From Deltaproteobacteria bacterium (GTDB lineage Bacteria; Desulfobacterota; Binatia; UBA9968; JAJDTQ01): a DNA stretch of 63,199 nt. Under the pieces are notes generated by a model. That model searched no databases, had not been told where the DNA came from, and saw only the letters and a program-made list of their open reading frames with translations. Location: contig JAPOPM010000067.1 in assembly GCA_026712905.1 (NCBI GenBank), positions 1-63,199 of the forward strand. Direction: 5' to 3'. Below are positions 1 to 63,199 of the stretch, piece after piece. Numbering within the stretch: the stretch's first letter is position 1; each line of letters begins with the position of its first letter. Position numbers and translations under genes: made by a program.

Positions 1-1
1 C

Positions 2-97
2 CTCGTGGCCGTGATGCGCAAGCTCTTATTGCTACTCCATGCCATCGCGCGCCGCAGTACCCCGTGGTTACCCACCCTCCGCCCTGAGCCCGCTTAG
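2..97 (+). mobile_element. C-terminal fragment of an IS110-family transposase (partial)
   Basis: The frame entering at base 2 reads 31 residues to a TAG at 95-97. Its core, LVAVMRKLLLLLHAIARRS followed by TPW, resembles the extreme C-terminus of IS110/IS116/IS902 transposases, where a basic 'MRKLL' helix precedes 'NAMVRDG.PW'. The rest of the gene lies upstream of the window. IS110 elements encode a RuvC-like DEDD recombinase that is guided by a bridge RNA. The stop lies only about 22 bases before a palindromic repeat that lacks its outer left arm, so the element may end near base 120. The identification rests on a short stretch. Confidence 0.6.
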
Positions 98-118
98 CCC
101 TTGTTTTCCATCACAGAT

Positions 119-253
119 ACTCCCGCGAAAGCGGGAATCCAGGGGTGGTGGTGGGGCACTGCAGCGGCGTTCCCCGCCTCGCCGCCCCTGGATTCCCGCT
201 TTCGCGGGAATGACGAATCGAAGGGGCTGTGCCTCATCAGTTTTGACACAGCC
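119..253. repeat. Palindromic dispersed element, copy A (left outer arm missing)
   Basis: Bases 121-145 and 185-209 are a perfect 25-bp inverted repeat built on the smaller palindrome ATTCCCGCTTTCGCGGGAAT. The centre carries GGGGCACTGCAGCGGCGTT. The right outer arm ends in CAGTTTTGACACAGCC (238-253). The same parts, in opposite orientation, form copy C at 43039-43219. The left outer arm seen in copy C is replaced here by sequence continuous with the IS110 fragment. The repeat fills most of the 231-base gap before the first complete gene. Confidence 0.85.
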
Positions 254-328
254 AAATGGACCCGTGCATCCGTTTCGTAGTAGATTCCGGAAGATTCCGA
301 TCACGACGCGAACGGAGGGACGAAGCGC

Positions 329-1417
329 ATGGTGATGATCATCAACGAGGAGGAGGCCAAGGAACTGCTCTCCATGGACGAGTGCATCGACCTGATGGAG
401 GACGTGTTCCGGGAGTTCGGGCGGGGGAACGGGGTCAACCCGCCGCGGCTGCGCTACTCCTGCCCGACACCCGACCCCAAGGCGAACTACTTCGCCAACA
501 TCCACGCCGGCGCGCTGCCCAAGTACGGCGTCGCGGCGTTGCGGCTGAACTCCCGGCTCACGGAGGAAAAGGACGACGAGACCCGCCGGGTGGAGTTCAA
601 GCACCCCACCGGGCGCTATTGGGGGCAGTTTCTCATCTACAGCCTGGAGACCGCCGAGCTTCTCGGGATCATCGTGGACGGCACCATCTCGCCCTTGCGG
701 GTGGGCGCCACGAGCGGCGCCGCCGTCCGGCTGCTGGCGCGCCCGGACTCGCATGTGGCCGGCCTGTTCGGAACCGGCCATCAGGCGGAGTTGCACGCCC
801 GGGCGCTGGCGGCCGCCCTGCCCCTCCGGCGCATGAAGGTGTACAGCCCTTCACGCACACACCGGGAGGACTTCTGCGCGCGCTTCGGCGACGAGCTGGG
901 CATCCCCGTGACCGCCGCCTCGGAGCCGGGCGAGGTGGTGAAGGGCTCCCAGGTAATCTGCTGCGCCACCAACTCGTCGGGTCCGGTGTTCGACGGCGCG
1001 GACCTGGAACCGGGTCAGACGGTGGTGTCCATCGTCAACAGCGACGTGGTGTTCGAACGCCACGAAGTGGACCGTCGGACCATAACACGCAGCGATCTCG
1101 TGGTGGTCAACGGGCGCGAAAGCGTTCACGCCAACCGGCAGAAGGAACTCCTGGATCCCATCGAGGCCGGCGAGACGTCTTGGGACAAGGTGGTGGAACT
1201 GGGCGAGGTGGTGAACGGGACGGCGCCCGGCCGGCGCGACCCCGGGGACATCATCTACTACAAGAACAATTCCGGCATGGCCATCCAGTTCGCGGCCGTG
1301 GGCAAGATGCTGCTGGACAAGGCACGGGCCACCGGCGTGGGCCGGGAGCTTCCCGCCGAATGGTTCTCGGTCGATCTCGAGCCGTGGTTCGCCAGGGGGT
1401 ACTCGCCGGCCTCGTGA
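329..1417 (+). CDS. Ornithine cyclodeaminase / mu-crystallin family protein
   Basis: This 362-residue NAD(P)-dependent protein belongs to the family that includes ornithine cyclodeaminase, alanine dehydrogenase and imine reductases. The N-terminus (ITNEEEAKELL-like, ending 'IDLMEDVFREFGRGNG') is characteristic. A Rossmann dinucleotide motif, GLFGTGHQAELHARAL, lies near residue 147, slightly altered from the usual GxGxQA. The substrate (ornithine, another amino acid or a ketimine) cannot be told from sequence. The ATG at 329 was chosen because GGAGGG lies 8 bases upstream. It stands alone between a repeat and queG, 91 bases before the latter's preferred start. Length is normal for the family. 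Confidence 0.85.
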   Translation: MVMIINEEEAKELLSMDECIDLMEDVFREFGRGNGVNPPRLRYSCPTPDPKANYFANIHAGALPKYGVAALRLNSRLTEEKDDETRRVEFKHPTGRYWGQFLIYSLETAELLGIIVDGTISPLRVGATSGAAVRLLARPDSHVAGLFGTGHQAELHARALAAALPLRRMKVYSPSRTHREDFCARFGDELGIPVTAASEPGEVVKGSQVICCATNSSGPVFDGADLEPGQTVVSIVNSDVVFERHEVDRRTITRSDLVVVNGRESVHANRQKELLDPIEAGETSWDKVVELGEVVNGTAPGRRDPGDIIYYKNNSGMAIQFAAVGKMLLDKARATGVGRELPAEWFSVDLEPWFARGYSPAS

Positions 1418-1508
1418 TCCGGTGGCCCGCGCCACGGACAGCCGACGGCGAAGAAGGCCCGTGGACGATGACGCGAATTTGCCGGAGAGGCCACCCGTGT
1501 CCCATGCA

Positions 1509-2597
1509 ATGACCGAGACCGACCTCTCCCGGCTGGCGCAACGCATCAAGGCGTGGGGGCGCGAGCTGGGTTTCCAGCAGGTGGGCATCGCCGGCGCTGA
1601 CCTGAGCGGCGACGAGGCGCTGCTGAAGCGCTGGCTCGCCGAGGGACGCCACGGCGAGATGGCCTACATGACAAGGCACGGCACGCGGCGCTCGCGCCCG
1701 GCCGAGCTGGTGCCGGGCACGGCGCGGGTCATTGCCGCGCGCATGGACTACCTCCCCGAGGACGGCGCGGACCCGTGGCAGGTGCTGGGCGACGCCCGCC
1801 TGGGCTACGTTTCCCGCTACGCCCTGGGACGGGACTACCACCGCCTGGTGCGCAAGCGCCTGCAGGCCTTGGCGGACCGGATCATCGGGGAGGCGGGACC
1901 CTTCGGCTACCGGGTCTTCACCGACAGCGCGCCCGTGCTGGAGAAGCCGCTGGCGCGGAACGCCGGCCTGGGCTGGATCGGCAAGCACACCAACCTCATC
2001 CACACCGGTAGCGGATCGTGGTTCTTCCTGGGGGAGATCTACACGGACCTCGCGCTGCCCGTGGACCAAGCCGCCGAGGACCGCTGCGGCACCTGCCACG
2101 CCTGCATGGACGCCTGCCCCACCGGCGCCATCACCGGCCCCTACCAACTGGACGCGCGCCTCTGCATCTCGTACCTCACCATCGAGCTGCGCGGGTCGAT
2201 CCCGCCGGAGCTGCGGCCCCTCGTGGGGAACCGCGTCTACGGCTGCGACGACTGCCAGCTCGTGTGCCCGTGGAACCGCTACGCGCACTTTACGCGCGAG
2301 CCCGGCTTCCAGTCCCGGCACGGGCTCGACGCCCCGGAGCTGGTGGAGTTGTTCCGCTGGAGCGAGGACGATTTCTTGCGGCTCACGGAAGGAAGCGCGA
2401 TTCGCCGCATCGGCTACGCGTGCTGGCTGCGCAACGTGGCCGTGGCATTGGGCAACGCACCGTACGACTCACGCATCGTCGAGGCGTTACAAGAGCGGCG
2501 CGAGGATCCGTCGCCGCTGGTGCGGGAACACGTGGCGTGGGCGCTGGAACAACACCAACAAAAACGGACGCCAGAAATTAACCGGGCACCGCGCTAG
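1509..2597 (+). CDS. queG: Epoxyqueuosine reductase QueG
   Basis: Reduces epoxyqueuosine to queuosine in tRNA, the last step of queuosine synthesis, using cobalamin and two [4Fe-4S] clusters in the cytoplasm. The family hallmark DSAPVLEKPLARNAGLGWIG is present and contains the catalytic Asp. It is followed by two ferredoxin motifs, CGTCHACMDACPTGAI and CDDCQLVCPW. The C-terminus has a HEAT-like PBS repeat (RIGYACWLRNVAVALGN onward), as in typical QueG. The open frame extends to 1422, but the ATG at 1509 gives the usual length of about 362 residues and avoids an Arg-rich unconserved leader. Its 3' end overlaps the convergent apaH by 20 bases. Confidence 0.95.
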   Translation: MTETDLSRLAQRIKAWGRELGFQQVGIAGADLSGDEALLKRWLAEGRHGEMAYMTRHGTRRSRPAELVPGTARVIAARMDYLPEDGADPWQVLGDARLGYVSRYALGRDYHRLVRKRLQALADRIIGEAGPFGYRVFTDSAPVLEKPLARNAGLGWIGKHTNLIHTGSGSWFFLGEIYTDLALPVDQAAEDRCGTCHACMDACPTGAITGPYQLDARLCISYLTIELRGSIPPELRPLVGNRVYGCDDCQLVCPWNRYAHFTREPGFQSRHGLDAPELVELFRWSEDDFLRLTEGSAIRRIGYACWLRNVAVALGNAPYDSRIVEALQERREDPSPLVREHVAWALEQHQQKRTPEINRAPR

Positions 2598-3384
2598 GCA
2601 CCTGAAAGATCCGCCCGTCATCGAGACGCAACGCGGTAAGGGACCCGCCCCAGACACAACCACTGTCCAGGCACACCGCGCCGTTCTGGCGATGCAGCCC
2701 CAAGGCCGCCCAGTGCCCGTACAGGATCGTCTCCTCCACCCCCTCGCGGGGCCAGGCGAACCACGGGCTATAACCCGCGGGCGCGTCGGCGGGGAGCCCG
2801 GAGAACGCCAGCGCCATGTGCCCGTCCACGGTGCAGCAGCGCAGGCGCGTGAACACGCTGACGATGCAATTCCAGCGGTCGGGGCCGACCAGGTCATCGG
2901 ACCACGCGCTCGGCCCCTGTCCCACCTGGTGGCGCAGGAAGCTCCGATAGTCGGCGCCGCCCAGCCGTGTTGCGACCTCGCGCGCCAACTCTACGGCGGT
3001 GTCGAGGCTCCACCGCGGCAGCAGGCCCGCGTGGGTGAGCACGTGACCTGCCTCTCGGTGGATCAACGGGAGGCCGCGCAGCCAGCCCACCAGCTCGTCG
3101 CGATCGCTCGCGCGCAAGACGTCGTCCAGGGTGTCCTGGCGCTTGGCCGCAGAGATTCCCTCCGCGCGACACATCAGGTGAAAGTCATGGTTGCCCAGGA
3201 CCGCCACCGCGCCCGCGCCGAGGCCCTTCACGAATCGCAGAACCGCCAGGGAGTCCGGACCGCGGTTCACCAAGTCGCCCGCGAACCACAAACGGTCGTC
3301 AGGGGGGTCGAACGCGATGACGTCCAACAACCGCCGCAACGGTTCGTAGCATCCTTGAACGTCTCCGATGACGTAGGTGGCCAT
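2578..3384 (-). CDS. apaH: Symmetrical bis(5'-nucleosyl)-tetraphosphatase ApaH
   Basis: Hydrolyses diadenosine tetraphosphate to two ADP; in enterobacteria the enzyme also decaps NpnN-capped RNA. The calcineurin-like metallophosphatase signature is complete: GDVQGCYEPL at the N-terminus, GDLVNRGPDS near residue 34 and GNHDFHLM near residue 64, with distal histidines later. The ATG at 3384 (MATYVIGDVQGC) matches family N-termini. The upstream alternative at 3402 is a TTG with an unconserved six-residue extension. At 268 residues it is of normal length. It is convergent with queG and lies upstream of nothing obviously related. Confidence 0.93.
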   Translation of the reverse strand: MATYVIGDVQGCYEPLRRLLDVIAFDPPDDRLWFAGDLVNRGPDSLAVLRFVKGLGAGAVAVLGNHDFHLMCRAEGISAAKRQDTLDDVLRASDRDELVGWLRGLPLIHREAGHVLTHAGLLPRWSLDTAVELAREVATRLGGADYRSFLRHQVGQGPSAWSDDLVGPDRWNCIVSVFTRLRCCTVDGHMALAFSGLPADAPAGYSPWFAWPREGVEETILYGHWAALGLHRQNGAVCLDSGCVWGGSLTALRLDDGRIFQVPSAVPG

Positions 3385-3454
3385 GGGGTCGTTTCGCAGC
3401 AAGGCTTCGCGCGGCCGCCCGGCAACAGCACGCCGGCCGACACGGACGCTGTCC

Positions 3455-3838
3455 CTACCGGCGGGACCGACCGAAGCTAAAGGCGCCGGGTCCCCGGGTG
3501 GCGATGTACAGGAACACGAAGCAGAAGAGCACCGCCAGCTCGCCGCCGTTCTCTATGGGCCAGAGACCGCGGCCGGCATGGGCCATGAAATAGGCCGCGG
3601 CCATCTGTCCGCTGCACAACAGTGCCGCGAGGCGAGCGAAAAGGCCAAGCGCCACGAACAGCCCGCCCGCCAATTCGATGATGCCGGCGGCGCCCATAAG
3701 GGAGAGCAGCTCGGCGGTGGCACCGCCGCCATCCATGCCGCCGAAGGAGCCGAATAGTTTCTGCGCGCCGTGCTGCGCGAACGCAAGCCCGACGACAATA
3801 CGCATGAGCGCGTACGCGTAGCGCGACAAGCCGTCCAT
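3455..3838 (-). CDS. DoxX family membrane protein
   Basis: A 127-residue integral membrane protein with about four hydrophobic helices. The family motif AYALMRIVVGLAFAQHGAQK and the small-residue helix GAAGIIELAGGLFVALGLF are clear. DoxX relatives include terminal quinol oxidase subunits and oxidoreductase-coupled membrane proteins, but most have no proven role. Translation probably starts at the ATG at 3838, which has AAAGGAA 8 bases upstream; the ATG-less extension to 3859 lacks a ribosome site. It is a single gene between apaH and tag on the same strand, 70 bases upstream of apaH. Confidence 0.85.
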   Translation of the reverse strand: MDGLSRYAYALMRIVVGLAFAQHGAQKLFGSFGGMDGGGATAELLSLMGAAGIIELAGGLFVALGLFARLAALLCSGQMAAAYFMAHAGRGLWPIENGGELAVLFCFVFLYIATRGPGAFSFGRSRR

Positions 3839-3925
3839 GATCGCATTCCTTTCCAACATTCTGTCAGTCCGATTCGCGAACGAACCGAACCGGCTACTGG
3901 TTCCCGACAGATTCGGGCCGCCGGT

Positions 3926-4537
3926 TCAACCTCGGCGGCCCGGGTAAGAGATGGCTCGGTGCCGAAAGCACTGCAGGAGATGATCGTTCACCATTCCCAC
4001 CGCCTGCATGAAAGCGTAACAGATCGTCGGGCCGACGAACCGGAACCCGCGCGCCACGAGGTCCCGGCTCATGGCTTCCGACTCCAGTGTGCGCGCGGGA
4101 ACCTCCTCGTGGCCGCGCCAGCGATTGACCCGCGGCCGGCCGCCGACGAACCGCCACACGTAGCGGTCGAACGTGCCGTGCTCCTCCCTGACCCGGAGGA
4201 ACGCCTGGGCATTGGTCACCGCGGCGGCGATCTTGAGCCGGTTGCGCACGATGCCGGGGTCCCGCAGCAGTTCGCCCTGCTTTGCCGCATCATAGCGGGA
4301 CACGGCATCGGCGTCGAAGCCCGCGAAGGCCCGGCGGTAGGCGTCGCGTTTCCTGAGAATGGTCTCCCAGCTCAGTCCCGCTTGCGCCCCCTCCAGAACG
4401 AGGAACTCGAACAGCGTCCGGTCATCATGACACGGCACGCCCCATTCGGCATCGTGATACGCCACGGACAACTCCGTCCTGGCCCAAACGCAGCGTACAA
4501 GCCCCTCGTCCGACGAAGGCGGCGACGCCAGCGACAT
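3926..4537 (-). CDS. tag: DNA-3-methyladenine glycosylase I
   Basis: Removes 3-methyladenine from alkylated DNA. The N-terminus RCVWARTELSVAYHDAEWG carries the Cys and His of the structural zinc site, and DDRTLFEFLVLEGAQAGLSW contains the base-binding segment with the conserved E and W. The C-terminal part (GFRFVGPTICYAFMQAVGMV, then NDHLLQCFRH) supplies the remaining zinc ligands. Its 203 residues match the family. A second alkylation-repair glycosylase of the AlkA type lies at 17128. Transcription is towards doxX, 87 bases away. Confidence 0.95.
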   Translation of the reverse strand: MSLASPPSSDEGLVRCVWARTELSVAYHDAEWGVPCHDDRTLFEFLVLEGAQAGLSWETILRKRDAYRRAFAGFDADAVSRYDAAKQGELLRDPGIVRNRLKIAAAVTNAQAFLRVREEHGTFDRYVWRFVGGRPRVNRWRGHEEVPARTLESEAMSRDLVARGFRFVGPTICYAFMQAVGMVNDHLLQCFRHRAISYPGRRG

Positions 4538-4596
4538 CGTACCGCTTCCCGCGCGCCGCCGACTTCCACCGCGTCAGCGACGCCGCCGGGGCATTC

Positions 4597-5001
4597 CTAT
4601 TCGTGCCCCGGCAGGTAGGTAATCAAGGTCAGCACCGCGCCCTGAGGATCCTGTATGACGCAGAACCTGCCTACGCCCGGAATGTCGTTCAGCGGCACGA
4701 TCACCTTGCCGCCGAGGTCCTGTACCTTGACCGCGGCCGCGTCGACATCGTCCACCGTCACGTAGGTGCCCCAGGTGGGCGGCATCCCCTGCGCTTGCGC
4801 CGGGACCGCCATGATTCCACCGATCTCGGCCCCGTCGACCTTCACCAGGTTGTACTCGAAGTTCTCGTCGCTGTCCTCGCACTCGTGGGTCACCGCTTCC
4901 GTCGTCCACCCCAAGAGCTCGGCATAAAATTTCTTGGCTCCCTCCACGTCCGTGGTCAGAAGCTCGCACCAACTGAAGGTTCCATGCTTCGAAGCACCCA
5001 T
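4597..5001 (-). CDS. VOC-superfamily (glyoxalase/bleomycin resistance-like) protein
   Basis: A 134-residue protein with two betaalphabetabetabeta modules. The first module opens with GTFSWCELLTTDVEGAKKFY and ends in a GIMAVPAQAQGMPPTW segment; the second follows from TYVTVDDVDAAAVKVQDLGG. This pattern matches the 'glyoxalase-like, CpCat' subgroup of VOC proteins often found as singletons in high-GC bacteria. Metal ligands and substrate are not defined. The ATG at 5001 has AAAGGA at a good distance. It is divergent from the GST gene at 5188. Confidence 0.85.
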   Translation of the reverse strand: MGASKHGTFSWCELLTTDVEGAKKFYAELLGWTTEAVTHECEDSDENFEYNLVKVDGAEIGGIMAVPAQAQGMPPTWGTYVTVDDVDAAAVKVQDLGGKVIVPLNDIPGVGRFCVIQDPQGAVLTLITYLPGHE

Positions 5002-5187
5002 CCATCATCCTTTCATCTGTTCGGAAACCCGGGATATCCGCGGCCGTGCCGCAATGATCGGTATGCCAGTGGCGCCGTGAGTTGGCAACAATCCCGGGCG
5101 AGGCGATGGATGGACGGGCTGGCCGGCCCGTAGTACGCTGGCCCTGTCCCGGCGGCTGTCGAAATCCACTCATCACGGAGGTGCCCC

Positions 5188-5916
5188 ATGCTGAAGCTCT
5201 ACCATTGGTGGAGTTCCACGTGCTCGCGTCGCGTACGCATCGCCCTGGCGGCGAAACAACTCTCCTGGGAGAGCGTCTACGTCAACCTGGCGAAGTTCGA
5301 GAACCTGGAGCCTTGGTACGTGGAGCTGAACCCCAACGGCGTGGTGCCGACGCTGGTGCACGACGACCGCATCGTCATCGAGTCCAATTTCATCCTGGAA
5401 TATCTCGACGACGTCTGGCCCGAGGTACCCATGCGGCCGGAAGACCCGGTTGAGCGGGCGCGGATGCGCATCTGGATGGACCGCTTCGAGCACGAGCTGC
5501 ACCGCAACGTCAACATCATCTCTTTCATCAAACAGGGCCGCATGAAGCGCTACGAGCACCTGTCCGAGGAAGAGCGCGAGGCCGCGGTCATGCAGCAACC
5601 CACCGAGCCGAAGCGGGCGCTCTTGAGAGATCGCCTCCGGAACGGCATTTCCGAGGAGCAGATGGCGTACGCGGAGGCGCGTCTCGCCGAGATCCTGGAC
5701 GACGTGGAGCAGGCGCTGCAGGACCGCCCCTGGCTCACCGGGGAGCGCATGTCGCTGGCGGACTGCTCCATCGCGCCGTTCATCGAACGCTTCGAGGCCA
5801 ACAAGCTGGAACGGCTGGTGGATTGGAACACGCGTCCGGCATTGGGCGCGTGGTGGGCGCGGATGCAGGCCACCGAGGCCTATCAGACGGCCCATTCCTT
5901 CAAGGCGCCCGCGTAG
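5188..5916 (+). CDS. Glutathione S-transferase family protein
   Basis: Residues 1-80 form the thioredoxin-like GST domain: LKLYHWWSSTCSRRVRIAL, with the STCS motif in the catalytic position typical of zeta/theta/beta-like bacterial GSTs, and a cis-Pro in NGVVPTLVHDD followed by an ESNFILEYLDD glutathione-binding loop. The all-helical C-terminal domain is longer than average (242 residues in total) and ends with DRPWLTGERMSLADCSIAPF. Likely cytoplasmic; substrate unknown. GGAGGT sits 5-10 bases before the ATG at 5188. It is convergent with the macB-like gene, with only 6 bases between the stops. Confidence 0.9.
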   Translation: MLKLYHWWSSTCSRRVRIALAAKQLSWESVYVNLAKFENLEPWYVELNPNGVVPTLVHDDRIVIESNFILEYLDDVWPEVPMRPEDPVERARMRIWMDRFEHELHRNVNIISFIKQGRMKRYEHLSEEEREAAVMQQPTEPKRALLRDRLRNGISEEQMAYAEARLAEILDDVEQALQDRPWLTGERMSLADCSIAPFIERFEANKLERLVDWNTRPALGAWWARMQATEAYQTAHSFKAPA

Positions 5917-5922
5917 GGCGGC

Positions 5923-8055
5923 TCACTCGTAGCGCAGCGCTTCGATGGGATTGAGGCGCGCGGCCCGGTTGGCGGGTTGAAAACCGAAAAACACGCCGAT
6001 GGCGGCGGCGAAGGCGAACGCCAGCAGGATGGAGCCGGGCGAGATGACGATCTGCCAACCGCCCATGTAGGAGAGCCCCAACGAAGCAGCGGCGCCGGCG
6101 AGAATGCCCACGGCGCCGCCCAGGAGACTCAGCACCATGGCCTCGGTGAGGAACTGGCGGCGGATGTCCCGCCGCCTCGCTCCGACGGCCAACCGCACGC
6201 CGATCTCCCGAGTGCGCTCGGTCACCGAGACCAGCATGATGTTCATGATGCCGATACCGCCCACGATGAGCGCCACGCCGGCGATGCCCGCCAGCAGGTA
6301 GCCCAGCGTGTTGGCGGCCTCGTTGGCCGCCTCGACGATGTCGGTACGGTTGCGCACCCGGAAGTCGTCCAGCTTGGTGCCGGTGATCTTGTGGCGCACC
6401 CGCAGCAGCGCGGTGATGCCGTCCTGCACGTCGGAGGTGGCCTGCTTGCTCTCGGCGCTCACCTCGATGCCGCGCACGTACCGGATTCCCAGGAGCTTTC
6501 GTTGCGCCGTCCGCAGGGGCACGATGACCACGTCGTCGAGGTCGCCGGCGAACGAAGACGTCCCTCGTTCCTTCAGCACCCCCACCACCTCGAACGGAAC
6601 GTGCTTGAGCCGTATGGTCTGACCCAACGGATACTCGTCGCCGAAGAGCTCCTTGGCGACGGTCTGCCCGATCAGGGCCACCTTGCGGTTCAGGAGCATG
6701 TCGTCTTCGGTGAAGTTGGAGCCGGAATCAACACCCCAGTTCATGATCTCGAGGTAATCGGGGGTGGTCCCGGTGAAGCCCGGATGCCAGTTCTTGTTGC
6801 CGTAGACCACTTGCGCCGAGCCCCGGACATGGGGCGCCACCCGGACCACTCCCGGCACCTCCGCGAGGATGGCCTTGGCGTCCGCCTCGGTGAGCGTCGT
6901 GATCCGTGCGCCCCGCACACGGCGGCCGCCACGGGTCACCGCGCCGGCATAGACCGACACGCGGTTGCTGCCGAGGCGCTCCATCTGCTTGGCGACCCTG
7001 GCCTTGGCCCCCTCGCCGATGGCCACCATGGCGATGACCGCGCCGACCCCGATGATGACGCCCAGCATGGTCAAGGCCGAGCGGAGCTTGTTCACCCGGA
7101 TGGCGCGCAACGCGATGCGCACGTTGGCGCGCACGCCGGCGCCCAAACCCCGGCGACGGCGACCCCCGCCGTTGCCGTTGTCGCCGCCGTTACCGTTGCG
7201 GGCGCCGCTGCCGTTGCGGGCGTCTTCACCATCGGAGACACCGTTACCGTTGCCGGAGTCGCCGAGGTCAAGGACGTCGTTGGCCGCGCCGGCTCCAACG
7301 CCCTCGCCCGAAGCCCCGGCATCCTCCTCCGGCGACGCCGTCACCGCGCCGAACCCCGCCTTGCCTCCCGCCTCCTCCCGTTCCACGAGGCCATCCTTGA
7401 AGTGGATGATGCGCTGCCCGTGGGACGCCACTTCGGGGTCATGGGTGACGAAGACGATGGTGATGCCCTTTTCCCGGTTGAGCGTCTTGAAGAGCTCGAT
7501 GATCTCCGCGCCGGTGCGGGTGTCGAGGTTCCCTGTGGGCTCGTCCGCCAGGATGATCCGGGGATCGTTGAGCAACGCCCGGGCGATGGCCACCCGCTGC
7601 TGCTGGCCGCCGGACAACTGCGTGGGCCGGTGCGTTTCCCGTTCGCTCAGACCCACCAGCGCGAGCACCTCCCGCGCCTTGCGCCGTCCCGCCGCGGACG
7701 ACGTACCGTTGTAGAGAGCCGGCAACTCGGCGTTCTCGACGGAGGTGGTGCGAGCCAGGAGGTTGTAGTTCTGGAAGACGAAACCGATCTCGTGGTTGCG
7801 CACCCACGCCATGTCGTCGGATGAAAGGGCGCCGACGTCCTCGCCGTTCAAGCGATAGTTGCCCGTGCTCGGCCGGTCCAGAAAACCCAGGAGGTTCATG
7901 AAGGTGGACTTGCCCGAGCCGGAAGGCCCCATGAGCGCCACGATCTCTCCCTGGAAGATCGTCAGCGACACGCCCTTCAGGGCCTCCACTTTCTGCTCCC
8001 CAAGATCGTAGACCTTGGTGACGCCGTCCACTTCGATGACGGGCGACCGGTCCAC
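5923..8055 (-). CDS. macB: MacB-like ABC transporter, fused ATPase and permease
   Basis: The N-terminal 230 residues are an ABC ATPase of the LolD/MacB type: GPSGSGKST (Walker A), LSGGQQQRVAIARAL (signature), IILADEPTGNLD (Walker B) and the H-loop FVTHD. A Gly/Asn-rich linker of about 35 residues follows, then TM1 (LTMLGVIIGVGAVIAMVAI), a large periplasmic MacB-PCD domain, and three C-terminal TM helices with the FtsX motif RTREIGVRLAVGARRRDI. Such proteins drive export of macrolides, peptides or lipids with MacA and a TolC. The start is a GTG at 8055, 4 bases after the macA-like stop. No outer-membrane factor gene is nearby. Confidence 0.93.
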   Translation of the reverse strand: MDRSPVIEVDGVTKVYDLGEQKVEALKGVSLTIFQGEIVALMGPSGSGKSTFMNLLGFLDRPSTGNYRLNGEDVGALSSDDMAWVRNHEIGFVFQNYNLLARTTSVENAELPALYNGTSSAAGRRKAREVLALVGLSERETHRPTQLSGGQQQRVAIARALLNDPRIILADEPTGNLDTRTGAEIIELFKTLNREKGITIVFVTHDPEVASHGQRIIHFKDGLVEREEAGGKAGFGAVTASPEEDAGASGEGVGAGAANDVLDLGDSGNGNGVSDGEDARNGSGARNGNGGDNGNGGGRRRRGLGAGVRANVRIALRAIRVNKLRSALTMLGVIIGVGAVIAMVAIGEGAKARVAKQMERLGSNRVSVYAGAVTRGGRRVRGARITTLTEADAKAILAEVPGVVRVAPHVRGSAQVVYGNKNWHPGFTGTTPDYLEIMNWGVDSGSNFTEDDMLLNRKVALIGQTVAKELFGDEYPLGQTIRLKHVPFEVVGVLKERGTSSFAGDLDDVVIVPLRTAQRKLLGIRYVRGIEVSAESKQATSDVQDGITALLRVRHKITGTKLDDFRVRNRTDIVEAANEAANTLGYLLAGIAGVALIVGGIGIMNIMLVSVTERTREIGVRLAVGARRRDIRRQFLTEAMVLSLLGGAVGILAGAAASLGLSYMGGWQIVISPGSILLAFAFAAAIGVFFGFQPANRAARLNPIEALRYE

Positions 8056-8059
8056 GGCG

Positions 8060-9493
8060 TCAGAGACCTCCGAGGATGCGCGAGCGCACCCGTGACGTGG
8101 TGTTGGTGACGCGTTTCATGGCTTCGGAGCGGATCCCCACGATGACCTGGTCGCCGACTTCGAGACCCGAGACGATCTCCATGTTCTTGGCGTCGGTGGC
8201 GCCGAAACGGATGCGCGCCCGCGCCGGCTTGTCGTCCCGATAGACCCACACGCCGCCGCGGCCCTCCAGCATCCACCGGCGCCTCTGCTCGGCGCTGGGC
8301 GGGCCGCGCCGCCGCCCACCCCCCCGCCTGGGCATGTCGGGGTAGAGTTGACGGATGTCCCGTCCGCTGATCCGCAAGGCGGCCCCGGGAACGATGAGCA
8401 CGTCCTGCCGCCGGGCGAGGATGATGGTGACGTTGGCCGTCATGCCTGGCTTGAGGGCCAGGTCCTTGTTGGGCACCCGGATCTCGGTGTCGTAGGTGAC
8501 GACGTTGTCCTTGATCAGCGGCGACGGGAAGATGCGCACCACCTTGCCCTCGAAGGTGCGCCGCGGGTACGAGTCCACCGAGAACTCCACCTCCTGTCCG
8601 ACCTTCACCCTGCCGATGTCCGCCTCGTCGACAAAGGCGGAGACCTTCATTTCCTCCAGCTCGGCGATCTTCACCAGCGGCGGTGACGACAGGCTCGCGG
8701 CCACCGTCTGCCCGGCTTCCACGGTCTTCTGGATAACGACGCCGGAGATGGGCGCGACGACGACGCTGCGGTTGAGCCGCACCCGCGCCATCTCCAACTC
8801 GGCCTCCGCCTGCTGGATGTCCGCGCGGATGCCCGCGATGACCGCCCGCTTGACCTTGACCTCGTCCACCCGGGCCGACTCCTCCCGGTAGCGCGCCGCG
8901 GCGCGTTCGTATTCCGCCTGGATGGACTCGTACTGGTCCCGCGAGATCAGGTTGCGGCCCACGAGGTCCTTGTTGCGCCGGTGCTTCTCCTCCAGGTTCT
9001 CGAACGCCGCCTTCGCCCCCGCGATGCTCGCCGCCACCCGGGATTTCAGCATTTCGACGCCCGCCAGCTCCTTGGCGAGATTGGCCTTGGCCTTCGCCAC
9101 CTTGGCTTCCGCCTGGAGCAACTGCGCCCGGAACAGGTCCTGGTCCAGCCGCGCGATCAGGTCGCCCCTCTTGACGCGCATGGGCACGTCCACCGGGAGA
9201 TCCTTGATGGTGCCGGACACCTGGGTGGAGACGGTCACCGACGACACCGGGTTCACCGTGCCGGTCGTGGTGATGCGGGAGAAGATCTCGCCCCTCTCGA
9301 CCTCCGCCAGCCGGAAAGGAAAGACGTTCTTCTTCTCTTCCGCCGGAAGGAGCCTGCTCGTCAGCGAGGAAAGCCCGCCGCGCATCGAGCCCACGTTGCT
9401 CTCCACCAGCGCCGGGTCATACCAGAACAGCCCCGCGCCCCCGGCTCCCAACAGGACCAGGACAAGAGCTATGATCCAAAGGATCCGCTTCAT
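8060..9493 (-). CDS. macA: MacA-like periplasmic adaptor (HlyD/RND type)
   Basis: The N-terminal hydrophobic helix (ILWIIALVLVLLGAGGAGLF) anchors it in the inner membrane. The biotinyl-lipoyl half motif TVSTQVSGTIKDLPVDV, a long coiled-coil hairpin (about residues 110-230, LEEKHRRNKDLVGRNLISRD), the second lipoyl half RSVVVAPISGVV, and beta-barrel and membrane-proximal domains follow in order. It couples MacB to an outer-membrane channel. Its 477 residues are longer than E. coli MacA because of a basic glycine-rich insert (MPRRGGGRRRG) near residue 385. ATG 9493 has GGAG upstream. It forms an operon with the downstream macB-like gene. Confidence 0.92.
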   Translation of the reverse strand: MKRILWIIALVLVLLGAGGAGLFWYDPALVESNVGSMRGGLSSLTSRLLPAEEKKNVFPFRLAEVERGEIFSRITTTGTVNPVSSVTVSTQVSGTIKDLPVDVPMRVKRGDLIARLDQDLFRAQLLQAEAKVAKAKANLAKELAGVEMLKSRVAASIAGAKAAFENLEEKHRRNKDLVGRNLISRDQYESIQAEYERAAARYREESARVDEVKVKRAVIAGIRADIQQAEAELEMARVRLNRSVVVAPISGVVIQKTVEAGQTVAASLSSPPLVKIAELEEMKVSAFVDEADIGRVKVGQEVEFSVDSYPRRTFEGKVVRIFPSPLIKDNVVTYDTEIRVPNKDLALKPGMTANVTIILARRQDVLIVPGAALRISGRDIRQLYPDMPRRGGGRRRGPPSAEQRRRWMLEGRGGVWVYRDDKPARARIRFGATDAKNMEIVSGLEVGDQVIVGIRSEAMKRVTNTTSRVRSRILGGL

Positions 9494-9636
9494 CGCTGTC
9501 GCTCCGTTGCCGCCACGATGGCTACACCCCTGTCATTAGACGGCGGACGGTTTCCTTGCCCGAGACGGGGCTGGACGGCAATTCATGCGGCAATTTACAG
9601 CAGTTGGCAGGTAGAAGGGAACAGGGAAAGAGGGGC

Positions 9637-11795
9637 TTACGGCCTGATGTCACGGGCGGTGAGGTCGAGCCCGAAGACGGCAACTCGGACATCGAAGGAC
9701 TTCTCGTACTCGATATTCCGTGCCTTGGCCTTCAGGTGTTTGACGAGCTCGCCGAGGTTGATTCGTGGGCCCGTCTCGTCCGCGAAGATGTTTGGCCAGG
9801 ACTTCAACTCTGCGAGTAGCCGGGGAATGAGAAGCTGCTTCAACTCTCGATCCGCCTGCGCCACTTGCTGAAGGGTTGGCAAGTAGGTTTTCCAGCGTCC
9901 TCCCTTGCCTCTTCGGGGAAAAGGCATCGACCGGATTATCGAGTAAACCGTTACGCCATTCCTTCCAATCCTGAAGACGTCGTTCTTCTTGGCGAGCCCA
10001 GACGCCCTCTTGCCGCTTTTGCCTACGCCGATTGTCCTTCGTCGTCTGGCTTGGCTTACGGCGCGCCGTGCGCGCCATTAGTATCCGAACAAGTCCCTCA
10101 TCTCCACGCAGGTTTGCGCGAATTACCTCCAACTCCGACCGAGGGCGCCCTTGTCCACGCCACTCATCGATCAGAGCATGAAGCGCCACTGCACGTCTTT
10201 CCGGCCGGGTTTCGTCTGAAAGAGCTTCCACGAGCCAAGGTCGATCCAGCTCGGTCAGGCTGCTGACCAAGCCGTCATGCGTTGCGTGATAGAGCCGATA
10301 CCAGTCGTCTTCGGTCGGGACGACCTCGTCCATGAACGCCAACTCGGCCCAGAAAGCATCCCTTCGTGCTTCAGCGTTCGCGTTGAAGTACTTCCTGAGC
10401 TTACCAACTGGTTCACGTGCATCCCAATCCTTGCCACCGAATCTGGAGGCAATCACACAGGAACGTACCAAAGCGGCGTCCCATGGGTTCGTCGCTTCTG
10501 ACAATTTCCGACCGCACAGCACTGCGAGCGCCGGTGCAAGGTGATGGAACTGGCTTTGAATTTCATAGAACGCGTGCGTCTGTCGGCGCCCTCGCCAGAT
10601 CAAGTCGGTGAGCCCGTCACGCAATGTCACTGCCAAGTCGGACTCGGGCTCGACGGCCTTGACGATTTCTTGAGCAACCCACCCAAGGCTATCACTCCCA
10701 CTCGGGTCAGGCGCTCTCTCCATCAGCGCAATGAGCTCTTCGACCGTGAGGACCCGCGGAAACAAGTCCCCCACAACCCCGTGAATGATCTTGTTGGGCC
10801 AATATTGCGGCTGGGCGATCATGCCATCAGCCACCTTGCGGGCGTCGTCGTTCCGACCGCACGTTACCAAGGCTCGGACGGCAATAATGCGATCGTAGAC
10901 GGAGTTCGCTGCATCAAGGGCCACGGACCCGGCCAAGTCAGCACAGTCTTTCACAGGGCCAAGCCAAATCGCCCTTAACAGGAGGTCGCGTACGTCGTCG
11001 TTGATCGGAGCGTCTCCCCAACATTCGCGTATGACCGGTGCCAGTTTCGCGTGTGCAAGCCGGCGCAGTTGGTCATTCCCGATGCTGAACCCACGCCAGC
11101 TTCCTTTGCCATACTTGCCTACAAACGCTCTAAGAGGCCTTGGAGGTCGCAACGGCGGTTCCTTCCTCGATGGCACCCGTGTCTTCCCGACGTTCGTACT
11201 TGAGTGGACTGAGAAAGGAATCGTCGGATAATCGCTGGGTATCCTCGCGGTCTTCCGTGCCTACCGGCAACCATTGTTTCACCGTCATCAAGTCGACGAC
11301 AGGACGCCAGTCGCTGGGGCGACAGGAGATGATGACTCGGACCCTGTGGATGAGTTCACCAAGGTCCTTAGAGAATCGGCGAAGCGCTCGGTCGAGCCTG
11401 CCGTCGATGAGCTTCAATTCATCCACGGCGTCGAGGAAGAACCACGCTGTTGCTCCGTGGTCAGCCTTCCACGCTTCGAATCTCTCCTCCTCGTCCGACG
11501 ACAGAACGTCAGTCACCGGTTCCTCATCGAGGAACTCAAGACGCAGAAAGAATGCGAACCGCCCTTCTTTAACCAAGCGCTTCGCCCTTTCTTTCATCTC
11601 GTCGGTCTTCCCGGCCCCCGCCTCCGCCAACAGCACGATCCGGTCGTGCGCCAAGAGTTCCGGCCAACCTATTCGGGAACCCAAGCCCTGCGGGTCCCAG
11701 TAGGTAAAACGCTCCGCATCTTCGAGTTCCGCGTCGGTCAGACGGCGGAAACGCCGTTCCAGCTCAACAAATTCCATCTTGTCCCACTTCGGCAA
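9637..11795 (-). pseudogene. Decayed STAND/NACHT-like ATPase gene (three frames)
   Basis: Three overlapping minus-strand frames appear to be pieces of one large gene. 11130-11795 (ATG 11777 or TTG 11795) gives the N-terminal P-loop part: LLAEAGAGKTDEM (Walker A), WFFLDAVDEL (Walker B) and IISCRPSDW (sensor). 9650-11176 continues in another frame with helical, HEAT-like sequence (LRRLAHAKLAPVIRECWGD, then DDVRDLLLRAIWLGP). 9637-9927 gives a C-terminal segment in the third frame (LAELKSWPNIFADETGPRIN). From recollection of related ATPases of about 1,500 residues, the part after the Walker B domain, including the winged-helix/'FHHRSVREYLAA' region, is missing, which suggests an internal deletion plus frameshifts. 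Base composition is lower in GC than the neighbours. Such ATPases are often defence proteins. Assembly error is the alternative. Confidence 0.6.
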
Positions 11796-11826
11796 CAGGC
11801 AAGGGCAAAGGCGACAGGTGCTGCGC

Positions 11827-12255
11827 TTACGCGCTGACGTATCCTCGATGTGTCATGGTGAGCAAATCGTCCGTCGGATCGTACACCATGCGCCAGTGAC
11901 TCAGCAGAGACCTGCCAAGCAGTGATGGCAGCCTGCTGGACGTGGCAGACGGCTTACCGATCAAGACCTCGGAACTATACTGACGCACGAGTGCGTCGTC
12001 CTCGAACATGAGAATGGCATGTTCCAGGAAATACGGCTGGCTGCCTCCAATACCGATCGAGAGGATCTCGCTCAGCAACTCTTCGAAGGGCACGCCAAGC
12101 TTCTGTCCGTCGAATGGATGAATGGTGGTTGAATCCGCGCCGGTGTCGACGAGGAACTCAACGTCTCCTTGAATGTTCAAGCGAGGCAGGACGAGCCAGC
12201 CCTGAACGCAAGGCCTGCCCTGGTGGTCGAAGCTTCCCCGGATCACGGCTGTCAA
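11827..12255 (-). CDS. Retropepsin-like aspartic protease
   Basis: A 142-residue protein with the aspartic-protease triad segment VEFLVDTGADSTTIHPFDG near residue 35. A flap-like Gly-rich loop (SIGIGGSQ) and the second hydrophobic-Gly motif SLLGRSLLSHW match single-lobe retroviral-type proteases that act as homodimers. No transmembrane or signal segment is visible, so it is probably cytoplasmic. The start is TTG at 12255, overlapping the TGA of the upstream gene as TTGA; a GTG at 12246 is an alternative. It lies 49 bases upstream of the ATG of the ATPase remnant. The target is unknown; cleavage of one of the neighbours is conceivable but unproven. Confidence 0.75.
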   Translation of the reverse strand: MTAVIRGSFDHQGRPCVQGWLVLPRLNIQGDVEFLVDTGADSTTIHPFDGQKLGVPFEELLSEILSIGIGGSQPYFLEHAILMFEDDALVRQYSSEVLIGKPSATSSRLPSLLGRSLLSHWRMVYDPTDDLLTMTHRGYVSA

Positions 12256-12536
12256 AGGATCATGTTTTTTGGATTCGAATCGAGGAACCTGATGACGGCC
12301 TCGGCGGCGGGAACACCTTGACCTTGCAACATCTTCAGGAGGTCGTCCAGAGACTCCGCGAGAACGAAGTCACCGGAATGCAGGGCAACCCAGTGATCTG
12401 GGTGACTCTTCACCAACCGTTCCTGCTGTGATTCCATGCGGTCCACCCGAGCACGAAAAGCACGGAGTTTCTCAAGGATATCGGTCTCGTTCACGGTTTC
12501 GGCGCCTGTACCGCGGTTCGGAAACTTCCTGATCAT
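12252..12536 (-). CDS. Small DUF5678-like protein
   Basis: A 94-residue acidic-basic protein. After a coiled N-terminal part (ETDILEKLRAFRARVDRMES) comes SHPDHWVALHSGDFVLAES and a helix SLDDLLKMLQGQGVPAAEAV, ending IRFLDSNPKNMIL. The pattern 'WVAL..G.vva.g.sldel...l...g......vi.fi' resembles DUF5678. Proteins of this kind often sit directly before a retropepsin-like protease, as here. ATG 12536 was chosen because AGGAGG lies 6 bases upstream; longer in-frame starts have no ribosome site. Its stop overlaps the protease start by 4 bases, indicating coupled translation. Function unknown. Confidence 0.7.
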   Translation of the reverse strand: MIRKFPNRGTGAETVNETDILEKLRAFRARVDRMESQQERLVKSHPDHWVALHSGDFVLAESLDDLLKMLQGQGVPAAEAVIRFLDSNPKNMIL

Positions 12537-12770
12537 GGCAGTCCTCCTGAGTTTCATCCGCCGGCTAGACTCGCGTGCGCCGACCCTTCCAGGACATGAT
12601 ACCTTGCAGGTGACCGGAATCAAGAACCGTCGTCTGACCAAGTAACAAAAAGCAACCTCTCGCCACCCGCAGTGCGATCTGGTAGATCATGGACACACGG
12701 GCAACCTGCAACCTGCAACCTGAAATGAGCGGCGCCGCGCTAACGAGGCGCCGGCGGGGAGGCGACGCCG

Positions 12771-13649
12771 ATGCTCAGCACACGCTACGACTACAGTCCG
12801 ATCGTCCAGCGGTCGCGGTTGGTTTGGCCGGGGAATGCGCGAGTGGCGCTTTGGCTGGGACCCAACATCGAGTGTTTTCACATCGACAAGGGCATCCCGA
12901 GGATCAACGAGGCACTGCCGGACGTGCAGTCCTACTCGGTCAGGGACTACGGGGCGCGGGTGGGCGTGTTCCGCATGATGGATGTGTTCGACCGCTATGA
13001 GATGCGCGCCAGCGTGCTGCTGAACGCGGAGGTGTGCGCGCAGCACCCGGCCATCATCGAGGAGGGCAACAAGCGCTCCTGGGAGTGGCTCGGCCACGGC
13101 ATGAACAACAACACGCGCATGAACGGCTACGGCGCCAAGAAGCAGCGCAAGGTCATCCGCAAGGTGCGCGACATCATCACCCACGCCACCGGGAAAGCGC
13201 CCAAGGGGTGGCTCGGCCCGGGGCTCGCGGAAACCTACGACACGCCGGACATCCTCGCCGCGGAGGGGTTCGAGTACGTGTGCGACTGGGGCTGCGACGA
13301 TCAGCCGGTGCCCATGCGCGTGAAGGCCGGGCGCATGATCGTGGTGCCGTACCAGCAGGGCATCAACGATATCTCCATGTTCGTGCACGCCAACCACACG
13401 CCGGCGGAGTACTACCGGATCGTGTGCGACCAGTTCGACACGCTCTACCGCGAGGGCGACAAGGGCGGCCGCGTCATGTGCATCCCGCTGCACCCCTACG
13501 TGACGGGCATGCCGTTCCGCATCGGCGCGCTGGACCGCGCGCTCGACTACATCTGCTCCCACGACGGCGTGTGGAAGACCACCGCGGGCGAGATCGCCGA
13601 GTGGTACTACGAACACTACTACGAGGCGCCGGGACGGGTGGACGGGTAA
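12771..13649 (+). CDS. Polysaccharide deacetylase family (NodB-fold, allantoinase-like) protein
   Basis: A 292-residue member of the CE4/NodB-like superfamily, closest in pattern to the PuuE-type allantoinase/amidase branch rather than secreted chitin deacetylases: no signal peptide is visible. Typical segments are GARVGVFRMMDVFDRYEMRA, WEWLGHGMNNNTRM, KGWLGPGLAETYDTPDILA and a C-terminal HDGVWKTTAGEIAEWYYEHY. It probably hydrolyses a C-N or N-acetyl bond in a small metabolite; substrate unknown. GGGAGG lies upstream of the ATG. The enoyl-CoA hydratase gene follows after 4 bases. A close paralog lies at 16178. Confidence 0.85.
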   Translation: MLSTRYDYSPIVQRSRLVWPGNARVALWLGPNIECFHIDKGIPRINEALPDVQSYSVRDYGARVGVFRMMDVFDRYEMRASVLLNAEVCAQHPAIIEEGNKRSWEWLGHGMNNNTRMNGYGAKKQRKVIRKVRDIITHATGKAPKGWLGPGLAETYDTPDILAAEGFEYVCDWGCDDQPVPMRVKAGRMIVVPYQQGINDISMFVHANHTPAEYYRIVCDQFDTLYREGDKGGRVMCIPLHPYVTGMPFRIGALDRALDYICSHDGVWKTTAGEIAEWYYEHYYEAPGRVDG

Positions 13650-13653
13650 CGGA

Positions 13654-14466
13654 ATGGCTCAAGCCTGGTCTTACATCGTGCTGGAACGGCTCGGCGGCGG
13701 GGTCGCGCGGATCAGCTTCAACCGGCCCGAGAAGCGCAACGCCCTGAGCCAGGCCATGACCGGCGAGATCCTCGATGCGCTGGAGACCGTGCGCGCCGAC
13801 CCTGACGTGCGCGTCGTGGTCACCCGCGGCAACGGACCGTGCTACTGCGCCGGGGCGGACCTGCGCGACCTGGGCACGCTCCACAAGGAGCCGCCGCGGG
13901 ACTGGGACCGCTCCCACCCCAACATGCTCTTCTACGAGAGCTTCCGGAACTACCCCAAGGTGACCATCGCCCAGGTGCACGGCCACTGCCTCGGCGGCGG
14001 CATGGCGCTCATGACGTGCCACGACATCGCCATCGCCGCGGACACCGCCAAAATCGGCATGCCCGAGATCGTGCGCGGCAGCTTCGGCCAGATGGCCCTG
14101 AGTTCCCTGTACCACACCGGGATTCCGGCCAAGAAGGCGGCCATCATGCACTTCAGCGGCCGGAACTTCTCGGGAACGGATGCGGACCGCTTCGGGCTGG
14201 TGTCGGCGTCGGTGCCCGAGGCCGAGCTCGAGGAAGTCACTCTCCAGCTCGCCAGTGAGATCGGCTCGCGCCATCCCGCCGCGCTGGCTTCCGCCAAGAT
14301 CGCCGTGCAGGTGGGCAAGGACCTCCCCTGGTCGCAGGCGCTACGCACGGACCAACTCGTGGCCGCGCGCCAACAATTGATGATGGACACGTTCTCGGAC
14401 GTGGACAACTATTTGCGTTCCCAGAGCGGCGGCACCAACCCCGGCTACCGGCGCTCCGATACCTGA
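13654..14466 (+). CDS. Enoyl-CoA hydratase/isomerase family protein
   Basis: A 270-residue crotonase-fold protein. RISFNRPEKRNALSQAM is the N-terminal CoA-binding segment. CYCAGADLRDLGTL forms the first oxyanion-hole strand and VHGHCLGGGMALMTCHDIAIA the second, with the GGG turn. The usual catalytic Glu pair of hydratases is not obvious (EIVRGSFGQM, SSLYHTG at the second site), so isomerase, hydrolase or other crotonase chemistry is possible. It lies 4 bases after the deacetylase gene, so the two are probably co-transcribed. Cytoplasmic. Confidence 0.88.
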   Translation: MAQAWSYIVLERLGGGVARISFNRPEKRNALSQAMTGEILDALETVRADPDVRVVVTRGNGPCYCAGADLRDLGTLHKEPPRDWDRSHPNMLFYESFRNYPKVTIAQVHGHCLGGGMALMTCHDIAIAADTAKIGMPEIVRGSFGQMALSSLYHTGIPAKKAAIMHFSGRNFSGTDADRFGLVSASVPEAELEEVTLQLASEIGSRHPAALASAKIAVQVGKDLPWSQALRTDQLVAARQQLMMDTFSDVDNYLRSQSGGTNPGYRRSDT

Positions 14467-14483
14467 CGCAGCATACCCCTCTC

Positions 14484-14514
14484 CACCCGTGGATTCCCGC
14501 TTCCGCGGGAATGA
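14484..14514. repeat. Half copy of the palindromic element (copy D)
   Basis: Contains ATTCCCGCTTCCGCGGGAAT (14493-14512) flanked by CACCCGTGG and TGACGGA, matching one arm of the elements at 119, 42851 and 43039. It lies between the convergent enoyl-CoA hydratase and nitronate monooxygenase genes and could act as a bidirectional hairpin terminator. The remaining bases up to 14650 show no gene. Confidence 0.7.
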
Positions 14515-14650
14515 CGGATTACCGTCTCAGCCCCGCCCGCTGGAGGGTCTGGCGCCCTTCCTCGCCGATGGCCCACAGCCGGTGCAGCAAGACTGCGTAC
14601 TTGACGGGATCGGTTTCCCCTGAGCTGTCCTCGCGTTGTGTGGGTCAACT

Positions 14651-15781
14651 TCAATCACCCGCGGCCAAGTCGGCACCGGCCTTCAGCACCTCCGCTGCCT
14701 GCCGCACCATGGCCTCGATGATCTCGGCCGCCGGCCGCACGTCCTTCTCTCCGAGGAGCCCGGCGATCTGTCCACCGGGTACGCTCATCACGTCCACCCG
14801 GCTTCCCTGCTCCGCCGCCACCCGGAACTGGTCGTTGAGCACCCCCTGGAACGGCATCTCCAGGGGTTGCAGCCCCGATTCCTCCCACTTGCGGATCACC
14901 GGGCTGCGATAGTGGCGGCTGGGCTTGCCGCTGGGGAAACGGTCGAGCACGAAGTCCTCGGTGCGGCCCTGGATGAGCTGGGCCTTGTAGTCGGCGTGGA
15001 TCTCGCTCTCCGCGCTCGCCAGAAAGACCGTGCCGCACCACACCCCCACCGCTCCCAGGCTCAGCGCCGCGGCCAGGCCGCGCCCGTCGGCGATGCCCCC
15101 GGCCACGACCACGGGCGTGGGGCTGACCGCGTCCACCACCTGGGGTATCAACGGGAAGTTGGCGATCCGTCCGGTGTGCCCGCCGGCCTCGTAGCCCTGG
15201 GCGATGATCACGTCCACGCCGTTGGCCGCGTGCCCCAGCGCCTGCTTCACGTTGCCGCACAGCGCCAGCACCTTCATGCCGCGCTCGTGGGCCACGGGCA
15301 CCACCGCCGCGGTGTCTCCCAGGCCCACCGCCAGCACCCGGACGCCCTCCTCCAGGATCACGTCCAACTGCCGCTGCACCATGTCCGGGGTCTTGACCTT
15401 GGACCACGGGTCCGGACCCTGGGTCTCCAACCCGAAACCCTCGATGGCGTCGTGTACGAAGCCCACGTGCTCGGGGTGGGTGCGTTCCAGGAACTCACGC
15501 ACGTTGCCCACGTCCGCGTAGGGCGTCTGCGCCAGCCGCGGCAGCGTGATGTCCACGCCGAAGGGGCGGTCCGTCAGCTCCCGGACGGCGCGGATGCGCT
15601 CGCCTATGAACTCCGGCTTGAGCGGGCTGCCGCCGATGACCCCGAGCCCGCCCGCTTCGGAAACCGCCGCCACCAGCTTCGGCGGCGTGGTGGAGCCGCG
15701 GCTGTCCCATCCCATTCCCGCCTGGATGATGGGGTGTTCGATGCCGAGCAGATCGCACAAGGGGGTCTTCAACTTCGCCAT
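14651..15781 (-). CDS. Nitronate monooxygenase family FMN protein
   Basis: A 376-residue TIM-barrel flavoprotein of the 2-nitropropane dioxygenase/NMO family. LLGIEHPIIQAGMGWDSRGS is the N-terminal FMN-binding strand. Other conserved parts are EAGGLGVIGGSPLKPEFI, IAQGYEAGGHTGRI with the His often implicated in catalysis, and the phosphate-binding VVVAGGIADGRGLAAALSLGA. It may oxidise alkyl nitronates or act as an enoyl reductase-like enzyme. ATG 15781 has GGGAGC 7 bases upstream; the frame extends further but the leader is unconserved. It is convergent with the enoyl-CoA hydratase and divergent from the second deacetylase. Confidence 0.9.
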   Translation of the reverse strand: MAKLKTPLCDLLGIEHPIIQAGMGWDSRGSTTPPKLVAAVSEAGGLGVIGGSPLKPEFIGERIRAVRELTDRPFGVDITLPRLAQTPYADVGNVREFLERTHPEHVGFVHDAIEGFGLETQGPDPWSKVKTPDMVQRQLDVILEEGVRVLAVGLGDTAAVVPVAHERGMKVLALCGNVKQALGHAANGVDVIIAQGYEAGGHTGRIANFPLIPQVVDAVSPTPVVVAGGIADGRGLAAALSLGAVGVWCGTVFLASAESEIHADYKAQLIQGRTEDFVLDRFPSGKPSRHYRSPVIRKWEESGLQPLEMPFQGVLNDQFRVAAEQGSRVDVMSVPGGQIAGLLGEKDVRPAAEIIEAMVRQAAEVLKAGADLAAGD

Positions 15782-16177
15782 GGCAAGCTCCCGTCGCGTC
15801 TTGACGTGTATCCCCCCCTCTAACGCGTCGCGCCGCGCTTTGCCAAGGACCACGGTACCGACACCACCGGAAACCATGAGGTCATGACCCGGCCCGCATC
15901 ACCCGAGGAATCGCACAATGGACAGCCGGGCGTCGTCCATGGTAGGCTCGCGCCCCGCCAGTAGCTGCGCTAATTTGCTGGTTTTTTTGCCGTCGGCGGC
16001 GTTACGTCACCGCGGGATTTGACCCGGGGTCTTCCTCGCGTGGTGCCCGCCGCCGGGGGGCGACCGCGGGTCGCCCCTACAAGTCATCGCGCGTTGCAAG
16101 TCCGCCGCGGGGCAAGGCATGATGCGTTGGTGCGGCAGCCGACCGCTCGTAAATCCGGCGTTCAAGAGGAACGACAC
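15782..16177. other. Intergenic region between divergent genes, with a REP-like hairpin
   Basis: This 396-base gap between the divergent nitronate monooxygenase and deacetylase genes has no convincing reading frame. It contains a T-rich tract (15975-15990) and, at 16055-16092, a GC-rich palindrome repeated at 34752-34789. Promoters for both flanking genes must lie here, but no near-consensus boxes were found. Confidence 0.6.
16055..16092. repeat. REP-like hairpin, copy 1
   Basis: GGGGGGCGACC-GCG-GGTCGCCCC followed by TACAAGTCATCGCGC. The reverse complement occurs at 34752-34789 with one mismatch in 38 bases. Stem arms are GGGGCGACC/GGTCGCCCC. Confidence 0.8.
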
Positions 16178-17053
16178 ATGGAAAACCGCCGCTACGACTA
16201 TCAGCCCATCACCACGCGGCCCCGGCTCCGGTGGCCCAACGACGCCCGCGTGGCCGTGTGGGTGAGCCCCAACATCGAGTACTTCCACATCGACCAGCCC
16301 ATCCCCAACTTCGGGATGTCGAAGGTGCCGGACGTGCGCGGCTACGCACAGCGCGATTACGGCGCCCGGGTGGGGGTGTTCAGGATGATGGACGTGCTCG
16401 ACAAGCACGGGGTCCGCGCCAGCGCCCAGTTGAACTCCGAAGTGTGCATCCACCACCGGGAGATCATCGAGGAGGGCGTCAAGCGCGACTGGGAGTGGCT
16501 GGGCCACGGCGTCACCAACAACCTTCCGCTGACCGCCTATCCCGCGGCGGAGGAATTGTCCGTCATGAAGCAGGTACGCGACGAGATCGGCGAGGCCACC
16601 GGCAAGGCGCCGCGGGGCTGGCTCGGACCGGCGCTCGCCGAGACCTTCGACACCCCGGACCACCTCGCGGCCGCGGGTTTCGACTACCTGTGCGACTGGG
16701 GCTTCGACGATCAGCCGGTGGCCATGCGCGTGAAGACCGGCCGCATGATCGCCATGCCCTACGAGCAGGGCTTGAACGACATCAACTTCTTCCTGCGCTC
16801 CAACTACACCCCCCGCGAGTTCCTCCGGCAGGTGTGCGACCAGTTCGACGTGCTCTACCGCGACGGCGAACGCAACGGCACGGTCCTGTGCATCCCGCTG
16901 CACCCGTTCATCATCGGCGTCCCCCTGCGCATCAAGTATCTCGACCTCGCGCTGGAGTACATCCGCTCCCACGACGGTGTCTGGCTCACCACCGGGGGCG
17001 AGATCGCCGATTGGTACTACGAGCACTACTACGAGGATCCGGGGAGTCCGTAG
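16178..17053 (+). CDS. Polysaccharide deacetylase family (NodB-fold) protein, paralog 2
   Basis: A 291-residue paralog of the protein at 12771, clearly similar along its whole length: both have YDYxPI at the N-terminus, GARVGVFRMMDVxD, WEWLGHG, RGWLGPALAETFDTPDHLA and end in EIADWYYEHYYEDPG. No signal peptide is seen, so a cytoplasmic amidohydrolase role (allantoinase-like) is more likely than cell-wall deacetylation. ATG 16178 is supported by AGAGGA 8 bases upstream and by alignment with the paralog; the frame extends to 16019 through repeat sequence that is not coding. The AlkA-like gene follows after 74 bases. Confidence 0.85.
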   Translation: MENRRYDYQPITTRPRLRWPNDARVAVWVSPNIEYFHIDQPIPNFGMSKVPDVRGYAQRDYGARVGVFRMMDVLDKHGVRASAQLNSEVCIHHREIIEEGVKRDWEWLGHGVTNNLPLTAYPAAEELSVMKQVRDEIGEATGKAPRGWLGPALAETFDTPDHLAAAGFDYLCDWGFDDQPVAMRVKTGRMIAMPYEQGLNDINFFLRSNYTPREFLRQVCDQFDVLYRDGERNGTVLCIPLHPFIIGVPLRIKYLDLALEYIRSHDGVWLTTGGEIADWYYEHYYEDPGSP

Positions 17054-17127
17054 GACGCCGTCCGACGACCCCTCATGGCCCGCGTTGCCGGCCGGACCCC
17101 GCCGCCGGCCGGCGTCCCGAGAGTTCC

Positions 17128-18090
17128 ATGACCTACGCCTTCGACATCGTCCCGCGCGCGCCGTATTCGTTCGACTTCACGGTGGCGCGTTTCATGCGCT
17201 TCGCGAGCGAGAACGTCGATCTCGTCGAGGCCGGCCGCTATCGGCGCCTGCTGGCGGTCGGCCGCCAGCTCGCACTGGCCACCGTGACCAATGCCGGCAC
17301 CGTGGCCAAGCCGCGGCTGGCCGTAGCCCTGGAGAGCCCTTCGAGAGTCGCTCTCCAACTCCCCGGCTTCGAGACGCAACTGCGCCACGTTCTGTGCACG
17401 GACCTCGATCTCCGGCCGTTCTACCGAATGGCGCGCAAGGACGCGATGCTGGCGCCCATGGTACGCCGCTTCCGCGGGATGCGCGTGACCGCCAGCCCGA
17501 CGCTGTTCGAGGCGCTGGTCACCGCCGTCCTTTCCCAGCAGGTCAACCTTGGCTTCGCGTACTCCATCAAGAAGGCACTGGTCGAAAGCTTCGGACGCCG
17601 GCGGCGCCGTCAGGGACGCACCTACTACGCGTTCCCCGAGCCGCGCCGGTTCGCCGCGCAGTCCCTTGAAGCCATGCGCGGCTTCCGGCTGAGCAACGCC
17701 AAGGCGGGCACGCTGATCCGGCTCGGTGAGGCGTTTGCCTCGGACGCGGCGCTTCAAGACTCCGCCGGCCGGCTGGCCGCGCTGTCCGATGAGCAGGTCG
17801 TGGAACGCTTGACCGCCATCAAGGGCATTGGGCGCTGGTCGGCGGAGATCGCGCTGATGCGCGGCCTCGCACGCCCGGATACGTTCCCGGCGGGAGACCT
17901 GGGGGTGGTCAAGTACGTAGCCCAGGGCCTGCTGGGCAGGACCGGCAAGGCCACGGAAGACGAGATGCGGGCCTTCGCGGAACGCTGGCGACCCCACCGC
18001 GCCCTGTCCCTGGCTTACTGTTACGCCGAGCTGGCCACGCGCCGGGGCGCGTCCACGCCGGGGCTCGATGCGCGGCAGAGAACCCCGTGA
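17128..18090 (+). CDS. AlkA-like DNA-3-methyladenine glycosylase II
   Basis: A 320-residue HhH-GPD superfamily protein. The N-terminal beta-rich domain (YSFDFTVARFMRFASENVD) resembles the AlkA N-domain. SPTLFEALVTAVLSQQVNLGFA begins the helical domain. The helix-hairpin-helix LTAIKGIGRWSAEIALMRGL is followed by the catalytic Asp in TFPAGDLGV. It excises alkylated purines. No cysteine-coordinated iron-sulfur loop is visible at the C-terminus, which argues against MutY or endonuclease III. It may be co-transcribed with the upstream deacetylase, though they share no obvious pathway. Start ATG 17128 has GAGAG 5 bases upstream. Confidence 0.88.
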   Translation: MTYAFDIVPRAPYSFDFTVARFMRFASENVDLVEAGRYRRLLAVGRQLALATVTNAGTVAKPRLAVALESPSRVALQLPGFETQLRHVLCTDLDLRPFYRMARKDAMLAPMVRRFRGMRVTASPTLFEALVTAVLSQQVNLGFAYSIKKALVESFGRRRRRQGRTYYAFPEPRRFAAQSLEAMRGFRLSNAKAGTLIRLGEAFASDAALQDSAGRLAALSDEQVVERLTAIKGIGRWSAEIALMRGLARPDTFPAGDLGVVKYVAQGLLGRTGKATEDEMRAFAERWRPHRALSLAYCYAELATRRGASTPGLDARQRTP

Positions 18091-18134
18091 ACCTTCCACG
18101 CCGTGGACGCCGACGCGACGCTGCCGGCTCACCC

Positions 18135-18166
18135 TTGCGAGTGCGATCGCTTTATCTACATAAAAT
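18135..18166 (+). promoter_or_regulatory. Candidate promoter of the glycosylation gene block
   Basis: In a GC-rich surrounding, 18151-18175 is strongly AT-rich (TTTATCTACATAAAATTTTT). TTGCGA at 18135-18140 is a plausible -35 and CATAAA (18159-18164) a plausible -10 with an 18-base spacer. It lies about 50 bases upstream of the GT2-GtrA gene. The match to consensus is moderate. Confidence 0.35.
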
Positions 18167-18212
18167 TTTTCTCTAGACTACCCTTTCGCGGGACAAGCCG
18201 AATGACACGAGC

Positions 18213-19340
18213 ATGTTGAAGACAACCCATGGCACTCCCGGCGCTGAAGACACGCTTTCCATCGTCGTTCCGACGTTCCGCGAGGTGGGCAACATCCCCA
18301 CGCTTGCGGAACGCATCGACGCGGCCCTGGCGGAGACCGGCATCAAGTGGGAGCTGTTACTCGTAGACGACGATTCCGGCGACGGCAGCGAAGAGGCGGT
18401 CCACGAACTCGCCCGCCGTCTGCCGGTCCGGATCGTGGTCCGGCGCGACGGGCCGCGGGACCTGTCGCTGGCGGTGCTCGAGGGCATCCGGCAGTGCCGC
18501 TTCGACCGGCTGGTGGTGATGGACGCCGACCTGTCGCATCCGCCCGAACGCATCGCCGACATGCTCGCGGACCTGGCGCGGGACTGCGACATGGTCATCG
18601 GCAGCCGCTACACCCTCGGCGGAGCCGTGGACCGGTCCTGGAGCCTCTATCGCCTGCTCAACTCACGGCTGGCGACCTGGATGGCGCGTCCCCTGGTGGA
18701 CTGTGCCGACCCCATGTCCGGTTTTTTCGCTACGCGCCGCAGCGCGTTGCCGGAGCTCGGGGGACTGCGGCCCATGGGGTACAAGATCGCGCTGGAGCTG
18801 ATGGTGCGCGGGCGGTTGCGGGTGCGGGAGATTCCCATCGACTTCCACGACCGCAGCGTCGGGTCCAGCAAGATGAACTGGCGGCAGCAGGTCCGCTTCC
18901 TGCGCCATCTTTCGCGGCTGTACGACTACCGTTTCGGCAGCATGGCGCGCATCCCCAGCTTCAGCGTGGTGGGCGCCAGCGGCCTGATGGTCGACCTCGC
19001 CTGCTACCTCGGGCTCCAGTGGGCCGGCGTGGAGCACCGGCTGGCGCGTTTCCTGTCCTTCTGGCCCGCGGTGAGCTGGAACTGGGCGCTCAACCGCGGC
19101 TTCACGTACAGCGGGCGGGAGCGGCAGCCGCATCTGGAGCAATGGGCGCGGTTCGCGGCCAGCAGCGTCATCGGCCTGGGCGTGAACGTGGGCAGCTACG
19201 CGCTCCTGACCAGCTACGTCGCCCTGTTCGGACGCCACCGCCTGTGGGCGTTCTTTCTCGGCGTGGCCCTCGGCAGCGTGGTGAACTTCGTGGTCGCCGA
19301 CCTCTACGTCTACCGGAAGCTCCCGCCGCCGGAGCGCTGA
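18213..19340 (+). CDS. Polyprenyl-phosphate mannose/glucose synthase-like GT2 fused to GtrA domain
   Basis: Residues 15-230 are a family-2 glycosyltransferase of the dolichol-phosphate mannose synthase type: LSIVVPTFREVGNIPTLAER, LLVDDDSGDGS, VVMDADLSHPPE with the metal-binding DAD near residue 104, and VIGSRYTLGG. Residues 245-370 are a GtrA domain with four TM helices (FSVVGASGLMVDLACYLGL onward). The same architecture is found in prokaryotic DPM synthases that make polyprenyl-P-mannose from GDP-mannose on the cytoplasmic face. It heads a plus-strand gene string with three TMTC-like proteins and a GT22, all of which belong to families that use lipid-linked sugars. The donor sugar is inferred from the ManC gene nearby. 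Confidence 0.88.
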   Translation: MLKTTHGTPGAEDTLSIVVPTFREVGNIPTLAERIDAALAETGIKWELLLVDDDSGDGSEEAVHELARRLPVRIVVRRDGPRDLSLAVLEGIRQCRFDRLVVMDADLSHPPERIADMLADLARDCDMVIGSRYTLGGAVDRSWSLYRLLNSRLATWMARPLVDCADPMSGFFATRRSALPELGGLRPMGYKIALELMVRGRLRVREIPIDFHDRSVGSSKMNWRQQVRFLRHLSRLYDYRFGSMARIPSFSVVGASGLMVDLACYLGLQWAGVEHRLARFLSFWPAVSWNWALNRGFTYSGRERQPHLEQWARFAASSVIGLGVNVGSYALLTSYVALFGRHRLWAFFLGVALGSVVNFVVADLYVYRKLPPPER

Positions 19341-19386
19341 TGCGCATGGCCCGCGGACTCCGGCAGCCGCGCGCCCGCGACAGCAT

Positions 19387-21894
19387 GTGAGCGAGCCGCG
19401 CCAACGACCCGAGAAGCAACGGATGACAAGCGCCTGGCAACGACAGTCCGCGGACGACGGCGACCGGACCGGCGGTTCCCCGGGCCGGCACGCCCTGCCG
19501 GCACTCGGACTCGGGCTTCTCGTGGCGGTGAGCTACTTGCCCGCGCTCCAGGGCGATTTCGTCTGGGACGACGTCATCTTCTCCGAGGAGCCGGTCATCC
19601 ACCAGTGGTCCGGGCTGTGGAACATCTGGTTCTCGCCCGCGGACATCCGCAACGAAGGACACTACTGGCCGGTCGTCTATACGAGCTTCTGGCTGGAGCA
19701 CAAGCTGTGGGGCCTCGCGCCCATCGGGTACCACGTCGTCAACCTGCTGTTGCACTGGCTCAACACCCTGCTGGTGTGGCGGCTGCTCCGTTGCCTCGCC
19801 GTGCCCGGCGCCTGGGCCGCGGCCGCGGTCTTCGCCGTGCATCCGCTCCACGTGGAATCGGTGGCATGGCTCATCGAGCGCAAGGACCTGCTGTCCGGGC
19901 TGTTCTACCTCGCCGCCGCGCTCACCTGGATCCGCTTCGTCGATACTCCGACCTGGAGCCGCTACGGCCTCTCCCTGGCGCTGTACGTCGCGGCCCTCCT
20001 CTCCAAGTCCATGGCGGTGACCCTGCCCGCGGCGCTCCTGATCTGGCACTGGTGGCAACGGGATCGGATCAGCGCCGCGGACCTGGCGCGCCTGGCGCCG
20101 TTCTTCGCCGTCGGACTGGCCCTCACCGTTGCGGACTACGTGTTCTACAGCGGACGGGAGCCGCTGGCGCTGGGCTACTCGTTCATCGAGCGGATCCTCA
20201 TCGCCGGCCGCGCCTTGTGGTTTTACGCCGGCAAGCTCGTGTGGCCGACGGACCTGGCGGTGATCTACCCGCTGTGGGACGTTCGCGCCGGCGACGCACT
20301 GGCATGGGCCCACGTGGTCGCCGCCGCGGCCGTGGCGGCGTTCCTGTGGCTCGGCCGCCATCGCCTGGGCCGAGGGCCCGTGGCCGCCGTGCTGTTCTAC
20401 GCCGTGACACTGGCGCCGGTTCTGGGCTTCATCGATTACGGCTACATGCAGTTCTCCTTTGTCGCCGACCGCTTCCAATACCTGGCCGGCATGGGCCTGA
20501 TGGCGCTCCTCGTCGGCACCGCCGTCCGGGCCGCGGGCGGGCTGCCGCGTGTTCTCGGCATGGCGGCCCGGGGAGCGTTCGCCCTGATCCTGGCAGTGCT
20601 CGCGACGCTGAGCTGGGCGCAGTCGGGCATCTACCGGGACGAGGTCACCTTCTTCAGCCACATCGTCGGATTGAACCCGGCCGCGCGCGACGCCTATCTG
20701 AACCTCGGCAGCGCGTTGTTCGAGGCGGACCGGCCCGAAGAGGGACTGGCGGCCAGCCGTCTTGCCCTCCGCCACCGGCCCGACTCCGCGAGCGCCCATT
20801 CCAACGTGGGACGCGGACTGCTCAAGGAGGGACGGTTCGACGAGGCGGAAACGCATCTCCGGCGCGCCGTGGAGCTCGATCCGCGCAAGGGCTCGGCGCG
20901 GCAGAACCTGGCCGAACTGCTGCGCAAGACGAAGCGTTACGAGGAGGCCGTCGCGACGTCCCGAGCCGCTCTCCGCATCGACCGCAACAGCGCGCTGGCC
21001 TACGGCGGCATGGGCACCGCGCTGTTCGAGTTGAAGCGCCACGAGGAGGCGGTCGCCGCCACGACCCGGGCACTGGCCCTCAAGCCGGACACGGCCATGG
21101 CGGGTTCTCTGCACCTCTTCACCGGCAAGTCGCTCCGCGCCCTGGGACGGCTCGACGAGGCGGAAGCGTATATCCGCCGAGCCACGGAGATCGACGCGCG
21201 CAACCCGTTGCCGCTGGTGGAGCTGGCCGGGCTGTATCGCACACGGGGACGCGGCGCGGAGGCCGACCGGCTCCTGGAGCGCGCCCGGACGCTGCCGTCG
21301 AGCGACGCGGCCGCGCTTCACGTGACGGCGGAGGCGCTGCGCGCCCGGAAGCGCTTCGAGAGCGCCATGGAAATGTATCGCGCGGCCATCGGAATCGCCC
21401 CGGAGTTCGCTCCCGCCCACGCCGGACTGGGCATCGCGCTGTTACAGGTCAAACGGAACGCGGAGGCCATCGAGGCCATGGCGCGGGCGCTGCGGCTCGA
21501 CCCCGCACTGCCGGTGGCGGGGACGCTGCACGTGCTCCTGGGCCGCGCCCAGCAGGCCCTGGGGAAGACGGAAGCCGCGGCCGAACACCATGAGCGCGCC
21601 CTCGATCACGACCCGCGCCAGCAGGAAGCCCTGGACCGCCTGGCGATGATCCGCTTCCAACAGCGTCGCTACGCCGATGCCCTGGAACTCTACCGCAGGC
21701 TGGCGGAGGCGGTCCCCACGGGAGCGCAGACTCACGCCAACATCGGCGCCACCCTGTACCACCTGGGCCGTCCCGGCGAGGCATTGACCAGCTTCGAACG
21801 GGCGCTCTCCCTCAAGCCCGACCTGGAGGGGGCACGGAAAGGAGCGGCGCACATGCGCCGGGTGGTCGAGCAACGGGCACAACCGCAACCCTAG
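19387..21894 (+). CDS. TMTC-like membrane glycosyltransferase with TPR array, paralog 1
   Basis: An 835-residue protein with about ten TM helices in residues 40-425 and roughly eleven TPRs from residue 435 to the end (for example AYLNLGSALFEADRPEEGLA). The N-terminal loop contains FVWDDVIF near residue 58, an acidic motif expected of GT-C enzymes. AVFAVHPLHVESVAWLIERK near residue 148 matches the eukaryotic TMTC signature HPxHxExVAxxxxRxDLL. TMTC proteins O-mannosylate cadherins from dolichol-P-mannose. By analogy this protein may transfer mannose to exported proteins or other acceptors, with the TPRs facing the acceptor. GTG at 19387 is used; ATG 19423 is an alternative. It lies 46 bases after the GT2-GtrA gene. 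Confidence 0.85.
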   Translation: MSEPRQRPEKQRMTSAWQRQSADDGDRTGGSPGRHALPALGLGLLVAVSYLPALQGDFVWDDVIFSEEPVIHQWSGLWNIWFSPADIRNEGHYWPVVYTSFWLEHKLWGLAPIGYHVVNLLLHWLNTLLVWRLLRCLAVPGAWAAAAVFAVHPLHVESVAWLIERKDLLSGLFYLAAALTWIRFVDTPTWSRYGLSLALYVAALLSKSMAVTLPAALLIWHWWQRDRISAADLARLAPFFAVGLALTVADYVFYSGREPLALGYSFIERILIAGRALWFYAGKLVWPTDLAVIYPLWDVRAGDALAWAHVVAAAAVAAFLWLGRHRLGRGPVAAVLFYAVTLAPVLGFIDYGYMQFSFVADRFQYLAGMGLMALLVGTAVRAAGGLPRVLGMAARGAFALILAVLATLSWAQSGIYRDEVTFFSHIVGLNPAARDAYLNLGSALFEADRPEEGLAASRLALRHRPDSASAHSNVGRGLLKEGRFDEAETHLRRAVELDPRKGSARQNLAELLRKTKRYEEAVATSRAALRIDRNSALAYGGMGTALFELKRHEEAVAATTRALALKPDTAMAGSLHLFTGKSLRALGRLDEAEAYIRRATEIDARNPLPLVELAGLYRTRGRGAEADRLLERARTLPSSDAAALHVTAEALRARKRFESAMEMYRAAIGIAPEFAPAHAGLGIALLQVKRNAEAIEAMARALRLDPALPVAGTLHVLLGRAQQALGKTEAAAEHHERALDHDPRQQEALDRLAMIRFQQRRYADALELYRRLAEAVPTGAQTHANIGATLYHLGRPGEALTSFERALSLKPDLEGARKGAAHMRRVVEQRAQPQP

Positions 21895-21904
21895 GCGTGC
21901 TGCG

Positions 21905-24463
21905 ATGGAGACGAAGGAAAAAAGGCCGACCCGCCGTCAACGGCGTGCTTCGAAGCCCGCGAAACGGCAGACCCCGCCCCCTCCGCCGTCCGGTGAAGAG
22001 CGGCGGTTCCGGTGGCCCGGGATGTCGCGCACCACGGCCTTGGGCGCCGCCGCCCTGGGGCTCATGGTGCTGGTCAGCTACCTGCCCGCGCTGTGGGCCG
22101 GGTTCGTCTGGGATGACGCCATCTTCGTGGAAGAACCGGTGATCCACGACTGGTCCGGGCTTTGGAGCGTCTGGTTCGATCCGGCGAACATCAAGAAGGA
22201 GGGGCACTACTGGCCGATCGTGTACACGAGCTTCTGGCTGGAGCACAAGCTGTGGGGACTCGCGCCCATGGGCTACCACCTCGTCAACGTGCTGCTTCAC
22301 CTCGCCAACTGCCTGCTGGTGTGGCGCCTGCTATCCCGGCTGGCGGTGCCCGGTGCCTGGGCCGTGGCCGCGGTGTTCGCCGTGCATCCGCTGCACGTCG
22401 AGTCGGTGGCATGGATCATGGAGCGCAAGGACCTGCTCTCGACGCTGTTCTACGTCACGGCCTTGCTGACCTGGATACGTTTCACCGAAGTGCCGGAATG
22501 GCGGCGCTATTGCCTGGCCCTGGCACTGTTCGCCGCGGGACTCCTGTCCAAGTCGGTGGTGGTCACCTTGCCCGCGGCCCTCGTGATCTGGCACTGGTGG
22601 CAACGCGACAAGGTCACCTTCACCGACCTGGCGCGGCTCGCGCCGTTCTTCGTGGTGGGGCTGTTCATCACCGCCGGCGACCTGGCCTTCTACAACTCGC
22701 GCGAGCCCCTGTCCCTGGACTACACGTTCGCCGAGCGGCTGTTGATCGCGTGCCGCGCCCTGTGGTTCTACGTCGGCAAGCTGCTGTGGCCCGCCGACCT
22801 CGCGGTGATCTACCCGCTGTGGGACATCCGCGCCGGCGATCTTCTCGCCTGGGCCTACGTGCTGGCGGCGGGCGCGCTGCCGGTGCTGCTGTGGCTCGGG
22901 CTCGGGCGCATCGGACGCGGGCCGCTGGTGGGCGCGCTGTTCTTCGCGCTGACCCTGTCCCCGGTCCTGGGATTCGTGGACTACGGCTACATGCAGTTCG
23001 CTTTCGTCGCCGACCGCTTCCAGTACCTCGCGGGCCTGGGCGTCATGGCGGTGCTGGTGGGCGCCGGCGTGACGGCAGCCGGCCGCCTGACGGGCGCTCC
23101 CAGGGCGGCCGTCCAGGGCGCGTTCGGCGCGGTCCTGGTCGTGCTCGGGGCTCTTACCTGGGCGCAGTCCGGCGTCTACCGGAACGAGGTCGCGCTCTTC
23201 GGCCACATCGCCGCCAGCAATCCCGAGGCGCGGGACGCGCACCTCAATCTCGCCAAGGCCCTGATCCTGGAGGGGCGCAACGAGGAAGCCCTTGCCGCGG
23301 CCCGGGTCGCGGTGGCGCAGCGTCCGGACTTTGTCGCCGGCTACACCAACCTCGGGCTGTCGCTGCTGAACCTGAAGCGCTACGACGAGGCCGAGAAGGT
23401 CCTCCGCCAAGGCATGCAACACGAACCGCGCGACCGGAACTCGCGCCAGAACCTGGCCGACACGCTGCGCCGGCAAGGGAGGTACAAGGAGGCCGTGGAG
23501 GCCTACCGCGACGTCATCGAGGTGGACCGCCGCTACGCCCTGGCCTACGCCGGGCTGGGCGACACGCTGTTCCGCCTGACGCGCTACGAGGACGCCGTCT
23601 CCGCTCTGGAGCGGGCACTCGCCCTGGACCCCGACGCGTCCGTGGCGGTCACGCTCCATCTGATCCTGGGTGAGAGCCTGACCAAGCTCAACCGGTTCGA
23701 CGCGGCGGCCGAACGGTTCCGCCGCGCCGCGGCCATGGACCCGGGGGACGCGCGTCCCCTGGGCCGCCTGGCGCAACTGCTGAACACCCAGGGACGCACC
23801 GCGGAGGCCGACGGCTATCTGCGCCGCCTGCGCGAGTTGCGCCCCGACCAGGCGGCCTCCCATCACCACGCCGCCGAGGTGCTCAGGCGCGGCAAGCGCT
23901 ACGAGGACGCCGTGGCGTCGTACCGCGCCGCCCTCCAGGTCGATCCGGACTACGGCCCCGCGCACGCCGGGCTGGGAACCGCGCTGTTCGCCATGAAGCG
24001 TTACGACGAGGCCCTGGAGTCCCTGGAACGCTCCATCGACCTGGAACCGGAGTCACTGGCCGTCGTTGCCCGCCACGTGCTGGCGGGACGCGCGGCCCGG
24101 GCGCTGGACCGCACGGAGGAAGCGATCGGGCACTTCGAACGCGCCCACGCCATGAACCCGCGCAACGCCTCGGCGCTGGACTTCCTCGGCGTCGCGCGCT
24201 TCAGCCAGAAGCGTTACGACGAGGCCCTCACGCTGTTTCGCGCCCTGCTCGAGCTGCGCCCCGACCAAGCGAACATCCTCGCCAACATCGGCACCACGCT
24301 GTATCACCTGGGCCGGCCCGAAGAGGCGCTGCCGCACTTCGAACGCGCCGCCGCCCTGAAACCCGACCTGGCCTCGGCGCAAGCCGGGCTCCAGGCGGCG
24401 CGAAGGGCGCTGGAACGAACCGGGCAGGCACAAGGCCAAGGCCATGGCAAGCCGGAAGAGTAG
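21905..24463 (+). CDS. TMTC-like membrane glycosyltransferase with TPR array, paralog 2
   Basis: An 852-residue tandem paralog of the preceding gene, starting 10 bases after its stop. It has a basic N-terminus (KEKRPTRRQRRASKPAKRQT) before TM1, FVWDDAIF near residue 67, AVFAVHPLHVESVAWIMERK near 160 and FVDYGYMQFAFVADRFQYLA in a later loop shared by the first two paralogs. From about residue 442 there are some twelve TPR units, such as KRYDEAEKVLRQGMQHEPRD. The strong conservation of the membrane half against variable TPRs suggests the same chemistry with different partners. It overlaps the next gene by 20 bases. Confidence 0.86.
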   Translation: METKEKRPTRRQRRASKPAKRQTPPPPPSGEERRFRWPGMSRTTALGAAALGLMVLVSYLPALWAGFVWDDAIFVEEPVIHDWSGLWSVWFDPANIKKEGHYWPIVYTSFWLEHKLWGLAPMGYHLVNVLLHLANCLLVWRLLSRLAVPGAWAVAAVFAVHPLHVESVAWIMERKDLLSTLFYVTALLTWIRFTEVPEWRRYCLALALFAAGLLSKSVVVTLPAALVIWHWWQRDKVTFTDLARLAPFFVVGLFITAGDLAFYNSREPLSLDYTFAERLLIACRALWFYVGKLLWPADLAVIYPLWDIRAGDLLAWAYVLAAGALPVLLWLGLGRIGRGPLVGALFFALTLSPVLGFVDYGYMQFAFVADRFQYLAGLGVMAVLVGAGVTAAGRLTGAPRAAVQGAFGAVLVVLGALTWAQSGVYRNEVALFGHIAASNPEARDAHLNLAKALILEGRNEEALAAARVAVAQRPDFVAGYTNLGLSLLNLKRYDEAEKVLRQGMQHEPRDRNSRQNLADTLRRQGRYKEAVEAYRDVIEVDRRYALAYAGLGDTLFRLTRYEDAVSALERALALDPDASVAVTLHLILGESLTKLNRFDAAAERFRRAAAMDPGDARPLGRLAQLLNTQGRTAEADGYLRRLRELRPDQAASHHHAAEVLRRGKRYEDAVASYRAALQVDPDYGPAHAGLGTALFAMKRYDEALESLERSIDLEPESLAVVARHVLAGRAARALDRTEEAIGHFERAHAMNPRNASALDFLGVARFSQKRYDEALTLFRALLELRPDQANILANIGTTLYHLGRPEEALPHFERAAALKPDLASAQAGLQAARRALERTGQAQGQGHGKPEE

Positions 24464-26408
24464 GAAAGGGACCGCGGAGAAGAGGGCCGCGGAGAAGAGG
24501 ACCGCGGCGGCGCAGGCGTCCCGGCACCGTGGGGACGTGCCCGCCGCATCCACGGGTCCCCTGGTCTCCGCCCGCTTCACGCGCGCGGACGCGCTGGCGG
24601 CGGCGGCCTTGGCCCTGATGATCGCGGTCAGCTACTTCCCCGCCACCCGTTTCGGCTTCGTCTGGGACGACGTCATCATCACCACCCTGGACGCGATCCG
24701 GGAATGGGGCGGCATCGTGGACCTGTGGTTCGCTCCGGGCACGGCGTACCGGCAGGGCATCGTCGGCGAGGACCACTACTGGCCGCTGCTCTACACGACC
24801 TTCTGGATCGAGCACAAGCTCTGGGGATTCGCCCCGGCCGGCTACCACGCCGTCAACCTGATCCTCCACTTCGTGAACACGGTGCTGCTGTGGCGTCTGC
24901 TGCTGCGACTTTCCGTGCCCGGCGCGTGGTTCATCGCCGCGGTGTTCGCGGTGCACCCCTTGCACGTGGAATCCGTCGCCTGGGTGATCGCCCGCAAGGA
25001 CCTGCTATCGGCCATGTTCTATCTCATGGCCTTCAGCGCCTGGCTGCGCTTCGTGGACGCACCGCGCGCCGGCAACTACCTCCTGGTGATGGCGCTGTTC
25101 GCGGCCGGCATGTTGTGCAAGTCCATCGTGGTGACGTTCCCCGCCGCCCTGCTCGTCTGGCACTGGTGGCGACACGGGCGCGTTACCGGGACGGACTGCG
25201 CGCGGCTGGTGCCCCTGTTCCTCCTCGCCGTCGCCCTCGCCGCCGTGGATCTGGCCATCTACGAGAGAGTGAGCCTGGCTTTCGACTACTCGGTCACCCA
25301 GCGTACGTTGATGGCCGCGCAGTCGCTGTGGTTCTACGCGGGGAAACTGCTGTGGCCGTTCCACCTGGCCCTCCTGTATCCGCAGTGGGACCTGGAAGGT
25401 CCGCTGGCGTGGGCGGCCCTCGTCGCCGCGTTCGCCGTTTTCGCGTCGCTCTGGTTCCCGCGGCACCGCATCGGACGCGGGCCGCTGGCGTGCGCGCTGT
25501 TCTTCGCACTCACGCTGGCGCCGGTGCTGGGCTTCAAGGACTTCGGCTACATGAACATGTCGTTCGCGGCGGACCGCTACCAGTACCTGGCCGGGACCGG
25601 CATCCTCATCCTCGTTGCGGGTGGGGCCGCCCGCGGCACGGCCCGGCTTGCGCACCCCTGGAAGAAGGCGGCGGCGGGACTTGCCGGCGTGGTGCTCGCG
25701 GTGCTGGGAGCGGCCTCGTGGCTCCAGTCCGGCGTCTACAAGGACGACGCAACCCTGTTTACCCATGCGGCGGCCACCAATCCGGGGTCCTGGGCCGCCC
25801 GGTACCATGCCGCGCTCGAGCTCCGGAAGCTCAAGCGCTATGACGAGGCCGAAGACCATTTCCGCCGCTCCCTGGAACTGCGGCCGCGCGACTATACCGG
25901 CCGGCACCGTCGCGACGTGCTCCAGCACATCGCCGATACGTTCCGGCTGCGCGAGCGCTACGAGGAAGCCATCGTCGCCTACCGCCGGGTGGCGGCGGAA
26001 TTTCCCGATTTCCCCATGGCCCATGCCGGGCTGGGTTACTCCCTGTTCCGGCTCCAGCGCCACGAGGAGGCCATCGTCGCGCTGGAACGGTCGCTGGCCC
26101 TCAAGCCGCCCTCATCCGCGGCCGAGGGCCTCCGGCGCCTCTTCGCAACTACACTCGACAGCGCCGCTTGGGGCCGTTTCGCCGACGCGCGTTACAGTGA
26201 GGCGCTGGACCTCTACCGGAAACTGGCGGCGCTCGATGACGGCAACGCCCGCGTCCATGCCAACCTGGGCGCGACCCTGCAGCGCCTGGACCGGCTGGAA
26301 GACGCCCGCCGAAGCTTCGAGCGCGCCCTGGACCTGGACCCGGACCTTGCATTGGCCCGGGCCGGGCTGAAGGAGGTGCGGGAACGCCTGCGGCGACGCG
26401 GACAGTAG
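24444..26408 (+). CDS. TMTC-like membrane glycosyltransferase with short TPR array, paralog 3
   Basis: A 654-residue third paralog, beginning within the last 20 bases of paralog 2. The N-terminus is Lys/Arg/Ala-rich. Core motifs are FVWDDVIITT near residue 71, AVFAVHPLHVESVAWVIARK near 170 and GYMNMSFAADRYQYLAGTGI. Only about five TPR units remain after residue 449 (KRYDEAEDHFRRSLELRPRD; DRLEDARRSFERALDLDPDL), so it lacks the long array of its neighbours. It is a complete gene, not a truncation: it ends with a normal TPR and is followed by a well-spaced downstream gene. Reduced acceptor range is one reading of the short array. Confidence 0.85.
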   Translation: MASRKSRKGTAEKRAAEKRTAAAQASRHRGDVPAASTGPLVSARFTRADALAAAALALMIAVSYFPATRFGFVWDDVIITTLDAIREWGGIVDLWFAPGTAYRQGIVGEDHYWPLLYTTFWIEHKLWGFAPAGYHAVNLILHFVNTVLLWRLLLRLSVPGAWFIAAVFAVHPLHVESVAWVIARKDLLSAMFYLMAFSAWLRFVDAPRAGNYLLVMALFAAGMLCKSIVVTFPAALLVWHWWRHGRVTGTDCARLVPLFLLAVALAAVDLAIYERVSLAFDYSVTQRTLMAAQSLWFYAGKLLWPFHLALLYPQWDLEGPLAWAALVAAFAVFASLWFPRHRIGRGPLACALFFALTLAPVLGFKDFGYMNMSFAADRYQYLAGTGILILVAGGAARGTARLAHPWKKAAAGLAGVVLAVLGAASWLQSGVYKDDATLFTHAAATNPGSWAARYHAALELRKLKRYDEAEDHFRRSLELRPRDYTGRHRRDVLQHIADTFRLRERYEEAIVAYRRVAAEFPDFPMAHAGLGYSLFRLQRHEEAIVALERSLALKPPSSAAEGLRRLFATTLDSAAWGRFADARYSEALDLYRKLAALDDGNARVHANLGATLQRLDRLEDARRSFERALDLDPDLALARAGLKEVRERLRRRGQ

Positions 26409-26422
26409 GAGAAACGGGACTC

Positions 26423-28183
26423 TTGCCCGACGTGACCACAAAGCAAAGGAGAGCGGAAAGAAGGCGTCGCCGCGCCGTGCCATCGAGGCCGGCGTCGCGC
26501 ATGCAGGCCGCGCTCGACCTGTCGCTGCACATGCAGCCGTGCGAGGAACGCCCTTGGAAGTACCTTCCCGCGGTGCTCGTAGTCGCCTTCGCGGTGCGTG
26601 CCGCCGTGGCCCTGTACGGGGAGTTCGTCCTCCATCCCGACGAGATCATGCAGTACCTGGAGCCGGCCCACCGCCTGGTCTTCGGTTACGGCATCCGTTA
26701 CTGGGAATACTTCTACGGCGCGCGCCCGTGGTTGGTCCCCGGCGCCATCGCCGGGGTCCTCAAGGCCTTCGACCTGATCGGACTGGGCCAGCCGTTCTGG
26801 TACGTCGGCGGCGTCAAGCTCGTGCTGTGCGCGGTTTCGCTCGTGATTCCCGCGGCCATGTACGTATTCGCGCGGCGGCACTATGGCGAAAGCACGGCAC
26901 GGGTCGCCCTGGTGGCGTGTGCCTTGTGGTACGAACTGGCCGGGTTTGCCCACAAGCCGATGACCGAGTTCGTCGCCGCCGCCCCGCTCCTGGCCTTGCT
27001 GGCCCTCGGCCTGCGGCCGTCCCTCGACGACAACCGGGCGGTGTGGCTCGCCGCCTTCCTGTCGGTGCTCACGGTGGCCGTGCGCATGCAGTACGCGCCG
27101 CTGTCCTTGCTGCTGCTGGGAGTGGTGTTCCTGCGAACGCGCCGGAAGTTCACGCTGGTCCTGGCCGCGGCCGCGTTCGCCCTCGCGGCCGGGATCTTCG
27201 ACGCCGTCGCATGGGACGGCGTCTTGTTCCATTCCTACCTCACCAACCTTCGCTACAATCTCTTCGTCAGAGCGTTTCGCGGCGACGAGAGCCCCGTGTA
27301 CCAGTTCGTCTTGTGGCTGTCGCTTGCGAGCGGGGGGGTGAGCGTGCTCTGCATCCTGGCGGCCTGGTGCAACCCCCGGCGTTACGGACTCGTGCTCGCG
27401 CTGATCACGGTGCTCCTGGTGATCCATTCGCTGGAGGCGCACAAGGAATACCGGTTCGTCTTCGTCGTCGTCCCGCTCTGGATCCTGCTGGGGGCGGACC
27501 TTGTGGTACGGCTGGCCGGGGGAGACCTGCGCCGGTTCCGGATCACCGTCCCGGCTGCCGTGGTTGTGGCGGCGGCCTCGCTGGCCGGCATCCTCAACTG
27601 GCTGCCGTACCAGCAATGGGCGTATAAGGCGTGGTCGGGCGAGGCCCCCTACCATTGGTTCGTGCGCCGGCAGGACCCTGTGTTCGCGGCGTACCGCTAT
27701 CTCGCCACCGCCCCGGATGTGAAGTCGGTCTGGCATATCGGCCGCCAGTACCTCATCACCCCCGGCTACTACTACCTGCACCGGCGCATCCCTTTCTATG
27801 ATCTTCAGTCCGGTCGCGACGTGATCCCGGACGCGGCGGCTCTCGAGGCGACGGTCAGTCACATCGTGGCCGACAACCCGCGGGCATCCATTCCCGGTTA
27901 TTCGCTGGAGAGGGCCTTCGGCCCATTGCGAATACTGCGGCGCATCGACAACGACAGGCCGGTCCGCCAGTGGCGCGGCTACTCGCCGATCATCGTGTAC
28001 GAAGCCGAGCGATACGTCCTGCCGCGGATCGATCCGGACGGCCCCGTGCCGCCGGACCAATGGGCAATCCGCTTCACGGATCCTCCGCCGCCTCCCGGCG
28101 GACAGAAGTTCAGGTGGGATGCTCCGGCCCGTCCTTCCGGTCAGCCCTCCCCTTCCCGCTCGCGCGGGTCCGCGCGGCCGTAG
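26423..28183 (+). CDS. GT22 (ALG9/PIG-B-like) mannosyltransferase
   Basis: A 586-residue multi-pass GT-C protein. FVLHPDEIMQYLEPAHRLVFGYG near residue 70 carries the HPDE motif of GT22 enzymes and SLEAHKEYRFVF near residue 339 is the second signature 'HKExRF'. In eukaryotes this family transfers mannose from dolichol-P-mannose in N-glycan and GPI synthesis. The C-terminal 200 residues form a soluble, presumably periplasmic part. The start is a TTG at 26423 with AGGAG about 12 bases upstream; a GTG at 26432 is possible. It lies 14 bases after TMTC paralog 3 and is most likely in the same operon. Its 3' end overlaps the convergent manC by 43 bases. Confidence 0.87.
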   Translation: MPDVTTKQRRAERRRRRAVPSRPASRMQAALDLSLHMQPCEERPWKYLPAVLVVAFAVRAAVALYGEFVLHPDEIMQYLEPAHRLVFGYGIRYWEYFYGARPWLVPGAIAGVLKAFDLIGLGQPFWYVGGVKLVLCAVSLVIPAAMYVFARRHYGESTARVALVACALWYELAGFAHKPMTEFVAAAPLLALLALGLRPSLDDNRAVWLAAFLSVLTVAVRMQYAPLSLLLLGVVFLRTRRKFTLVLAAAAFALAAGIFDAVAWDGVLFHSYLTNLRYNLFVRAFRGDESPVYQFVLWLSLASGGVSVLCILAAWCNPRRYGLVLALITVLLVIHSLEAHKEYRFVFVVVPLWILLGADLVVRLAGGDLRRFRITVPAAVVVAAASLAGILNWLPYQQWAYKAWSGEAPYHWFVRRQDPVFAAYRYLATAPDVKSVWHIGRQYLITPGYYYLHRRIPFYDLQSGRDVIPDAAALEATVSHIVADNPRASIPGYSLERAFGPLRILRRIDNDRPVRQWRGYSPIIVYEAERYVLPRIDPDGPVPPDQWAIRFTDPPPPPGGQKFRWDAPARPSGQPSPSRSRGSARP

Positions 28184-29601
28184 ACGTCCTCGTAGCGGAC
28201 GATGTCGTCCTCTTCCAGGTAACCGCCGGTCTGCACCTCCACCAGCTCCAGCGGGCCGGCGCCCGGATTCGCGAGCCGGTGCTTCGTTCCCCTGGGGATG
28301 TAGGTGGACTGGTCCTGCTTCAGGGTGAAGGACTCGTCCCCTCGTGTCACCGTGGCCGTGCCGCGCACCACGATCCAGTGCTCCGCGCGGTGCTCGTGGG
28401 ATTGCAGCGACAGGGACTGACCGGGCTGGACGACGATGTGCTTGACCTTGAAGCCGCCGCCGCCGTGAACCGAGTCGAAGGAGCCCCAGGGCCGGTGCAC
28501 CTTGCGGTGGGCGCGGTGCTCCTCCCGCCCCTGCGAGCGGAGCCGCGCCACCACCTTGCCGGTGTCCCGGGCCGCGTCCCGGCGCGCCACCAACACCGCG
28601 TCCGGCGTGTCCACGATGACCAAGCCGGACACCCCCAGCGCGGCCACCAGACGGCCGCCGCCGTGCACGTAGGTGTCCCGGACGCCCTCCAGAACCGCCT
28701 GGCCCCGGACCGCGTTGCCGTCGGCGTCGGTTTCGCCGAGATCCGCCAGAGCGGCCCAGGAGCCGACATCGGACCATCCGGCCTCGAGCGGGATCGTCAC
28801 GGCGTCCGAGGTGTGCTCCATGACCGCGTGGTCCACCGAGATGGCCGGACAATGCGAGAATGCCTCCGCGTCCAGCCAGCGGAACCCCGCGTGCGCCGCC
28901 GCCTTCCGGTAGGCGCGGGTGGCGGCCTGGCGGACCGCTGGCGCACGCGTGCCGAGCTCGCTCAAATAGCGGGCGGCGCGGAAGACGAACATGCCGCTGT
29001 TCCAGTAGTACCCGCCTTCCTCGACATAGCGGGCCGCGTCCGCCGCGTCGGGCTTCTCGACGAACCGTGCCACGCGGCGGCCGCCCTCGCTGACGCCGGT
29101 GGGGGCGGCCGTCTTGATGTAACCGTACCCGGTTTCCGGATAGGTCGGAGGGACGCCGAAGGTCACGAGATGCCCGCGGGCGGCCTCCCGCACGGCGGCT
29201 CCAACGGCGCGCGCGAATTGGCTCTGGTCGCGGATGACGTGGTCCGCCGGGAGCACCAGCAGGATGGGATCTTCGCGCCCGTCGCCGAGCGCCAGCGCTT
29301 GCAGCGCCGCCGCGGCAATGGCCGGCGCGGTGCTGCGTCCGGCCGGCTCCAGCAGCACGGCCGACGGCGTGACGTCGACGGCCTTGAGCTGTTCGGCCAC
29401 CATGAACCGGTGGGCTTCGTTGCATACCACGATGGGCGCGCGCGCACCGTCAAGCGGGGCCAAGCGACGGACGGTGGCCTGCAGCAGGGTGTGCTCGTCC
29501 ACCAGCGGAAGGAACTGCTTGGGGTGAAGCTCCCGGGACACGGGCCAGAGCCGGGTTCCGGCGCCGCCCGAAAGGATCACGGGGAACAGGACGTGGCTCA
29601 T
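28141..29601 (-). CDS. manC: Mannose-1-phosphate guanylyltransferase / mannose-6-phosphate isomerase
   Basis: Makes GDP-mannose, the donor for polyprenyl-P-mannose. The N-terminal nucleotidyltransferase has FPVILSGGAGTRLWPVSREL with PKQFLPL; VEKPD lies near residue 165. The C-terminal cupin isomerase domain has RPWGSFDSVHGGGGFKVKHI, then SLQSHEHRAEHWIVVRGTA and YIPRGTKHRLANPG. The 486-residue length is that of two-domain ManC/AlgA/XanB. ATG 29601 aligns with family N-termini (MSHVLFPVILSGG). It is convergent with the GT22 gene, and its position supports a mannose-specific role for the whole block. Confidence 0.94.
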   Translation of the reverse strand: MSHVLFPVILSGGAGTRLWPVSRELHPKQFLPLVDEHTLLQATVRRLAPLDGARAPIVVCNEAHRFMVAEQLKAVDVTPSAVLLEPAGRSTAPAIAAAALQALALGDGREDPILLVLPADHVIRDQSQFARAVGAAVREAARGHLVTFGVPPTYPETGYGYIKTAAPTGVSEGGRRVARFVEKPDAADAARYVEEGGYYWNSGMFVFRAARYLSELGTRAPAVRQAATRAYRKAAAHAGFRWLDAEAFSHCPAISVDHAVMEHTSDAVTIPLEAGWSDVGSWAALADLGETDADGNAVRGQAVLEGVRDTYVHGGGRLVAALGVSGLVIVDTPDAVLVARRDAARDTGKVVARLRSQGREEHRAHRKVHRPWGSFDSVHGGGGFKVKHIVVQPGQSLSLQSHEHRAEHWIVVRGTATVTRGDESFTLKQDQSTYIPRGTKHRLANPGAGPLELVEVQTGGYLEEDDIVRYEDVYGRADPREREGEG

Positions 29602-29700
29602 TTCAGCGATCTCGATCTCCAGCTCCACAACGCGAGGGCTGACTATACCAGAGGAAACGCGCCGGCACACAGGTGCCCGCGGCGGGGTCTCGCGCCGAAT

Positions 29701-30356
29701 TCACTCACCGGCGGAGGAGTTCCGCGGCGGGCCGCCGCCGCGCTTCACGCGCACGTTCCACCAGACGATCAACGGGGTCAACAGCACCGTGGGGAGGATC
29801 CACGCCAGCCACGCGGGCTGGGTGTCGACGTTGACCACCACCACGGCGGTGACGGTGGCGATGGTCCCGGCCAGCATGTTGGTGAGGTGCCGGGCGATGC
29901 GCTGCCGGCGCTCCGGCGCGGCGCCCGGTGATGCCGGAAGTCGACGGCGGCCAGCGCGGCCGCGATGGCGCCGAAGACCGCCATGGTGATCCACGCCGAG
30001 TCTCCACGCTGCCAGAGCGTGGCGCCGTAGCCCCACATCGCCAAGCTGGTAAGACCCATGAGCGCCGTCGCGGCCCAGTCCACCGTCCGCGGCCGGCCGC
30101 TCGCGTTCCGGGCAAAGCGCCAACCCGCGAACACGAAGTAGAAGCTGAACACGGCCACCAGCAACAGCACGACGTCCGACCCCAGCACTGCCAGCGGAAG
30201 CGCGCTCACGCACACCAGCGCCATGGAGGCGGCGTAGACGCGTCCCGCGCGCACGTGGCGCGCACCACCCTTCTCCGTGACGAGCGCCGCCGCCGCGGCC
30301 ATCAAGGCGGTGGCGCCCGCGGCGATGTGAAGAGGGAGAAGGACGGCGCCCATCAT
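29701..30356 (-). pseudogene. Small multi-pass membrane protein (DUF2306-like) with a frameshift
   Basis: From ATG 30356 the frame encodes hydrophobic helices (LPLHIAAGATALMAAAAALV, VVLLLVAVFSFYFVFAGWRF) up to VDFRHHRAP near base 29935, then degenerates into Pro/Ser-rich sequence. The hydrophobic continuation RQRIARHLTNMLAGTIATV, WLAWILPTVLLTPLIVWW is in the neighbouring frame, ending at 29701. The switch falls in the GC-only run GGGCGCCGCGCC, so a one-base indel, real or from sequencing, is likely. The intact product would be about 215 residues with six or so TM helices. Function unknown. Confidence 0.65.
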
Positions 30357-30401
30357 GTTACGAGCCGTTCGCGCGGCTGAAGGCCGGTGACCACGCCGCC
30401 G

Positions 30402-31277
30402 TCAGGGCCATAGGTCGAACCGGCGGATGAGCGCGAGGCGCACGACGACGATGTGATTCTCGACCCAGTAGGGGCATGGCTCGCGCGGGCCGCCGGGCCC
30501 GCAGGGGTTGTTCCCGGAATGGTTGACGCGGTAGGTTCTGCGTCCGAACCCCAGGTACGAGCCGTCCACGCGCCAGCGCCAACCGTCCACCTCCGGCGTC
30601 TCGAAACCGATGCCGAGAACCCAGCCGATCCGCGTGGCGGCATCGGCGAACGAATCGTCGGGGTCCCAGTAACGCGGCACGCCGGGGGCGAAGTCGATGT
30701 CGGTCAACGTATTCGTGATCCTGGCAAGCGCCATGCCGCCGTTGATGAACACCGTCAGCGGCCCTTCCCGGTGCTCCAGCCCCAGGCGCGCGGTGGCCGC
30801 CCACTCGACCGACGCCCGCACGGTCTCGTCGCGCCCCGCGGGATCGACCCGGTCCGACTGCGCGGACATGTTGCCGCCGACGGCGTCGAGCTCCAGCCTG
30901 AGAGGCACCCGGTCCAGGGTCCATTTCCTTCCCGCCAGAACGCCCCAACCCACCTCGCCGGCGTCGTAGTCCGTGGCCCACCCGGAGCGGCCCCAGTTTC
31001 CGAAGCCGCTGGGATCGACGATGCGGTTCTCGGTGCGGGCGGCGGAGAGGAACGCGCCCACGTAGGCGTCCCCCCACGCCGCGACGGACGGCGCCGCGCC
31101 CAACAGACCGGGACACGCGAGCGCCAGCAATGCGAGGACCGGACGCCGCCACGCCCCCGAAAACGCGCCGAAAACCCAGCTTCGGCGCGATCGGGAGCGA
31201 CGTTCGCGGAAGGTCCTCGCCTCCCTCGCCGCCGGCGGCAAGACTTCAACACGGTGTGCTGCGCGGTAGCCAAGCAT
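30402..31277 (-). CDS. Outer-membrane beta-barrel protein
   Basis: A 291-residue protein with an Arg-rich leader, then a hydrophobic signal-like segment (PVLALLALACPGLLGAAPSVAA, about residues 46-67). Alternating strands rich in Gly, Trp and Tyr follow, such as VGWGVLAGRKWTL, LTVFINGGMALARI and WRWRVDGSYLGFGRRTYRV. The pattern fits a small eight-stranded porin-like barrel of the OMP_b-brl class. The long N-terminus before the signal peptide suggests that the true start is downstream, for instance a TTG within the first 15 codons, but no good ribosome site was found. It ends FDLWP rather than the usual C-terminal Phe. Function unknown. Confidence 0.6.
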   Translation of the reverse strand: MLGYRAAHRVEVLPPAAREARTFRERRSRSRRSWVFGAFSGAWRRPVLALLALACPGLLGAAPSVAAWGDAYVGAFLSAARTENRIVDPSGFGNWGRSGWATDYDAGEVGWGVLAGRKWTLDRVPLRLELDAVGGNMSAQSDRVDPAGRDETVRASVEWAATARLGLEHREGPLTVFINGGMALARITNTLTDIDFAPGVPRYWDPDDSFADAATRIGWVLGIGFETPEVDGWRWRVDGSYLGFGRRTYRVNHSGNNPCGPGGPREPCPYWVENHIVVVRLALIRRFDLWP

Positions 31278-31376
31278 GGAAGAAGGTTAGCACGGATGTC
31301 CGGGGATATGGAAAACAGGCACCCTTTCTCAGGGCATCCGATCTCTACCCGCGCCGGGATGCGCCGGCGGACGTGG

Positions 31377-32147
31377 TCACGCGGGCCCATGGCCGGCCGG
31401 GGGATCGTTCCGCCGGCGCAGCCAGGCGCAGGTCCGAGGATGGTGGGTGCACAGCTCGGAGGAAGCACTGAAGTCGCGCCGCAAACGCTCCAGGTCCCGG
31501 GCCACGTCCACGTCATAGGTGCCGGGGACCATGCGCACCCGCAGCCCCAGTTGCCGCGCCTTCTCGAGAGTCTCCCGGAGCACGGCGGCGGTGCTCCAGG
31601 CGATGCCGCTGAAGAGACCCGCCGCCGGGCGGTTGAGACCGATGAGATAATAGCCGCCGTCGTCCGCCGGCCCCAGCACCACGTCGCACCGGCCTCCTTC
31701 CAGCAACTCGCACGCCCTCTCCACCGACGACGACGCCAGGGTGGGAATGTCGCTACCCACGAGCACCACCGGCCCGTAGCCCGCGTGGCACAGGTCGGCG
31801 AAGACCGCGTGCATGCGCTCCCCGAGGGAGGCGCCGCGCTGCGGCAGGCGGGCGATGCCGTGCTTCCGCATGCGCGTGAAATAGCCCCGGCTGCGCTCGG
31901 CGTAAGCGATCCAGGTGTCCCAGCGCGCCGAACGCGCCAGGTCTTCGAGCACGTCCTGGAGCACGCACGCGTAGAAGTCCGCCGCCTCCACCGGGGTCAG
32001 TGGCGGGCACAGCCGGGTCTTGACCGCCCCCGGCCGCGGCGCGCGCCCCATGACCGCCACCGCCGGCCTGCCGGGACCGGCGGACTCCGGCGCGGATCCC
32101 CTGCGGGAAGCACCCGGCGAACGTCGACGTAAGGATTCGCTGCTCAC
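31377..32147 (-). CDS. TIGR04282/DUF2064-type glycosyltransferase
   Basis: A GT-A fold protein of about 256 residues. AVAVMGRAPRPGAVKTRLCPP is the nucleotide-binding start and VVLVGSDIPTLASSSVERAC holds the acidic SD motif. CDVVLGPADDGGYYLIGL and FSGIAWSTAAVLRETL are the other signatures of this family, whose members are annotated as arsenosugar-type or cofactor-modifying transferases. No canonical ATG precedes the conserved region by a family-like distance. GTG 32147 is proposed; an internal ATG 23 bases before GRAPRP would give a shorter protein. It is divergent from the TVP38 gene, and the intergenic region contains a dyad. Confidence 0.8.
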   Translation of the reverse strand: MSSESLRRRSPGASRRGSAPESAGPGRPAVAVMGRAPRPGAVKTRLCPPLTPVEAADFYACVLQDVLEDLARSARWDTWIAYAERSRGYFTRMRKHGIARLPQRGASLGERMHAVFADLCHAGYGPVVLVGSDIPTLASSSVERACELLEGGRCDVVLGPADDGGYYLIGLNRPAAGLFSGIAWSTAAVLRETLEKARQLGLRVRMVPGTYDVDVARDLERLRRDFSASSELCTHHPRTCAWLRRRNDPPAGHGPA

Positions 32148-32164
32148 GGAATTTACCTGCGACA

Positions 32165-32183
32165 CCAAATCAACTATATTTGG
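32165..32183. promoter_or_regulatory. Dyad in a divergent promoter region
   Basis: CCAAAT-CAACTAT-ATTTGG is a perfect 6+6 inverted repeat in a rare AT-rich patch between the divergent glycosyltransferase and TVP38 genes. It includes TATATT on the plus strand and TATAGT on the minus strand, both resembling -10 boxes, so it could be an operator overlapping two promoters. Confidence 0.35.
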
Positions 32184-32336
32184 ACGCACTGACGCAATCC
32201 CGCCTCTCGGGGGCAGCCGGCGGCCGCGGTCACCGGAGCCGGACGAGGACCGCCTTCGATGACCACCACGACCGGAGCCGGAACGGCACATGCAGCGGGA
32301 CCAGCGGATTTCCGAGACAACCGGGAGACATCGTCC

Positions 32337-33035
32337 ATGAATCAACGGATCGTCAAGATAGCGCTGGTGGTGGTGGTCGCCGCACTCATCGCGGCGTTCT
32401 TCGTCTTCGACCTCGGGAGGTACTTCAACCTCGAATTCATCAAGGCGCAGCGCGACGCCTACCAGGGCTACTACCTGGAGAACCCCTCCGTCACCATCGC
32501 CGCCTACGCGGCCATCTACATCACCGTGACCGCGCTCTCGCTTCCGGGCGCCGCCATCATGACCTTGCTCGGCGGCGCGCTCTTCGGGGTGATCACCGGC
32601 ACCATCATCGTCTCCTTCTGCAGCACCATCGGCGCCACCCTGGCGTTCCTGGTGGCGCGTTTCCTGTTGCGAGACAGCATTCAAGGCAAGTTCGGCGACA
32701 GGCTGGAAGCCATCAACACCGGCATCGCCAACGAGGGCATGTTCTACCTGTTCACCATGCGGCTGATCCCGGTAATCCCCTTCTTCGTCATCAATCTCGT
32801 GATGGGGCTAACGCCCATCCGCACGGTGCAGTTCTTCTTCGTGAGCCAACTGGGCATGTTTCCAGGCACCATCGTCTACGTGAATGCCGGAACCCAACTG
32901 GCCCAGATCGATTCGCTGGCGGGCATCCTGTCGCCGACGCTCCTGTTGTCCTTCGCGCTGCTGGGCCTGTTCCCGCTCATCGCCAAGAAGGCCATCGAAC
33001 TGGTCAACAAGCGCAAGCAGGCAAAAACGTCATAG
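32337..33035 (+). CDS. TVP38/TMEM64 (DedA-like, VTT domain) membrane protein
   Basis: A 232-residue protein with an N-terminal TM helix (IVKIALVVVVAALIAAFFVF) and a VTT/SNARE-associated domain. IYITVTALSLPGAAIMTLLGGALFG, then LAFLVARFLLRD and RLIPVIPFFVINLVMGLT are family hallmarks, with the RLIPVIPF re-entrant motif. Members are thought to scramble or transport lipids. ATG 32337 has GGGAG upstream and gives the conserved N-terminus; the longer frame from 32259 is unlikely. A mercuric-reductase-like gene follows after 112 bases, a neighbourhood seen in many bacteria. Confidence 0.9.
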   Translation: MNQRIVKIALVVVVAALIAAFFVFDLGRYFNLEFIKAQRDAYQGYYLENPSVTIAAYAAIYITVTALSLPGAAIMTLLGGALFGVITGTIIVSFCSTIGATLAFLVARFLLRDSIQGKFGDRLEAINTGIANEGMFYLFTMRLIPVIPFFVINLVMGLTPIRTVQFFFVSQLGMFPGTIVYVNAGTQLAQIDSLAGILSPTLLLSFALLGLFPLIAKKAIELVNKRKQAKTS

Positions 33036-33147
33036 GCGCCGGGGCGCGCCTTCCGCTGGTCCGGCCGGCGTTCCATCGCGAATCGGACACGTTGTTTCGG
33101 ACGATGGCCAGAATCAGTGTTATCCTTGGGGTTGGGAGAACGAACCG

Positions 33148-34677
33148 ATGCGCAACATTCCACAACTGTCGCCGCAGGACGAATACAACCAGGTGTTGGG
33201 CTCCAACACCCACCCCGCGGACTGGACGAACCCGACACCGACCGGACGCTACAACCTGGTGGTCATCGGCGCGGGCACGGCCGGGCTGGTGACCGCGGCC
33301 GGTGCCGCCGGCCTCGGCGCCAAGGTCGCGCTGATCGAACGGCACTATCTCGGCGGCGACTGCCTCAACGTCGGTTGCGTGCCTTCCAAGTGCATCATCC
33401 GCTCGTCGCGCGTGGTGGCGGAGATCCGCGACGCGGACATGTTCGGCATCGGCCGTCCGGACGACGTCCAGGTGGATTTCGCGGCGGTCATGGAACGCAT
33501 GCGCCGCATCCGCTCCCACATCAGCCACCACGACTCGGTGAAGCGTTTTTCCGAACTGGGCGTCGACGTGTTCCTGGGCGAGGCGAGCTTCACGGGACCC
33601 GAGACGGTGGAAGTGGACGGCCAGTCGCTCCATTTCAAGAAGGCGGTCATCGCCTCCGGCGCCCGGGCGGTAGCCCCCCATCCGCCCATCGACGGCATCG
33701 AGGACGCCGGCTACCTCACCAACGAGACCGTGTTCTCGCTGACCCAGCGCCCGGAACGGCTGGCGGTCATCGGCGCCGGCCCCATCGGCTGCGAGCTGGC
33801 GCAGACCTTCCAGCGCCTGGGCTGCCAGGTGGTGCTGTTCCACAATGGCGATCACATCCTGAATCGAGAGGACGCGGATGCCGCGGAGATCGTCCAGCAG
33901 CAGTTCCTGAAGGAGGGTATTCAACTGGTGCTCAACAGCGCTCTCACCCGCGTCACCAAGGAGAACGGCCACAAGGTGATCCATTACGACGCCGACGGCC
34001 ACAGCGACTCGGTGACCGTGGACGAGGTCCTGGTGGGCGCCGGGCGCGCGCCCAACGTGGACGGCCTGAACCTCGAAGGCGTCGGCGTCGAGTTCCACCC
34101 GTTCCGGGGCGTGGTGGTGAACGACTACCTGCAGACCACCAACCCGCGCATCTTCGCCGGCGGCGACGTGTGCATGGACTGGAAGTTCACCCACGCGGCC
34201 GACGCGGCCGCGCGCATCATCATCCAGAACGCGCTCTTCTACAAGAGCAAGAAGCTGAGCTCGCTGATCATGCCCTGGGCCACCTACACGGACCCGGAGA
34301 TCGCCCACGTGGGCATGTACGAGCGCGACGCGGAGAGCCAGGGCGTGGCCATCGACACCTACGCCCGCGAGCTCAAGGAAGTGGACCGGGCCCTCGCGGA
34401 CGGCGAGGAGGAAGGATTCGTCAAGATCCACGTGAAGAAGGGCACGGACAAGATCGTCGGCGGCACCATCGTCGCGCGCCACGCCGGCGAGATGATCAGC
34501 GAGATCACCCTGGCCATGGCCGGCAAGGTGGGCCTCGGCACCGTCTCCAACGTCATCCACCCCTACCCCACCCAGGCCGAGGCCATCAAGCAGACCGGCG
34601 ACGCCTACAACCGTACTCGCCTGACCCCCACGGTGAAGAAGATCTTTCAGCGCTGGCTGGCATGGACCCGGAGATAG
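33148..34677 (+). CDS. Mercuric reductase-like pyridine nucleotide-disulfide oxidoreductase
   Basis: A 509-residue class I flavoprotein disulfide reductase. YNLVVIGAGTAGLVTAAGAA binds FAD; GGDCLNVGCVPSKCII carries the redox-active CxxxxC pair; LAVIGAGPIGCELAQTF binds NAD(P)H; IFAGGDV is the second FAD segment; the dimerisation domain ends with HPYPTQAEAIKQTGD, the usual His-Pro-Tyr-Pro-Thr. No N-terminal heavy-metal domain or C-terminal Cys pair is present, so mercury reduction is doubtful. A role with the upstream TVP38 protein is suggested by context only. GGGAG lies 9 bases before ATG 33148. Confidence 0.9.
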   Translation: MRNIPQLSPQDEYNQVLGSNTHPADWTNPTPTGRYNLVVIGAGTAGLVTAAGAAGLGAKVALIERHYLGGDCLNVGCVPSKCIIRSSRVVAEIRDADMFGIGRPDDVQVDFAAVMERMRRIRSHISHHDSVKRFSELGVDVFLGEASFTGPETVEVDGQSLHFKKAVIASGARAVAPHPPIDGIEDAGYLTNETVFSLTQRPERLAVIGAGPIGCELAQTFQRLGCQVVLFHNGDHILNREDADAAEIVQQQFLKEGIQLVLNSALTRVTKENGHKVIHYDADGHSDSVTVDEVLVGAGRAPNVDGLNLEGVGVEFHPFRGVVVNDYLQTTNPRIFAGGDVCMDWKFTHAADAAARIIIQNALFYKSKKLSSLIMPWATYTDPEIAHVGMYERDAESQGVAIDTYARELKEVDRALADGEEEGFVKIHVKKGTDKIVGGTIVARHAGEMISEITLAMAGKVGLGTVSNVIHPYPTQAEAIKQTGDAYNRTRLTPTVKKIFQRWLAWTRR

Positions 34678-34751
34678 CGGCCGATCCCGGCTGGTACCGG
34701 TGTCCCGCAAATTCCCGGCATCAGTTGCGCAGGATTGTTGTCGTCGGCAAG

Positions 34752-34789
34752 GCGCGATGACTTGTAGGGGCGACCTGCGGTCGCCCCCC
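34752..34789. repeat. REP-like hairpin, copy 2
   Basis: GCGCGATGACTTGTAGGGGCGACC-TGC-GGTCGCCCC, the reverse complement of the 16055-16092 repeat with one mismatch. It lies between the convergent flavoprotein and beta-barrel genes and may also stop transcription from both sides. Confidence 0.8.
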
Positions 34790-34809
34790 AGTGGCGGGTA
34801 CCACGCGCG

Positions 34810-35607
34810 TCAGAATGCGTAGCGCAGCGACAGGTGGATTCCGTGGCCCGCGAGCCTCGCGCGGGTCGGCGCCAGATCGAGCGGCAACGGCTCCCGGCTG
34901 CCGTCGCGCCAGACCACCCGGCCGTCGCCCCGCGCCGTGCGGATCTCACCCAGGTCCGTATAGCGCCACGCGAGATCGAGGGTCACGCGGTCGTTCAGTG
35001 CCAGCGCGACCCCGGCCGTCGCCATCCAGGCCATATCCGTCCGGCTTCCACCCGGCGCGATGGTCGTCGTCGCCGGAAACGTCATGCGCGTATTCCCGAT
35101 GTGGGTGCGGACCGCGCCGACGCCGACGCCGATGAATGGATCGAGGGGGCCGAGGGTGGGCAGCCCCAGCCTGGAGAAGTCGCCAAAGGCCGCAAGCATT
35201 CCGGAAACGGAGGACAGGTTCGCCGAGACCGATTGCCGGAGTTCCGGCGCCAGGAAATTGGCGCGGCCCTTGAACTCGAAGCGCGGCCGATATCCGACCA
35301 GGACCTCGAAGCGCGCCGCGGCCGCCGCGTAGCCCAGCCCGAGATCGAGCGCCGGCACCGTCCCCAAGTCGCCGCGCGACCGGTACGGCGCGCCGTCTCC
35401 ACCCGTGCCGCAGCCGTACAGTGCCGCCGGGGTGGTGGTGGAACAGTCTTCATCCATGAACGTGGTGCCGCCCGGCCGGTCGAGACCGACGCCGCCGCGC
35501 AAGTAGAAGTCGCCGGCGATGGCGGCCCCGGAGGCCATCCACATCCCGACCGCGATCATGACCGCGGCCAGACGGACCCTTCGTGGAGTCTCCCCGTTCG
35601 TGACCAT
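34810..35607 (-). CDS. Outer-membrane beta-barrel protein (opacity-type)
   Basis: A 265-residue protein starting with a signal peptide (VRLAAVMIAVGMWMASGAAIA, cleaved before GDFYLRGG). The mature part shows amphipathic strands and a short cysteine pair (DCSTTTPAALYGC) in a loop. It ends GHGIHLSLRYAF, the C-terminal aromatic signal recognised by the BAM complex. It resembles eight-stranded OmpA-like or opacity proteins without a periplasmic domain. ATG 35607 has AGGT upstream and puts a normal N-region before the signal core. Convergent with the flavoprotein gene; function unknown. Confidence 0.75.
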   Translation of the reverse strand: MVTNGETPRRVRLAAVMIAVGMWMASGAAIAGDFYLRGGVGLDRPGGTTFMDEDCSTTTPAALYGCGTGGDGAPYRSRGDLGTVPALDLGLGYAAAAARFEVLVGYRPRFEFKGRANFLAPELRQSVSANLSSVSGMLAAFGDFSRLGLPTLGPLDPFIGVGVGAVRTHIGNTRMTFPATTTIAPGGSRTDMAWMATAGVALALNDRVTLDLAWRYTDLGEIRTARGDGRVVWRDGSREPLPLDLAPTRARLAGHGIHLSLRYAF

Positions 35608-35697
35608 ACGAATCAACCTCGCTTTCCCGCCGACCGCGCGCCGGCCCGCCACGCACGGCTGCGTGCGCCAATTCGATACCGACCGGGGCCCTTTCGC

Positions 35698-37257
35698 CTA
35701 CTTGCGCAGCCGCCGGCCCAACGCGATCAGGAACAGGACGCTCTTGCCGGCGGCGTGGGGCGAGAAGAACGCGGTCACGTCGTCGTCGAAGAACGTAAGC
35801 CCGGACGCGCCGAACCCTTGGGCGTAGGCCGCCAGGTAGAGGCGGCCGGCGACGACGCTGGCGTCCATCTGGGCGAGGCGGTAGCCGCGGTTGCCGTAGC
35901 GCTCCAGCACCGCTTCGAGGTCGGCGAGGAAGTAGACGTTGACGCTGGCGTCGGCGGGGATCTCCTGGCCCAGGCCGAGGAAGCCGGCCTCCTTGCGGAA
36001 GCTCCCTTCCTTGAGAAGATCGAGGCGCCCGTTGTCGCGGTCGAACACGTAGGCGCCGGGCGCGGCACCGTCCACATTGTTGAGGATGAGATAGAGCCGG
36101 CTGAGCGCACGGGACGCGTCGGGGTCGACGTCGGTGTGCACCCCTCGGGTGGCGTAATGCAGGGCGTTGGACAACTGCGCGAGGGTGATGGATTCATGGG
36201 AGAACCGGCGCGTGGAGCCGCGGCGCAGGATCACCTGCTCGATGCTGCCGGCTGGAAGCGCCGCGGGAGAGTCGAAGGCCGGGGGCAGCGCGCGGGGCGC
36301 GGTGTCGGGCGCTGTCACGCCGGCCTCGGCTCCCCCGCCGCCGTCCGGCGCGCCGGCCTCGGCTTCGCGCCACCGCCGGACCTCGGCGCCGCTCTCCAGA
36401 CATGACGCCGCGTGCACCTCCCGGATGGACGGGTAATCCACTTCGCGGGCGGACAGGGGGCGGGTGACGAAGTCGAGGGTCGGCAGGCTCTCCCCGGACG
36501 GTGGCGTGGACGACGCCGAACGGGCCAGGGGCACGAGACACAGCGACACTTCCTTCTCGGGATCGAGGCCCAGCAGGTGGTTCACCGGCGCGTCCGCGAA
36601 ACCCATCACCGTTCGCGTCGGGATGCCGCGGGCCGAAGCCGCGGCAAGGCAGTTGGCAAGGAGCGTGCCCCCGTCCCAGAAGCAGTGCCGGTAGGTGCGG
36701 TCGCGGTACTTCCAGCTATTGCGCCAGAACGTCGAGGTGAGCACCAGGATGGCCGGGGCCTGGGCCACGGCGGGCTCGCCGCCGCTCGCCTCCACCAGGA
36801 CGCCGCGGTGGTCGCCGGCGCGCAGGGGGGTCAGCGCGAAGCGGTCCGGGGCGAAGTGATACACGCCGGCGTCCAGGTCGGCCAACGGACCCGCGACCAC
36901 GTAGACGTCGATGTGGTAGAGCGCGCCCGTGCACGCGGCCGCGCGAAAGAGCATCTCGCCGCCGGAGTAGCGCCGCCGGCGCGTGACCCCGGCGCAGAGG
37001 AAGAGCACCTCCGCCAGCTCCGCGCGGGTCACGCCGCGCTCCGCCTCCGGGGCGGCCTCGGAGATGGCGCGTAGCGCCGGCACGTCCGTGGACTGGAGGT
37101 GTGGCTCCAGCGGCAGCGACTCCAGGTTCTCGTAGACCTTGAACGGACGTGGCTGGTTGTCCCAATCCAGATAGTGGGGACCGCCGCGCACGCTCGTGAG
37201 CGAATGCTTGGTGCGTTCGTGGTAGGCGCGCGCCGCGGCGATGTCTCGATTGCTCAT
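35698..37257 (-). CDS. Tandem SagB-type nitroreductase-domain protein
   Basis: A 519-residue protein with two nitroreductase-like modules. Module 1 (about residues 75-265) has TRAELAEVLFLCAGVTRRRR, ACTGALYHIDVYVVA, and WDGGTLLANCLAAASARGIP with HLLGLDPEKEV. Module 2 (about 335-519) has SIEQVILRRGSTRRFSHESI, AQLSNALHYATRGV, LYLILNNVDGAAPGAYVFD and FGASGLTFFDDDVTAFF. SagB enzymes oxidise azolines to azoles in ribosomal peptides, but no cyclodehydratase or precursor gene is near, so another FMN-dependent reaction is likely. It is the last gene of a minus-strand string, 36 bases after the ferritin/VIT1 gene. GGAGG precedes ATG 37257. Confidence 0.85.
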   Translation of the reverse strand: MSNRDIAAARAYHERTKHSLTSVRGGPHYLDWDNQPRPFKVYENLESLPLEPHLQSTDVPALRAISEAAPEAERGVTRAELAEVLFLCAGVTRRRRYSGGEMLFRAAACTGALYHIDVYVVAGPLADLDAGVYHFAPDRFALTPLRAGDHRGVLVEASGGEPAVAQAPAILVLTSTFWRNSWKYRDRTYRHCFWDGGTLLANCLAAASARGIPTRTVMGFADAPVNHLLGLDPEKEVSLCLVPLARSASSTPPSGESLPTLDFVTRPLSAREVDYPSIREVHAASCLESGAEVRRWREAEAGAPDGGGGAEAGVTAPDTAPRALPPAFDSPAALPAGSIEQVILRRGSTRRFSHESITLAQLSNALHYATRGVHTDVDPDASRALSRLYLILNNVDGAAPGAYVFDRDNGRLDLLKEGSFRKEAGFLGLGQEIPADASVNVYFLADLEAVLERYGNRGYRLAQMDASVVAGRLYLAAYAQGFGASGLTFFDDDVTAFFSPHAAGKSVLFLIALGRRLRK

Positions 37258-37293
37258 GGAGCCTCCGGACCCCTCGGTGGCCCGTGCGGATCG

Positions 37294-38247
37294 TTACACA
37301 CTGATGTTCCAGAAGTCCTTGACAAGCGTTCCCAGAACATAGGTGACGGCCACGGCGCCGAACACCAGGAGGAGGTTCTGAAGCACCCGTGGGCGAACCT
37401 CCATGCCCGACATGACCGACAGGAGCGCGGTCACGACGACCACCATGGCGCCGCCCACCGCTATCGACCACACCGGGCTCACCGCTCCCAGAAGCACCGG
37501 GAGGATGGGGAACATGGCGCCCACGAAGTAGGAGATGCCCACGGCAACCGCGGCCGACAGCGGGCGCGTCTCCTCGGGCGGCTTCAGCTCCGGATCGAAG
37601 AAGTGGCGCTTGGCGTTCTCGATGCGCTGGACCTCGCGCTGGGAGCGGGACGAGGCCAGCACCCCCGCGGCCATGGAAATGGAGCCCGCCACCGCCACCG
37701 TGAGGCTCGCCACCGCCACGTAGGCGGGATGGCCGAAAGAGGCATAGAAGCCGGTGACGCTACCGAGGACCTCCACCAGGCCATCGTTGAGGCCCAGGAA
37801 GATGTCGCGCACGCGTTCCGGGTTCAGCCGTCTGCCGGTGAGCCCGGCGACGATCTCGTCCTCGTGGCCGAACTCGTCGCGCAGGATGCCGCGGATGCGC
37901 GGACCGTAGGGCGTGTCCTTGTAGCGGTCCCACAGAACCCAGTACTTCTTGACGCCGTAGATCTCGATGGCTTCCAGGATGAGGAAGGTCATGGCGACGC
38001 CGAAACAGCGCCGCAAGAGCACGAGAAGGCCCAGCCGCAGGCGCTGCACCCGGTCCAGGGTGCTGTCCTCGATGCCGGCGAAGTCGGCCCAGAAGGCGAC
38101 GTGTCCCCGCTCCACGGTGACGAGGCGGCTCAAAACGTTGTGGACCTCCCCGGTCTCCATCTCGCGGAGGCGCACGTAAAGCGCCATGTCGAAGGCCTCG
38201 TCCCGCGCCACCTTGAGCACCTGCGGGTCGTTCCGAGGTTCCGTCAT
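37294..38247 (-). CDS. Ferritin-like/VIT1 fusion (MbfA/Er-VIT type) iron transporter
   Basis: A 317-residue fusion. Residues 1-145 are a rubrerythrin-like helical domain with metal-binding ExxH pairs (VERGHVAFW; DEFGHEDEIV). Residues 150-317 are a CCC1/VIT1 membrane domain with about five TM helices, including DIFLGLNDGLVEVLGSVTGF and the motif SMAAGVLASSRSQREV. Proteins of this architecture export ferrous iron in rhizobia and relatives and protect against iron or peroxide. ATG 38247 overlaps the stop of the globin gene by 4 bases (ATGA), indicating coupled translation. Neighbouring globin, glutaredoxin and Rieske genes agree with iron/redox homeostasis. Confidence 0.88.
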   Translation of the reverse strand: MTEPRNDPQVLKVARDEAFDMALYVRLREMETGEVHNVLSRLVTVERGHVAFWADFAGIEDSTLDRVQRLRLGLLVLLRRCFGVAMTFLILEAIEIYGVKKYWVLWDRYKDTPYGPRIRGILRDEFGHEDEIVAGLTGRRLNPERVRDIFLGLNDGLVEVLGSVTGFYASFGHPAYVAVASLTVAVAGSISMAAGVLASSRSQREVQRIENAKRHFFDPELKPPEETRPLSAAVAVGISYFVGAMFPILPVLLGAVSPVWSIAVGGAMVVVVTALLSVMSGMEVRPRVLQNLLLVFGAVAVTYVLGTLVKDFWNISV

Positions 38248-38645
38248 GAGGGATGGGCCAAGGCCTTGCGCCGGGCCTCGGCGGGGTCGCAGTCGGAGCC
38301 GCGGTCGCGCGTGATGAGGGAGCGGAGGCTCTCGGTGTGGTCCAGCCACGCCGTTTGCACGGCCGGAGGCACGTGAAATTCGTCGAGGGTCTCGCGCAGG
38401 ATCTGCAGCCGGCGCGCGAACTGGCCGCCCATGATCGGATGCGGCGCGTGGGCCTGTTCGAGCGGACGCCCTTCGTACTCGATGTCGGCGCCGAGCGCCC
38501 GCGCGGTGAACTGGAATTCCAGTTTCTTGACCCGGTCGCGGTCGGCGTTGCGGAAGAAGAAACCGATCATGAGGTCATCGAAGATCCGGTCCACGAAGAC
38601 CTCGATGACCTCCCGCAGGCGCTCCGCGCCGATCTCGTCGAACAA
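38244..38645 (-). CDS. Truncated hemoglobin (group I/II-like)
   Basis: A 133-residue 2-over-2 globin-like protein. LFDEIGAERLREVIEVFVDR starts helix A/B, DDLMIGFFFRNADRDRVKKL is the B-C-E region with the Phe cluster, and APHPIMGGQFARRLQILRET carries the likely proximal His before the G helix; WLDHTESLRSLI is helix H. It may bind O2 or NO. No ATG gives a sensible N-terminus. The TTG at 38645, with GGGAGAG upstream, aligns with family starts; an ATG at 38723 would run into the glutaredoxin gene. Stop overlaps the ferritin/VIT1 start. Confidence 0.82.
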   Translation of the reverse strand: MFDEIGAERLREVIEVFVDRIFDDLMIGFFFRNADRDRVKKLEFQFTARALGADIEYEGRPLEQAHAPHPIMGGQFARRLQILRETLDEFHVPPAVQTAWLDHTESLRSLITRDRGSDCDPAEARRKALAHPS

Positions 38646-38673
38646 TGAAGCCGTGGTTCTCTCCCGCTTTCGG

Positions 38674-38997
38674 CTACTCTTTCGCGGCGGGCTTGAGCAG
38701 TGCGTCCAGCTCGCCCCGTTCATGCAGCTCGTGAACGATGTCGCAGCCGCCCACGAACTGGCCGTCGATGTAGACCTGCGGGATGGTGGGCCAACTCGAG
38801 TATTGCTTCACGCCATCCCGGACCGCCGGGTCGGAGAGCACGTCGAAGCTCTCGAACTCCGCATTGTGGGCGCGGAGGATCTCCACCGTGTGGGCGGAGA
38901 AGCCGCATTGGGGAAAGTTCGGGGTGCCCTTCATGAACACCATCACCCGGTTGTTCTTCACCTGCTCTTCGATCCTGCCCAGAACGTCATCCGCCAT
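38674..38997 (-). CDS. grxD: Monothiol glutaredoxin (Grx4/GrxD type)
   Basis: A 107-residue CGFS glutaredoxin that binds a [2Fe-2S] cluster as a homodimer with glutathione, or with BolA, and passes clusters to targets. The signature KGTPNFPQCGFSAHTVEIL, the cis-Pro segment SSWPTIPQVYIDG and GGCDIVHELHERGEL are complete. Two close ATGs are available; 38997 has AGGGAGG at a normal 9-base distance, while 39003 would have only 3. It lies within the nuoB-to-sagB string, 28 bases upstream of the globin start codon. Confidence 0.94.
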   Translation of the reverse strand: MADDVLGRIEEQVKNNRVMVFMKGTPNFPQCGFSAHTVEILRAHNAEFESFDVLSDPAVRDGVKQYSSWPTIPQVYIDGQFVGGCDIVHELHERGELDALLKPAAKE

Positions 38998-39061
38998 CGT
39001 CATGTACCTCCCTTATGAGGGTTTGCTCACCGAAAACGGCCGCCGGCGCCCGGGCGGCGCG

Positions 39062-39370
39062 TCAGACCTCGACCTCGATATCGGACCCGGAAACGCGCAC
39101 GTTGTACTTGTCGACTCCCTCGTCGGCGGGCGGACCCGAAGCCTCGCCCGTGGTGATGTCGAACATGGCGCCGTGCCACGGGCACTGGATCTCCTTGCCC
39201 ATGACCTCGCCCTCCGACAACGGCGCGCCGCGATGGGTGCAGACGTCGTCGATGGCGTAGAAAGACCCTTCCAGGTTGAACAGCGCGACCCGGCGGCCGT
39301 TGACTTCCACCAGCTTCGGCTTGCCGGGCTCCACCTCCTCGGTGGTCGCGACCTTGACATACTCAGCCAT
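39062..39370 (-). CDS. Rieske-type [2Fe-2S] ferredoxin
   Basis: A 102-residue soluble Rieske protein of the NirD/BphF class. The cluster ligands are in CTHRGAPLSEGEVMGKEI and CPWHGAMFDITTG, i.e. CxH and CxxH. There is no signal peptide or membrane anchor, so it is a cytoplasmic electron carrier rather than a bc1 subunit. The reductase and oxygenase partners are not in the window. GGGAGGA precedes ATG 39370. It lies 123 bases after nuoB and 64 before grxD on the same strand. Confidence 0.93.
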   Translation of the reverse strand: MAEYVKVATTEEVEPGKPKLVEVNGRRVALFNLEGSFYAIDDVCTHRGAPLSEGEVMGKEIQCPWHGAMFDITTGEASGPPADEGVDKYNVRVSGSDIEVEV

Positions 39371-39493
39371 GCGATTCCTCCCTTTGGATTCTCCGACCGG
39401 CCGCAAGGTCCGCCGACCCGGCGCCGCCGCCTGTATCCGCTTGATTTGAAATGAATGGACCGCGGCGGGGACGCGGCCGCGGTGCTTCGCGCC

Positions 39494-39994
39494 TCAGCGC
39501 GCCTCGGCCGCCGCGGACCCCTTGACCAGCCAGCGCTCGCGCATGACCTTGTCCTGAATCCGCAGAAGCCCTTCGGTCAGGGCCTCGGGGCGCGGCGGGC
39601 AGCCGGGGACATACACGTCCACGGGCACGATCTTGTCGACCCCCTTGCACACGGAGTAGGCCATCTGGAACAGTCCGCCGCAGTTGGAGCAGCTTCCCAT
39701 GGAGATGACGTACTTGGGGTCGGGCATCTGGTCGTAAAGCAGCCGCGTGCGCTTGGCCATCTTGTAGGTCAAGGTGCCGGCCACGATCATCAGGTCCGAC
39801 TGGCGCGGCGTCGCCCGGGGCACGCAGCCGAACCGGTCCAGATCGGCACGCGGCCCGCCCGTCTGCATGAGCTCGATGGCGCAACAGGCCAACCCGAACA
39901 ACATGTACCACTGGGACGACGCCCTGCCCCAGTTCAACAGATCATCGACACGGGTGGTAAACACCGTCTCGGGGAGACTGTTGGTAATCGGCAT
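39494..39994 (-). CDS. nuoB: NADH-quinone oxidoreductase subunit B (orphan)
   Basis: A 166-residue complex I subunit that holds cluster N2. The four expected ligands are visible: the tandem Cys in [13 protein letters not shown], one in [11 protein letters not shown] and one in [33 protein letters not shown] is the quinone-site strand. AGGAGG lies 5 bases before ATG 39994. No other nuo gene is present on either side, so this copy is outside a complex I operon. It may supply the genome's only NuoB or be a paralog. It heads a string of iron-sulfur and iron genes. Confidence 0.93.
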
Positions 39995-40145
39995 CAAAAC
40001 CTCCTGAGTGGAAAGGGCCGTCGAAACGCGGTCCCGAAGGGTCAGGATAGAACACCCGAAGACGCCTTTCAAGTCCGCGTCGCGGCACTCCAACACGGTT
40101 CGGTCGCAATTGCAATATACCGCCCGCTCCCCTAAGAGTGGATAC

Positions 40146-41021
40146 ATGCGGGTCTGCACGCTCTTGCCGAGCGCCACCGAGGTCGCGTTCGCCCTGGGAC
40201 TGGGAGACGCGGTGGTGGCCGTGAGCCACGAATGCGACTTTCCACCCGAGGCGCGCCGGAGGCCCGTGGTGGTGCGCGGCCGTATCGACTCCGACAAATC
40301 CACCAGCCGGGAGATCGATGAAGCGGTACGGAGGCACGTGGGCCGTGGCGAGGGGCTCTACAGCCTGGACCTGGAGTTGTTGCAGCGCATCAACCCCGAC
40401 GTCATTCTCACCCAGGGACTGTGCGACGTGTGCGCCGTGGGATACAACGACGTCATGGCCGCCGCGGGTACGCTCAGACCGCCGGCGCGGGTGCTGTCGC
40501 TGTCCCCCAACTCCCTGGGCGAGATGTTGAGGGACATACGGCGGGTGGGCAACGCCACGGGAACGGCGGCGCGGGCGGAGACCCTGGCGCGGTCTCTGGA
40601 AGAACGCGTAAAACAGGTGGCGGAGAGTGCCGCGAAGCGCGCGGTCAGGCCGCGGGTGGCGTGCCTGGAATGGCTGGACCCGCTGTACAGCGCCGGCCAT
40701 TGGGTGCCGGAAATGGTCGAGCTGGCCGGCGGCGAGGACGTGTTGGCCGTGAAGCACAAGCCTTCCGAGCGAGTATCCCTGGAGGACGTGATCGAGGCCG
40801 CGCCCGAGGTGCTGGTGCTCATGCCTTGCGGTTTCGACCGGGAGCGGACCTCGAAGGAGTGGGAACCGCTCAAGGACCTGCCCGCGTGGCAGGGCATTCC
40901 CGCCGTGGCGGGCGGGCGCGTCTTCGCGGTGGACGGCGCCAAATACTTCAACCGGCCCGGTCCGCGGCTGGTGGACGGCCTGGAAATTCTCGCCGGGTTC
41001 ATTCACGACGCAGCCGCGTAA
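40146..41021 (+). CDS. BtuF-like cobalamin/metallophore-binding domain protein
   Basis: A 291-residue periplasmic-binding-protein-like (class III, PeriplasBP_2) fold. [20 protein letters not shown] is the typical start, followed by [37 protein letters not shown] and [18 protein letters not shown]. The C-terminal lobe ends with [20 protein letters not shown]. It has no signal peptide, as in many orphan BtuF-like proteins of unknown role, and no permease or ATPase is adjacent. ATG 40146 directly starts the conserved region. It is divergent from nuoB; the gap contains the AT-rich GCAATTGCAATATAC, a possible promoter core. fxsA follows after 15 bases. Confidence 0.85.
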
Positions 41022-41036
41022 ACCACACCTGACGCC

Positions 41037-41441
41037 ATGTTTCCACGACTTCTGCTGCTGTTCACCGTGGTTCCGCTGGTGGAGCTTTACCTGCTCATCC
41101 AGGTGGGCTCGATGATCGGCGGGCTCAACACCATCCTGCTGGTGCTCGGCACTGGAGTGCTCGGGGCGTTCCTCGCCAAGCTGGAGGGGCTGCGCACCCT
41201 GGGACAGATCCAGCGCAACCTGAGCCAGGGAATCGTGCCGGCCGAGGAGATGATGGACGGGGTGATCATCCTGGTGGCGGGCCTGCTGCTGATCACGCCG
41301 GGCATCCTCACGGACGCGTTCGGATTCCTCATGCTCATCCCCACCACCCGGAACGCGTTCAAACGCTGGCTGCGGCGGCGTTTCGACCGCGCCAGCGCGC
41401 GCGTGCGCATCTACACGCAAGGCGGACCGCGCCATTACTGA
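41037..41441 (+). CDS. fxsA: FxsA family membrane protein
   Basis: A 134-residue cytoplasmic-membrane protein. RLLLLFTVVPLVELYLLIQV forms TM1, TILLVLGTGVLGAFLAKLEG TM2, and VIILVAGLLLITPGILTDAFG TM3 with the typical PGILTD turn, then an Arg-rich C-terminal tail. E. coli FxsA counteracts exclusion of phage T7 by the F plasmid; the general role is unknown. It lies between the BtuF-like and MATE genes on the same strand. Its stop is very close to the region where MATE homology begins. Confidence 0.9.
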   Translation: MFPRLLLLFTVVPLVELYLLIQVGSMIGGLNTILLVLGTGVLGAFLAKLEGLRTLGQIQRNLSQGIVPAEEMMDGVIILVAGLLLITPGILTDAFGFLMLIPTTRNAFKRWLRRRFDRASARVRIYTQGGPRHY

Positions 41442-41553
41442 CGCTCCTACGCCCGCATCCCCGGCCTCCGACGGGCGAGAGCTCCTGCGCCTCGCCGTCC
41501 CCGCGTCCCTGGCCATTGCCAGCGAGCCGGTTCTCAACATCGTCGACACGGCC

Positions 41554-42810
41554 ATGATCGGCCACCTGGGCGTGGAGCCGTTGGCGGCCAAGGCCATCGC
41601 CACGAGCCTCATCGGCGCGGTGAGCTGGATCTTCGCGTTCCTGATCTTCGGCACCACGAGCCTGGTGGCGAGCCAGTACGGCTCGCGCAACTACCAGGCC
41701 TGCGGCGAGATCTTCCGCCACGCCCTGGTGGTGGCGGTAGCCGGCGGGACCTTCGTGGCCTCCCTGTGCTTCCTGTTCGCGCCCCAGCTTTACGCGATCA
41801 TGGGCGCGACACCCGGCGTGGCGGAGCTCGGCATCCCCTACTTCCGCATCCGTTGCGCCGCCATCCCCATGCTCTTCTCCATCTACGCGGCCGTGGGGTT
41901 CCTGCGCGGCGTCCAGAACACCGTGTCGCCGATGCTCGTCGCGTTCGCCATGAGCGGGACCAACATCGTGCTGGACTATGCGCTGATCTACGGCGGCTTC
42001 GGGTTCCCCGCCCTGGGCCTGCGGGGCGCGGCCATGGCTTCGGTGACGGCCCACGGCCTGGGCATCGCCGCGTACGCCCGCCTCCTGTGGTTCTCGGACT
42101 ACACCGGACCCTATGAACTCAGCAGCCGGCAGCTCCGGCTGCGGCGCTTCCGCAACCTCTCGCGCATCGCCGGGGACCTGGCGGTGCGCACCGCCGGGCT
42201 GCGCCTTTCACTGGTCTTCTCCACCGCCATCCTGGCGCGCATGGGGCCGGTGTACCTCGCGGCCTACGAGATCGTCTTCCAGCTCTTCATCTTCTGCTCC
42301 GACACCATCGATGGGCTGGCCGTGGCCGGGCAGACGCTGGTGGCGCGGCACCTGGGGGCGGGCAACGCCCGGCGAGCACTACGCCTGGGTCGGCTCCTGG
42401 TGGGCTGGGGCTGTGCCGGCGGCGCCGTCTTCGGCGCGGCCTACTTCACCCTCCAGGAGCCGCTCCTGGCCTTCTTCACGGACGCCGCCGCCGTCACGAA
42501 TCTCGTGCGCACCGAAGCCTTCCTGCTGCTGGTGGTGTTCCAGCCCCTGAACGGCATCGCGTTCGCCTCGGACGGATTCCTGCTGGGCGCCCACGACACG
42601 CGTTTTCTCATGTGGGCGATGCTCGCGGGCGGCCTGCTCCTGTTCGTGCCCCTCACCGGCCTCGCCTTCCACCTCGAGCTGGGCCTTTTCGGGGTGTGGG
42701 CGGGGTTCAGCCTGTTCATGGCCCAGCGGGTGGCCGCCAACCTGTGGCGCCTGTTCAGCCGGCGGTGGGAGGGAGCGTACGCGGCGTACCACGCAGGGCG
42801 GAGCGGGTGA
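41554..42810 (+). CDS. MATE family efflux transporter (upstream start uncertain)
   Basis: A 12-TM multidrug/toxic compound extrusion antiporter. From ATG 41554 the product is 418 residues (IGHLGVEPLAAKAIATSLIG onward, with WGCAGGAVFGAAYF and NGIAFASDGFLLGAHDTRF). The in-frame sequence before this ATG, GRELLRLAVPASLAIASEP then VLNIVDTAM, is plainly the missing half of TM1, so the real start lies near 41434-41480. No ATG, GTG or TTG exists in that stretch. ATT at 41434, overlapping the fxsA end with AAGG upstream, or a CTG, are candidates. Substrate unknown. Confidence 0.85.
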   Translation: MIGHLGVEPLAAKAIATSLIGAVSWIFAFLIFGTTSLVASQYGSRNYQACGEIFRHALVVAVAGGTFVASLCFLFAPQLYAIMGATPGVAELGIPYFRIRCAAIPMLFSIYAAVGFLRGVQNTVSPMLVAFAMSGTNIVLDYALIYGGFGFPALGLRGAAMASVTAHGLGIAAYARLLWFSDYTGPYELSSRQLRLRRFRNLSRIAGDLAVRTAGLRLSLVFSTAILARMGPVYLAAYEIVFQLFIFCSDTIDGLAVAGQTLVARHLGAGNARRALRLGRLLVGWGCAGGAVFGAAYFTLQEPLLAFFTDAAAVTNLVRTEAFLLLVVFQPLNGIAFASDGFLLGAHDTRFLMWAMLAGGLLLFVPLTGLAFHLELGLFGVWAGFSLFMAQRVAANLWRLFSRRWEGAYAAYHAGRSG

Positions 42811-42850
42811 GCGTGTTCGGGGCGCGAAGTGGCATTGACGAACAGCGTTA

Positions 42851-42994
42851 TCATTCCCGCGGAAGCTTGCCCTCGATCCCGATCGGGGGCGGGGGTCCAG
42901 GGGTGAAGAGGGGCGCAATGGACGCATTCCCCGCCTCACCTCGCCTGGATTCCCGCCCCCGATCGGGGTCGAGGGCAAGCTTTCGCGGGAATGA
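42851..42994. repeat. Palindromic dispersed element, copy B
   Basis: Left arm 42851-42901 (TCATTCCCGCGGAAGC onward) and right arm 42944-42994 (ending CTTTCGCGGGAATGA) are imperfect inverted repeats of about 51 bases. Extra inner palindromes are built on CCCGATCGGGG, which distinguishes this copy from the others. The centre is unrelated to copies A and C. Confidence 0.8.
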
Positions 42995-43038
42995 CTCTTC
43001 GGGGTGGCGCTGCCGGGTCGCGGCGTTTCCCGCTTCCC

Positions 43039-43219
43039 AGGCTGTGTCAAAACCCGTGAGGCAAGGACCCTACGGAACGTCATTCCCGCGGAAGCGGGAA
43101 TCCAGGGGTGGCGAGGCGGGAAAACGCCGCTGCAGTGCCCCACCACCACCCCTGGATTCCCGCTTTCGCGGGAATGACGTTCCGTTACGTAGTTGCCTCA
43201 TGAGTTTTCACACAGCCTG
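43039..43219. repeat. Palindromic dispersed element, copy C (most complete)
   Basis: A nested inverted repeat of 181 bases. Outer arms are AGGCTGTGTCAAAACCCGTG (from 43039) and its counterpart ending TTTTCACACAGCCTG. Inner arms begin GGAACGTCATTCCCGC and end GCGGGAATGACGTTCC. The core CGCCGCTGCAGTGCCCC is the reverse complement of that in copy A. No coding capacity; the form is that of a miniature inverted-repeat element. Confidence 0.85.
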
Positions 43220-43407
43220 TTTCGCGGGAATGACGATTCGGGCCGTGTATGCCAACTGTCCTCCGGGCGGAGTGTGGCGAGCCCGGTTTGCGGGTTGCTT
43301 TTCAGTTGATGTCGGGATATGGATCGGCTGGCTTGGACGGGCACGGCTCGAATCGTATGCCGTCCCGTGCTCCAGGCTTGAACCGCGAAAAGGAGGAACA
43401 CGTACGC

Positions 43408-44136
43408 ATGGCCGATGTCGTTATCGTAACAGGAGGGGCCGGAGGCTTGGGATCCGAGGTTTGCGCCGCGCTGGCGGAAGACGGGCTGCGGGTGGTGGTC
43501 GCCGATTTCAGAAAGGATGACGCGGAGGCGCTGGCTGCCAGGCTCAAGTCGGAGGGCAAGGAGGCCATGGCGGTGGGCGTGGACGTGGGCGACAAGCAGA
43601 GCGTCGAAGCCATGGTGCAGGCCGCCCTCGACGCCTACGGGCAACTCGACGTGCAGATCAACTTCGCCGGCCTCATGGGACGCTTCCCCATCGCGGAGAT
43701 GGCCGAGGACGAGTGGGACCGCGTGATCCGGGTGAACCTGCGGGGCGTGTTCCTGTGCAGCCAGGCCGCGGCCGCGGCCATGCGCGCGCGTCAGGGCGGG
43801 CGCATCCTCAATGTGGCGTCGGGACGCGGCATCGCCGGCGCTCCCAAATCGGCGCACTACGCGGCCTCCAAGGCCGGCGTCATCGCCTTCACCAAGACCA
43901 TGGCCGTGGAGGTCACCGAGGACAACATCCTGGTCAACAACATCTGCCCCGGGCGCGCCAACACACCCATGGCCCGGGCCGGGTACACCGAGGAACAATG
44001 GCAGGCCATCGTGGCCCTGGACCCGTTGCACGGCGGGTTGACGCAGAAGGACGAGATCACGGGCCTGGTGCGCTACCTCGTGTCCGACGCGGCGCGGTAT
44101 GTCACGGGACAGACGTTCCTGCTGCGGACGCCGTAG
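43408..44136 (+). CDS. SDR family oxidoreductase, paralog 1
   Basis: A 242-residue classical short-chain dehydrogenase. VVIVTGGAGGLGSEVCAALA binds NAD(P); LDVQINFAGLMGR replaces the usual NNAG with NFAG; the catalytic Ser lies in RILNVASGRG and Tyr-Lys in AHYAASKAGV. It ends TFLLRTP. Asp in VVADFRKDD suggests NAD preference. GGAGG lies upstream of ATG 43408, the only start consistent with the Rossmann motif. A similar gene follows at 44263 after a long hairpin. Substrate unknown. Confidence 0.9.
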   Translation: MADVVIVTGGAGGLGSEVCAALAEDGLRVVVADFRKDDAEALAARLKSEGKEAMAVGVDVGDKQSVEAMVQAALDAYGQLDVQINFAGLMGRFPIAEMAEDEWDRVIRVNLRGVFLCSQAAAAAMRARQGGRILNVASGRGIAGAPKSAHYAASKAGVIAFTKTMAVEVTEDNILVNNICPGRANTPMARAGYTEEQWQAIVALDPLHGGLTQKDEITGLVRYLVSDAARYVTGQTFLLRTP

Positions 44137-44158
44137 CACCCGTTTGAAGTTTGAAATG

Positions 44159-44244
44159 CGTCCTTCGACTCTGCTTCGCTGACGCCTGTCCTGGGACCTT
44201 CGTCAGGCTCAGGACAGGCGTCAGCGAAACGGAGTCGAGGGACG
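44159..44244. repeat. Long hairpin between two SDR genes
   Basis: 44159-44193 and 44210-44244 are inverted repeats of 35 bases with 32 matching (core GCTGACGCCTGTCCTG / CAGGACAGGCGTCAGC), separated by a 16-base loop. The sequence is of the type seen as dispersed repeats in other genomes. It may act as a terminator or as an mRNA stabiliser between the two genes. Confidence 0.75.
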
Positions 44245-44262
44245 CGGTTTGTTGGAGGTAAC

Positions 44263-44991
44263 ATGTCACAGGTCGTGGTGGTAACCGGGGGCGCCGGCGG
44301 TATTGGGTCGGCCATCTGCCGGACGCTGGCGGAGGACGGCCACAGCGTCGTGGTGGCGGATTACAACGGCGAGGGGGCGCAGGCACTCGTCGCGGACATC
44401 GAAAAAGCCGGGGGTCAGGCTCTTGCCGTGCAGGTGGATGTTGGCGACAAGGCTAGCGTGGACGGCATGGTCACGGCGGCCGTCGACAAGTACGGCCATA
44501 TCGACGTGCAGCTCAACGCCGCCGGGGTCATCAAGCGCTGCCCCGTGCTGGAGATGCCGGCGGAGGAATGGGAACGGGTCATCCGCGTCAACCTCACCGG
44601 GCTCTTCCTGTGTTCCCAGGCGGCAGCGCGCCACATGGCCGAGCGCAAATCGGGCCGCATCATCAACGTGGCCTCGGGCCGCGGGGTCACGGGTCAGGCC
44701 ATGGGCTCCCACTACGCGGCGTCCAAGGGCGGGGTCATCACATTCACCAAGACCCTCGCCATGGAACTGGCGCCCTACAACGTCACCGCCAACGCCATCG
44801 GACCCGGCGCCACCGAGACCGACATGGCTCGGGCGGGCATGTCCGAGGAACAGTGGACCCGCAAGCAGGACACGTCTCCGCTCCTCGGGGGCTTTACCCA
44901 GAAGGACGAGATCACGGGCCTGATCCGCTACCTGATATCGGACGCCGCGCGCTACATCTCGGGGCAGCTATTCCTATTGCGCACCGCGTAG
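44263..44991 (+). CDS. SDR family oxidoreductase, paralog 2
   Basis: A 242-residue paralog of the 43408 gene, identical in length and similar throughout. VVVVTGGAGGIGSAICRTLA is the cofactor motif; LDVQLN is replaced by IDVQLNAAGVIKRCPV; the catalytic Ser is in RIINVASGRG and Tyr-Lys in SHYAASKGGV. It ends QLFLLRTA. The two share the unusual ending 'TQKDEITGL-RYL-SDAARY', pointing to a local duplication. GGAGG precedes ATG 44263. An ABC permease gene lies 123 bases downstream on the same strand. Confidence 0.9.
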   Translation: MSQVVVVTGGAGGIGSAICRTLAEDGHSVVVADYNGEGAQALVADIEKAGGQALAVQVDVGDKASVDGMVTAAVDKYGHIDVQLNAAGVIKRCPVLEMPAEEWERVIRVNLTGLFLCSQAAARHMAERKSGRIINVASGRGVTGQAMGSHYAASKGGVITFTKTLAMELAPYNVTANAIGPGATETDMARAGMSEEQWTRKQDTSPLLGGFTQKDEITGLIRYLISDAARYISGQLFLLRTA

Positions 44992-45114
44992 CGACGGGCG
45001 CGTGCGGGTTGACGGCGGAAGGCACGGAAATGTCCATTGGAGCGGCACGGGTGAGGTAACGTTCCGGGGGAACGCCCCAGGAAGGGACCGCTGCGAACAA
45101 CGGAGACCGGAGGC

Positions 45115-46794
45115 ATGCACACCGAGAACGCCATGCGGGCCGTATACGCCATCTTGATGGTGGTCATCGGCGTCGTCATCCTCGTCCCCGTGCTGGCGCT
45201 GGTCTTCGGAAGCTTCTGGTCGGCCTCGCCGGTGGCCGCGGGGCACGTCACCCTGGCCAACTGGATCCGCGCCCTCACCATCAGCATCCCCGCGGACATC
45301 CCCACACTGGTCTTCAACTCGCTGGTGTTCGCCTTCGCGACGGCCGCCATCTCCGTCTTGCTGGGCGTCACCATGGCGTTCCTGGTGGAGCGCACCGACA
45401 TGCCCTTCGGCCGGGTGTTCGCCAAGCTCGGCATCGTGCCCCGGGCCTTCCCGGTGATCATCGCGGCGCTGGCCTGGATCCTGCTTCTGAGCCCCCGCAT
45501 CGGCGTGATCAACGTGCTCTTCCGCGAGATTTTCGGCACCAACCTGTTCAACATCTACTCGTTCCCCGGGATGATCTTCATCATGGTGCTGTACGAGTCG
45601 CCGATCGTGTTCCTCATCGCCCTGAACGCGTTCCGGCTCATGGACCCGTCGCTGGAAGAGCAGTCCATCGCCTGCGGCAACACGGTCATGGGAACGCTCC
45701 GACGCGTGACCCTGCCGGTGCTGCGCCCGCTGATCCTCTCCTCGTTCCTGCTGGTCTTCGTCATCGGCCTCATCACGCTGGAAGTGCCCATCATCATCGG
45801 CGCGCCCGGCGGCATCTTCGTCTTCACCTCGGCCATCTTCAACCTCATCGCCTCGGACTACCAGTCGCTGATCTACTACAACACGGCCGCGGCGCTGGCC
45901 ATGATGGTGATCCCCCTGAGCCTGGTGTCGCTGTTCCTCTACCGTCACCTGGTGCGGCGCGCCGAGAGCTTCGTCACGGTCACCGGCAAGGCCCGGCCGG
46001 AGAACGTCCATCGGTTGGGCGGGTGGCGCTACGTCGCCCTGGTGTGCTGCTCGCTCTACTTCGCCGTGGTCATCCTGCTGCCGGCACTGGTGATCCTGCT
46101 GCTCTCCTTCTCGCAGTTCGTGGCCTCCCCGAGCCTCGACCTGCTGACCCAGCTCACGTTTCGGCACTGGACCGCCGCCCTGGAAGACACGGTGTTCTGG
46201 CGCGCGCTCACCAACACCCTGATCCTGTGCCTCACCGGCGCCACCGCCACGGTGCTGATCGCTCTGGGCCTCGGCTACCTGCTGGTGCGCAGCGGCGTCA
46301 AGCTCAAGGGGCCCATCGAGGCCGCCGCCATGCTGCCGCTGGCCTTCCCCGGCACCATCCTGGCCGTGGGCTTCGTGTGGGCCTACATCAAGACCCCGGT
46401 CTACGGCACCCTGTGGATACTGCTGCTCTACTTCATCGGCAACTACCTGCCGTTCGCGCTGCGGACCCTGAGCCCGTTCCTGTTTCAGTTCCACAAGGAA
46501 TTCGAGGAAGCGTCGTGGACGTCCGGCGCCAGCGCCCTGGGCACCATCGTACGCATCGTCATCCCGTTCCTGCGCACCGGCCTCTTCTCGGTGTGGATCC
46601 TGCTGTTCCAGATCTATCTGCGGGAGTTCGCCGGCGCCATCATCCTGTTCACCTACGGCAACGAGGTGCTCTCCACCCTGCTCTTCCAGCGCGCCTTCGA
46701 CGAAGGCTCCTTCGGCATCGGCGCCGTCATCGGCGTGCTCATGCTCGCCCTGTCCCTAGGGCTGCACCTGCTGGTGTCGCGGCGGGAGCGGTAG
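45115..46794 (+). CDS. Two-domain ABC transporter permease (ferric/thiamine/spermidine type)
   Basis: A 559-residue permease with two fused BPD_transp_1 domains, as in FbpB/SfuB or ThiP. Each half has about six TM helices and an EAA-type loop: LEEQSIACGNTVMGTLRRVT in the first and FEEASWTSGASALGTIVRIV in the second, both contacting an ATPase. No solute-binding protein or ATPase gene is adjacent, so the rest of the importer lies elsewhere. Start ATG 45115 has GGAG upstream; the following IMVVIGVVILVPVLALVFGS is TM1. It ends 4 bases before the convergent vapC-like gene. Confidence 0.9.
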   Translation: MHTENAMRAVYAILMVVIGVVILVPVLALVFGSFWSASPVAAGHVTLANWIRALTISIPADIPTLVFNSLVFAFATAAISVLLGVTMAFLVERTDMPFGRVFAKLGIVPRAFPVIIAALAWILLLSPRIGVINVLFREIFGTNLFNIYSFPGMIFIMVLYESPIVFLIALNAFRLMDPSLEEQSIACGNTVMGTLRRVTLPVLRPLILSSFLLVFVIGLITLEVPIIIGAPGGIFVFTSAIFNLIASDYQSLIYYNTAAALAMMVIPLSLVSLFLYRHLVRRAESFVTVTGKARPENVHRLGGWRYVALVCCSLYFAVVILLPALVILLLSFSQFVASPSLDLLTQLTFRHWTAALEDTVFWRALTNTLILCLTGATATVLIALGLGYLLVRSGVKLKGPIEAAAMLPLAFPGTILAVGFVWAYIKTPVYGTLWILLLYFIGNYLPFALRTLSPFLFQFHKEFEEASWTSGASALGTIVRIVIPFLRTGLFSVWILLFQIYLREFAGAIILFTYGNEVLSTLLFQRAFDEGSFGIGAVIGVLMLALSLGLHLLVSRRER

Positions 46795-46798
46795 AGGG

Positions 46799-47161
46799 TT
46801 ACGCGGCCAGCGGAATCATCTTCGAACGACGCATGACGCGGTCGCGCGTAACCAACGGCACGCGGTGAACCATACTGGTGGCGGCTATGATCTCGTCAGC
46901 GGGATCGCTTCTGAAATCAAGCCGTGTCGAGGCTCGGGCGATCGCGAGATCGATGGGCCACACCTGCAGGCGGTTGAGGACTCGCGTTACTTCACGGTCA
47001 TCGAGGTCCATGTCCAGTCGGCCGAGTTGAACGAGCTTGGCCAACTCCCACAACACGATCGCGGAAACGGACCACGGGTCCCGGGTCAACACTGCCTGCT
47101 CGGACGGCCGGAGTTCACCGTTGATCGCCAGGACCAGGATGTGCGTATCAAGATTGAGCAT
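46799..47161 (-). CDS. PIN-domain toxin (VapC-like)
   Basis: A 120-residue PIN-domain ribonuclease. Acidic residues expected to hold Mg2+ are in LNLDTHILVLAING, SAIVLWELAKLVQLG, and DPADEIIAATSMVHRVPLVT plus the following RD. VapC toxins cut initiator tRNA or rRNA. The gene starts within the antitoxin gene (14-base overlap), the usual arrangement for such modules. GC content is lower than in neighbouring metabolic genes, fitting acquisition. Confidence 0.9.
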   Translation of the reverse strand: MLNLDTHILVLAINGELRPSEQAVLTRDPWSVSAIVLWELAKLVQLGRLDMDLDDREVTRVLNRLQVWPIDLAIARASTRLDFRSDPADEIIAATSMVHRVPLVTRDRVMRRSKMIPLAA

Positions 47162-47372
47162 CGGCGTCCCAGCGAACGCCCGTACTGAAGATATCGCCCC
47201 TGATCGCGATCTTGTGGCGCAAGCTGCCGATGAGGTCGGCGCACTGCCGGTCGTAGGGAACTATCCGCGCCACGGGTTTGCCGTGCTTGGTAACGATCAA
47301 TCCCTCGGCATCGAGGTTATCCAGCAGTGCCAAACACTGCTCCTTGAATTTTGCGGCCCCAATGGTTTTCAT
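47148..47372 (-). CDS. Phd/YefM-type antitoxin
   Basis: A 74-residue antitoxin. The DNA-binding N-terminus reads MKTIGAAKFKEQCLALLDN, and LIVTKHGKPVARIVPYDRQ is the Phd/YefM consensus; the C-terminal tail that would cover the toxin ends RGDIFSTGVRWDADAQS. ATG 47372 has a run of six G upstream (GGGGGGACC) and matches family N-termini; the frame to 47420 is unconserved. It precedes and overlaps the vapC-like toxin gene and probably autoregulates through the dyad at 47395-47430. Confidence 0.9.
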   Translation of the reverse strand: MKTIGAAKFKEQCLALLDNLDAEGLIVTKHGKPVARIVPYDRQCADLIGSLRHKIAIRGDIFSTGVRWDADAQS

Positions 47373-47394
47373 GGTTGGTCCCCCCTTTCGGGAT

Positions 47395-47430
47395 TGGACA
47401 TAATATATGACCAGCCACATCTTTTGTCCA
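47395..47430 (-). promoter_or_regulatory. Toxin-antitoxin promoter and candidate operator
   Basis: On the minus strand TGGACA (-35, 47430-47425), a 17-base spacer and TATATT (-10, 47407-47402) form a good sigma-70-like promoter about 30 bases upstream of the antitoxin ATG. TGGACA at 47395-47400 and TGTCCA at 47425-47430 are a perfect 6+6 dyad that brackets the promoter, a likely antitoxin binding site. Confidence 0.6.
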
Positions 47431-47438
47431 GTTTGGGT

Positions 47439-47843
47439 TCACCCTGCCTTCTTCGGCGGCGCATAGAGCTGCAGCAGGTTGCCGTCGGGGTCGAAGAAGT
47501 AGAAGCCGCGGCCGGAGCGGCGTTCCACCACGGGCACTTCGTGGATGCGGACGCCGGCCTCGCGCATGCGTTCTTCGGCGGTTTCGAAGTCGTCGCCGTC
47601 CACGTAGAAGGCCTGGTGGGTGACGCCGTCCTCGGCCAGGGCGTCGCGGTCGATGGGGGTGGGGCGCTGGAACAGCACCACGATGCTGTTGCCGGAGCGC
47701 ATGTCGGCGCGGCCCAGTCCCCGGAGGTCGTCGCGGGCGATGGTGGCCACCTCCATGCCCAGCACGTCGCGGTAGAAGGTCACCGCCCGGTCGATGTCGT
47801 TGACGGGAATGCCGCTGTGGTAGAGTCCCTTGGTCTTGATCAT
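47439..47843 (-). CDS. VOC-superfamily (glyoxalase-like) protein
   Basis: A 134-residue vicinal-oxygen-chelate protein. GLYHSGIPVNDIDRAVTFYR opens module 1 with the metal His; THQAFYVDGDDFETAEERM opens module 2; GRGFYFFDPDGNLLQLYAP contains the C-terminal metal Glu/Gln strand region ending in LQLY rather than the common LELY. Hence a canonical metal site is uncertain. AGGAGG lies upstream of ATG 47843. It is divergent from the amidase gene by 119 bases. Confidence 0.88.
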   Translation of the reverse strand: MIKTKGLYHSGIPVNDIDRAVTFYRDVLGMEVATIARDDLRGLGRADMRSGNSIVVLFQRPTPIDRDALAEDGVTHQAFYVDGDDFETAEERMREAGVRIHEVPVVERRSGRGFYFFDPDGNLLQLYAPPKKAG

Positions 47844-47962
47844 GTCCTGCCTCCTGTGCCTGCAAGGCCTCGTGGCGCGCTCAATCGAATCCCGCCGGCA
47901 AACGTGTTATGCGGGAGTTTCCGTCATCACCATCACAACACAACAGCCAGAGGATACCACCC

Positions 47963-49246
47963 ATGAACGATCTATGCAGACTTTCGGCCAGTGAAGCGGT
48001 GGCGCGCGTCGCCAGGGGAGAGGTCACCTCCGAGGAGCTGACGCGCGCGTGCCTGGAGCGCATCGAGGAACGGGAGCCGGCGGTGGAGGCCTGGATGCAC
48101 CTGGACCCGGACTATTCGGTGGCGCAGGCGCGGGAGCGCGACCGCGCGTCGAGCCGCGGGGCGGTGCACGGTCTTCCGTTCGCGGTCAAGGACATCATGG
48201 ACACCGCGGACATGCCCACGGGCTACGGTTCGCCCATCTGGGAGGGCTTTCGGCCCCGGGCGGACGCCGCGTGCGTGGCGCTCACCCGCGCCGCGGGCGG
48301 CGTACTCCTGGGCAAGACCGTAACCACCGAGTTCGCCAGCCGCCATCCGGGCAAGACCCGGAACCCCCACGATCCCACGCACACGCCCGGGGGCTCTTCC
48401 AGCGGCTCGGCCGCGGCGGTGGGGGGTTTCATGGCCTTCATGGCCTTCGGCACGCAGACCCTGGGGTCGGTGATCCGGCCGGGGTCGTTCTGCGGCTGCG
48501 TGGCCTACAAGCCCAGCTACGGCGAGATCAGCAACGAGGGGGTCAAGGAGAACACCGGCTCCTTCGACACCGTGGGGCTGTTCGGCCGCGCTGTGGAGGA
48601 CCTGCCGCTGTTCCGGGCGGCGGTGACGGGCGAGCCGGTGCTGCCGTTGAGTCCGGTCTCGGTGACGGACCTGCGCGTGGGCCTGTGCCGCACGCCCCTG
48701 TGGGACAAGGCGCTGGACTACACCAAGGCGCAGGTGGAAGGCGCCGCCGCCGATCTCGCCAGGGCCGGCGCCGCGGTATCCGACCTCGACCTGGGCGGAC
48801 CCTTCGCCGAGTTCGAGCCCATGGGCCGCCGGGTCAGCGACTACGAGATCTCACGCGCGCTGACGTGGGAGCGCACCCACCACTTCGAGCTGTTGAGCGA
48901 GTTCCAGCAAGGGAAGATGAAGGACTGGCCCGCGGTGTCCTACGAGGAATACCGGGAGGGGCAGCGAGTCATGGCGGCATGCCGGGCTTGGCTGGACGAG
49001 GCGCTCGAGGACTTCGACGTCCTGCTGACCCCCAGCGCCACCGGCGAGGCGCCCGTGGGTCTCGACAACACCGGCGACACGGCCTTCAACATCCTCGCGA
49101 CATGGGCCCACCTGCCGTGCGTGACGCTGCCGCTCTTCACCGGACCCTCCGGGCTGCCGGTGGGGCTGCAACTGGTGGGGCATCGTTGCCGGGATCATCG
49201 CCTGTTTGAAATCAGCCGATCGCTATTGACGGCGTTGTCGAGTTGA
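47963..49246 (+). CDS. Amidase (amidase signature family)
   Basis: A 427-residue amidase-signature hydrolase. The catalytic Lys is in LPFAVKDIMDTADM, the cis-Ser in THTPGGSSSGSAAAV, and the nucleophile Ser in GTQTLGSVIRPGSFCG, where the common TGGS is TLGS. It hydrolyses a C-N amide bond; substrates in this family range from glutaminyl-tRNA to nitrile-derived amides. The C-terminal LPVGLQLVGHRCRDHRLFEI is typical. ATG 47963 has AGAGGA upstream; the earlier in-frame ATG at 47909 has none. An alanine symporter gene follows on the same strand. Confidence 0.9.
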   Translation: MNDLCRLSASEAVARVARGEVTSEELTRACLERIEEREPAVEAWMHLDPDYSVAQARERDRASSRGAVHGLPFAVKDIMDTADMPTGYGSPIWEGFRPRADAACVALTRAAGGVLLGKTVTTEFASRHPGKTRNPHDPTHTPGGSSSGSAAAVGGFMAFMAFGTQTLGSVIRPGSFCGCVAYKPSYGEISNEGVKENTGSFDTVGLFGRAVEDLPLFRAAVTGEPVLPLSPVSVTDLRVGLCRTPLWDKALDYTKAQVEGAAADLARAGAAVSDLDLGGPFAEFEPMGRRVSDYEISRALTWERTHHFELLSEFQQGKMKDWPAVSYEEYREGQRVMAACRAWLDEALEDFDVLLTPSATGEAPVGLDNTGDTAFNILATWAHLPCVTLPLFTGPSGLPVGLQLVGHRCRDHRLFEISRSLLTALSS

Positions 49247-49319
49247 GCATAATGGGATGAAGATGCCCACGGCCCCGCGGGGAGTGCCGCAACGCATGAC
49301 TTGAGTCGGAGGGAATGCC

Positions 49320-50687
49320 ATGGAACGTTTGAACGCGCTCATCGATTCCGTCAACGCCTTCGCTTGGGGTCCGCCGATGCTGGGAATGCTCGGCGTGACG
49401 GGGGTGCTCCTGACCCTCGGGCTCGTGTTCATGCCGTGGCGCAAGGTCGGCTACGGCTTCCGGCTGCTCTTCGACAAGAGCGGCGCCGCGGGCGAGGGCG
49501 AGGTCAAACCCTTCAACGCGCTGATGACGGCCCTTTCGGCCACGGTGGGCACCGGCAACATAGCCGGCGTGGCCACGGCCATCGCGCTGGGCGGTCCGGG
49601 CGCGATCTTCTACATGTGGCTCATCGCCCTGTTCGGCATGGCCACCAAGTACGCCGAGGCCGTTTGCGCGGTCACCTACCGCGAGGTGGACGGGAAGGGC
49701 ATGCACGTGGGCGGGCCCATGTACTACCTGCGCAACGGCGTGGGCGCGTTCGCCCCCGAGCTGGGCAAGTGGCTGGGCCTTCTGTTCGCCGTCTTCGGCG
49801 CGGTGGCCGCCTTCGGCATCGGCAACGCCGTGCAGGTCAACTCCATGGCCACGGCGCTGGCCGACAGCTTCGGTGTCCCCACCTGGATCACCGGCGTGAT
49901 CGTGGCGGTGCTGGTGGGCGTGGTGGTCATCGGCGGCATCCAGCGCATCGGCGAAGTCGCCGGCAAGCTGGTGCCGGCCATGATCGTGCTCTACATCGGC
50001 GCCGCGCTCCTGGTCATCATCATCAACATCACCGCGGTGCCGGCGGCCATCGCGCTGATCTTCACCCACGCCTTCACTCCGGCAGCGGCAGCCGGGGGTT
50101 TCGCCGGGGCGGCCGTGGCAGCGGCGGTCCGTTTCGGGGTGGCGCGCGGCGTGTTCTCCAACGAATCCGGCCTGGGCTCCGCGGCCATCGCCCACGCGGC
50201 GGCGCAGACCAACAGCCCGGTGCGCCAGGGCATCATCGCCATGCTCGGGACCTTCATCGACACCCTCGTCGTTTGCACCATGACCGCCCTGGTGATCCTG
50301 ACGTCCGGGGCCTGGACCCTGACGGGCGCGGACGGCGGCGGCCTCACCGGCGTGGTGCTGACCTCCGCGAGCTTCGAAAGCGCCGTGCCCGGCGGAAGCT
50401 ACATCGTCACCGTGGCATTGGCGGTCTTCGCCTTCACCACCATCCTCGGGTGGTCCTACTACGGCGAACGCTGCTGGCAGTTCCTGTTCAGCGAAAACAG
50501 CCTGTTGGTCTACCGCGGACTGTGGGTGCTGGCGGCACTGACGTTCGCCAACGTGAAGGTAGGGTTCGTGTGGAACCTGTCGGACACCCTCAACGGCCTG
50601 ATGGCGGTGCCCAACCTCATCGGCCTGTTGCTGCTGGCACCGATGGTGTTCAAGGTCACCCGGGAGTACTTCGACAAGGCGGCATAG
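49320..50687 (+). CDS. AGCS family sodium:alanine/glycine symporter
   Basis: A 455-residue symporter with about eleven TM helices. FNALMTALSATVGTGNIAGV is the family signature with Na+-binding residues; YMWLIALFGMATKYAEAVCA and RGVFSNESGLGSAAIAHAAA are the other conserved blocks. It imports alanine, glycine or related small amino acids with Na+. GGAGGG lies 7 bases before ATG 49320. It lies 73 bases after the amidase gene, which might feed it with amide-derived metabolites. It ends at a perfect hairpin shared with the convergent barrel gene. Confidence 0.94.
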   Translation: MERLNALIDSVNAFAWGPPMLGMLGVTGVLLTLGLVFMPWRKVGYGFRLLFDKSGAAGEGEVKPFNALMTALSATVGTGNIAGVATAIALGGPGAIFYMWLIALFGMATKYAEAVCAVTYREVDGKGMHVGGPMYYLRNGVGAFAPELGKWLGLLFAVFGAVAAFGIGNAVQVNSMATALADSFGVPTWITGVIVAVLVGVVVIGGIQRIGEVAGKLVPAMIVLYIGAALLVIIINITAVPAAIALIFTHAFTPAAAAGGFAGAAVAAAVRFGVARGVFSNESGLGSAAIAHAAAQTNSPVRQGIIAMLGTFIDTLVVCTMTALVILTSGAWTLTGADGGGLTGVVLTSASFESAVPGGSYIVTVALAVFAFTTILGWSYYGERCWQFLFSENSLLVYRGLWVLAALTFANVKVGFVWNLSDTLNGLMAVPNLIGLLLLAPMVFKVTREYFDKAA

Positions 50688-50691
50688 ATAG

Positions 50692-50716
50692 ACGGGGTGC
50701 GCTTGGCGCACCCCGT
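50692..50716. terminator. Bidirectional hairpin terminator
   Basis: ACGGGGTGCGC-TTG-GCGCACCCCGT is a perfect 11-bp stem with a 3-base loop, 4 bases after the symporter stop and 29 bases from the end of the convergent outer-membrane gene. No U tract follows on either side, so intrinsic termination may be weak. Confidence 0.65.
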
Positions 50717-50745
50717 AACTCCACTCCTCGGACGGACGCCCGACC

Positions 50746-51504
50746 TCAGAAGCCGATGCGGAGGCCGGCGCGGAAGACGTGGTTCCGCAGTTCCGATTTG
50801 ACCGTGGAACCGTCGTCCCACTTGAATTTGGGATCCCCGGTACCCATGTACCGGTAACCCAAGTGCAGGACCATGGAATCCAGCAGTCGGTACCCCAACC
50901 CCAAACCGAACTGGTAGGCGAGCACCCAGTCTCCGTCGCCGACGCCGAATTCATTGAGCGCGCGGGAGGCGGTGGGAGAAAGACCAGGGATGGTCGGCAA
51001 CTCCAACTCCACCGGCAGATCGATGTCATAGCGGACGTACTTCACGCCGAAGCCGCCGCCGACATACGGCGCCAGGCCCACACCCAGGTCGAGGTCGTAC
51101 CAGGCATTGGCCATGAAGCCCACGGTGGTTTGGTTGCCCTTCACGTTGTCGTCGATAAGCTTGCGAACCCGGTCTTCCAGGTCCCCCAAGCCCCCGAGGT
51201 CGAGCCGGTCGTAGTCGAGGCCGTCCACGTCCGTGCGCCGCCAAGTCGCCTCGCCCTCAAGACGCAGCCCTTGCCAGCCCAGGCCCACGGCCAGGCTGTA
51301 ACCGAGACCGGAATCGAAGTCGATGTCACCCCGGCCGACCTCCGTGTTGGAGTCCGAGGTCGAACCACGCGCCAACCCGACATCCGCCGCCAAGTAGAGT
51401 CCACTCTGCGCCGCGGCAGTGGAAGCCAGCAACGGGATCAGGCCTGCCAGCACGAGAGCGTAGAGCACGTTTCCGAGGCCCGCGGGGTGAGGCTGCTTAG
51501 GCAT
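50746..51504 (-). CDS. Outer-membrane beta-barrel protein
   Basis: A 252-residue protein with a signal peptide (VLYALVLAGLIPLLASTAAA, cleaved before QSGLYLAADVG). Mature strands alternate polar and hydrophobic residues: GLGYSLAVGLGWQGLRLEGE, GFMANAWYDLDLGVGLAPYV, YQFGLGLGYRLLDSMVLHLG. It ends in VFRAGLRIGF, a C-terminal Phe signal for BAM insertion. It is likely an eight-stranded barrel with a long acidic loop. ATG 51504 has AAAGGAG upstream and fits the signal peptide. Function unknown; convergent with the symporter. Confidence 0.8.
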   Translation of the reverse strand: MPKQPHPAGLGNVLYALVLAGLIPLLASTAAAQSGLYLAADVGLARGSTSDSNTEVGRGDIDFDSGLGYSLAVGLGWQGLRLEGEATWRRTDVDGLDYDRLDLGGLGDLEDRVRKLIDDNVKGNQTTVGFMANAWYDLDLGVGLAPYVGGGFGVKYVRYDIDLPVELELPTIPGLSPTASRALNEFGVGDGDWVLAYQFGLGLGYRLLDSMVLHLGYRYMGTGDPKFKWDDGSTVKSELRNHVFRAGLRIGF

Positions 51505-51647
51505 GGACGACTCCTTTCTTCGGTCCTGATCTTGTACCACACCGGCGCGCGGGGGTCTCCCGGAACCCGTTGGCCGTCCCTGCATCGCCCGCGGCCCGAA
51601 CCGGTCGGGCGCAGCACTCCACACAGGACAGTCGCCGTCCGGCCTGG

Positions 51648-52982
51648 TCACTCTCCTCCGGGCTTGAACACCTCGGTGGCGTCGAGCCTGCGCTGGAACT
51701 CCAGGTACTCCTGTCGGGTCATGCGCGGCCTGTTTTCCTTGAGGACGCGGCGCGCCGCCCCAGCGTCGTCGTGCAGCAGGTCGATGGCGGTCATGGCCAA
51801 CAGCTTGGCCGACTTCACGTACACCGAGTCCTTGTCCACCAGCAGGTAGTTGTTGGTGTGGCCGCCCCCGGAGGCGCCGGCGACGTAGGGATGCACGGCC
51901 GGCATGATGTGCGCGACGTCGCCGAAGTCGGTGCTGCTGGTGCGGTGCTCGGTGGTGCGCTTGAAGCCGCCGGGACCGAAGAGCCGCGCGGCGTTGTCGC
52001 CCCAGAGCCGGGCCATGGTCTCGTCGTTGGTCTGGGGCAGATAGCCCGGCACCGTCACGATCTCCACCGACGCGCCCACGGCCATGGCCGCGCCCCGGAG
52101 CGCGTTGTCCACCTTGCGGTTGGCGTCGACGATGCCTTCGATGGTCTTGCCGCGGATGAAGGTCTCGATCTTCACCTCCGCCGGCACCGCGCTCACGGCC
52201 TCGCCGCCCTTGGTGATGATCGGGTGGATGCGGATGGTGTCGTCGTCGTAGAAGGTCTCGCGCTGGTAGGCGATGGCGGTCATGGCCAGGGAGGCGGCGT
52301 TGAGGGCGTTGATGCCGGTCTGGGGGCTGCCGCCGGCATGGGCCGCCTTGCCGATGAAGCGGATCTTCTTGATGAGCGCACCGTTGGACGAGCCCGCCAC
52401 GTGGGAGGCGAGGGTGTCGGTCTTGGTGTGGAACATCATCGCAAGGTCCACGTCGTCGAAATGACCCAGCCGGATGAGCTCCGCCTTGCCCGCGAGGAAC
52501 TCGATCTCGTTCCGCGCCTTGCGCTCCAGGCGCTCGTCCACGTCGATCATCTCCTCGGCGGGCACCGCGAAGAACACCAGCGCGCCGGTGAGTTCCGGCA
52601 GCACCTTGGCGGACAGCAACCCCATGGCCGCGCCCACCATGCCCGCCACCTGCGCGTTGTGGCCGCAGGCATGGGCCGCGCCGGTGTCCGGATCGGCATG
52701 GGGATGATCGAACACCTTGAGCGAGTCCAGTTCCCCGAGAATCGCCAGCGCCGGGCCGGGCCGGGCGCAGTCCTTGCGGCCCTTGACACCAGTGACGGCG
52801 AGACCTCGCCGCGGCTCCAGGCCGAGAGACCGGAGCCGGCCGGCTATGAGCTCGGCGGTCTTGACCTCGTTGAAGCCCGTCTCCGGCTGCCGCAGGATGG
52901 CTTCGCCGAGGTCGATGATTTCCTGCCGGCGCGCATCGATGACGCGGCAGGCCTCCGCCTTGAGGTCGTCTACGGAGTTCAT
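51648..52982 (-). CDS. M20 family amidohydrolase (AbgB-like)
   Basis: A 444-residue dinuclear zinc hydrolase of the M20D branch, resembling p-aminobenzoyl-glutamate hydrolase subunit B. Metal-site segments are TGAAHACGHNAQVAGM, FAVPAEEMID and the distal His in HPYVAGASGGGHTNN. A dimerisation domain (FIGKAAHAGGSPQTGINALN) interrupts the catalytic domain, as is usual. It probably hydrolyses an N-acyl amino acid or peptide-like amide. The ATG at 52982 matches the family start (NSVDDLKAEACRVIDARRQE). It is the last gene of a four-gene minus-strand string, 16 bases after the CinA-like gene. Confidence 0.9.
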   Translation of the reverse strand: MNSVDDLKAEACRVIDARRQEIIDLGEAILRQPETGFNEVKTAELIAGRLRSLGLEPRRGLAVTGVKGRKDCARPGPALAILGELDSLKVFDHPHADPDTGAAHACGHNAQVAGMVGAAMGLLSAKVLPELTGALVFFAVPAEEMIDVDERLERKARNEIEFLAGKAELIRLGHFDDVDLAMMFHTKTDTLASHVAGSSNGALIKKIRFIGKAAHAGGSPQTGINALNAASLAMTAIAYQRETFYDDDTIRIHPIITKGGEAVSAVPAEVKIETFIRGKTIEGIVDANRKVDNALRGAAMAVGASVEIVTVPGYLPQTNDETMARLWGDNAARLFGPGGFKRTTEHRTSSTDFGDVAHIMPAVHPYVAGASGGGHTNNYLLVDKDSVYVKSAKLLAMTAIDLLHDDAGAARRVLKENRPRMTRQEYLEFQRRLDATEVFKPGGE

Positions 52983-52998
52983 GGTGTCGCGTCCCGCG

Positions 52999-53481
52999 CT
53001 ACCGCCGGCGAAGCGCTTCCTCCAGCAGTCCCAACGCGGCCTCGGTAAAGGCCCACATGTTGGCTTCCCGGTCGGGCCGGCCGGTCTCGACGGTGATGGC
53101 CTTTTCCACCGGCCCGACGATGGCCATGCAACCGTGCCCCGAAGCATCGCCGTAGCGGTTTCCCGTGGGCCCGGTGGCGCCGCTCTCCGCGAGGCCCCAG
53201 GTGGTGCCGAGGCGATCGCGGATGAGCCGGGCGCAGTCCAGCGCGTAGGACTCGGTGCTGCCGCGCACCGTCACCTGGTCGGCGGGCATCATCAGCAGCC
53301 CCGCGCGCGCGTGCCGCGTGTAGATCACGCCGCCGCCGACGAAGTAGGCGGAGGCCCCGGGCAACGACAGCAGCGCCGCCGAGATCAGGCCGCCGGCGGA
53401 TGATTCGGCCACCGCCACGGTCTCGTTCCGTTCCTTGAGCAGTTCGCCCACCGTACGTCCGAGGGTTGTCAGATCCGGCAT
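52999..53481 (-). CDS. CinA C-terminal domain (nicotinamide-nucleotide amidase-like) protein
   Basis: A 160-residue stand-alone CinA-C domain, the PncC fold that deamidates NMN. TVAVAESSAGGLISAALLSL is the signature with the catalytic Ser; GASAYFVGGGVIYTRHARAG and AESGATGPTGNRYGDASGHG are the other motifs. In this family the last reads SGIAGP; here it is SGATGPTG, so substrate may differ. AAGGGGAG precedes ATG 53481. It lies between the carboxyltransferase and M20 genes and is probably co-transcribed. Confidence 0.9.
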   Translation of the reverse strand: MPDLTTLGRTVGELLKERNETVAVAESSAGGLISAALLSLPGASAYFVGGGVIYTRHARAGLLMMPADQVTVRGSTESYALDCARLIRDRLGTTWGLAESGATGPTGNRYGDASGHGCMAIVGPVEKAITVETGRPDREANMWAFTEAALGLLEEALRRR

Positions 53482-53550
53482 GGGTTCTCCCCTTCCTGGT
53501 TTCCGGTTCTCTCCATGCAGTGCAAAACGCCGCCCGGAAGCCCACTGGCG

Positions 53551-55011
53551 CTACGCCCCGCTCCGCTGCAGCGACAGGGACAGACCCGGACGGCGCACGT
53601 GGATGTCGCTGTAGCGGCCGCGGTGGGCCAGTTGCTCCATGAGGGTCACCATGGGTGCGTGGGCGTTCCGGTACTCCCGCGGCGGGCCGGCGGCACGCAT
53701 GACGGCAATCTCCTCCGCGCTCAGCATCCAGCGCAGCAGCAGCTCCTCGTCGGTGACGCCCGGGCCGCCGAGCTTGCGCCGCACCTCCTGGATGGTGAGG
53801 TCCGGCGGCACCCACCGGGCCATCTCCTTGCCGCGGGGGCGGTCCAGGATCTTGTGCTTCACGCCGGCATCCATGGTGTCGGCGCCTTCCTTGCCCCAGA
53901 GCCCCAGCGCGTACTGGATGATCTGGTCGGTGACCTCCTCGTAGCGCCCGCCGACGATGACGTTGATGGCGGCCTGGCTGCCCACGAACTGGGACAGCGG
54001 CGTCACCATGATGGGGTAGCCCAGGTCCGCCCGCACCCGCACCACCTCGTCGAGGGCCTCCTCCGCCTTGTGCTCCAGCCCCACCTTGGCGAGCTGGTGG
54101 CGCAGGTTCGAGATCATGCCGCCGGGCACCTGGTGCTGGTACTGGGCGTAGTCGTACTCCACCGGCGCGCCCACGGGGAAGCCCTCTTGGCGCGCCACCG
54201 CGGTGAAGAACTCCGACACGGCTTCGAGCGCGTCCGTGTCCACGGCGCAGGTGTAGCCCAAGGCGCGCAGGTTGGCGGCGACGCTGAACACCGACGGGTT
54301 CGACGAGGCGTTGGCCAGCGGGGGCACGGCCGTGTTCACCGTGCGCACGCCGAGCTTCACCGCTTCCAGGCAGCACAGTGGGCCGAGACCGGTGGTGCAG
54401 TGGGTGTGCAGCTCCACCGGGATGCCGCCGGCATTCTCGAAGATCATCGGCACCAGGGTGCGCGTGCGCTCGGGGGTGAGCAGGCCGCCGGGATCCTTGA
54501 GGCACAGGAACGGCACCCCCAGGGAGGCCGCCTCGCGGGTCTTGCGCGCGTAGTACTCGTCGGTGTGCTTGGGCGACACCGAGTAGATCAGGTTCACGAT
54601 GGGCTCCAGGCCGTTGTTGCGCGCGATGCCGACCTTGCGCCGCCACCCTTCCAGCTCGTTCCACTCCTCGGAGATGCGCGCCTGGCGGATACCGTTGGCC
54701 GCCATGCGCTCGATGAACAGCTCGTACACCGAGACGGGCGTGATCTCGAAGGCGTTGACCCTCCCGGCCATGAGCCGCAGCGGCGTCCGCGTGATGCGTT
54801 CCGCCACCATGCGCACCCGGTCCCAGGGATCCTCCTTGAGCTCGCGCACGCACTTCTTGAGGTGCGAGGCGGACATCAGCTCGATGGCGTCGAAGCCCGC
54901 CTCGTCCATGGTCCGGGCCACCGGGAGCATCATGCCCGTGGTCATGCGCTCCGCCCAGAGGCTCTGGTGGCCGTCGCGCAACGTGGTGTCTACGAATCGG
55001 ATCTCGTCCAT
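53551..55011 (-). CDS. Pyruvate carboxylase/oxaloacetate decarboxylase-type carboxyltransferase
   Basis: A 486-residue HMGL-like TIM-barrel enzyme. RFVDTTLRDGHQSLWAERMT holds the metal Asp; FLCLKDPGGLLTPERTRTLV holds the Lys that would be carboxylated; PVELHTHCTTGLGPLCCLEA holds the metal His pair. A C-terminal PYC_OADA-like domain follows, but no biotinyl domain with an MKM motif is present, and no biotin carboxylase or carrier gene is nearby. It could be a carboxyltransferase subunit working with distant partners or a repurposed lyase. ATG 55011 starts the conserved DEIRFVDTTLRD. It lies 58 bases after the amidohydrolase gene. Confidence 0.87.
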   Translation of the reverse strand: MDEIRFVDTTLRDGHQSLWAERMTTGMMLPVARTMDEAGFDAIELMSASHLKKCVRELKEDPWDRVRMVAERITRTPLRLMAGRVNAFEITPVSVYELFIERMAANGIRQARISEEWNELEGWRRKVGIARNNGLEPIVNLIYSVSPKHTDEYYARKTREAASLGVPFLCLKDPGGLLTPERTRTLVPMIFENAGGIPVELHTHCTTGLGPLCCLEAVKLGVRTVNTAVPPLANASSNPSVFSVAANLRALGYTCAVDTDALEAVSEFFTAVARQEGFPVGAPVEYDYAQYQHQVPGGMISNLRHQLAKVGLEHKAEEALDEVVRVRADLGYPIMVTPLSQFVGSQAAINVIVGGRYEEVTDQIIQYALGLWGKEGADTMDAGVKHKILDRPRGKEMARWVPPDLTIQEVRRKLGGPGVTDEELLLRWMLSAEEIAVMRAAGPPREYRNAHAPMVTLMEQLAHRGRYSDIHVRRPGLSLSLQRSGA

Positions 55012-55069
55012 GTGTCGCTCGCCTGCGCGGCGCCCGCACCGGACGCCGCCACCGTTTATCAAAGTCCTG

Positions 55070-56239
55070 TTACGCCAGGATGCGCGGGCCGAACAGCGTC
55101 ACCGCGTTGTCCCACAGGATCTTGGCCTTGGCCTCGTCCGCGATCGGTTGTGCGTCGAAGTCGGGCAGGGCCTTCTCCGGCCGCGGCGCGTCCGGATGCG
55201 GATAGTCGGTGTTCCAGGCGATGTTCTCGCCGCCCAGGTGGTCCACCGCGTAGGACAGCGCGCTCTCGTCGCTGTCGCAGGTCACCGTGACCTGGCGCTT
55301 GAAGTACTCGCTCGGTAGCATGGGCAGGCGCTCCACCGCGTTGCCCATGACGCTGTTGCGCCCGTGGGTGTGTTCGTCCATGCGTCCGAGCCAGAAAGGC
55401 ACCCAGCCGACGTTGGACTCGAGGATGCCCAGCCGCAGCTTCGGAAAGCGATCCAGGATGCCCGTGAAGATGAAGTGCCCCATGGTGGCCATGTTGTCGC
55501 AGGGAAAGCCCAGTGCGTGGTCGAGGCCGCGCAGGGCGAGCTGCTGCATGTCGCGGTCGTCTACGTTGCCGCGGTTACCGCCCGCAAACGGATGGAAGCG
55601 GCGCTGGCGGTACTCGCCGTGCACCGAGATGGGAAAATCCAGCTCGCACGCCAGGCTCCACAGGGCGTCGTACTCGGGCTCGTGCAGCCAGCGGTCCTCG
55701 GGCAGGAAGGGGTTGCGCACCGACACCGCCCCCAGTTCCTCCACCGCGCGCCGCGCCTCCGCCACCATGTCCACGGTGTCCGCGCCCGGCAGCACCGCCA
55801 CGAACTTCAGCCGCTTGGGATCGGCGTCGCAGTAGTCCCGGCACCAGTTGTTGTAGGCGCGGCACATGGCGGCGCCCAGCTTGGCGTCCTTCAGGGCCAC
55901 GCGGTACGCGAAGTTTCCGTTGTTGCCCGTGGGCAGCAGCACCTGCACGTCCCATCCGTGGGCGTCCATGTCCTTGAGACGGGTCTCCGAGGACCACCAC
56001 GTGCGGTACTGCTCGCCGTACTTGGCCTCCATGTCCGCCCACGCGGTGCGCGGCAGCTTGGGCTGCTTCTCCGTCTTGGGGATGATGCGGCCGTCCGGCT
56101 CGTAGACCATGAAGGCGCCGTCCATGAACGCCACCTTGGGCACCTGGTCGCGGTAGGCGGGCTCGACGTATCGCTCCCAGAGGTATTGCGGCTCATGCAT
56201 GTGCGCGTCCGCGTCCATGACCTTGAATCCCTTCCACAT
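55070..56239 (-). CDS. Amidohydrolase family protein (ACMSD-like, Amidohydro_2)
   Basis: A 389-residue TIM-barrel metal-dependent hydrolase. The first metal motif is HMH-like (VMDADAHMHEPQYLWERYVE); GWDVQVLLPTGNN, LDFPISVHGEYRQRRF with a metal His, and ENIAWNTDYPHPDAPRPEKA with the catalytic Asp are family hallmarks. The subgroup contains decarboxylases and hydrolases of unknown substrate common in uncultured soil and marine bacteria. GAAAGGAG precedes ATG 56239. It is the first gene of the minus-strand string running to the M20 gene and is divergent from the heme-oxygenase-fold gene. Confidence 0.88.
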   Translation of the reverse strand: MWKGFKVMDADAHMHEPQYLWERYVEPAYRDQVPKVAFMDGAFMVYEPDGRIIPKTEKQPKLPRTAWADMEAKYGEQYRTWWSSETRLKDMDAHGWDVQVLLPTGNNGNFAYRVALKDAKLGAAMCRAYNNWCRDYCDADPKRLKFVAVLPGADTVDMVAEARRAVEELGAVSVRNPFLPEDRWLHEPEYDALWSLACELDFPISVHGEYRQRRFHPFAGGNRGNVDDRDMQQLALRGLDHALGFPCDNMATMGHFIFTGILDRFPKLRLGILESNVGWVPFWLGRMDEHTHGRNSVMGNAVERLPMLPSEYFKRQVTVTCDSDESALSYAVDHLGGENIAWNTDYPHPDAPRPEKALPDFDAQPIADEAKAKILWDNAVTLFGPRILA

Positions 56240-56351
56240 GGCGGCGCTCCTTTCGGCGAGTGTCCGGTTACTATTCCCTGTTTCGCCGCCCGCTTCAACC
56301 GGCGGCGGCGCTTGACAGCACCGCTCCCGTTCCATTACGGTCGCGGGCGCC

Positions 56352-57020
56352 ATGACATCTCAAGCATTTGTCGACTCGATCATCGGGGAGATCATCCAAC
56401 CGGGCGTCGAGCGGTTGATGGCCTGCCGGTACTTCACGGACCTGCGCGAGGGCACCCTGACCACCCGACGGCTCCAGGGCTTCGCGCTGCAGCACTACTT
56501 GCTCAACATCGCCATCAACAAGGGATTCACCCTGTGCATGGCGAAGAACGCCCACAACCAGGAGCTCTTCGAGCTCTACCTCCACGCCTTCACCGAAGAA
56601 CAGACCCATCCCGACCTGATGAAGCGGTTCGGCCTCTCCATCGGCCTGACCGATGGGGATTTCGCCCAGGCGCTGCCCATCTTCGAGTGCCAGGCTCACG
56701 CCGCCGCCATTCTCCGGGGCATGTTCCTGGGCTCACCCGCCGAGACCCGCACCAGCGCGCTGGTGAACGAGAGCATGGTGGGCCGCTACGCGGCGGAGTT
56801 CGACGACTGCCTTGCACGGCAGTACGGCGTCAACGACCACCACCGGGAGTTCTTTACCGTGCACGCGGTGGCGGACCAGGAACACACCGCGCTGGCGGCC
56901 CAGGTCATCGCCCGGTTCTGTACCACCGAGCGTGATCGCCAGGTGGTGACCCACGCGGCGCGCAACATGGTGCGCTTCAAGCTGGCGAAGTTCGAGGGGC
57001 TCTACGACGAATACGCATGA
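56352..57020 (+). CDS. Heme-oxygenase-fold (TenA/PqqC/diiron oxidase-like) protein
   Basis: A 222-residue all-helical protein. The series of acidic and His residues placed as in iron-containing members is suggestive: GFALQHYLLNIAINKGF, HAFTEEQTHPDLMKRFGLSI and VHAVADQEHTALAAQVIARF near residue 180. The pattern resembles PqqC/TENA-type and heme-oxygenase-like diiron oxidases more than thiaminase II, which needs a Cys and a Tyr not apparent here. ATG 56352 is the only plausible start, without a strong ribosome site. It is monocistronic, 83 bases before the Lon-domain gene. Confidence 0.75.
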   Translation: MTSQAFVDSIIGEIIQPGVERLMACRYFTDLREGTLTTRRLQGFALQHYLLNIAINKGFTLCMAKNAHNQELFELYLHAFTEEQTHPDLMKRFGLSIGLTDGDFAQALPIFECQAHAAAILRGMFLGSPAETRTSALVNESMVGRYAAEFDDCLARQYGVNDHHREFFTVHAVADQEHTALAAQVIARFCTTERDRQVVTHAARNMVRFKLAKFEGLYDEYA

Positions 57021-57052
57021 CACGGGCTTCCCGCGTTAATGAGGCAACTCGG

Positions 57053-57080
57053 TTGACGAGGGTCCGCGAGGCTCTATAAT
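57053..57080 (+). promoter_or_regulatory. Near-consensus sigma-70 promoter
   Basis: TTGACG (57053-57058), a 16-base spacer and TATAAT (57075-57080). Transcription would start about 57087, giving a short leader that contains the AGGAGGG ribosome site (57091-57097) and ATG at 57104. It is the clearest promoter in the window. Confidence 0.8.
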
Positions 57081-57103
57081 CGAAGGGAACAGGAGGGTTA
57101 CGC

Positions 57104-57790
57104 ATGGAAGACAAAACGGCGTCCGTCTCGTTGCCCGAAATTCTCTCGGTCTTTCCGCTGACGGGCGTGCTGCTGCTGCCGGGGACCCGGCTGCCGTTGC
57201 ACATCTTCGAGCCCCGCTACCGCAACCTGGTGCATGACGCGCTGGAGGCGGAGGGGGTCTTCGGCATGATCCAACCCTTCACTCCCCAAAGGGACAACAG
57301 GCCCCAGCCGGGGGCCGAGCAAACCATACCCGACCTCTACCCGGTGGGCTGCGCCGGCCACATCGAACGCTGGGAGCAGTCGCCGGACGGCCGCTACATG
57401 GTGCAGCTTCGCGGCATCAGCCGCTTCCGTGTGAAGGAAGAGTTGTCCGTGGAACGCGGCTACCGGCGCGTGCTCCCGGACTACGCGAGTTTCGCTGACC
57501 TTGATGGGGACGCTTCGGAAGCGGTCGATCGTCCGCGCCTGACCCAAGCCTTGAGCCGCTACGCCGAGGCCCGTGGCATGGCCGTCGACCCGGACCAACT
57601 CCACCCCATACCCGACGCCGACTTCGTGAATTTTCTGGGCGTCGCCATGCCCTTCCACCCGTCGGAGAAGCAGGCGCTGCTGGAGGCCGGTTCCTTCAAG
57701 GAACGGCAAGACTTGCTGGTCAATCTCCTGGAGTTTGGCGGGGGCGCGCCGGAGCCGCCGTCCGGGTCGGGCTCGCGCACGCTCAACTGA
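57104..57790 (+). CDS. Lon N-terminal (substrate-binding) domain protein
   Basis: A 228-residue stand-alone Lon_N (LON_substr_bdg) protein with no ATPase or protease part. FPLTGVLLLPGTRLPLHIFE then PRYRNLV is the hallmark start; YPVGCAGHIERWEQSPDGRY and QLRGISRFRVKEEL form the beta domain; the helical C-terminal half has MPFHPSEKQALLEAGSFKER. Bacterial homologs of this size are common but have no settled function; recognition of unfolded protein is inferred from Lon. Its strong promoter suggests high basal expression. The stop overlaps the convergent aldolase gene by 8 bases. Confidence 0.92.
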   Translation: MEDKTASVSLPEILSVFPLTGVLLLPGTRLPLHIFEPRYRNLVHDALEAEGVFGMIQPFTPQRDNRPQPGAEQTIPDLYPVGCAGHIERWEQSPDGRYMVQLRGISRFRVKEELSVERGYRRVLPDYASFADLDGDASEAVDRPRLTQALSRYAEARGMAVDPDQLHPIPDADFVNFLGVAMPFHPSEKQALLEAGSFKERQDLLVNLLEFGGGAPEPPSGSGSRTLN

Positions 57791-58409
57791 GCAGATCCAC
57801 GAACTCCCGCGCCTTGGCCACGAGCCCCGCGTGGCCCTCCCGTGCCAGCACGTCCGCCAGGAAGGCGCTGCCCAGCACGATGCCCGTCACCCCCAAGGCG
57901 GCGTACTCGGCGACGTTGTCCTTGTTGACGCCGCCCGAGACCATGAAGCGGGCATCGGGGAAGGGACCCAGCATCTGCCGGATGAAATGCGGTCCGCCCA
58001 CGCAGTCCGCGGGAAAGATCTTCACCAGATCGGCGCCGGCGCGCAATGCCTGCACGACCTCCGTCGGGGTCGCGCCGGCGGGGATGGACGCCACGCCGGC
58101 CTCGCGGCAAAGCGGCACCAGGTCCAGCTCCAGGCTTGGCGAGACGATGAAACGCGCGCCCGCCTCGATACCGGTGCGCGCCTGCTCCTCGGACAGCACC
58201 GTGCCGGCGCCGACGTGCACCACTCCTTCTCCGGCCAGTGTTCGGATCACCTCCGCGGCGTCGGGAACGGTGAAGGTCACCTCCACGAACCGAATGCCGG
58301 CCTCGCCCACGGCCCGGGCGGTGGCCAGCGCCTCTTCCGCGGTGCTGGAACGAATCACCGCCACCAGCCGGTGGGCCTGCATGGCGGTCATCAACTCGGT
58401 CTTGGTCAT
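57783..58409 (-). CDS. KDPG/KHG aldolase family protein
   Basis: A 208-residue class I aldolase. Active-site residues: Glu in RFVEVTFTVPDAAEVIRTL, GAGTVLSEEQARTGIEAGAR, and the Schiff-base Lys in ADLVKIFPADCVGGPHFIRQ. It would split 2-keto-3-deoxy-6-phosphogluconate or a related keto acid into pyruvate and an aldehyde. The family's usual EITLRT is EVTFTV here, so the specific substrate may differ. ATG 58409 has AGAGAG upstream. It lies 45 bases after the SDR gene on the same strand, pointing to a sugar-acid or deoxysugar pathway. Confidence 0.9.
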   Translation of the reverse strand: MTKTELMTAMQAHRLVAVIRSSTAEEALATARAVGEAGIRFVEVTFTVPDAAEVIRTLAGEGVVHVGAGTVLSEEQARTGIEAGARFIVSPSLELDLVPLCREAGVASIPAGATPTEVVQALRAGADLVKIFPADCVGGPHFIRQMLGPFPDARFMVSGGVNKDNVAEYAALGVTGIVLGSAFLADVLAREGHAGLVAKAREFVDLLS

Positions 58410-58454
58410 GGCGACACTCTCTCGTGTCTCGAAATCAACGGACAAGCGGAGGGG

Positions 58455-59222
58455 CTAACTCAGACTCAGGCCGCCGTCGACGAGCAGGGTCTGGCCGGTC
58501 ACGAAGTCGCCGCCGGTGATGAGGCCCAGGACGGCGCCGGCCACCTCTTCCGGTTTCGCCACGCGCTTGAGGGGATAGTTGGCCGACGCGCGCTCGATGA
58601 TGGCGTCGTAGTCCGCGCCGTAGTGGTCGCGCATCCACTGGGTGTCGGTAAACGCCGGCGCCACCGCGTTGACCCGGATCTCGGGCCCCAAGGCCACGGC
58701 AAGGCCGCGGGTCAGGTAGATGAGGCCGGCCTTGGCGGTGCCGTAGGCGAGAGACGACATGGTCGAGGGCGCGATGACACCCGAGATGGACGACACGTTG
58801 ACGATCATGCCCCCGGCGGCCTTCAGGTGCGGCGCCGCCGCCCGCGCGCACCGGAACGCGCCCTTCACGTTGACGTCCAGGGTCATGTCCCAGATGTCGT
58901 CGGTCAACGCCTCCATGTCCGTGATCGGCACCCAGCGGGTGATACCGGCGTTGTTCACCAGGATGTCCAGGCGCCCGAACCGCTCCACCGTCTGACGGAC
59001 CATTTCGCGGACATGGCCGTCGTCGCGCACGTCGCCGTGCACGCACAGCGCCTCGGCGCCCAGCGCCCGCGCCTCTTCCGCCAGACTCTCGGCCTGCTCC
59101 TTGGCCGAGCGGTAGTTGATCGCCACGCCGGCGGCGCCGGCGCGCGCCAACTCCAGGACCGTCGCCCGGCCGATGCCGGTGGCGGCGCCGGTGACGAGCG
59201 CGATGCGTTCAGAGAGAATCAT
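58455..59222 (-). CDS. SDR family oxidoreductase
   Basis: A 255-residue classical SDR. IALVTGAATGIGRATVLELA binds the cofactor; the NYRS ending of beta-2 suggests NADP(H); LDILVNNAGITRWVPI is the NNAG motif; the catalytic Ser is in VNVSSISGVI and Tyr-Lys in AYGTAKAGLIYL; GQTLLVDGGLSLS is the standard C-terminus. It probably oxidises a sugar acid or 3-oxoacyl-type substrate together with the downstream aldolase. ATG 59222 fits the family start. It is not closely related to the two SDRs at 43408 and 44263. Confidence 0.9.
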   Translation of the reverse strand: MILSERIALVTGAATGIGRATVLELARAGAAGVAINYRSAKEQAESLAEEARALGAEALCVHGDVRDDGHVREMVRQTVERFGRLDILVNNAGITRWVPITDMEALTDDIWDMTLDVNVKGAFRCARAAAPHLKAAGGMIVNVSSISGVIAPSTMSSLAYGTAKAGLIYLTRGLAVALGPEIRVNAVAPAFTDTQWMRDHYGADYDAIIERASANYPLKRVAKPEEVAGAVLGLITGGDFVTGQTLLVDGGLSLS

Positions 59223-59256
59223 GAGCTCATGTCACTTTCCCCACCGCATGCGCAAC

Positions 59257-59349
59257 TGGATTCCAGCTTTCGCGGGAATGACGCATAGCGGTGGCGCTGC
59301 AGGGTCGTGGCCAGGTGGAGTTTGGACACAGCCTGTTTCGCGGGAATAA
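59257..59349. repeat. Palindromic dispersed element, copy E (diverged)
   Basis: CTGGATTCCAGCTTTCGCGG continues into GAATGACGCATAGCGGTGGC, GCTGCAGGGTCGTGG, and TTTGGACACAGCCTG followed by TTTCGCGGGAAT. These parts occur in the same order around 42975-43045. It fills most of the gap between the hyuB and SDR genes and may separate their transcription. Confidence 0.7.
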
Positions 59350-59355
59350 AGATAA

Positions 59356-61086
59356 TCAAGACACTGCGTCCCGCCGCAACTCCTTTGTCGCGGCCTCATC
59401 GATGACCCATTGCTCCGGCAGCCGCACCTTCTCATCGTCGCCACCGGTGAAGCGCACCACCACGCCGTAGTCGCGGGCGGCCGCGGCGGCGGTGATGTAG
59501 CCGTACACCACGTCCGCGCGCACGCGTTCGAGGTCGCGTTTCATGGGGTCGCCGTAGCCGCCTCCGCCGGGGTGGTTCAGTTGCACGCTGCGGTCGCCGC
59601 CCAGATGGGTCTGGGCCTTGGGGTTCGGGCGCTCGCCGCCGTCGAGGATGAACTCGCCGGGGAGCCCCGGACCGCCGCCCATGATGCCGGGGGCGGCGTA
59701 TCGGGTGCGGTCGAGGATGCCGTTGACGCTCCACTGTCCGTGGGCGCGGTTGGCGAATTCGGTGAACTGGCCGAGGCCGCCGCGCCAGGTGCCGGCGCCG
59801 CCGGAATCCACCCGCAACGCGCGCCGGCGCATGACCAGCGGCGACAGGCTCTCGATGACCTCCGCGGGCACGCCGGCGACGCCGCTGGGGAAGCCCACCG
59901 CGCTCAGCCCGTCCTTCGTGGGACGGGCGCCCGTGCCGCCCACCTGGAACACCGTGAGATTGAACGCCGGGTCCTGGCCGCGCCACACGCTGAGCCAGAT
60001 GGGGTCCGCGCTCGGCGCCATGAGCTTTCCGGGAAGCGCCTTGGCCAGCGCGGTGAACACCGCGGTGGGCACGAAGTGGCCCACGGTCTGCCGCGCCGCC
60101 ACCGGCGCCGGTTCGTTGGCGTTGAGGATGCTCCCCGCGGGCGCGCTCACGTGCACCGGACGGAAGCTGCCCTCGTTGTGGGGCACGTCGGGATAGATGG
60201 CCGCCTTGGCCGCGAAGCTGGCATAGGCGTGGGTGTAGTTCATCACCACGTTGATGCCGCGGTGGCTCTGGGGCGACGAGCCGGTGAAGTCGATGAAGAT
60301 CTCGTCGCCCCGCACCTCCAGCTTCGTCTTGATGTAGATCGGCTCCTCGAAGCCGTCGCTCCAGGTCTCCCCTTCCCACGCGCCGTCCTCGAGGTCGGCA
60401 ATGGCCGCGCGCACCGCCTTCTCCGAGCGGCTGATGATCTCCTCGGCGACGGGATCGAAGCTGTCCAGCTCGAACTCGTCCATGGTCTCGATGAGCGCCC
60501 GGCCGCCGGCGTCGTTGCAGGCGGACTGGGCGTAGAAGTCGCTCACCACCTCGTGGGGCAGCCGCACGTTGGCGCGGATCATCTTGAGCAGGATGGGGTC
60601 GGGCTCCCCCGCGTGGAAGAGCTTCATGATGGGGATGCGGAGCCCCTCCTCGTACACCTCCCGGGCCTCGGCGGAAAGGATGCGGCCGCCGATGTCCGCC
60701 GCGTGGCAGGTGTTGGCGAAGAACGCCACGAGCTGCCCGGCCCGGAAGATGGGCGTGGTGATGGTGATGTCGTTGACGTGCCCGGCGGTCTGCCACGGGT
60801 CGTTGGTGATCAGCACGTCGCCGGGCGCCAGCGTGTCCGCCGGGAACTCCCGCAGGAAGTGCCCCATGGACGTGGCCATGGCGTTGATGTGGCCCGGCGT
60901 GCCGCTGACCGATTGCGCCACCATGCGGCCCTTGGTGTCGAACAGGCCGCAGGCCAAGTCCTGGCTCTCCCGCACGATGGTGCTGAAGGCCGTGCGCATC
61001 AGCGCGTCCTGCTGCTCGTTGGCCACCGACAGGAGCCGGTTCCAGATGACCTCGAGAGTTACGGGATCGATGACAGGCTTACTCAT
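59356..61086 (-). CDS. hyuB: Hydantoinase B/oxoprolinase family protein
   Basis: A 576-residue HyuB subunit. DPVTLEVIWNRLLSVANEQQ is the typical N-terminus; RESQDLACGLFDTKGRMVAQ, PGDVLITNDPWQTAGHVNDI with His/Asp metal candidates, and DFTGSSPQSHRGINVVMNYT are family blocks. The C-terminus LNHPGGGGYGDPMKRDLERV is conserved. Together with HyuA it forms an ATP-dependent N-methylhydantoinase, 5-oxoprolinase or acetone carboxylase-like enzyme. ATG 61086 overlaps the hyuA stop by 8 bases. Confidence 0.93.
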   Translation of the reverse strand: MSKPVIDPVTLEVIWNRLLSVANEQQDALMRTAFSTIVRESQDLACGLFDTKGRMVAQSVSGTPGHINAMATSMGHFLREFPADTLAPGDVLITNDPWQTAGHVNDITITTPIFRAGQLVAFFANTCHAADIGGRILSAEAREVYEEGLRIPIMKLFHAGEPDPILLKMIRANVRLPHEVVSDFYAQSACNDAGGRALIETMDEFELDSFDPVAEEIISRSEKAVRAAIADLEDGAWEGETWSDGFEEPIYIKTKLEVRGDEIFIDFTGSSPQSHRGINVVMNYTHAYASFAAKAAIYPDVPHNEGSFRPVHVSAPAGSILNANEPAPVAARQTVGHFVPTAVFTALAKALPGKLMAPSADPIWLSVWRGQDPAFNLTVFQVGGTGARPTKDGLSAVGFPSGVAGVPAEVIESLSPLVMRRRALRVDSGGAGTWRGGLGQFTEFANRAHGQWSVNGILDRTRYAAPGIMGGGPGLPGEFILDGGERPNPKAQTHLGGDRSVQLNHPGGGGYGDPMKRDLERVRADVVYGYITAAAAARDYGVVVRFTGGDDEKVRLPEQWVIDEAATKELRRDAVS

Positions 61087-63154
61087 AGTCGAACTCTACG
61101 ATCACGTTCAGATTATCGTCAACCCGGGCGCGGCTGCGGGCGGTCACCACCAGGGTGGATTCCCGCTCCTCCACGATGGCCGGCCCCGGGAAGGTCATTC
61201 CCGGCGTCAGGGAATAGCGGTCGTAGACCGCGGTCTCGACGAATTGTCCCCGGCCCGCCGAGTACACCGGGCGGGTACCCTTCTGCGCCTTGGCCCCTAC
61301 CGCCCTGGCACCGCGGGTCGAGAAGTTCAGCGGCTGCTCCGGCCCCCGCGCCACCACGCGCCAGTTGATCACCTCCACCACCACGTCCGGAACCGTCCGC
61401 CCGTACATGTGCTCGTAAGTGCGCTCGAAGGCCTCGGTGATGGCGCCCAGATGGGTCGCGTCGAGGACGCCGTCGGGAATGGGCACCGACACCTCATGGC
61501 CCTGCCCGGTGTAGCGCATGTCCGCGGTACGCTCGTAGACGATCTCGTCCGGCGCCAGTCCCGACTGCTCCAGGATGGCGCGCCCCTCCGCGCACATTCC
61601 GTCGAACATGCCGTTGACAAAGGACCAGTCCAAATCGTCCAGCAGGCTGTAGGCGCTGCGCACGAAGTCGAAGGCCAGCGGCGCCGCCAGCAGCCCGAAG
61701 GTCGAGCCCACGCCCGCCCCCATGGGCGAGATGAGCGTGGGTAGGTGCAGCAACTCCGCCACGTGGCAGCCGTGCACCGGCCCGGCGCCGCCGAAGGCAT
61801 ACATGGGCAGCTCCCGCGGGTCCTTGCCGCGTTCCCCCAGATGCGCCCGGGCGGCGTTGGCCATGTTCTCGTTGACGATCTGGTGGATGCCCCAGGCCAC
61901 CTCCTCCACGCGCATGTCGAGGTTGCCCGCGACGCCGGCAAGGGCCTGCCGGGCCGCTTCCACGTCGAGCTTCATCTCGCCGCCGAGGAAGTAGTCGGGA
62001 TCGAAGTAGCCCAGGATCAGGTTGGCGTCGGTGACCGTCGCGCCCGCGCCGCCACGGCCATAGCAGGCCGGCCCGGGCTCGGCCCCGGCGCTGTCGGGTC
62101 CCACCTTGAGGAGCCCGAGCGCGTCCACCCGGGCGATGCTGCCGCCGCCGGCGCCGATCTCGATCATGTCGATGACCGGTATCTTGATGGGCAGGCCGCT
62201 GCCCTTGCGGAAGCGGTAGACCCGGTCCACCTCGAACTCCCGGGCCTTGAGCGGGTAGCCGTTCTCCACCGCGCACAGCTTGGCGGTGGTACCGCCCATG
62301 TCGAAGGAAAGGAGGTCGGGATAGCCCGCGCGCTGTCCCAGCGCGGCCGCCGCCAGCGCCCCCGCCGCCGGCCCCGACTCGAGCATCCGCACCGGGAACC
62401 GGGCCGCCGTCTCCGGGGTGCCGATGCCACCGCTGGAGAGCATCACGAAGAAGCTGCCGCTGAACTGGAGGTCGTCCAGCCGCTGCTGCAGCTCCTGGAG
62501 ATAGGCGGCCACGCGTTCCTGCACGTAGACGTTGGCGGCGGTGGTGCTGGTGCGCTGGAACTCGCGGATCTCGGGCACCACGTCGGCGCTCACGGACACG
62601 CGGATGTCCGGCGCTACCTCGGCGATGAGCTCCCGGGTGCGGCGCTCGTGGACGGCGTTGCGGAAGCTGTTGAGGTAGCACACCGCGATGGCCCGGACGC
62701 CCTTGTCCCGGAGCTCCGCCACCAGGCTCCGCACGAAGTCCTCATCCAGGGGCTTGAGCACGGTTCCGTCCGCGACGACCCTCTCCGGCACGTCGAAGCG
62801 CAGGTAGCGCGGCACCAGCGGCCTGGGCAACTCGAGATCGAGGTCGTAGAGCTCGTAGCGGTGCTCGCGGCCGATCTCCAGCGCGTCCCGGAAACCCTCG
62901 GTGGTGAGCAGCGCGGTGAGGGCGCCCTTGCGCTCGATCAGGGCGTTGGTGACCAGCGTGGTGCCGTGCACCACCGTGCCCTGCCCGGCGCGGTCCACGA
63001 TGCCCGCCTCCAGCCCCTCGCGCATGGCCGTTTCCACCGCCACGCTGGGGTCTCCGTGGGTGGTCAGGGTCTTGCCGATGAAGGACGTGCCGTCATCCGC
63101 AACCAGGAGCAGATCCGTGAACGTCCCGCCGATGTCAACGCCGACACGATACAT
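61079..63154 (-). CDS. hyuA: Hydantoinase A/oxoprolinase family protein
   Basis: A 691-residue HyuA subunit with the ASKHA ATPase fold. YRVGVDIGGTFTDLLLVADD is the phosphate-1 motif; HGTTLVTNALIERKGALTAL, SFDMGGTTAKLCAVENG and IEIGAGGGSIARVDALGLLK are the other nucleotide and domain motifs; MYAFGGAGPVHGCHVAELLH ends the catalytic half. It activates the cyclic amide with ATP for ring opening by HyuB. ATG 63154 is unequivocal. It lies 3-4 bases after the stop of an incoming minus-strand gene. Confidence 0.94.
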   Translation of the reverse strand: MYRVGVDIGGTFTDLLLVADDGTSFIGKTLTTHGDPSVAVETAMREGLEAGIVDRAGQGTVVHGTTLVTNALIERKGALTALLTTEGFRDALEIGREHRYELYDLDLELPRPLVPRYLRFDVPERVVADGTVLKPLDEDFVRSLVAELRDKGVRAIAVCYLNSFRNAVHERRTRELIAEVAPDIRVSVSADVVPEIREFQRTSTTAANVYVQERVAAYLQELQQRLDDLQFSGSFFVMLSSGGIGTPETAARFPVRMLESGPAAGALAAAALGQRAGYPDLLSFDMGGTTAKLCAVENGYPLKAREFEVDRVYRFRKGSGLPIKIPVIDMIEIGAGGGSIARVDALGLLKVGPDSAGAEPGPACYGRGGAGATVTDANLILGYFDPDYFLGGEMKLDVEAARQALAGVAGNLDMRVEEVAWGIHQIVNENMANAARAHLGERGKDPRELPMYAFGGAGPVHGCHVAELLHLPTLISPMGAGVGSTFGLLAAPLAFDFVRSAYSLLDDLDWSFVNGMFDGMCAEGRAILEQSGLAPDEIVYERTADMRYTGQGHEVSVPIPDGVLDATHLGAITEAFERTYEHMYGRTVPDVVVEVINWRVVARGPEQPLNFSTRGARAVGAKAQKGTRPVYSAGRGQFVETAVYDRYSLTPGMTFPGPAIVEERESTLVVTARSRARVDDNLNVIVEFDYE

Positions 63155-63157
63155 GGA

Positions 63158-63199
63158 CTACTGGGCGAACAGGTCCATCAGGGCGTCGGTCTGGTCCGC
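63158..63199 (-). CDS. C-terminal end of an unidentified gene (partial)
   Basis: The minus-strand frame entering at the window edge reads 13 residues, ADQTDALMDLFAQ, then TAG at 63160-63158, 3 bases before the hyuA start codon. The spacing is that of an operon. Too short to identify. Confidence 0.4.
   Translation of the reverse strand, partial: ADQTDALMDLFAQ

What the first reader, a model, noticed from the sequence alone, without database searches (positions are those of the whole stretch)
18213..29601. Candidate bacterial TMTC-type lipid-linked mannosylation pathway
Directly seen: a GT2-GtrA (DPM synthase-like) gene, three tandem multi-pass proteins with the motif AVFAVHPLHVESVAW plus C-terminal TPRs, a GT22 gene with HPDE and HKEYRF motifs, and a two-domain manC. 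Established: eukaryotic TMTC1-4 share the membrane-TPR layout and the HPxHxE signature and O-mannosylate cadherins from dolichol-P-mannose; GT22 also uses dolichol-P-mannose; ManC makes GDP-mannose. Inference: the block makes GDP-Man, then polyprenyl-P-Man, then transfers mannose on the periplasmic face to proteins or a glycan. I know of no described bacterial system with three TMTC-like enzymes and a GT22 in one operon.
Basis: partly seen in the sequence, partly recalled or inferred. Interest (0 to 1): 0.85.

Follow-up and report, generated by a model that had tools for sequence, protein, structure and literature searches.

The report
Animal-like mannosylation cassette in sponge bacteria
This 10-kb gene block encodes a relative of dolichol-phosphate-mannose synthase, three membrane proteins built like the TMTC mannosyltransferases of animals, and a GT22-family enzyme; close relatives of its genes turn up together across several bacterial phyla, mostly in what appear to be marine-sponge symbionts, and the block is predicted to attach mannose to secreted proteins, likely giant adhesins.

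Summary
In detail: GT2-GtrA (DPMS-like), three tandem GT-C+TPR proteins and a GT22 gene run in one direction with gaps of -20 to +46 bp; manC is real but convergent, so not in that operon. Catalytic-type residues (WDD, HPxHVE, ADR) are invariant in 18 of 18 membrane halves; the predicted fold of protein C matches STT3, ALG12, Pmt4, ArnT. New here: (i) GT22-TMTC linkage recurs (24 of 49 close GT22 loci, 7 phylum names), with 91-95% identical DNA blocks between records named to different classes or phyla, mostly in records that look like sponge-symbiont MAGs; (ii) six loci carry a TMEM260-like gene cluster; (iii) in a same-genus chromosome the cassette brackets a 12,401-residue Thr/Ser-rich Calx-beta autotransporter. 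Best explanation: periplasmic O-mannosylation of beta-sandwich adhesins, a bacterial analogue of TMTC/TMEM260 action on Ig-like domains. The substrate step is inferred; no adhesin lies beside the window's own cassette.

The parts
18213..19340 (+). GT2-GtrA, DPM-synthase-like: predicted to make polyprenyl-phosphate-mannose
   Evidence: PF00535 + PF04138 above cut-off; PDB 5mlz dolichol monophosphate mannose synthase 182 bits over residues 15-361; DAD at residue 104
19387..21894 (+). TMTC-like A, GT-C membrane half + TPR half, 835 aa
   Evidence: motifs WDD60, HPLHVESVAW152, VADR359; PMT_2 22.2 bits, below cut-off; many TPR hits; aligned in A3
21905..24463 (+). TMTC-like B, 852 aa
   Evidence: PMT_2 31.6 bits over cut-off 26.1, TPRs; 69% identical to A in the membrane half, the two pair in the tree with support 88, unstarred
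24444..26408 (+). TMTC-like C, 654 aa
   Evidence: PMT_2 28.1 bits; AlphaFold2 pLDDT 81.4, pTM 0.75; membrane half aligns with STT3, ALG12, Pmt4, ArnT
26423..28183 (+). GT22 (Alg9-like) mannosyltransferase-family protein, 586 aa from TTG
   Evidence: PF03901 102.7 bits; profile A1 finds ALG9 E 2.6e-4 and ALG12 E 1.1e-3 in PDB, weak; HPDE and HKEYRF columns invariant in 18 of 18
28141..29670 (-). ManC, mannose-1-phosphate guanylyltransferase / mannose-6-phosphate isomerase; convergent neighbour
   Evidence: TIGR01479 632.8 bits; PF00483 and PF01050

Best explanation
The block encodes a DPM-synthase-like GT2-GtrA protein, three GT-C+TPR proteins and a GT22 protein that are predicted to form a periplasmic protein O-mannosylation module whose likely substrates are Thr/Ser-rich, beta-sandwich-repeat adhesins such as giant Calx-beta autotransporters. 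Shown: gene content, order, strand, conserved active-site-type residues, a confident GT-C fold prediction for C, recurrence of the set in other phyla, near-identical DNA blocks between records named to different classes and phyla, and physical linkage to giant Calx-beta adhesin genes in some relatives. Inferred: ManC supplies GDP-mannose; GT2-GtrA makes and helps present polyprenyl-P-mannose; the TPR halves, outside the cytoplasm, hold beta-sandwich repeats while the GT-C halves put mannose on Ser/Thr; GT22 adds a further mannose or serves a lipid-linked glycan; several TMTC-like paralogues serve different repeats or positions; the set spreads horizontally because mannosylated giant adhesins help life in a sponge.
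Against: No activity, sugar or acceptor is shown. No adhesin was recognised beside the window's cassette (20 window frames scanned), and no other frame of 800 aa or more lies in the 20 kb around the fourth TMTC copy. Calx-beta giants are adjacent in 5 of 12 surveyed genomes (G437-G441), and these share a horizontally moved block, so they are not independent; in G440 the TMTC gene is far from that GT22; no adjacency was seen in G431-G435 and G442, and the nearest listed match in G436 is about 19 kb from a TMTC (the Calx-beta list was cut). 25 of 49 close GT22 loci show no TMTC, some because flanks are short. Of the 16 close loci with a GT2-GtrA, 8 have one that is only 28-31% identical to the window's, as in G001 (29%). 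In the window's genus 3 of 9 genomes (G004, G006, G007) have close TMTC without GT22 and G008 has neither. PF08409 not hit. No TMEM260-like gene in the own genome, though the control rang. GT22 model is weak (pLDDT 61), and its single-stretch matches to ALG9 are insignificant. GT22 enzymes of known function act on lipid-linked glycans, not proteins (recalled).
Confidence: 0.5

Rival explanations
1. The GT-C proteins and GT22 build or decorate a lipid-linked or surface polysaccharide (mannan, LPS or exopolysaccharide side branches), and the TPR halves hold an assembly machine rather than acceptor proteins.
For: GT22 relatives with solved structures (ALG9, ALG12) are shown with Dol-PP glycans (entry titles); the membrane-half fold also matches ArnT, AftD and PglB, which have other acceptors; GT22 occurs without TMTC in 25 of 49 close loci; many genes beside GT22 in other loci were left unidentified.
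Against: No O-antigen, Wzx/Wzy or LPS-core gene was recognised among the 20 window frames scanned with Pfam; the TPR fusion and the adhesin linkage in some relatives fit protein acceptors better.
Confidence: 0.25
2. It is a polyprenyl-phosphate-sugar protein glycosylation system, but the sugar is not mannose (for example glucose, GlcNAc or galactose), and manC is a coincidental neighbour.
For: GT2-GtrA proteins are not sugar-specific by family (recalled); manC is convergent here and lies within the fetched stretch in only 7 of 49 close loci; GT-C folds serve many sugars (entry titles).
Against: Closest solved relative by far is a dolichol-P-mannose synthase (182 bits against 58 bits for the next); the GT22 family is known for mannose (recalled); manC is co-directional and next to GT22 or TMTC in L023, L050 and L059.
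Confidence: 0.2

Closest known systems
Animal TMTC1-4 (GT105)
   Same: GT-C membrane half followed by TPRs; acidic DD pair in the first outer loop and R before a late helix, as described in PMC7801869; several paralogues
   Different: Bacterial; PF08409 not hit; sits with DPMS-like and GT22 genes; activity and substrate unknown
TMEM260 (GT117) / PF11028
   Same: A partner gene in relatives' cassettes passes the PF11028 cut-off (one member scanned); the animal enzyme acts on Ig-like IPT domains
   Different: Absent from the window's own genome
GT22: ALG9, ALG12 (PF03901)
   Same: PF03901, HPDE and HKE-type motif, best fold match ALG12 though from a weak model
   Different: Bacterial, clustered with TMTC-like genes, acceptor unknown
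DPM synthase PDB 5mlz (archaeal, recalled)
   Same: Nearly full-length GT2-GtrA match
   Different: Bacterial lipid carrier presumably undecaprenyl-phosphate (recalled)
Prokaryotic TMTC-like proteins noted in print (AMJ42_05695, Deltaproteobacteria)
   Same: Sugar transferase + TPR layout (PMC7801869 passage)
   Different: The passages seen give no gene neighbourhood, transfer, GT22 or substrate link
Glycosylated bacterial adhesins (serine-rich repeat proteins: one abstract start in a listing; HMW1 and AIDA types: recalled)
   Same: Adhesin gene beside its glycosyltransferases (recalled)
   Different: Those use cytoplasmic nucleotide-sugar enzymes (recalled); here lipid-linked-donor GT-C enzymes would act outside the cytoplasm

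Membership tests
Animal TMTC1-4 / GT105 | N-terminal multi-pass GT-C domain plus C-terminal TPR | tested here: met
   (fold predicted for C only)
Animal TMTC1-4 / GT105 | DD in first outer loop and conserved R before a late helix | tested here: met
   invariant in 18 of 18 aligned membrane halves; feature described in PMC7801869
Animal TMTC1-4 / GT105 | PF08409 TMTC_DUF1736 domain | tested here: not met
   no match in own genome (the 14 control genomes silent too) and none in 18 membrane halves at E 0.1; hence not filed as a member, only as TMTC-like
Animal TMTC1-4 / GT105 | O-mannosylation of cadherin EC domains | not testable with these tools
   needs enzymology
GT22 | PF03901 above curated cut-off | tested here: met
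   102.7 vs 23.8 bits
GT22 | first-loop acidic motif and HKE-type motif | tested here: met
   HPDE and HKEYRF, invariant in 18 of 18; HKE aligned with ALG9 and ALG12
GT22 | ALG9/ALG12-type GT-C fold | tested here: inconclusive
DPM synthase (GT2-GtrA) | GT2 domain + GtrA/DPMS membrane domain, nearly full-length similarity to a DPMS | tested here: met
DPM synthase (GT2-GtrA) | GDP-mannose : polyprenyl-phosphate transferase activity | not testable with these tools
   needs assay
ManC (TIGR01479) | equivalog score above cut-off | tested here: met
   632.8 vs 372.95 bits

The most novel reading that the evidence does not exclude
Sponge-symbiont bacteria of many phyla trade a mobile TMTC/TMEM260-like plus GT22 cassette that O-mannosylates Ig-like beta-sandwich repeats of giant adhesins, so that bacteria and animals mannosylate adhesion-protein beta-sandwiches with the same two enzyme designs inside one holobiont; the abundant 'TPR eukaryote-like proteins' of sponge symbionts would in part be these glycosyltransferases, and the mannosylated adhesins would mimic host cadherin-type surfaces.
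Probability: 0.25. Interest if true: 0.92.

Novelty: new variant of a known kind. Interest (0 to 1): 0.72.

Why it matters
Protein O-mannosylation of Ig-like domains is described for animals (PMC11292533, passages); in bacteria the route I know of is the Pmt route of actinobacteria (recalled; one review in a listing). A recurrent, horizontally shared bacterial cassette with TMTC-like, TMEM260-like and GT22 genes and, in some genomes, a physically linked candidate substrate makes the question of where animal TMTC/TMEM260 chemistry came from, and what it is for, testable. It also gives a concrete enzymatic reading for part of the TPR 'eukaryote-like' proteins reported as enriched and laterally transferred in sponge symbionts (PMC8163846, passages), which that paper discusses as host-interaction factors.

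Tried and rejected
PF08409 search of the own genome gave nothing, and neither did its control genomes, so it only lowers membership. A profile of the TMTC membrane halves found no PDB chain by sequence. The Foldseek rows shown for protein C are filled by TPR structures; the GT-C matches show in the VIA list. No solved TMTC structure appeared in the rows shown; that is inconclusive. A promoter/terminator scan found no promoter-like site (0 vs 0.6 expected) and chance-level terminators (5 vs 4.9). The idea that every cassette sits beside an adhesin was rejected: 5 of 12 genomes, not independent. The idea that all close GT22 records are sponge records was rejected. Of 49 (list), 11 carry names tied to sponges in passages I read (2 are 277c bins: PMC8941161; 9 are jk18x bins: PMC9531527, which prints two jk18x7 bins, the rest by prefix). 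35 are inferred from bin prefixes or record style: 8 IRC/COS/CAR/RHO/STY/APA (initials of the sponges of PMC8163846, whose passages do not print the bin names), 3 p16x, 2 SB0661, 2 PNG, 1 AqS, 1 bin103 (all recalled or guessed), and 18 OX638/OY282/CATOTB, which resemble the Sanger sponge metagenomes (abstracts name Latescibacteria, and Binatia or Binatota in two, but the accessions were not found). 3 are other or unknown: L032 (Plut, a coral by recall), L052 (dolphin mouth, read from its title), L056. The pair L022/L066 (Gemmatimonadota vs Latescibacterota, 92.7% over 6.2 kb of flanking genes) looks like a misnamed MAG and was not used as evidence of transfer. Phylum names come from submitters' titles; I did not check them by rRNA.
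Full report
OBSERVATION. On the plus strand: GT2-GtrA (18213-19340), three GT-C+TPR proteins (19387-21894, 21905-24463, 24444-26408) and GT22 (26423-28183) follow each other with gaps of 46, 10, -20 and 14 bp. ManC (28141-29670) is convergent and overlaps the GT22 end by 43 bp, so it is not in that transcription unit. GT22 probably starts at TTG 26423, which has AGGAGA upstream and gives the basic N-terminus of its homologues. Families. A fourth TMTC-like gene lies on contig C43; none of the other cassette genes was found in the 20 kb read around it.

HOW COMMON. The TMTC-like membrane half has 4155 homologues at E 1e-3 among the 7999 candidates scored, and GT22 has 1062 of 7997; GT-C+TPR proteins as such are therefore ordinary in bacteria. 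The close form is not: in 39 relatives GT22 occurs in 5, all within the window's genus (5 of 9, one of them in fragments; 0 of 30 others), and close TMTC (451-682 bits) occurs in 8 of 9 genus members, while 8 of the 30 others have only remote ones (141-206 bits). In 395 genomes drawn from the phylum only the window's own has the close GT22 at E 1e-30 (at most three candidates scored per genome).

NEIGHBOURHOOD. One scan of the genome collection with the GT22 profile returned 80 loci kept of 91. Splitting at 300 bits of tblastn score, 49 are close and 31 far. Of the 49 close loci, 24 have TMTC (at least 200 bits), 16 a GT2-GtrA (at least 60 bits; 8 of these at 53-69% identity and 8 at only 28-31%), 7 ManC, 6 the TMEM260-like cluster, 8 another PMT_2-like cluster and 5 the giant Calx-beta cluster; of the 27 with about 10 kb on both sides, 15 have TMTC; of the 31 far loci, 4 have TMTC. 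The 49 close loci carry 11 phylum names, the 24 with TMTC carry 7 (one, Gemmatimonadota, doubtful). In Acidobacteriota L017 and L021 the order is GT2-GtrA, GT22 (twice in L017), TMTC, with gaps of -4 bp (GT2-GtrA to GT22) and +3 bp (GT22 to TMTC). In 12 genomes reached through loci, 10 of the 17 close GT22 loci held have TMTC in the fetched 20 kb; TMTC density in those genomes predicts about 0.19. These 17 are not independent: L026 and L034 overlap, and several share a transferred block. The cluster containing L026:17192-19303 occurs in 6 loci; that member scores 77.8 bits with PF11028 TMEM260-like (cut-off 24.2).

TRANSFER. A GT22 tree of 78 rows mixes phyla: 25 changes of phylum label against a minimum of 10 (shuffled mean 39.3), with starred branches forcing several ('quick' tree, long branches present, so only the tight groups are used). 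DNA alignment is the stronger evidence: 95.2% over 3594 bp between a record named Gammaproteobacteria (OY282353) and one named Nitrospirales (OY282373); 91.2% over 9210 bp between Alpha- and Gammaproteobacteria (OY282368, OY282433) covering two TMTC genes, GT22 and ManC; 94.0% over 5170 bp between Binatia (OY282432) and Gammaproteobacteria (OY282378). These records are titled single chromosomes; names were not checked independently. The window's own block has no such near-identical partner among the 80 loci (best 73% DNA identity in the 25 longest matches).

HABITAT. Of the 49 close loci, 11 bear sample names or prefixes that I saw tied to sponges in passages of papers (277c, Petrosia ficiformis; jk18x bins, Ircinia), 35 are inferred from bin prefixes or record style, 3 are other or unknown. 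The window's own source is not named; a sponge-associated Binatia is my inference. PMC8163846 (abstract and passages) reports TPR and other eukaryote-like repeats, cadherins and fibronectin III proteins as enriched and laterally transferred in sponge-associated MAGs; words beginning mannosyl or glycosyltransferase do not occur in its main text.

SUBSTRATE LEAD. In G001 the order along 584-680 kb is: giant frame (-, at least 8445 aa, cut by my fetch; 11,062 stop to stop), giant frame (-, 3153 aa), GT2-GtrA (+), GT22 (-), giant frame (+, 12,401 aa), TMTC (-), TMTC (-). The 12,401-aa frame has Thr 18.9%, Ser 11.6%, almost no Cys, fn3 domains near its start, 94 of the genome's 108 Calx-beta matches and a C-terminal autotransporter domain (PF03797 49.7 bits). 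Those two TMTC genes are the only ones found in that genome at E 1e-40. In L059 (a far GT22 locus) a Cadherin-like + fn3 + Calx-beta + dockerin protein (931 aa) sits between a TMTC gene and GT22; L061 has a 1956-aa fn3 protein just after a GT22 fragment; L014, L015 and L019, which lack TMTC, have large, almost Cys-free proteins with a C-terminal FlgD-type Ig domain downstream. Against over-reading: adjacency of Calx-beta giants holds in 5 of 12 genomes and these share a transferred block; six show none in what was fetched or listed, and in one the nearest listed match is about 19 kb from a TMTC (the last list cut). The window's organism has 25 Calx-beta matches and 8 relatives of the giant's C-terminal barrel, 6 of them in frames that also hold Calx-beta, but on other contigs.

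MECHANISM. In animals TMTC1-4 and TMEM260 put single mannoses on beta-strands of Ig-like domains of adhesion proteins and receptors, and TPRs are thought to recruit the substrates (PMC11292533, passages). The bacterial cassettes bring the same two enzyme designs together with a DPMS-like enzyme and, in some genomes, with Thr/Ser-rich beta-sandwich adhesins; the window itself has the TMTC-like, DPMS-like and GT22 parts only. I therefore think that GDP-mannose (ManC) becomes polyprenyl-P-mannose (GT2-GtrA), is used outside the cytoplasmic membrane by the TMTC-like proteins on adhesin repeats bound by the TPRs, and that GT22 extends or supplies a glycan. Every step after the gene content is inference.

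PRIOR ART AND NOVELTY. Prokaryotic, essentially full-length TMTC-like proteins are in print. My searches for TMTC with bacteria/GT105, GT-C with TPR homologues, sponge symbionts with mannosyl- or glycosyltransferases, GT22/PF03901 with bacteria, Calx-beta with sponge adhesins, and TMEM260/TMTC with bacterial homologues (open-licence papers only, 10 to 20 listings seen each or fewer where fewer matched) listed no paper that I recognised as describing this gene set. I file it as a new variant of a known kind (GT-C protein mannosylation), not as a member of animal TMTC, because PF08409 was tested and not met.

Noticed in passing
L112-L116 (G001:C1:584001-680000): Frames of 12,401, 3153 and at least 8445 residues lie in one stretch of a Binatia chromosome; two more open frames of 13,810 and 8,745 residues with Calx-beta matches lie at 2.105-2.149 Mb.
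   Followed up: partly
L026:1-9855 and L034:12439-21343: In the Nitrospirales-named chromosome OY282373 a block of about 5.4 kb with a GT22 gene split into 282- and 159-residue frames plus the same flanking genes is repeated in tandem.
   Followed up: no
L035:5026-8031, L041:14941-17979, L042:4907-8032: Type I restriction R-subunit-like gene (HSDR_N, SWI2_SNF2 in L035) near the GT22 block that is 95% identical between Nitrospirota- and Gammaproteobacteria-named chromosomes; on the other side and strand in L041.
   Followed up: no
window 5923-9493 (-): MacB-type ABC transporter and HlyD-type membrane fusion protein, an efflux pair.
   Followed up: no
window 31377-32684 (-): DUF2064 (PF09837) frame, 111.4 bits.
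   Followed up: no
window 59356-63154 (-): Adjacent hydantoinase/oxoprolinase B and A genes.
   Followed up: no
window 30402-31277 (-): 291-aa frame with a signal-like stretch and outer-membrane-protein look, best Pfam match only E 0.27.
   Followed up: no
L022 vs L066: A MAG named Gemmatimonadota shares 92.7% DNA over 6.2 kb of flanking genes with a Latescibacterota MAG, so its name is doubtful.
   Followed up: no
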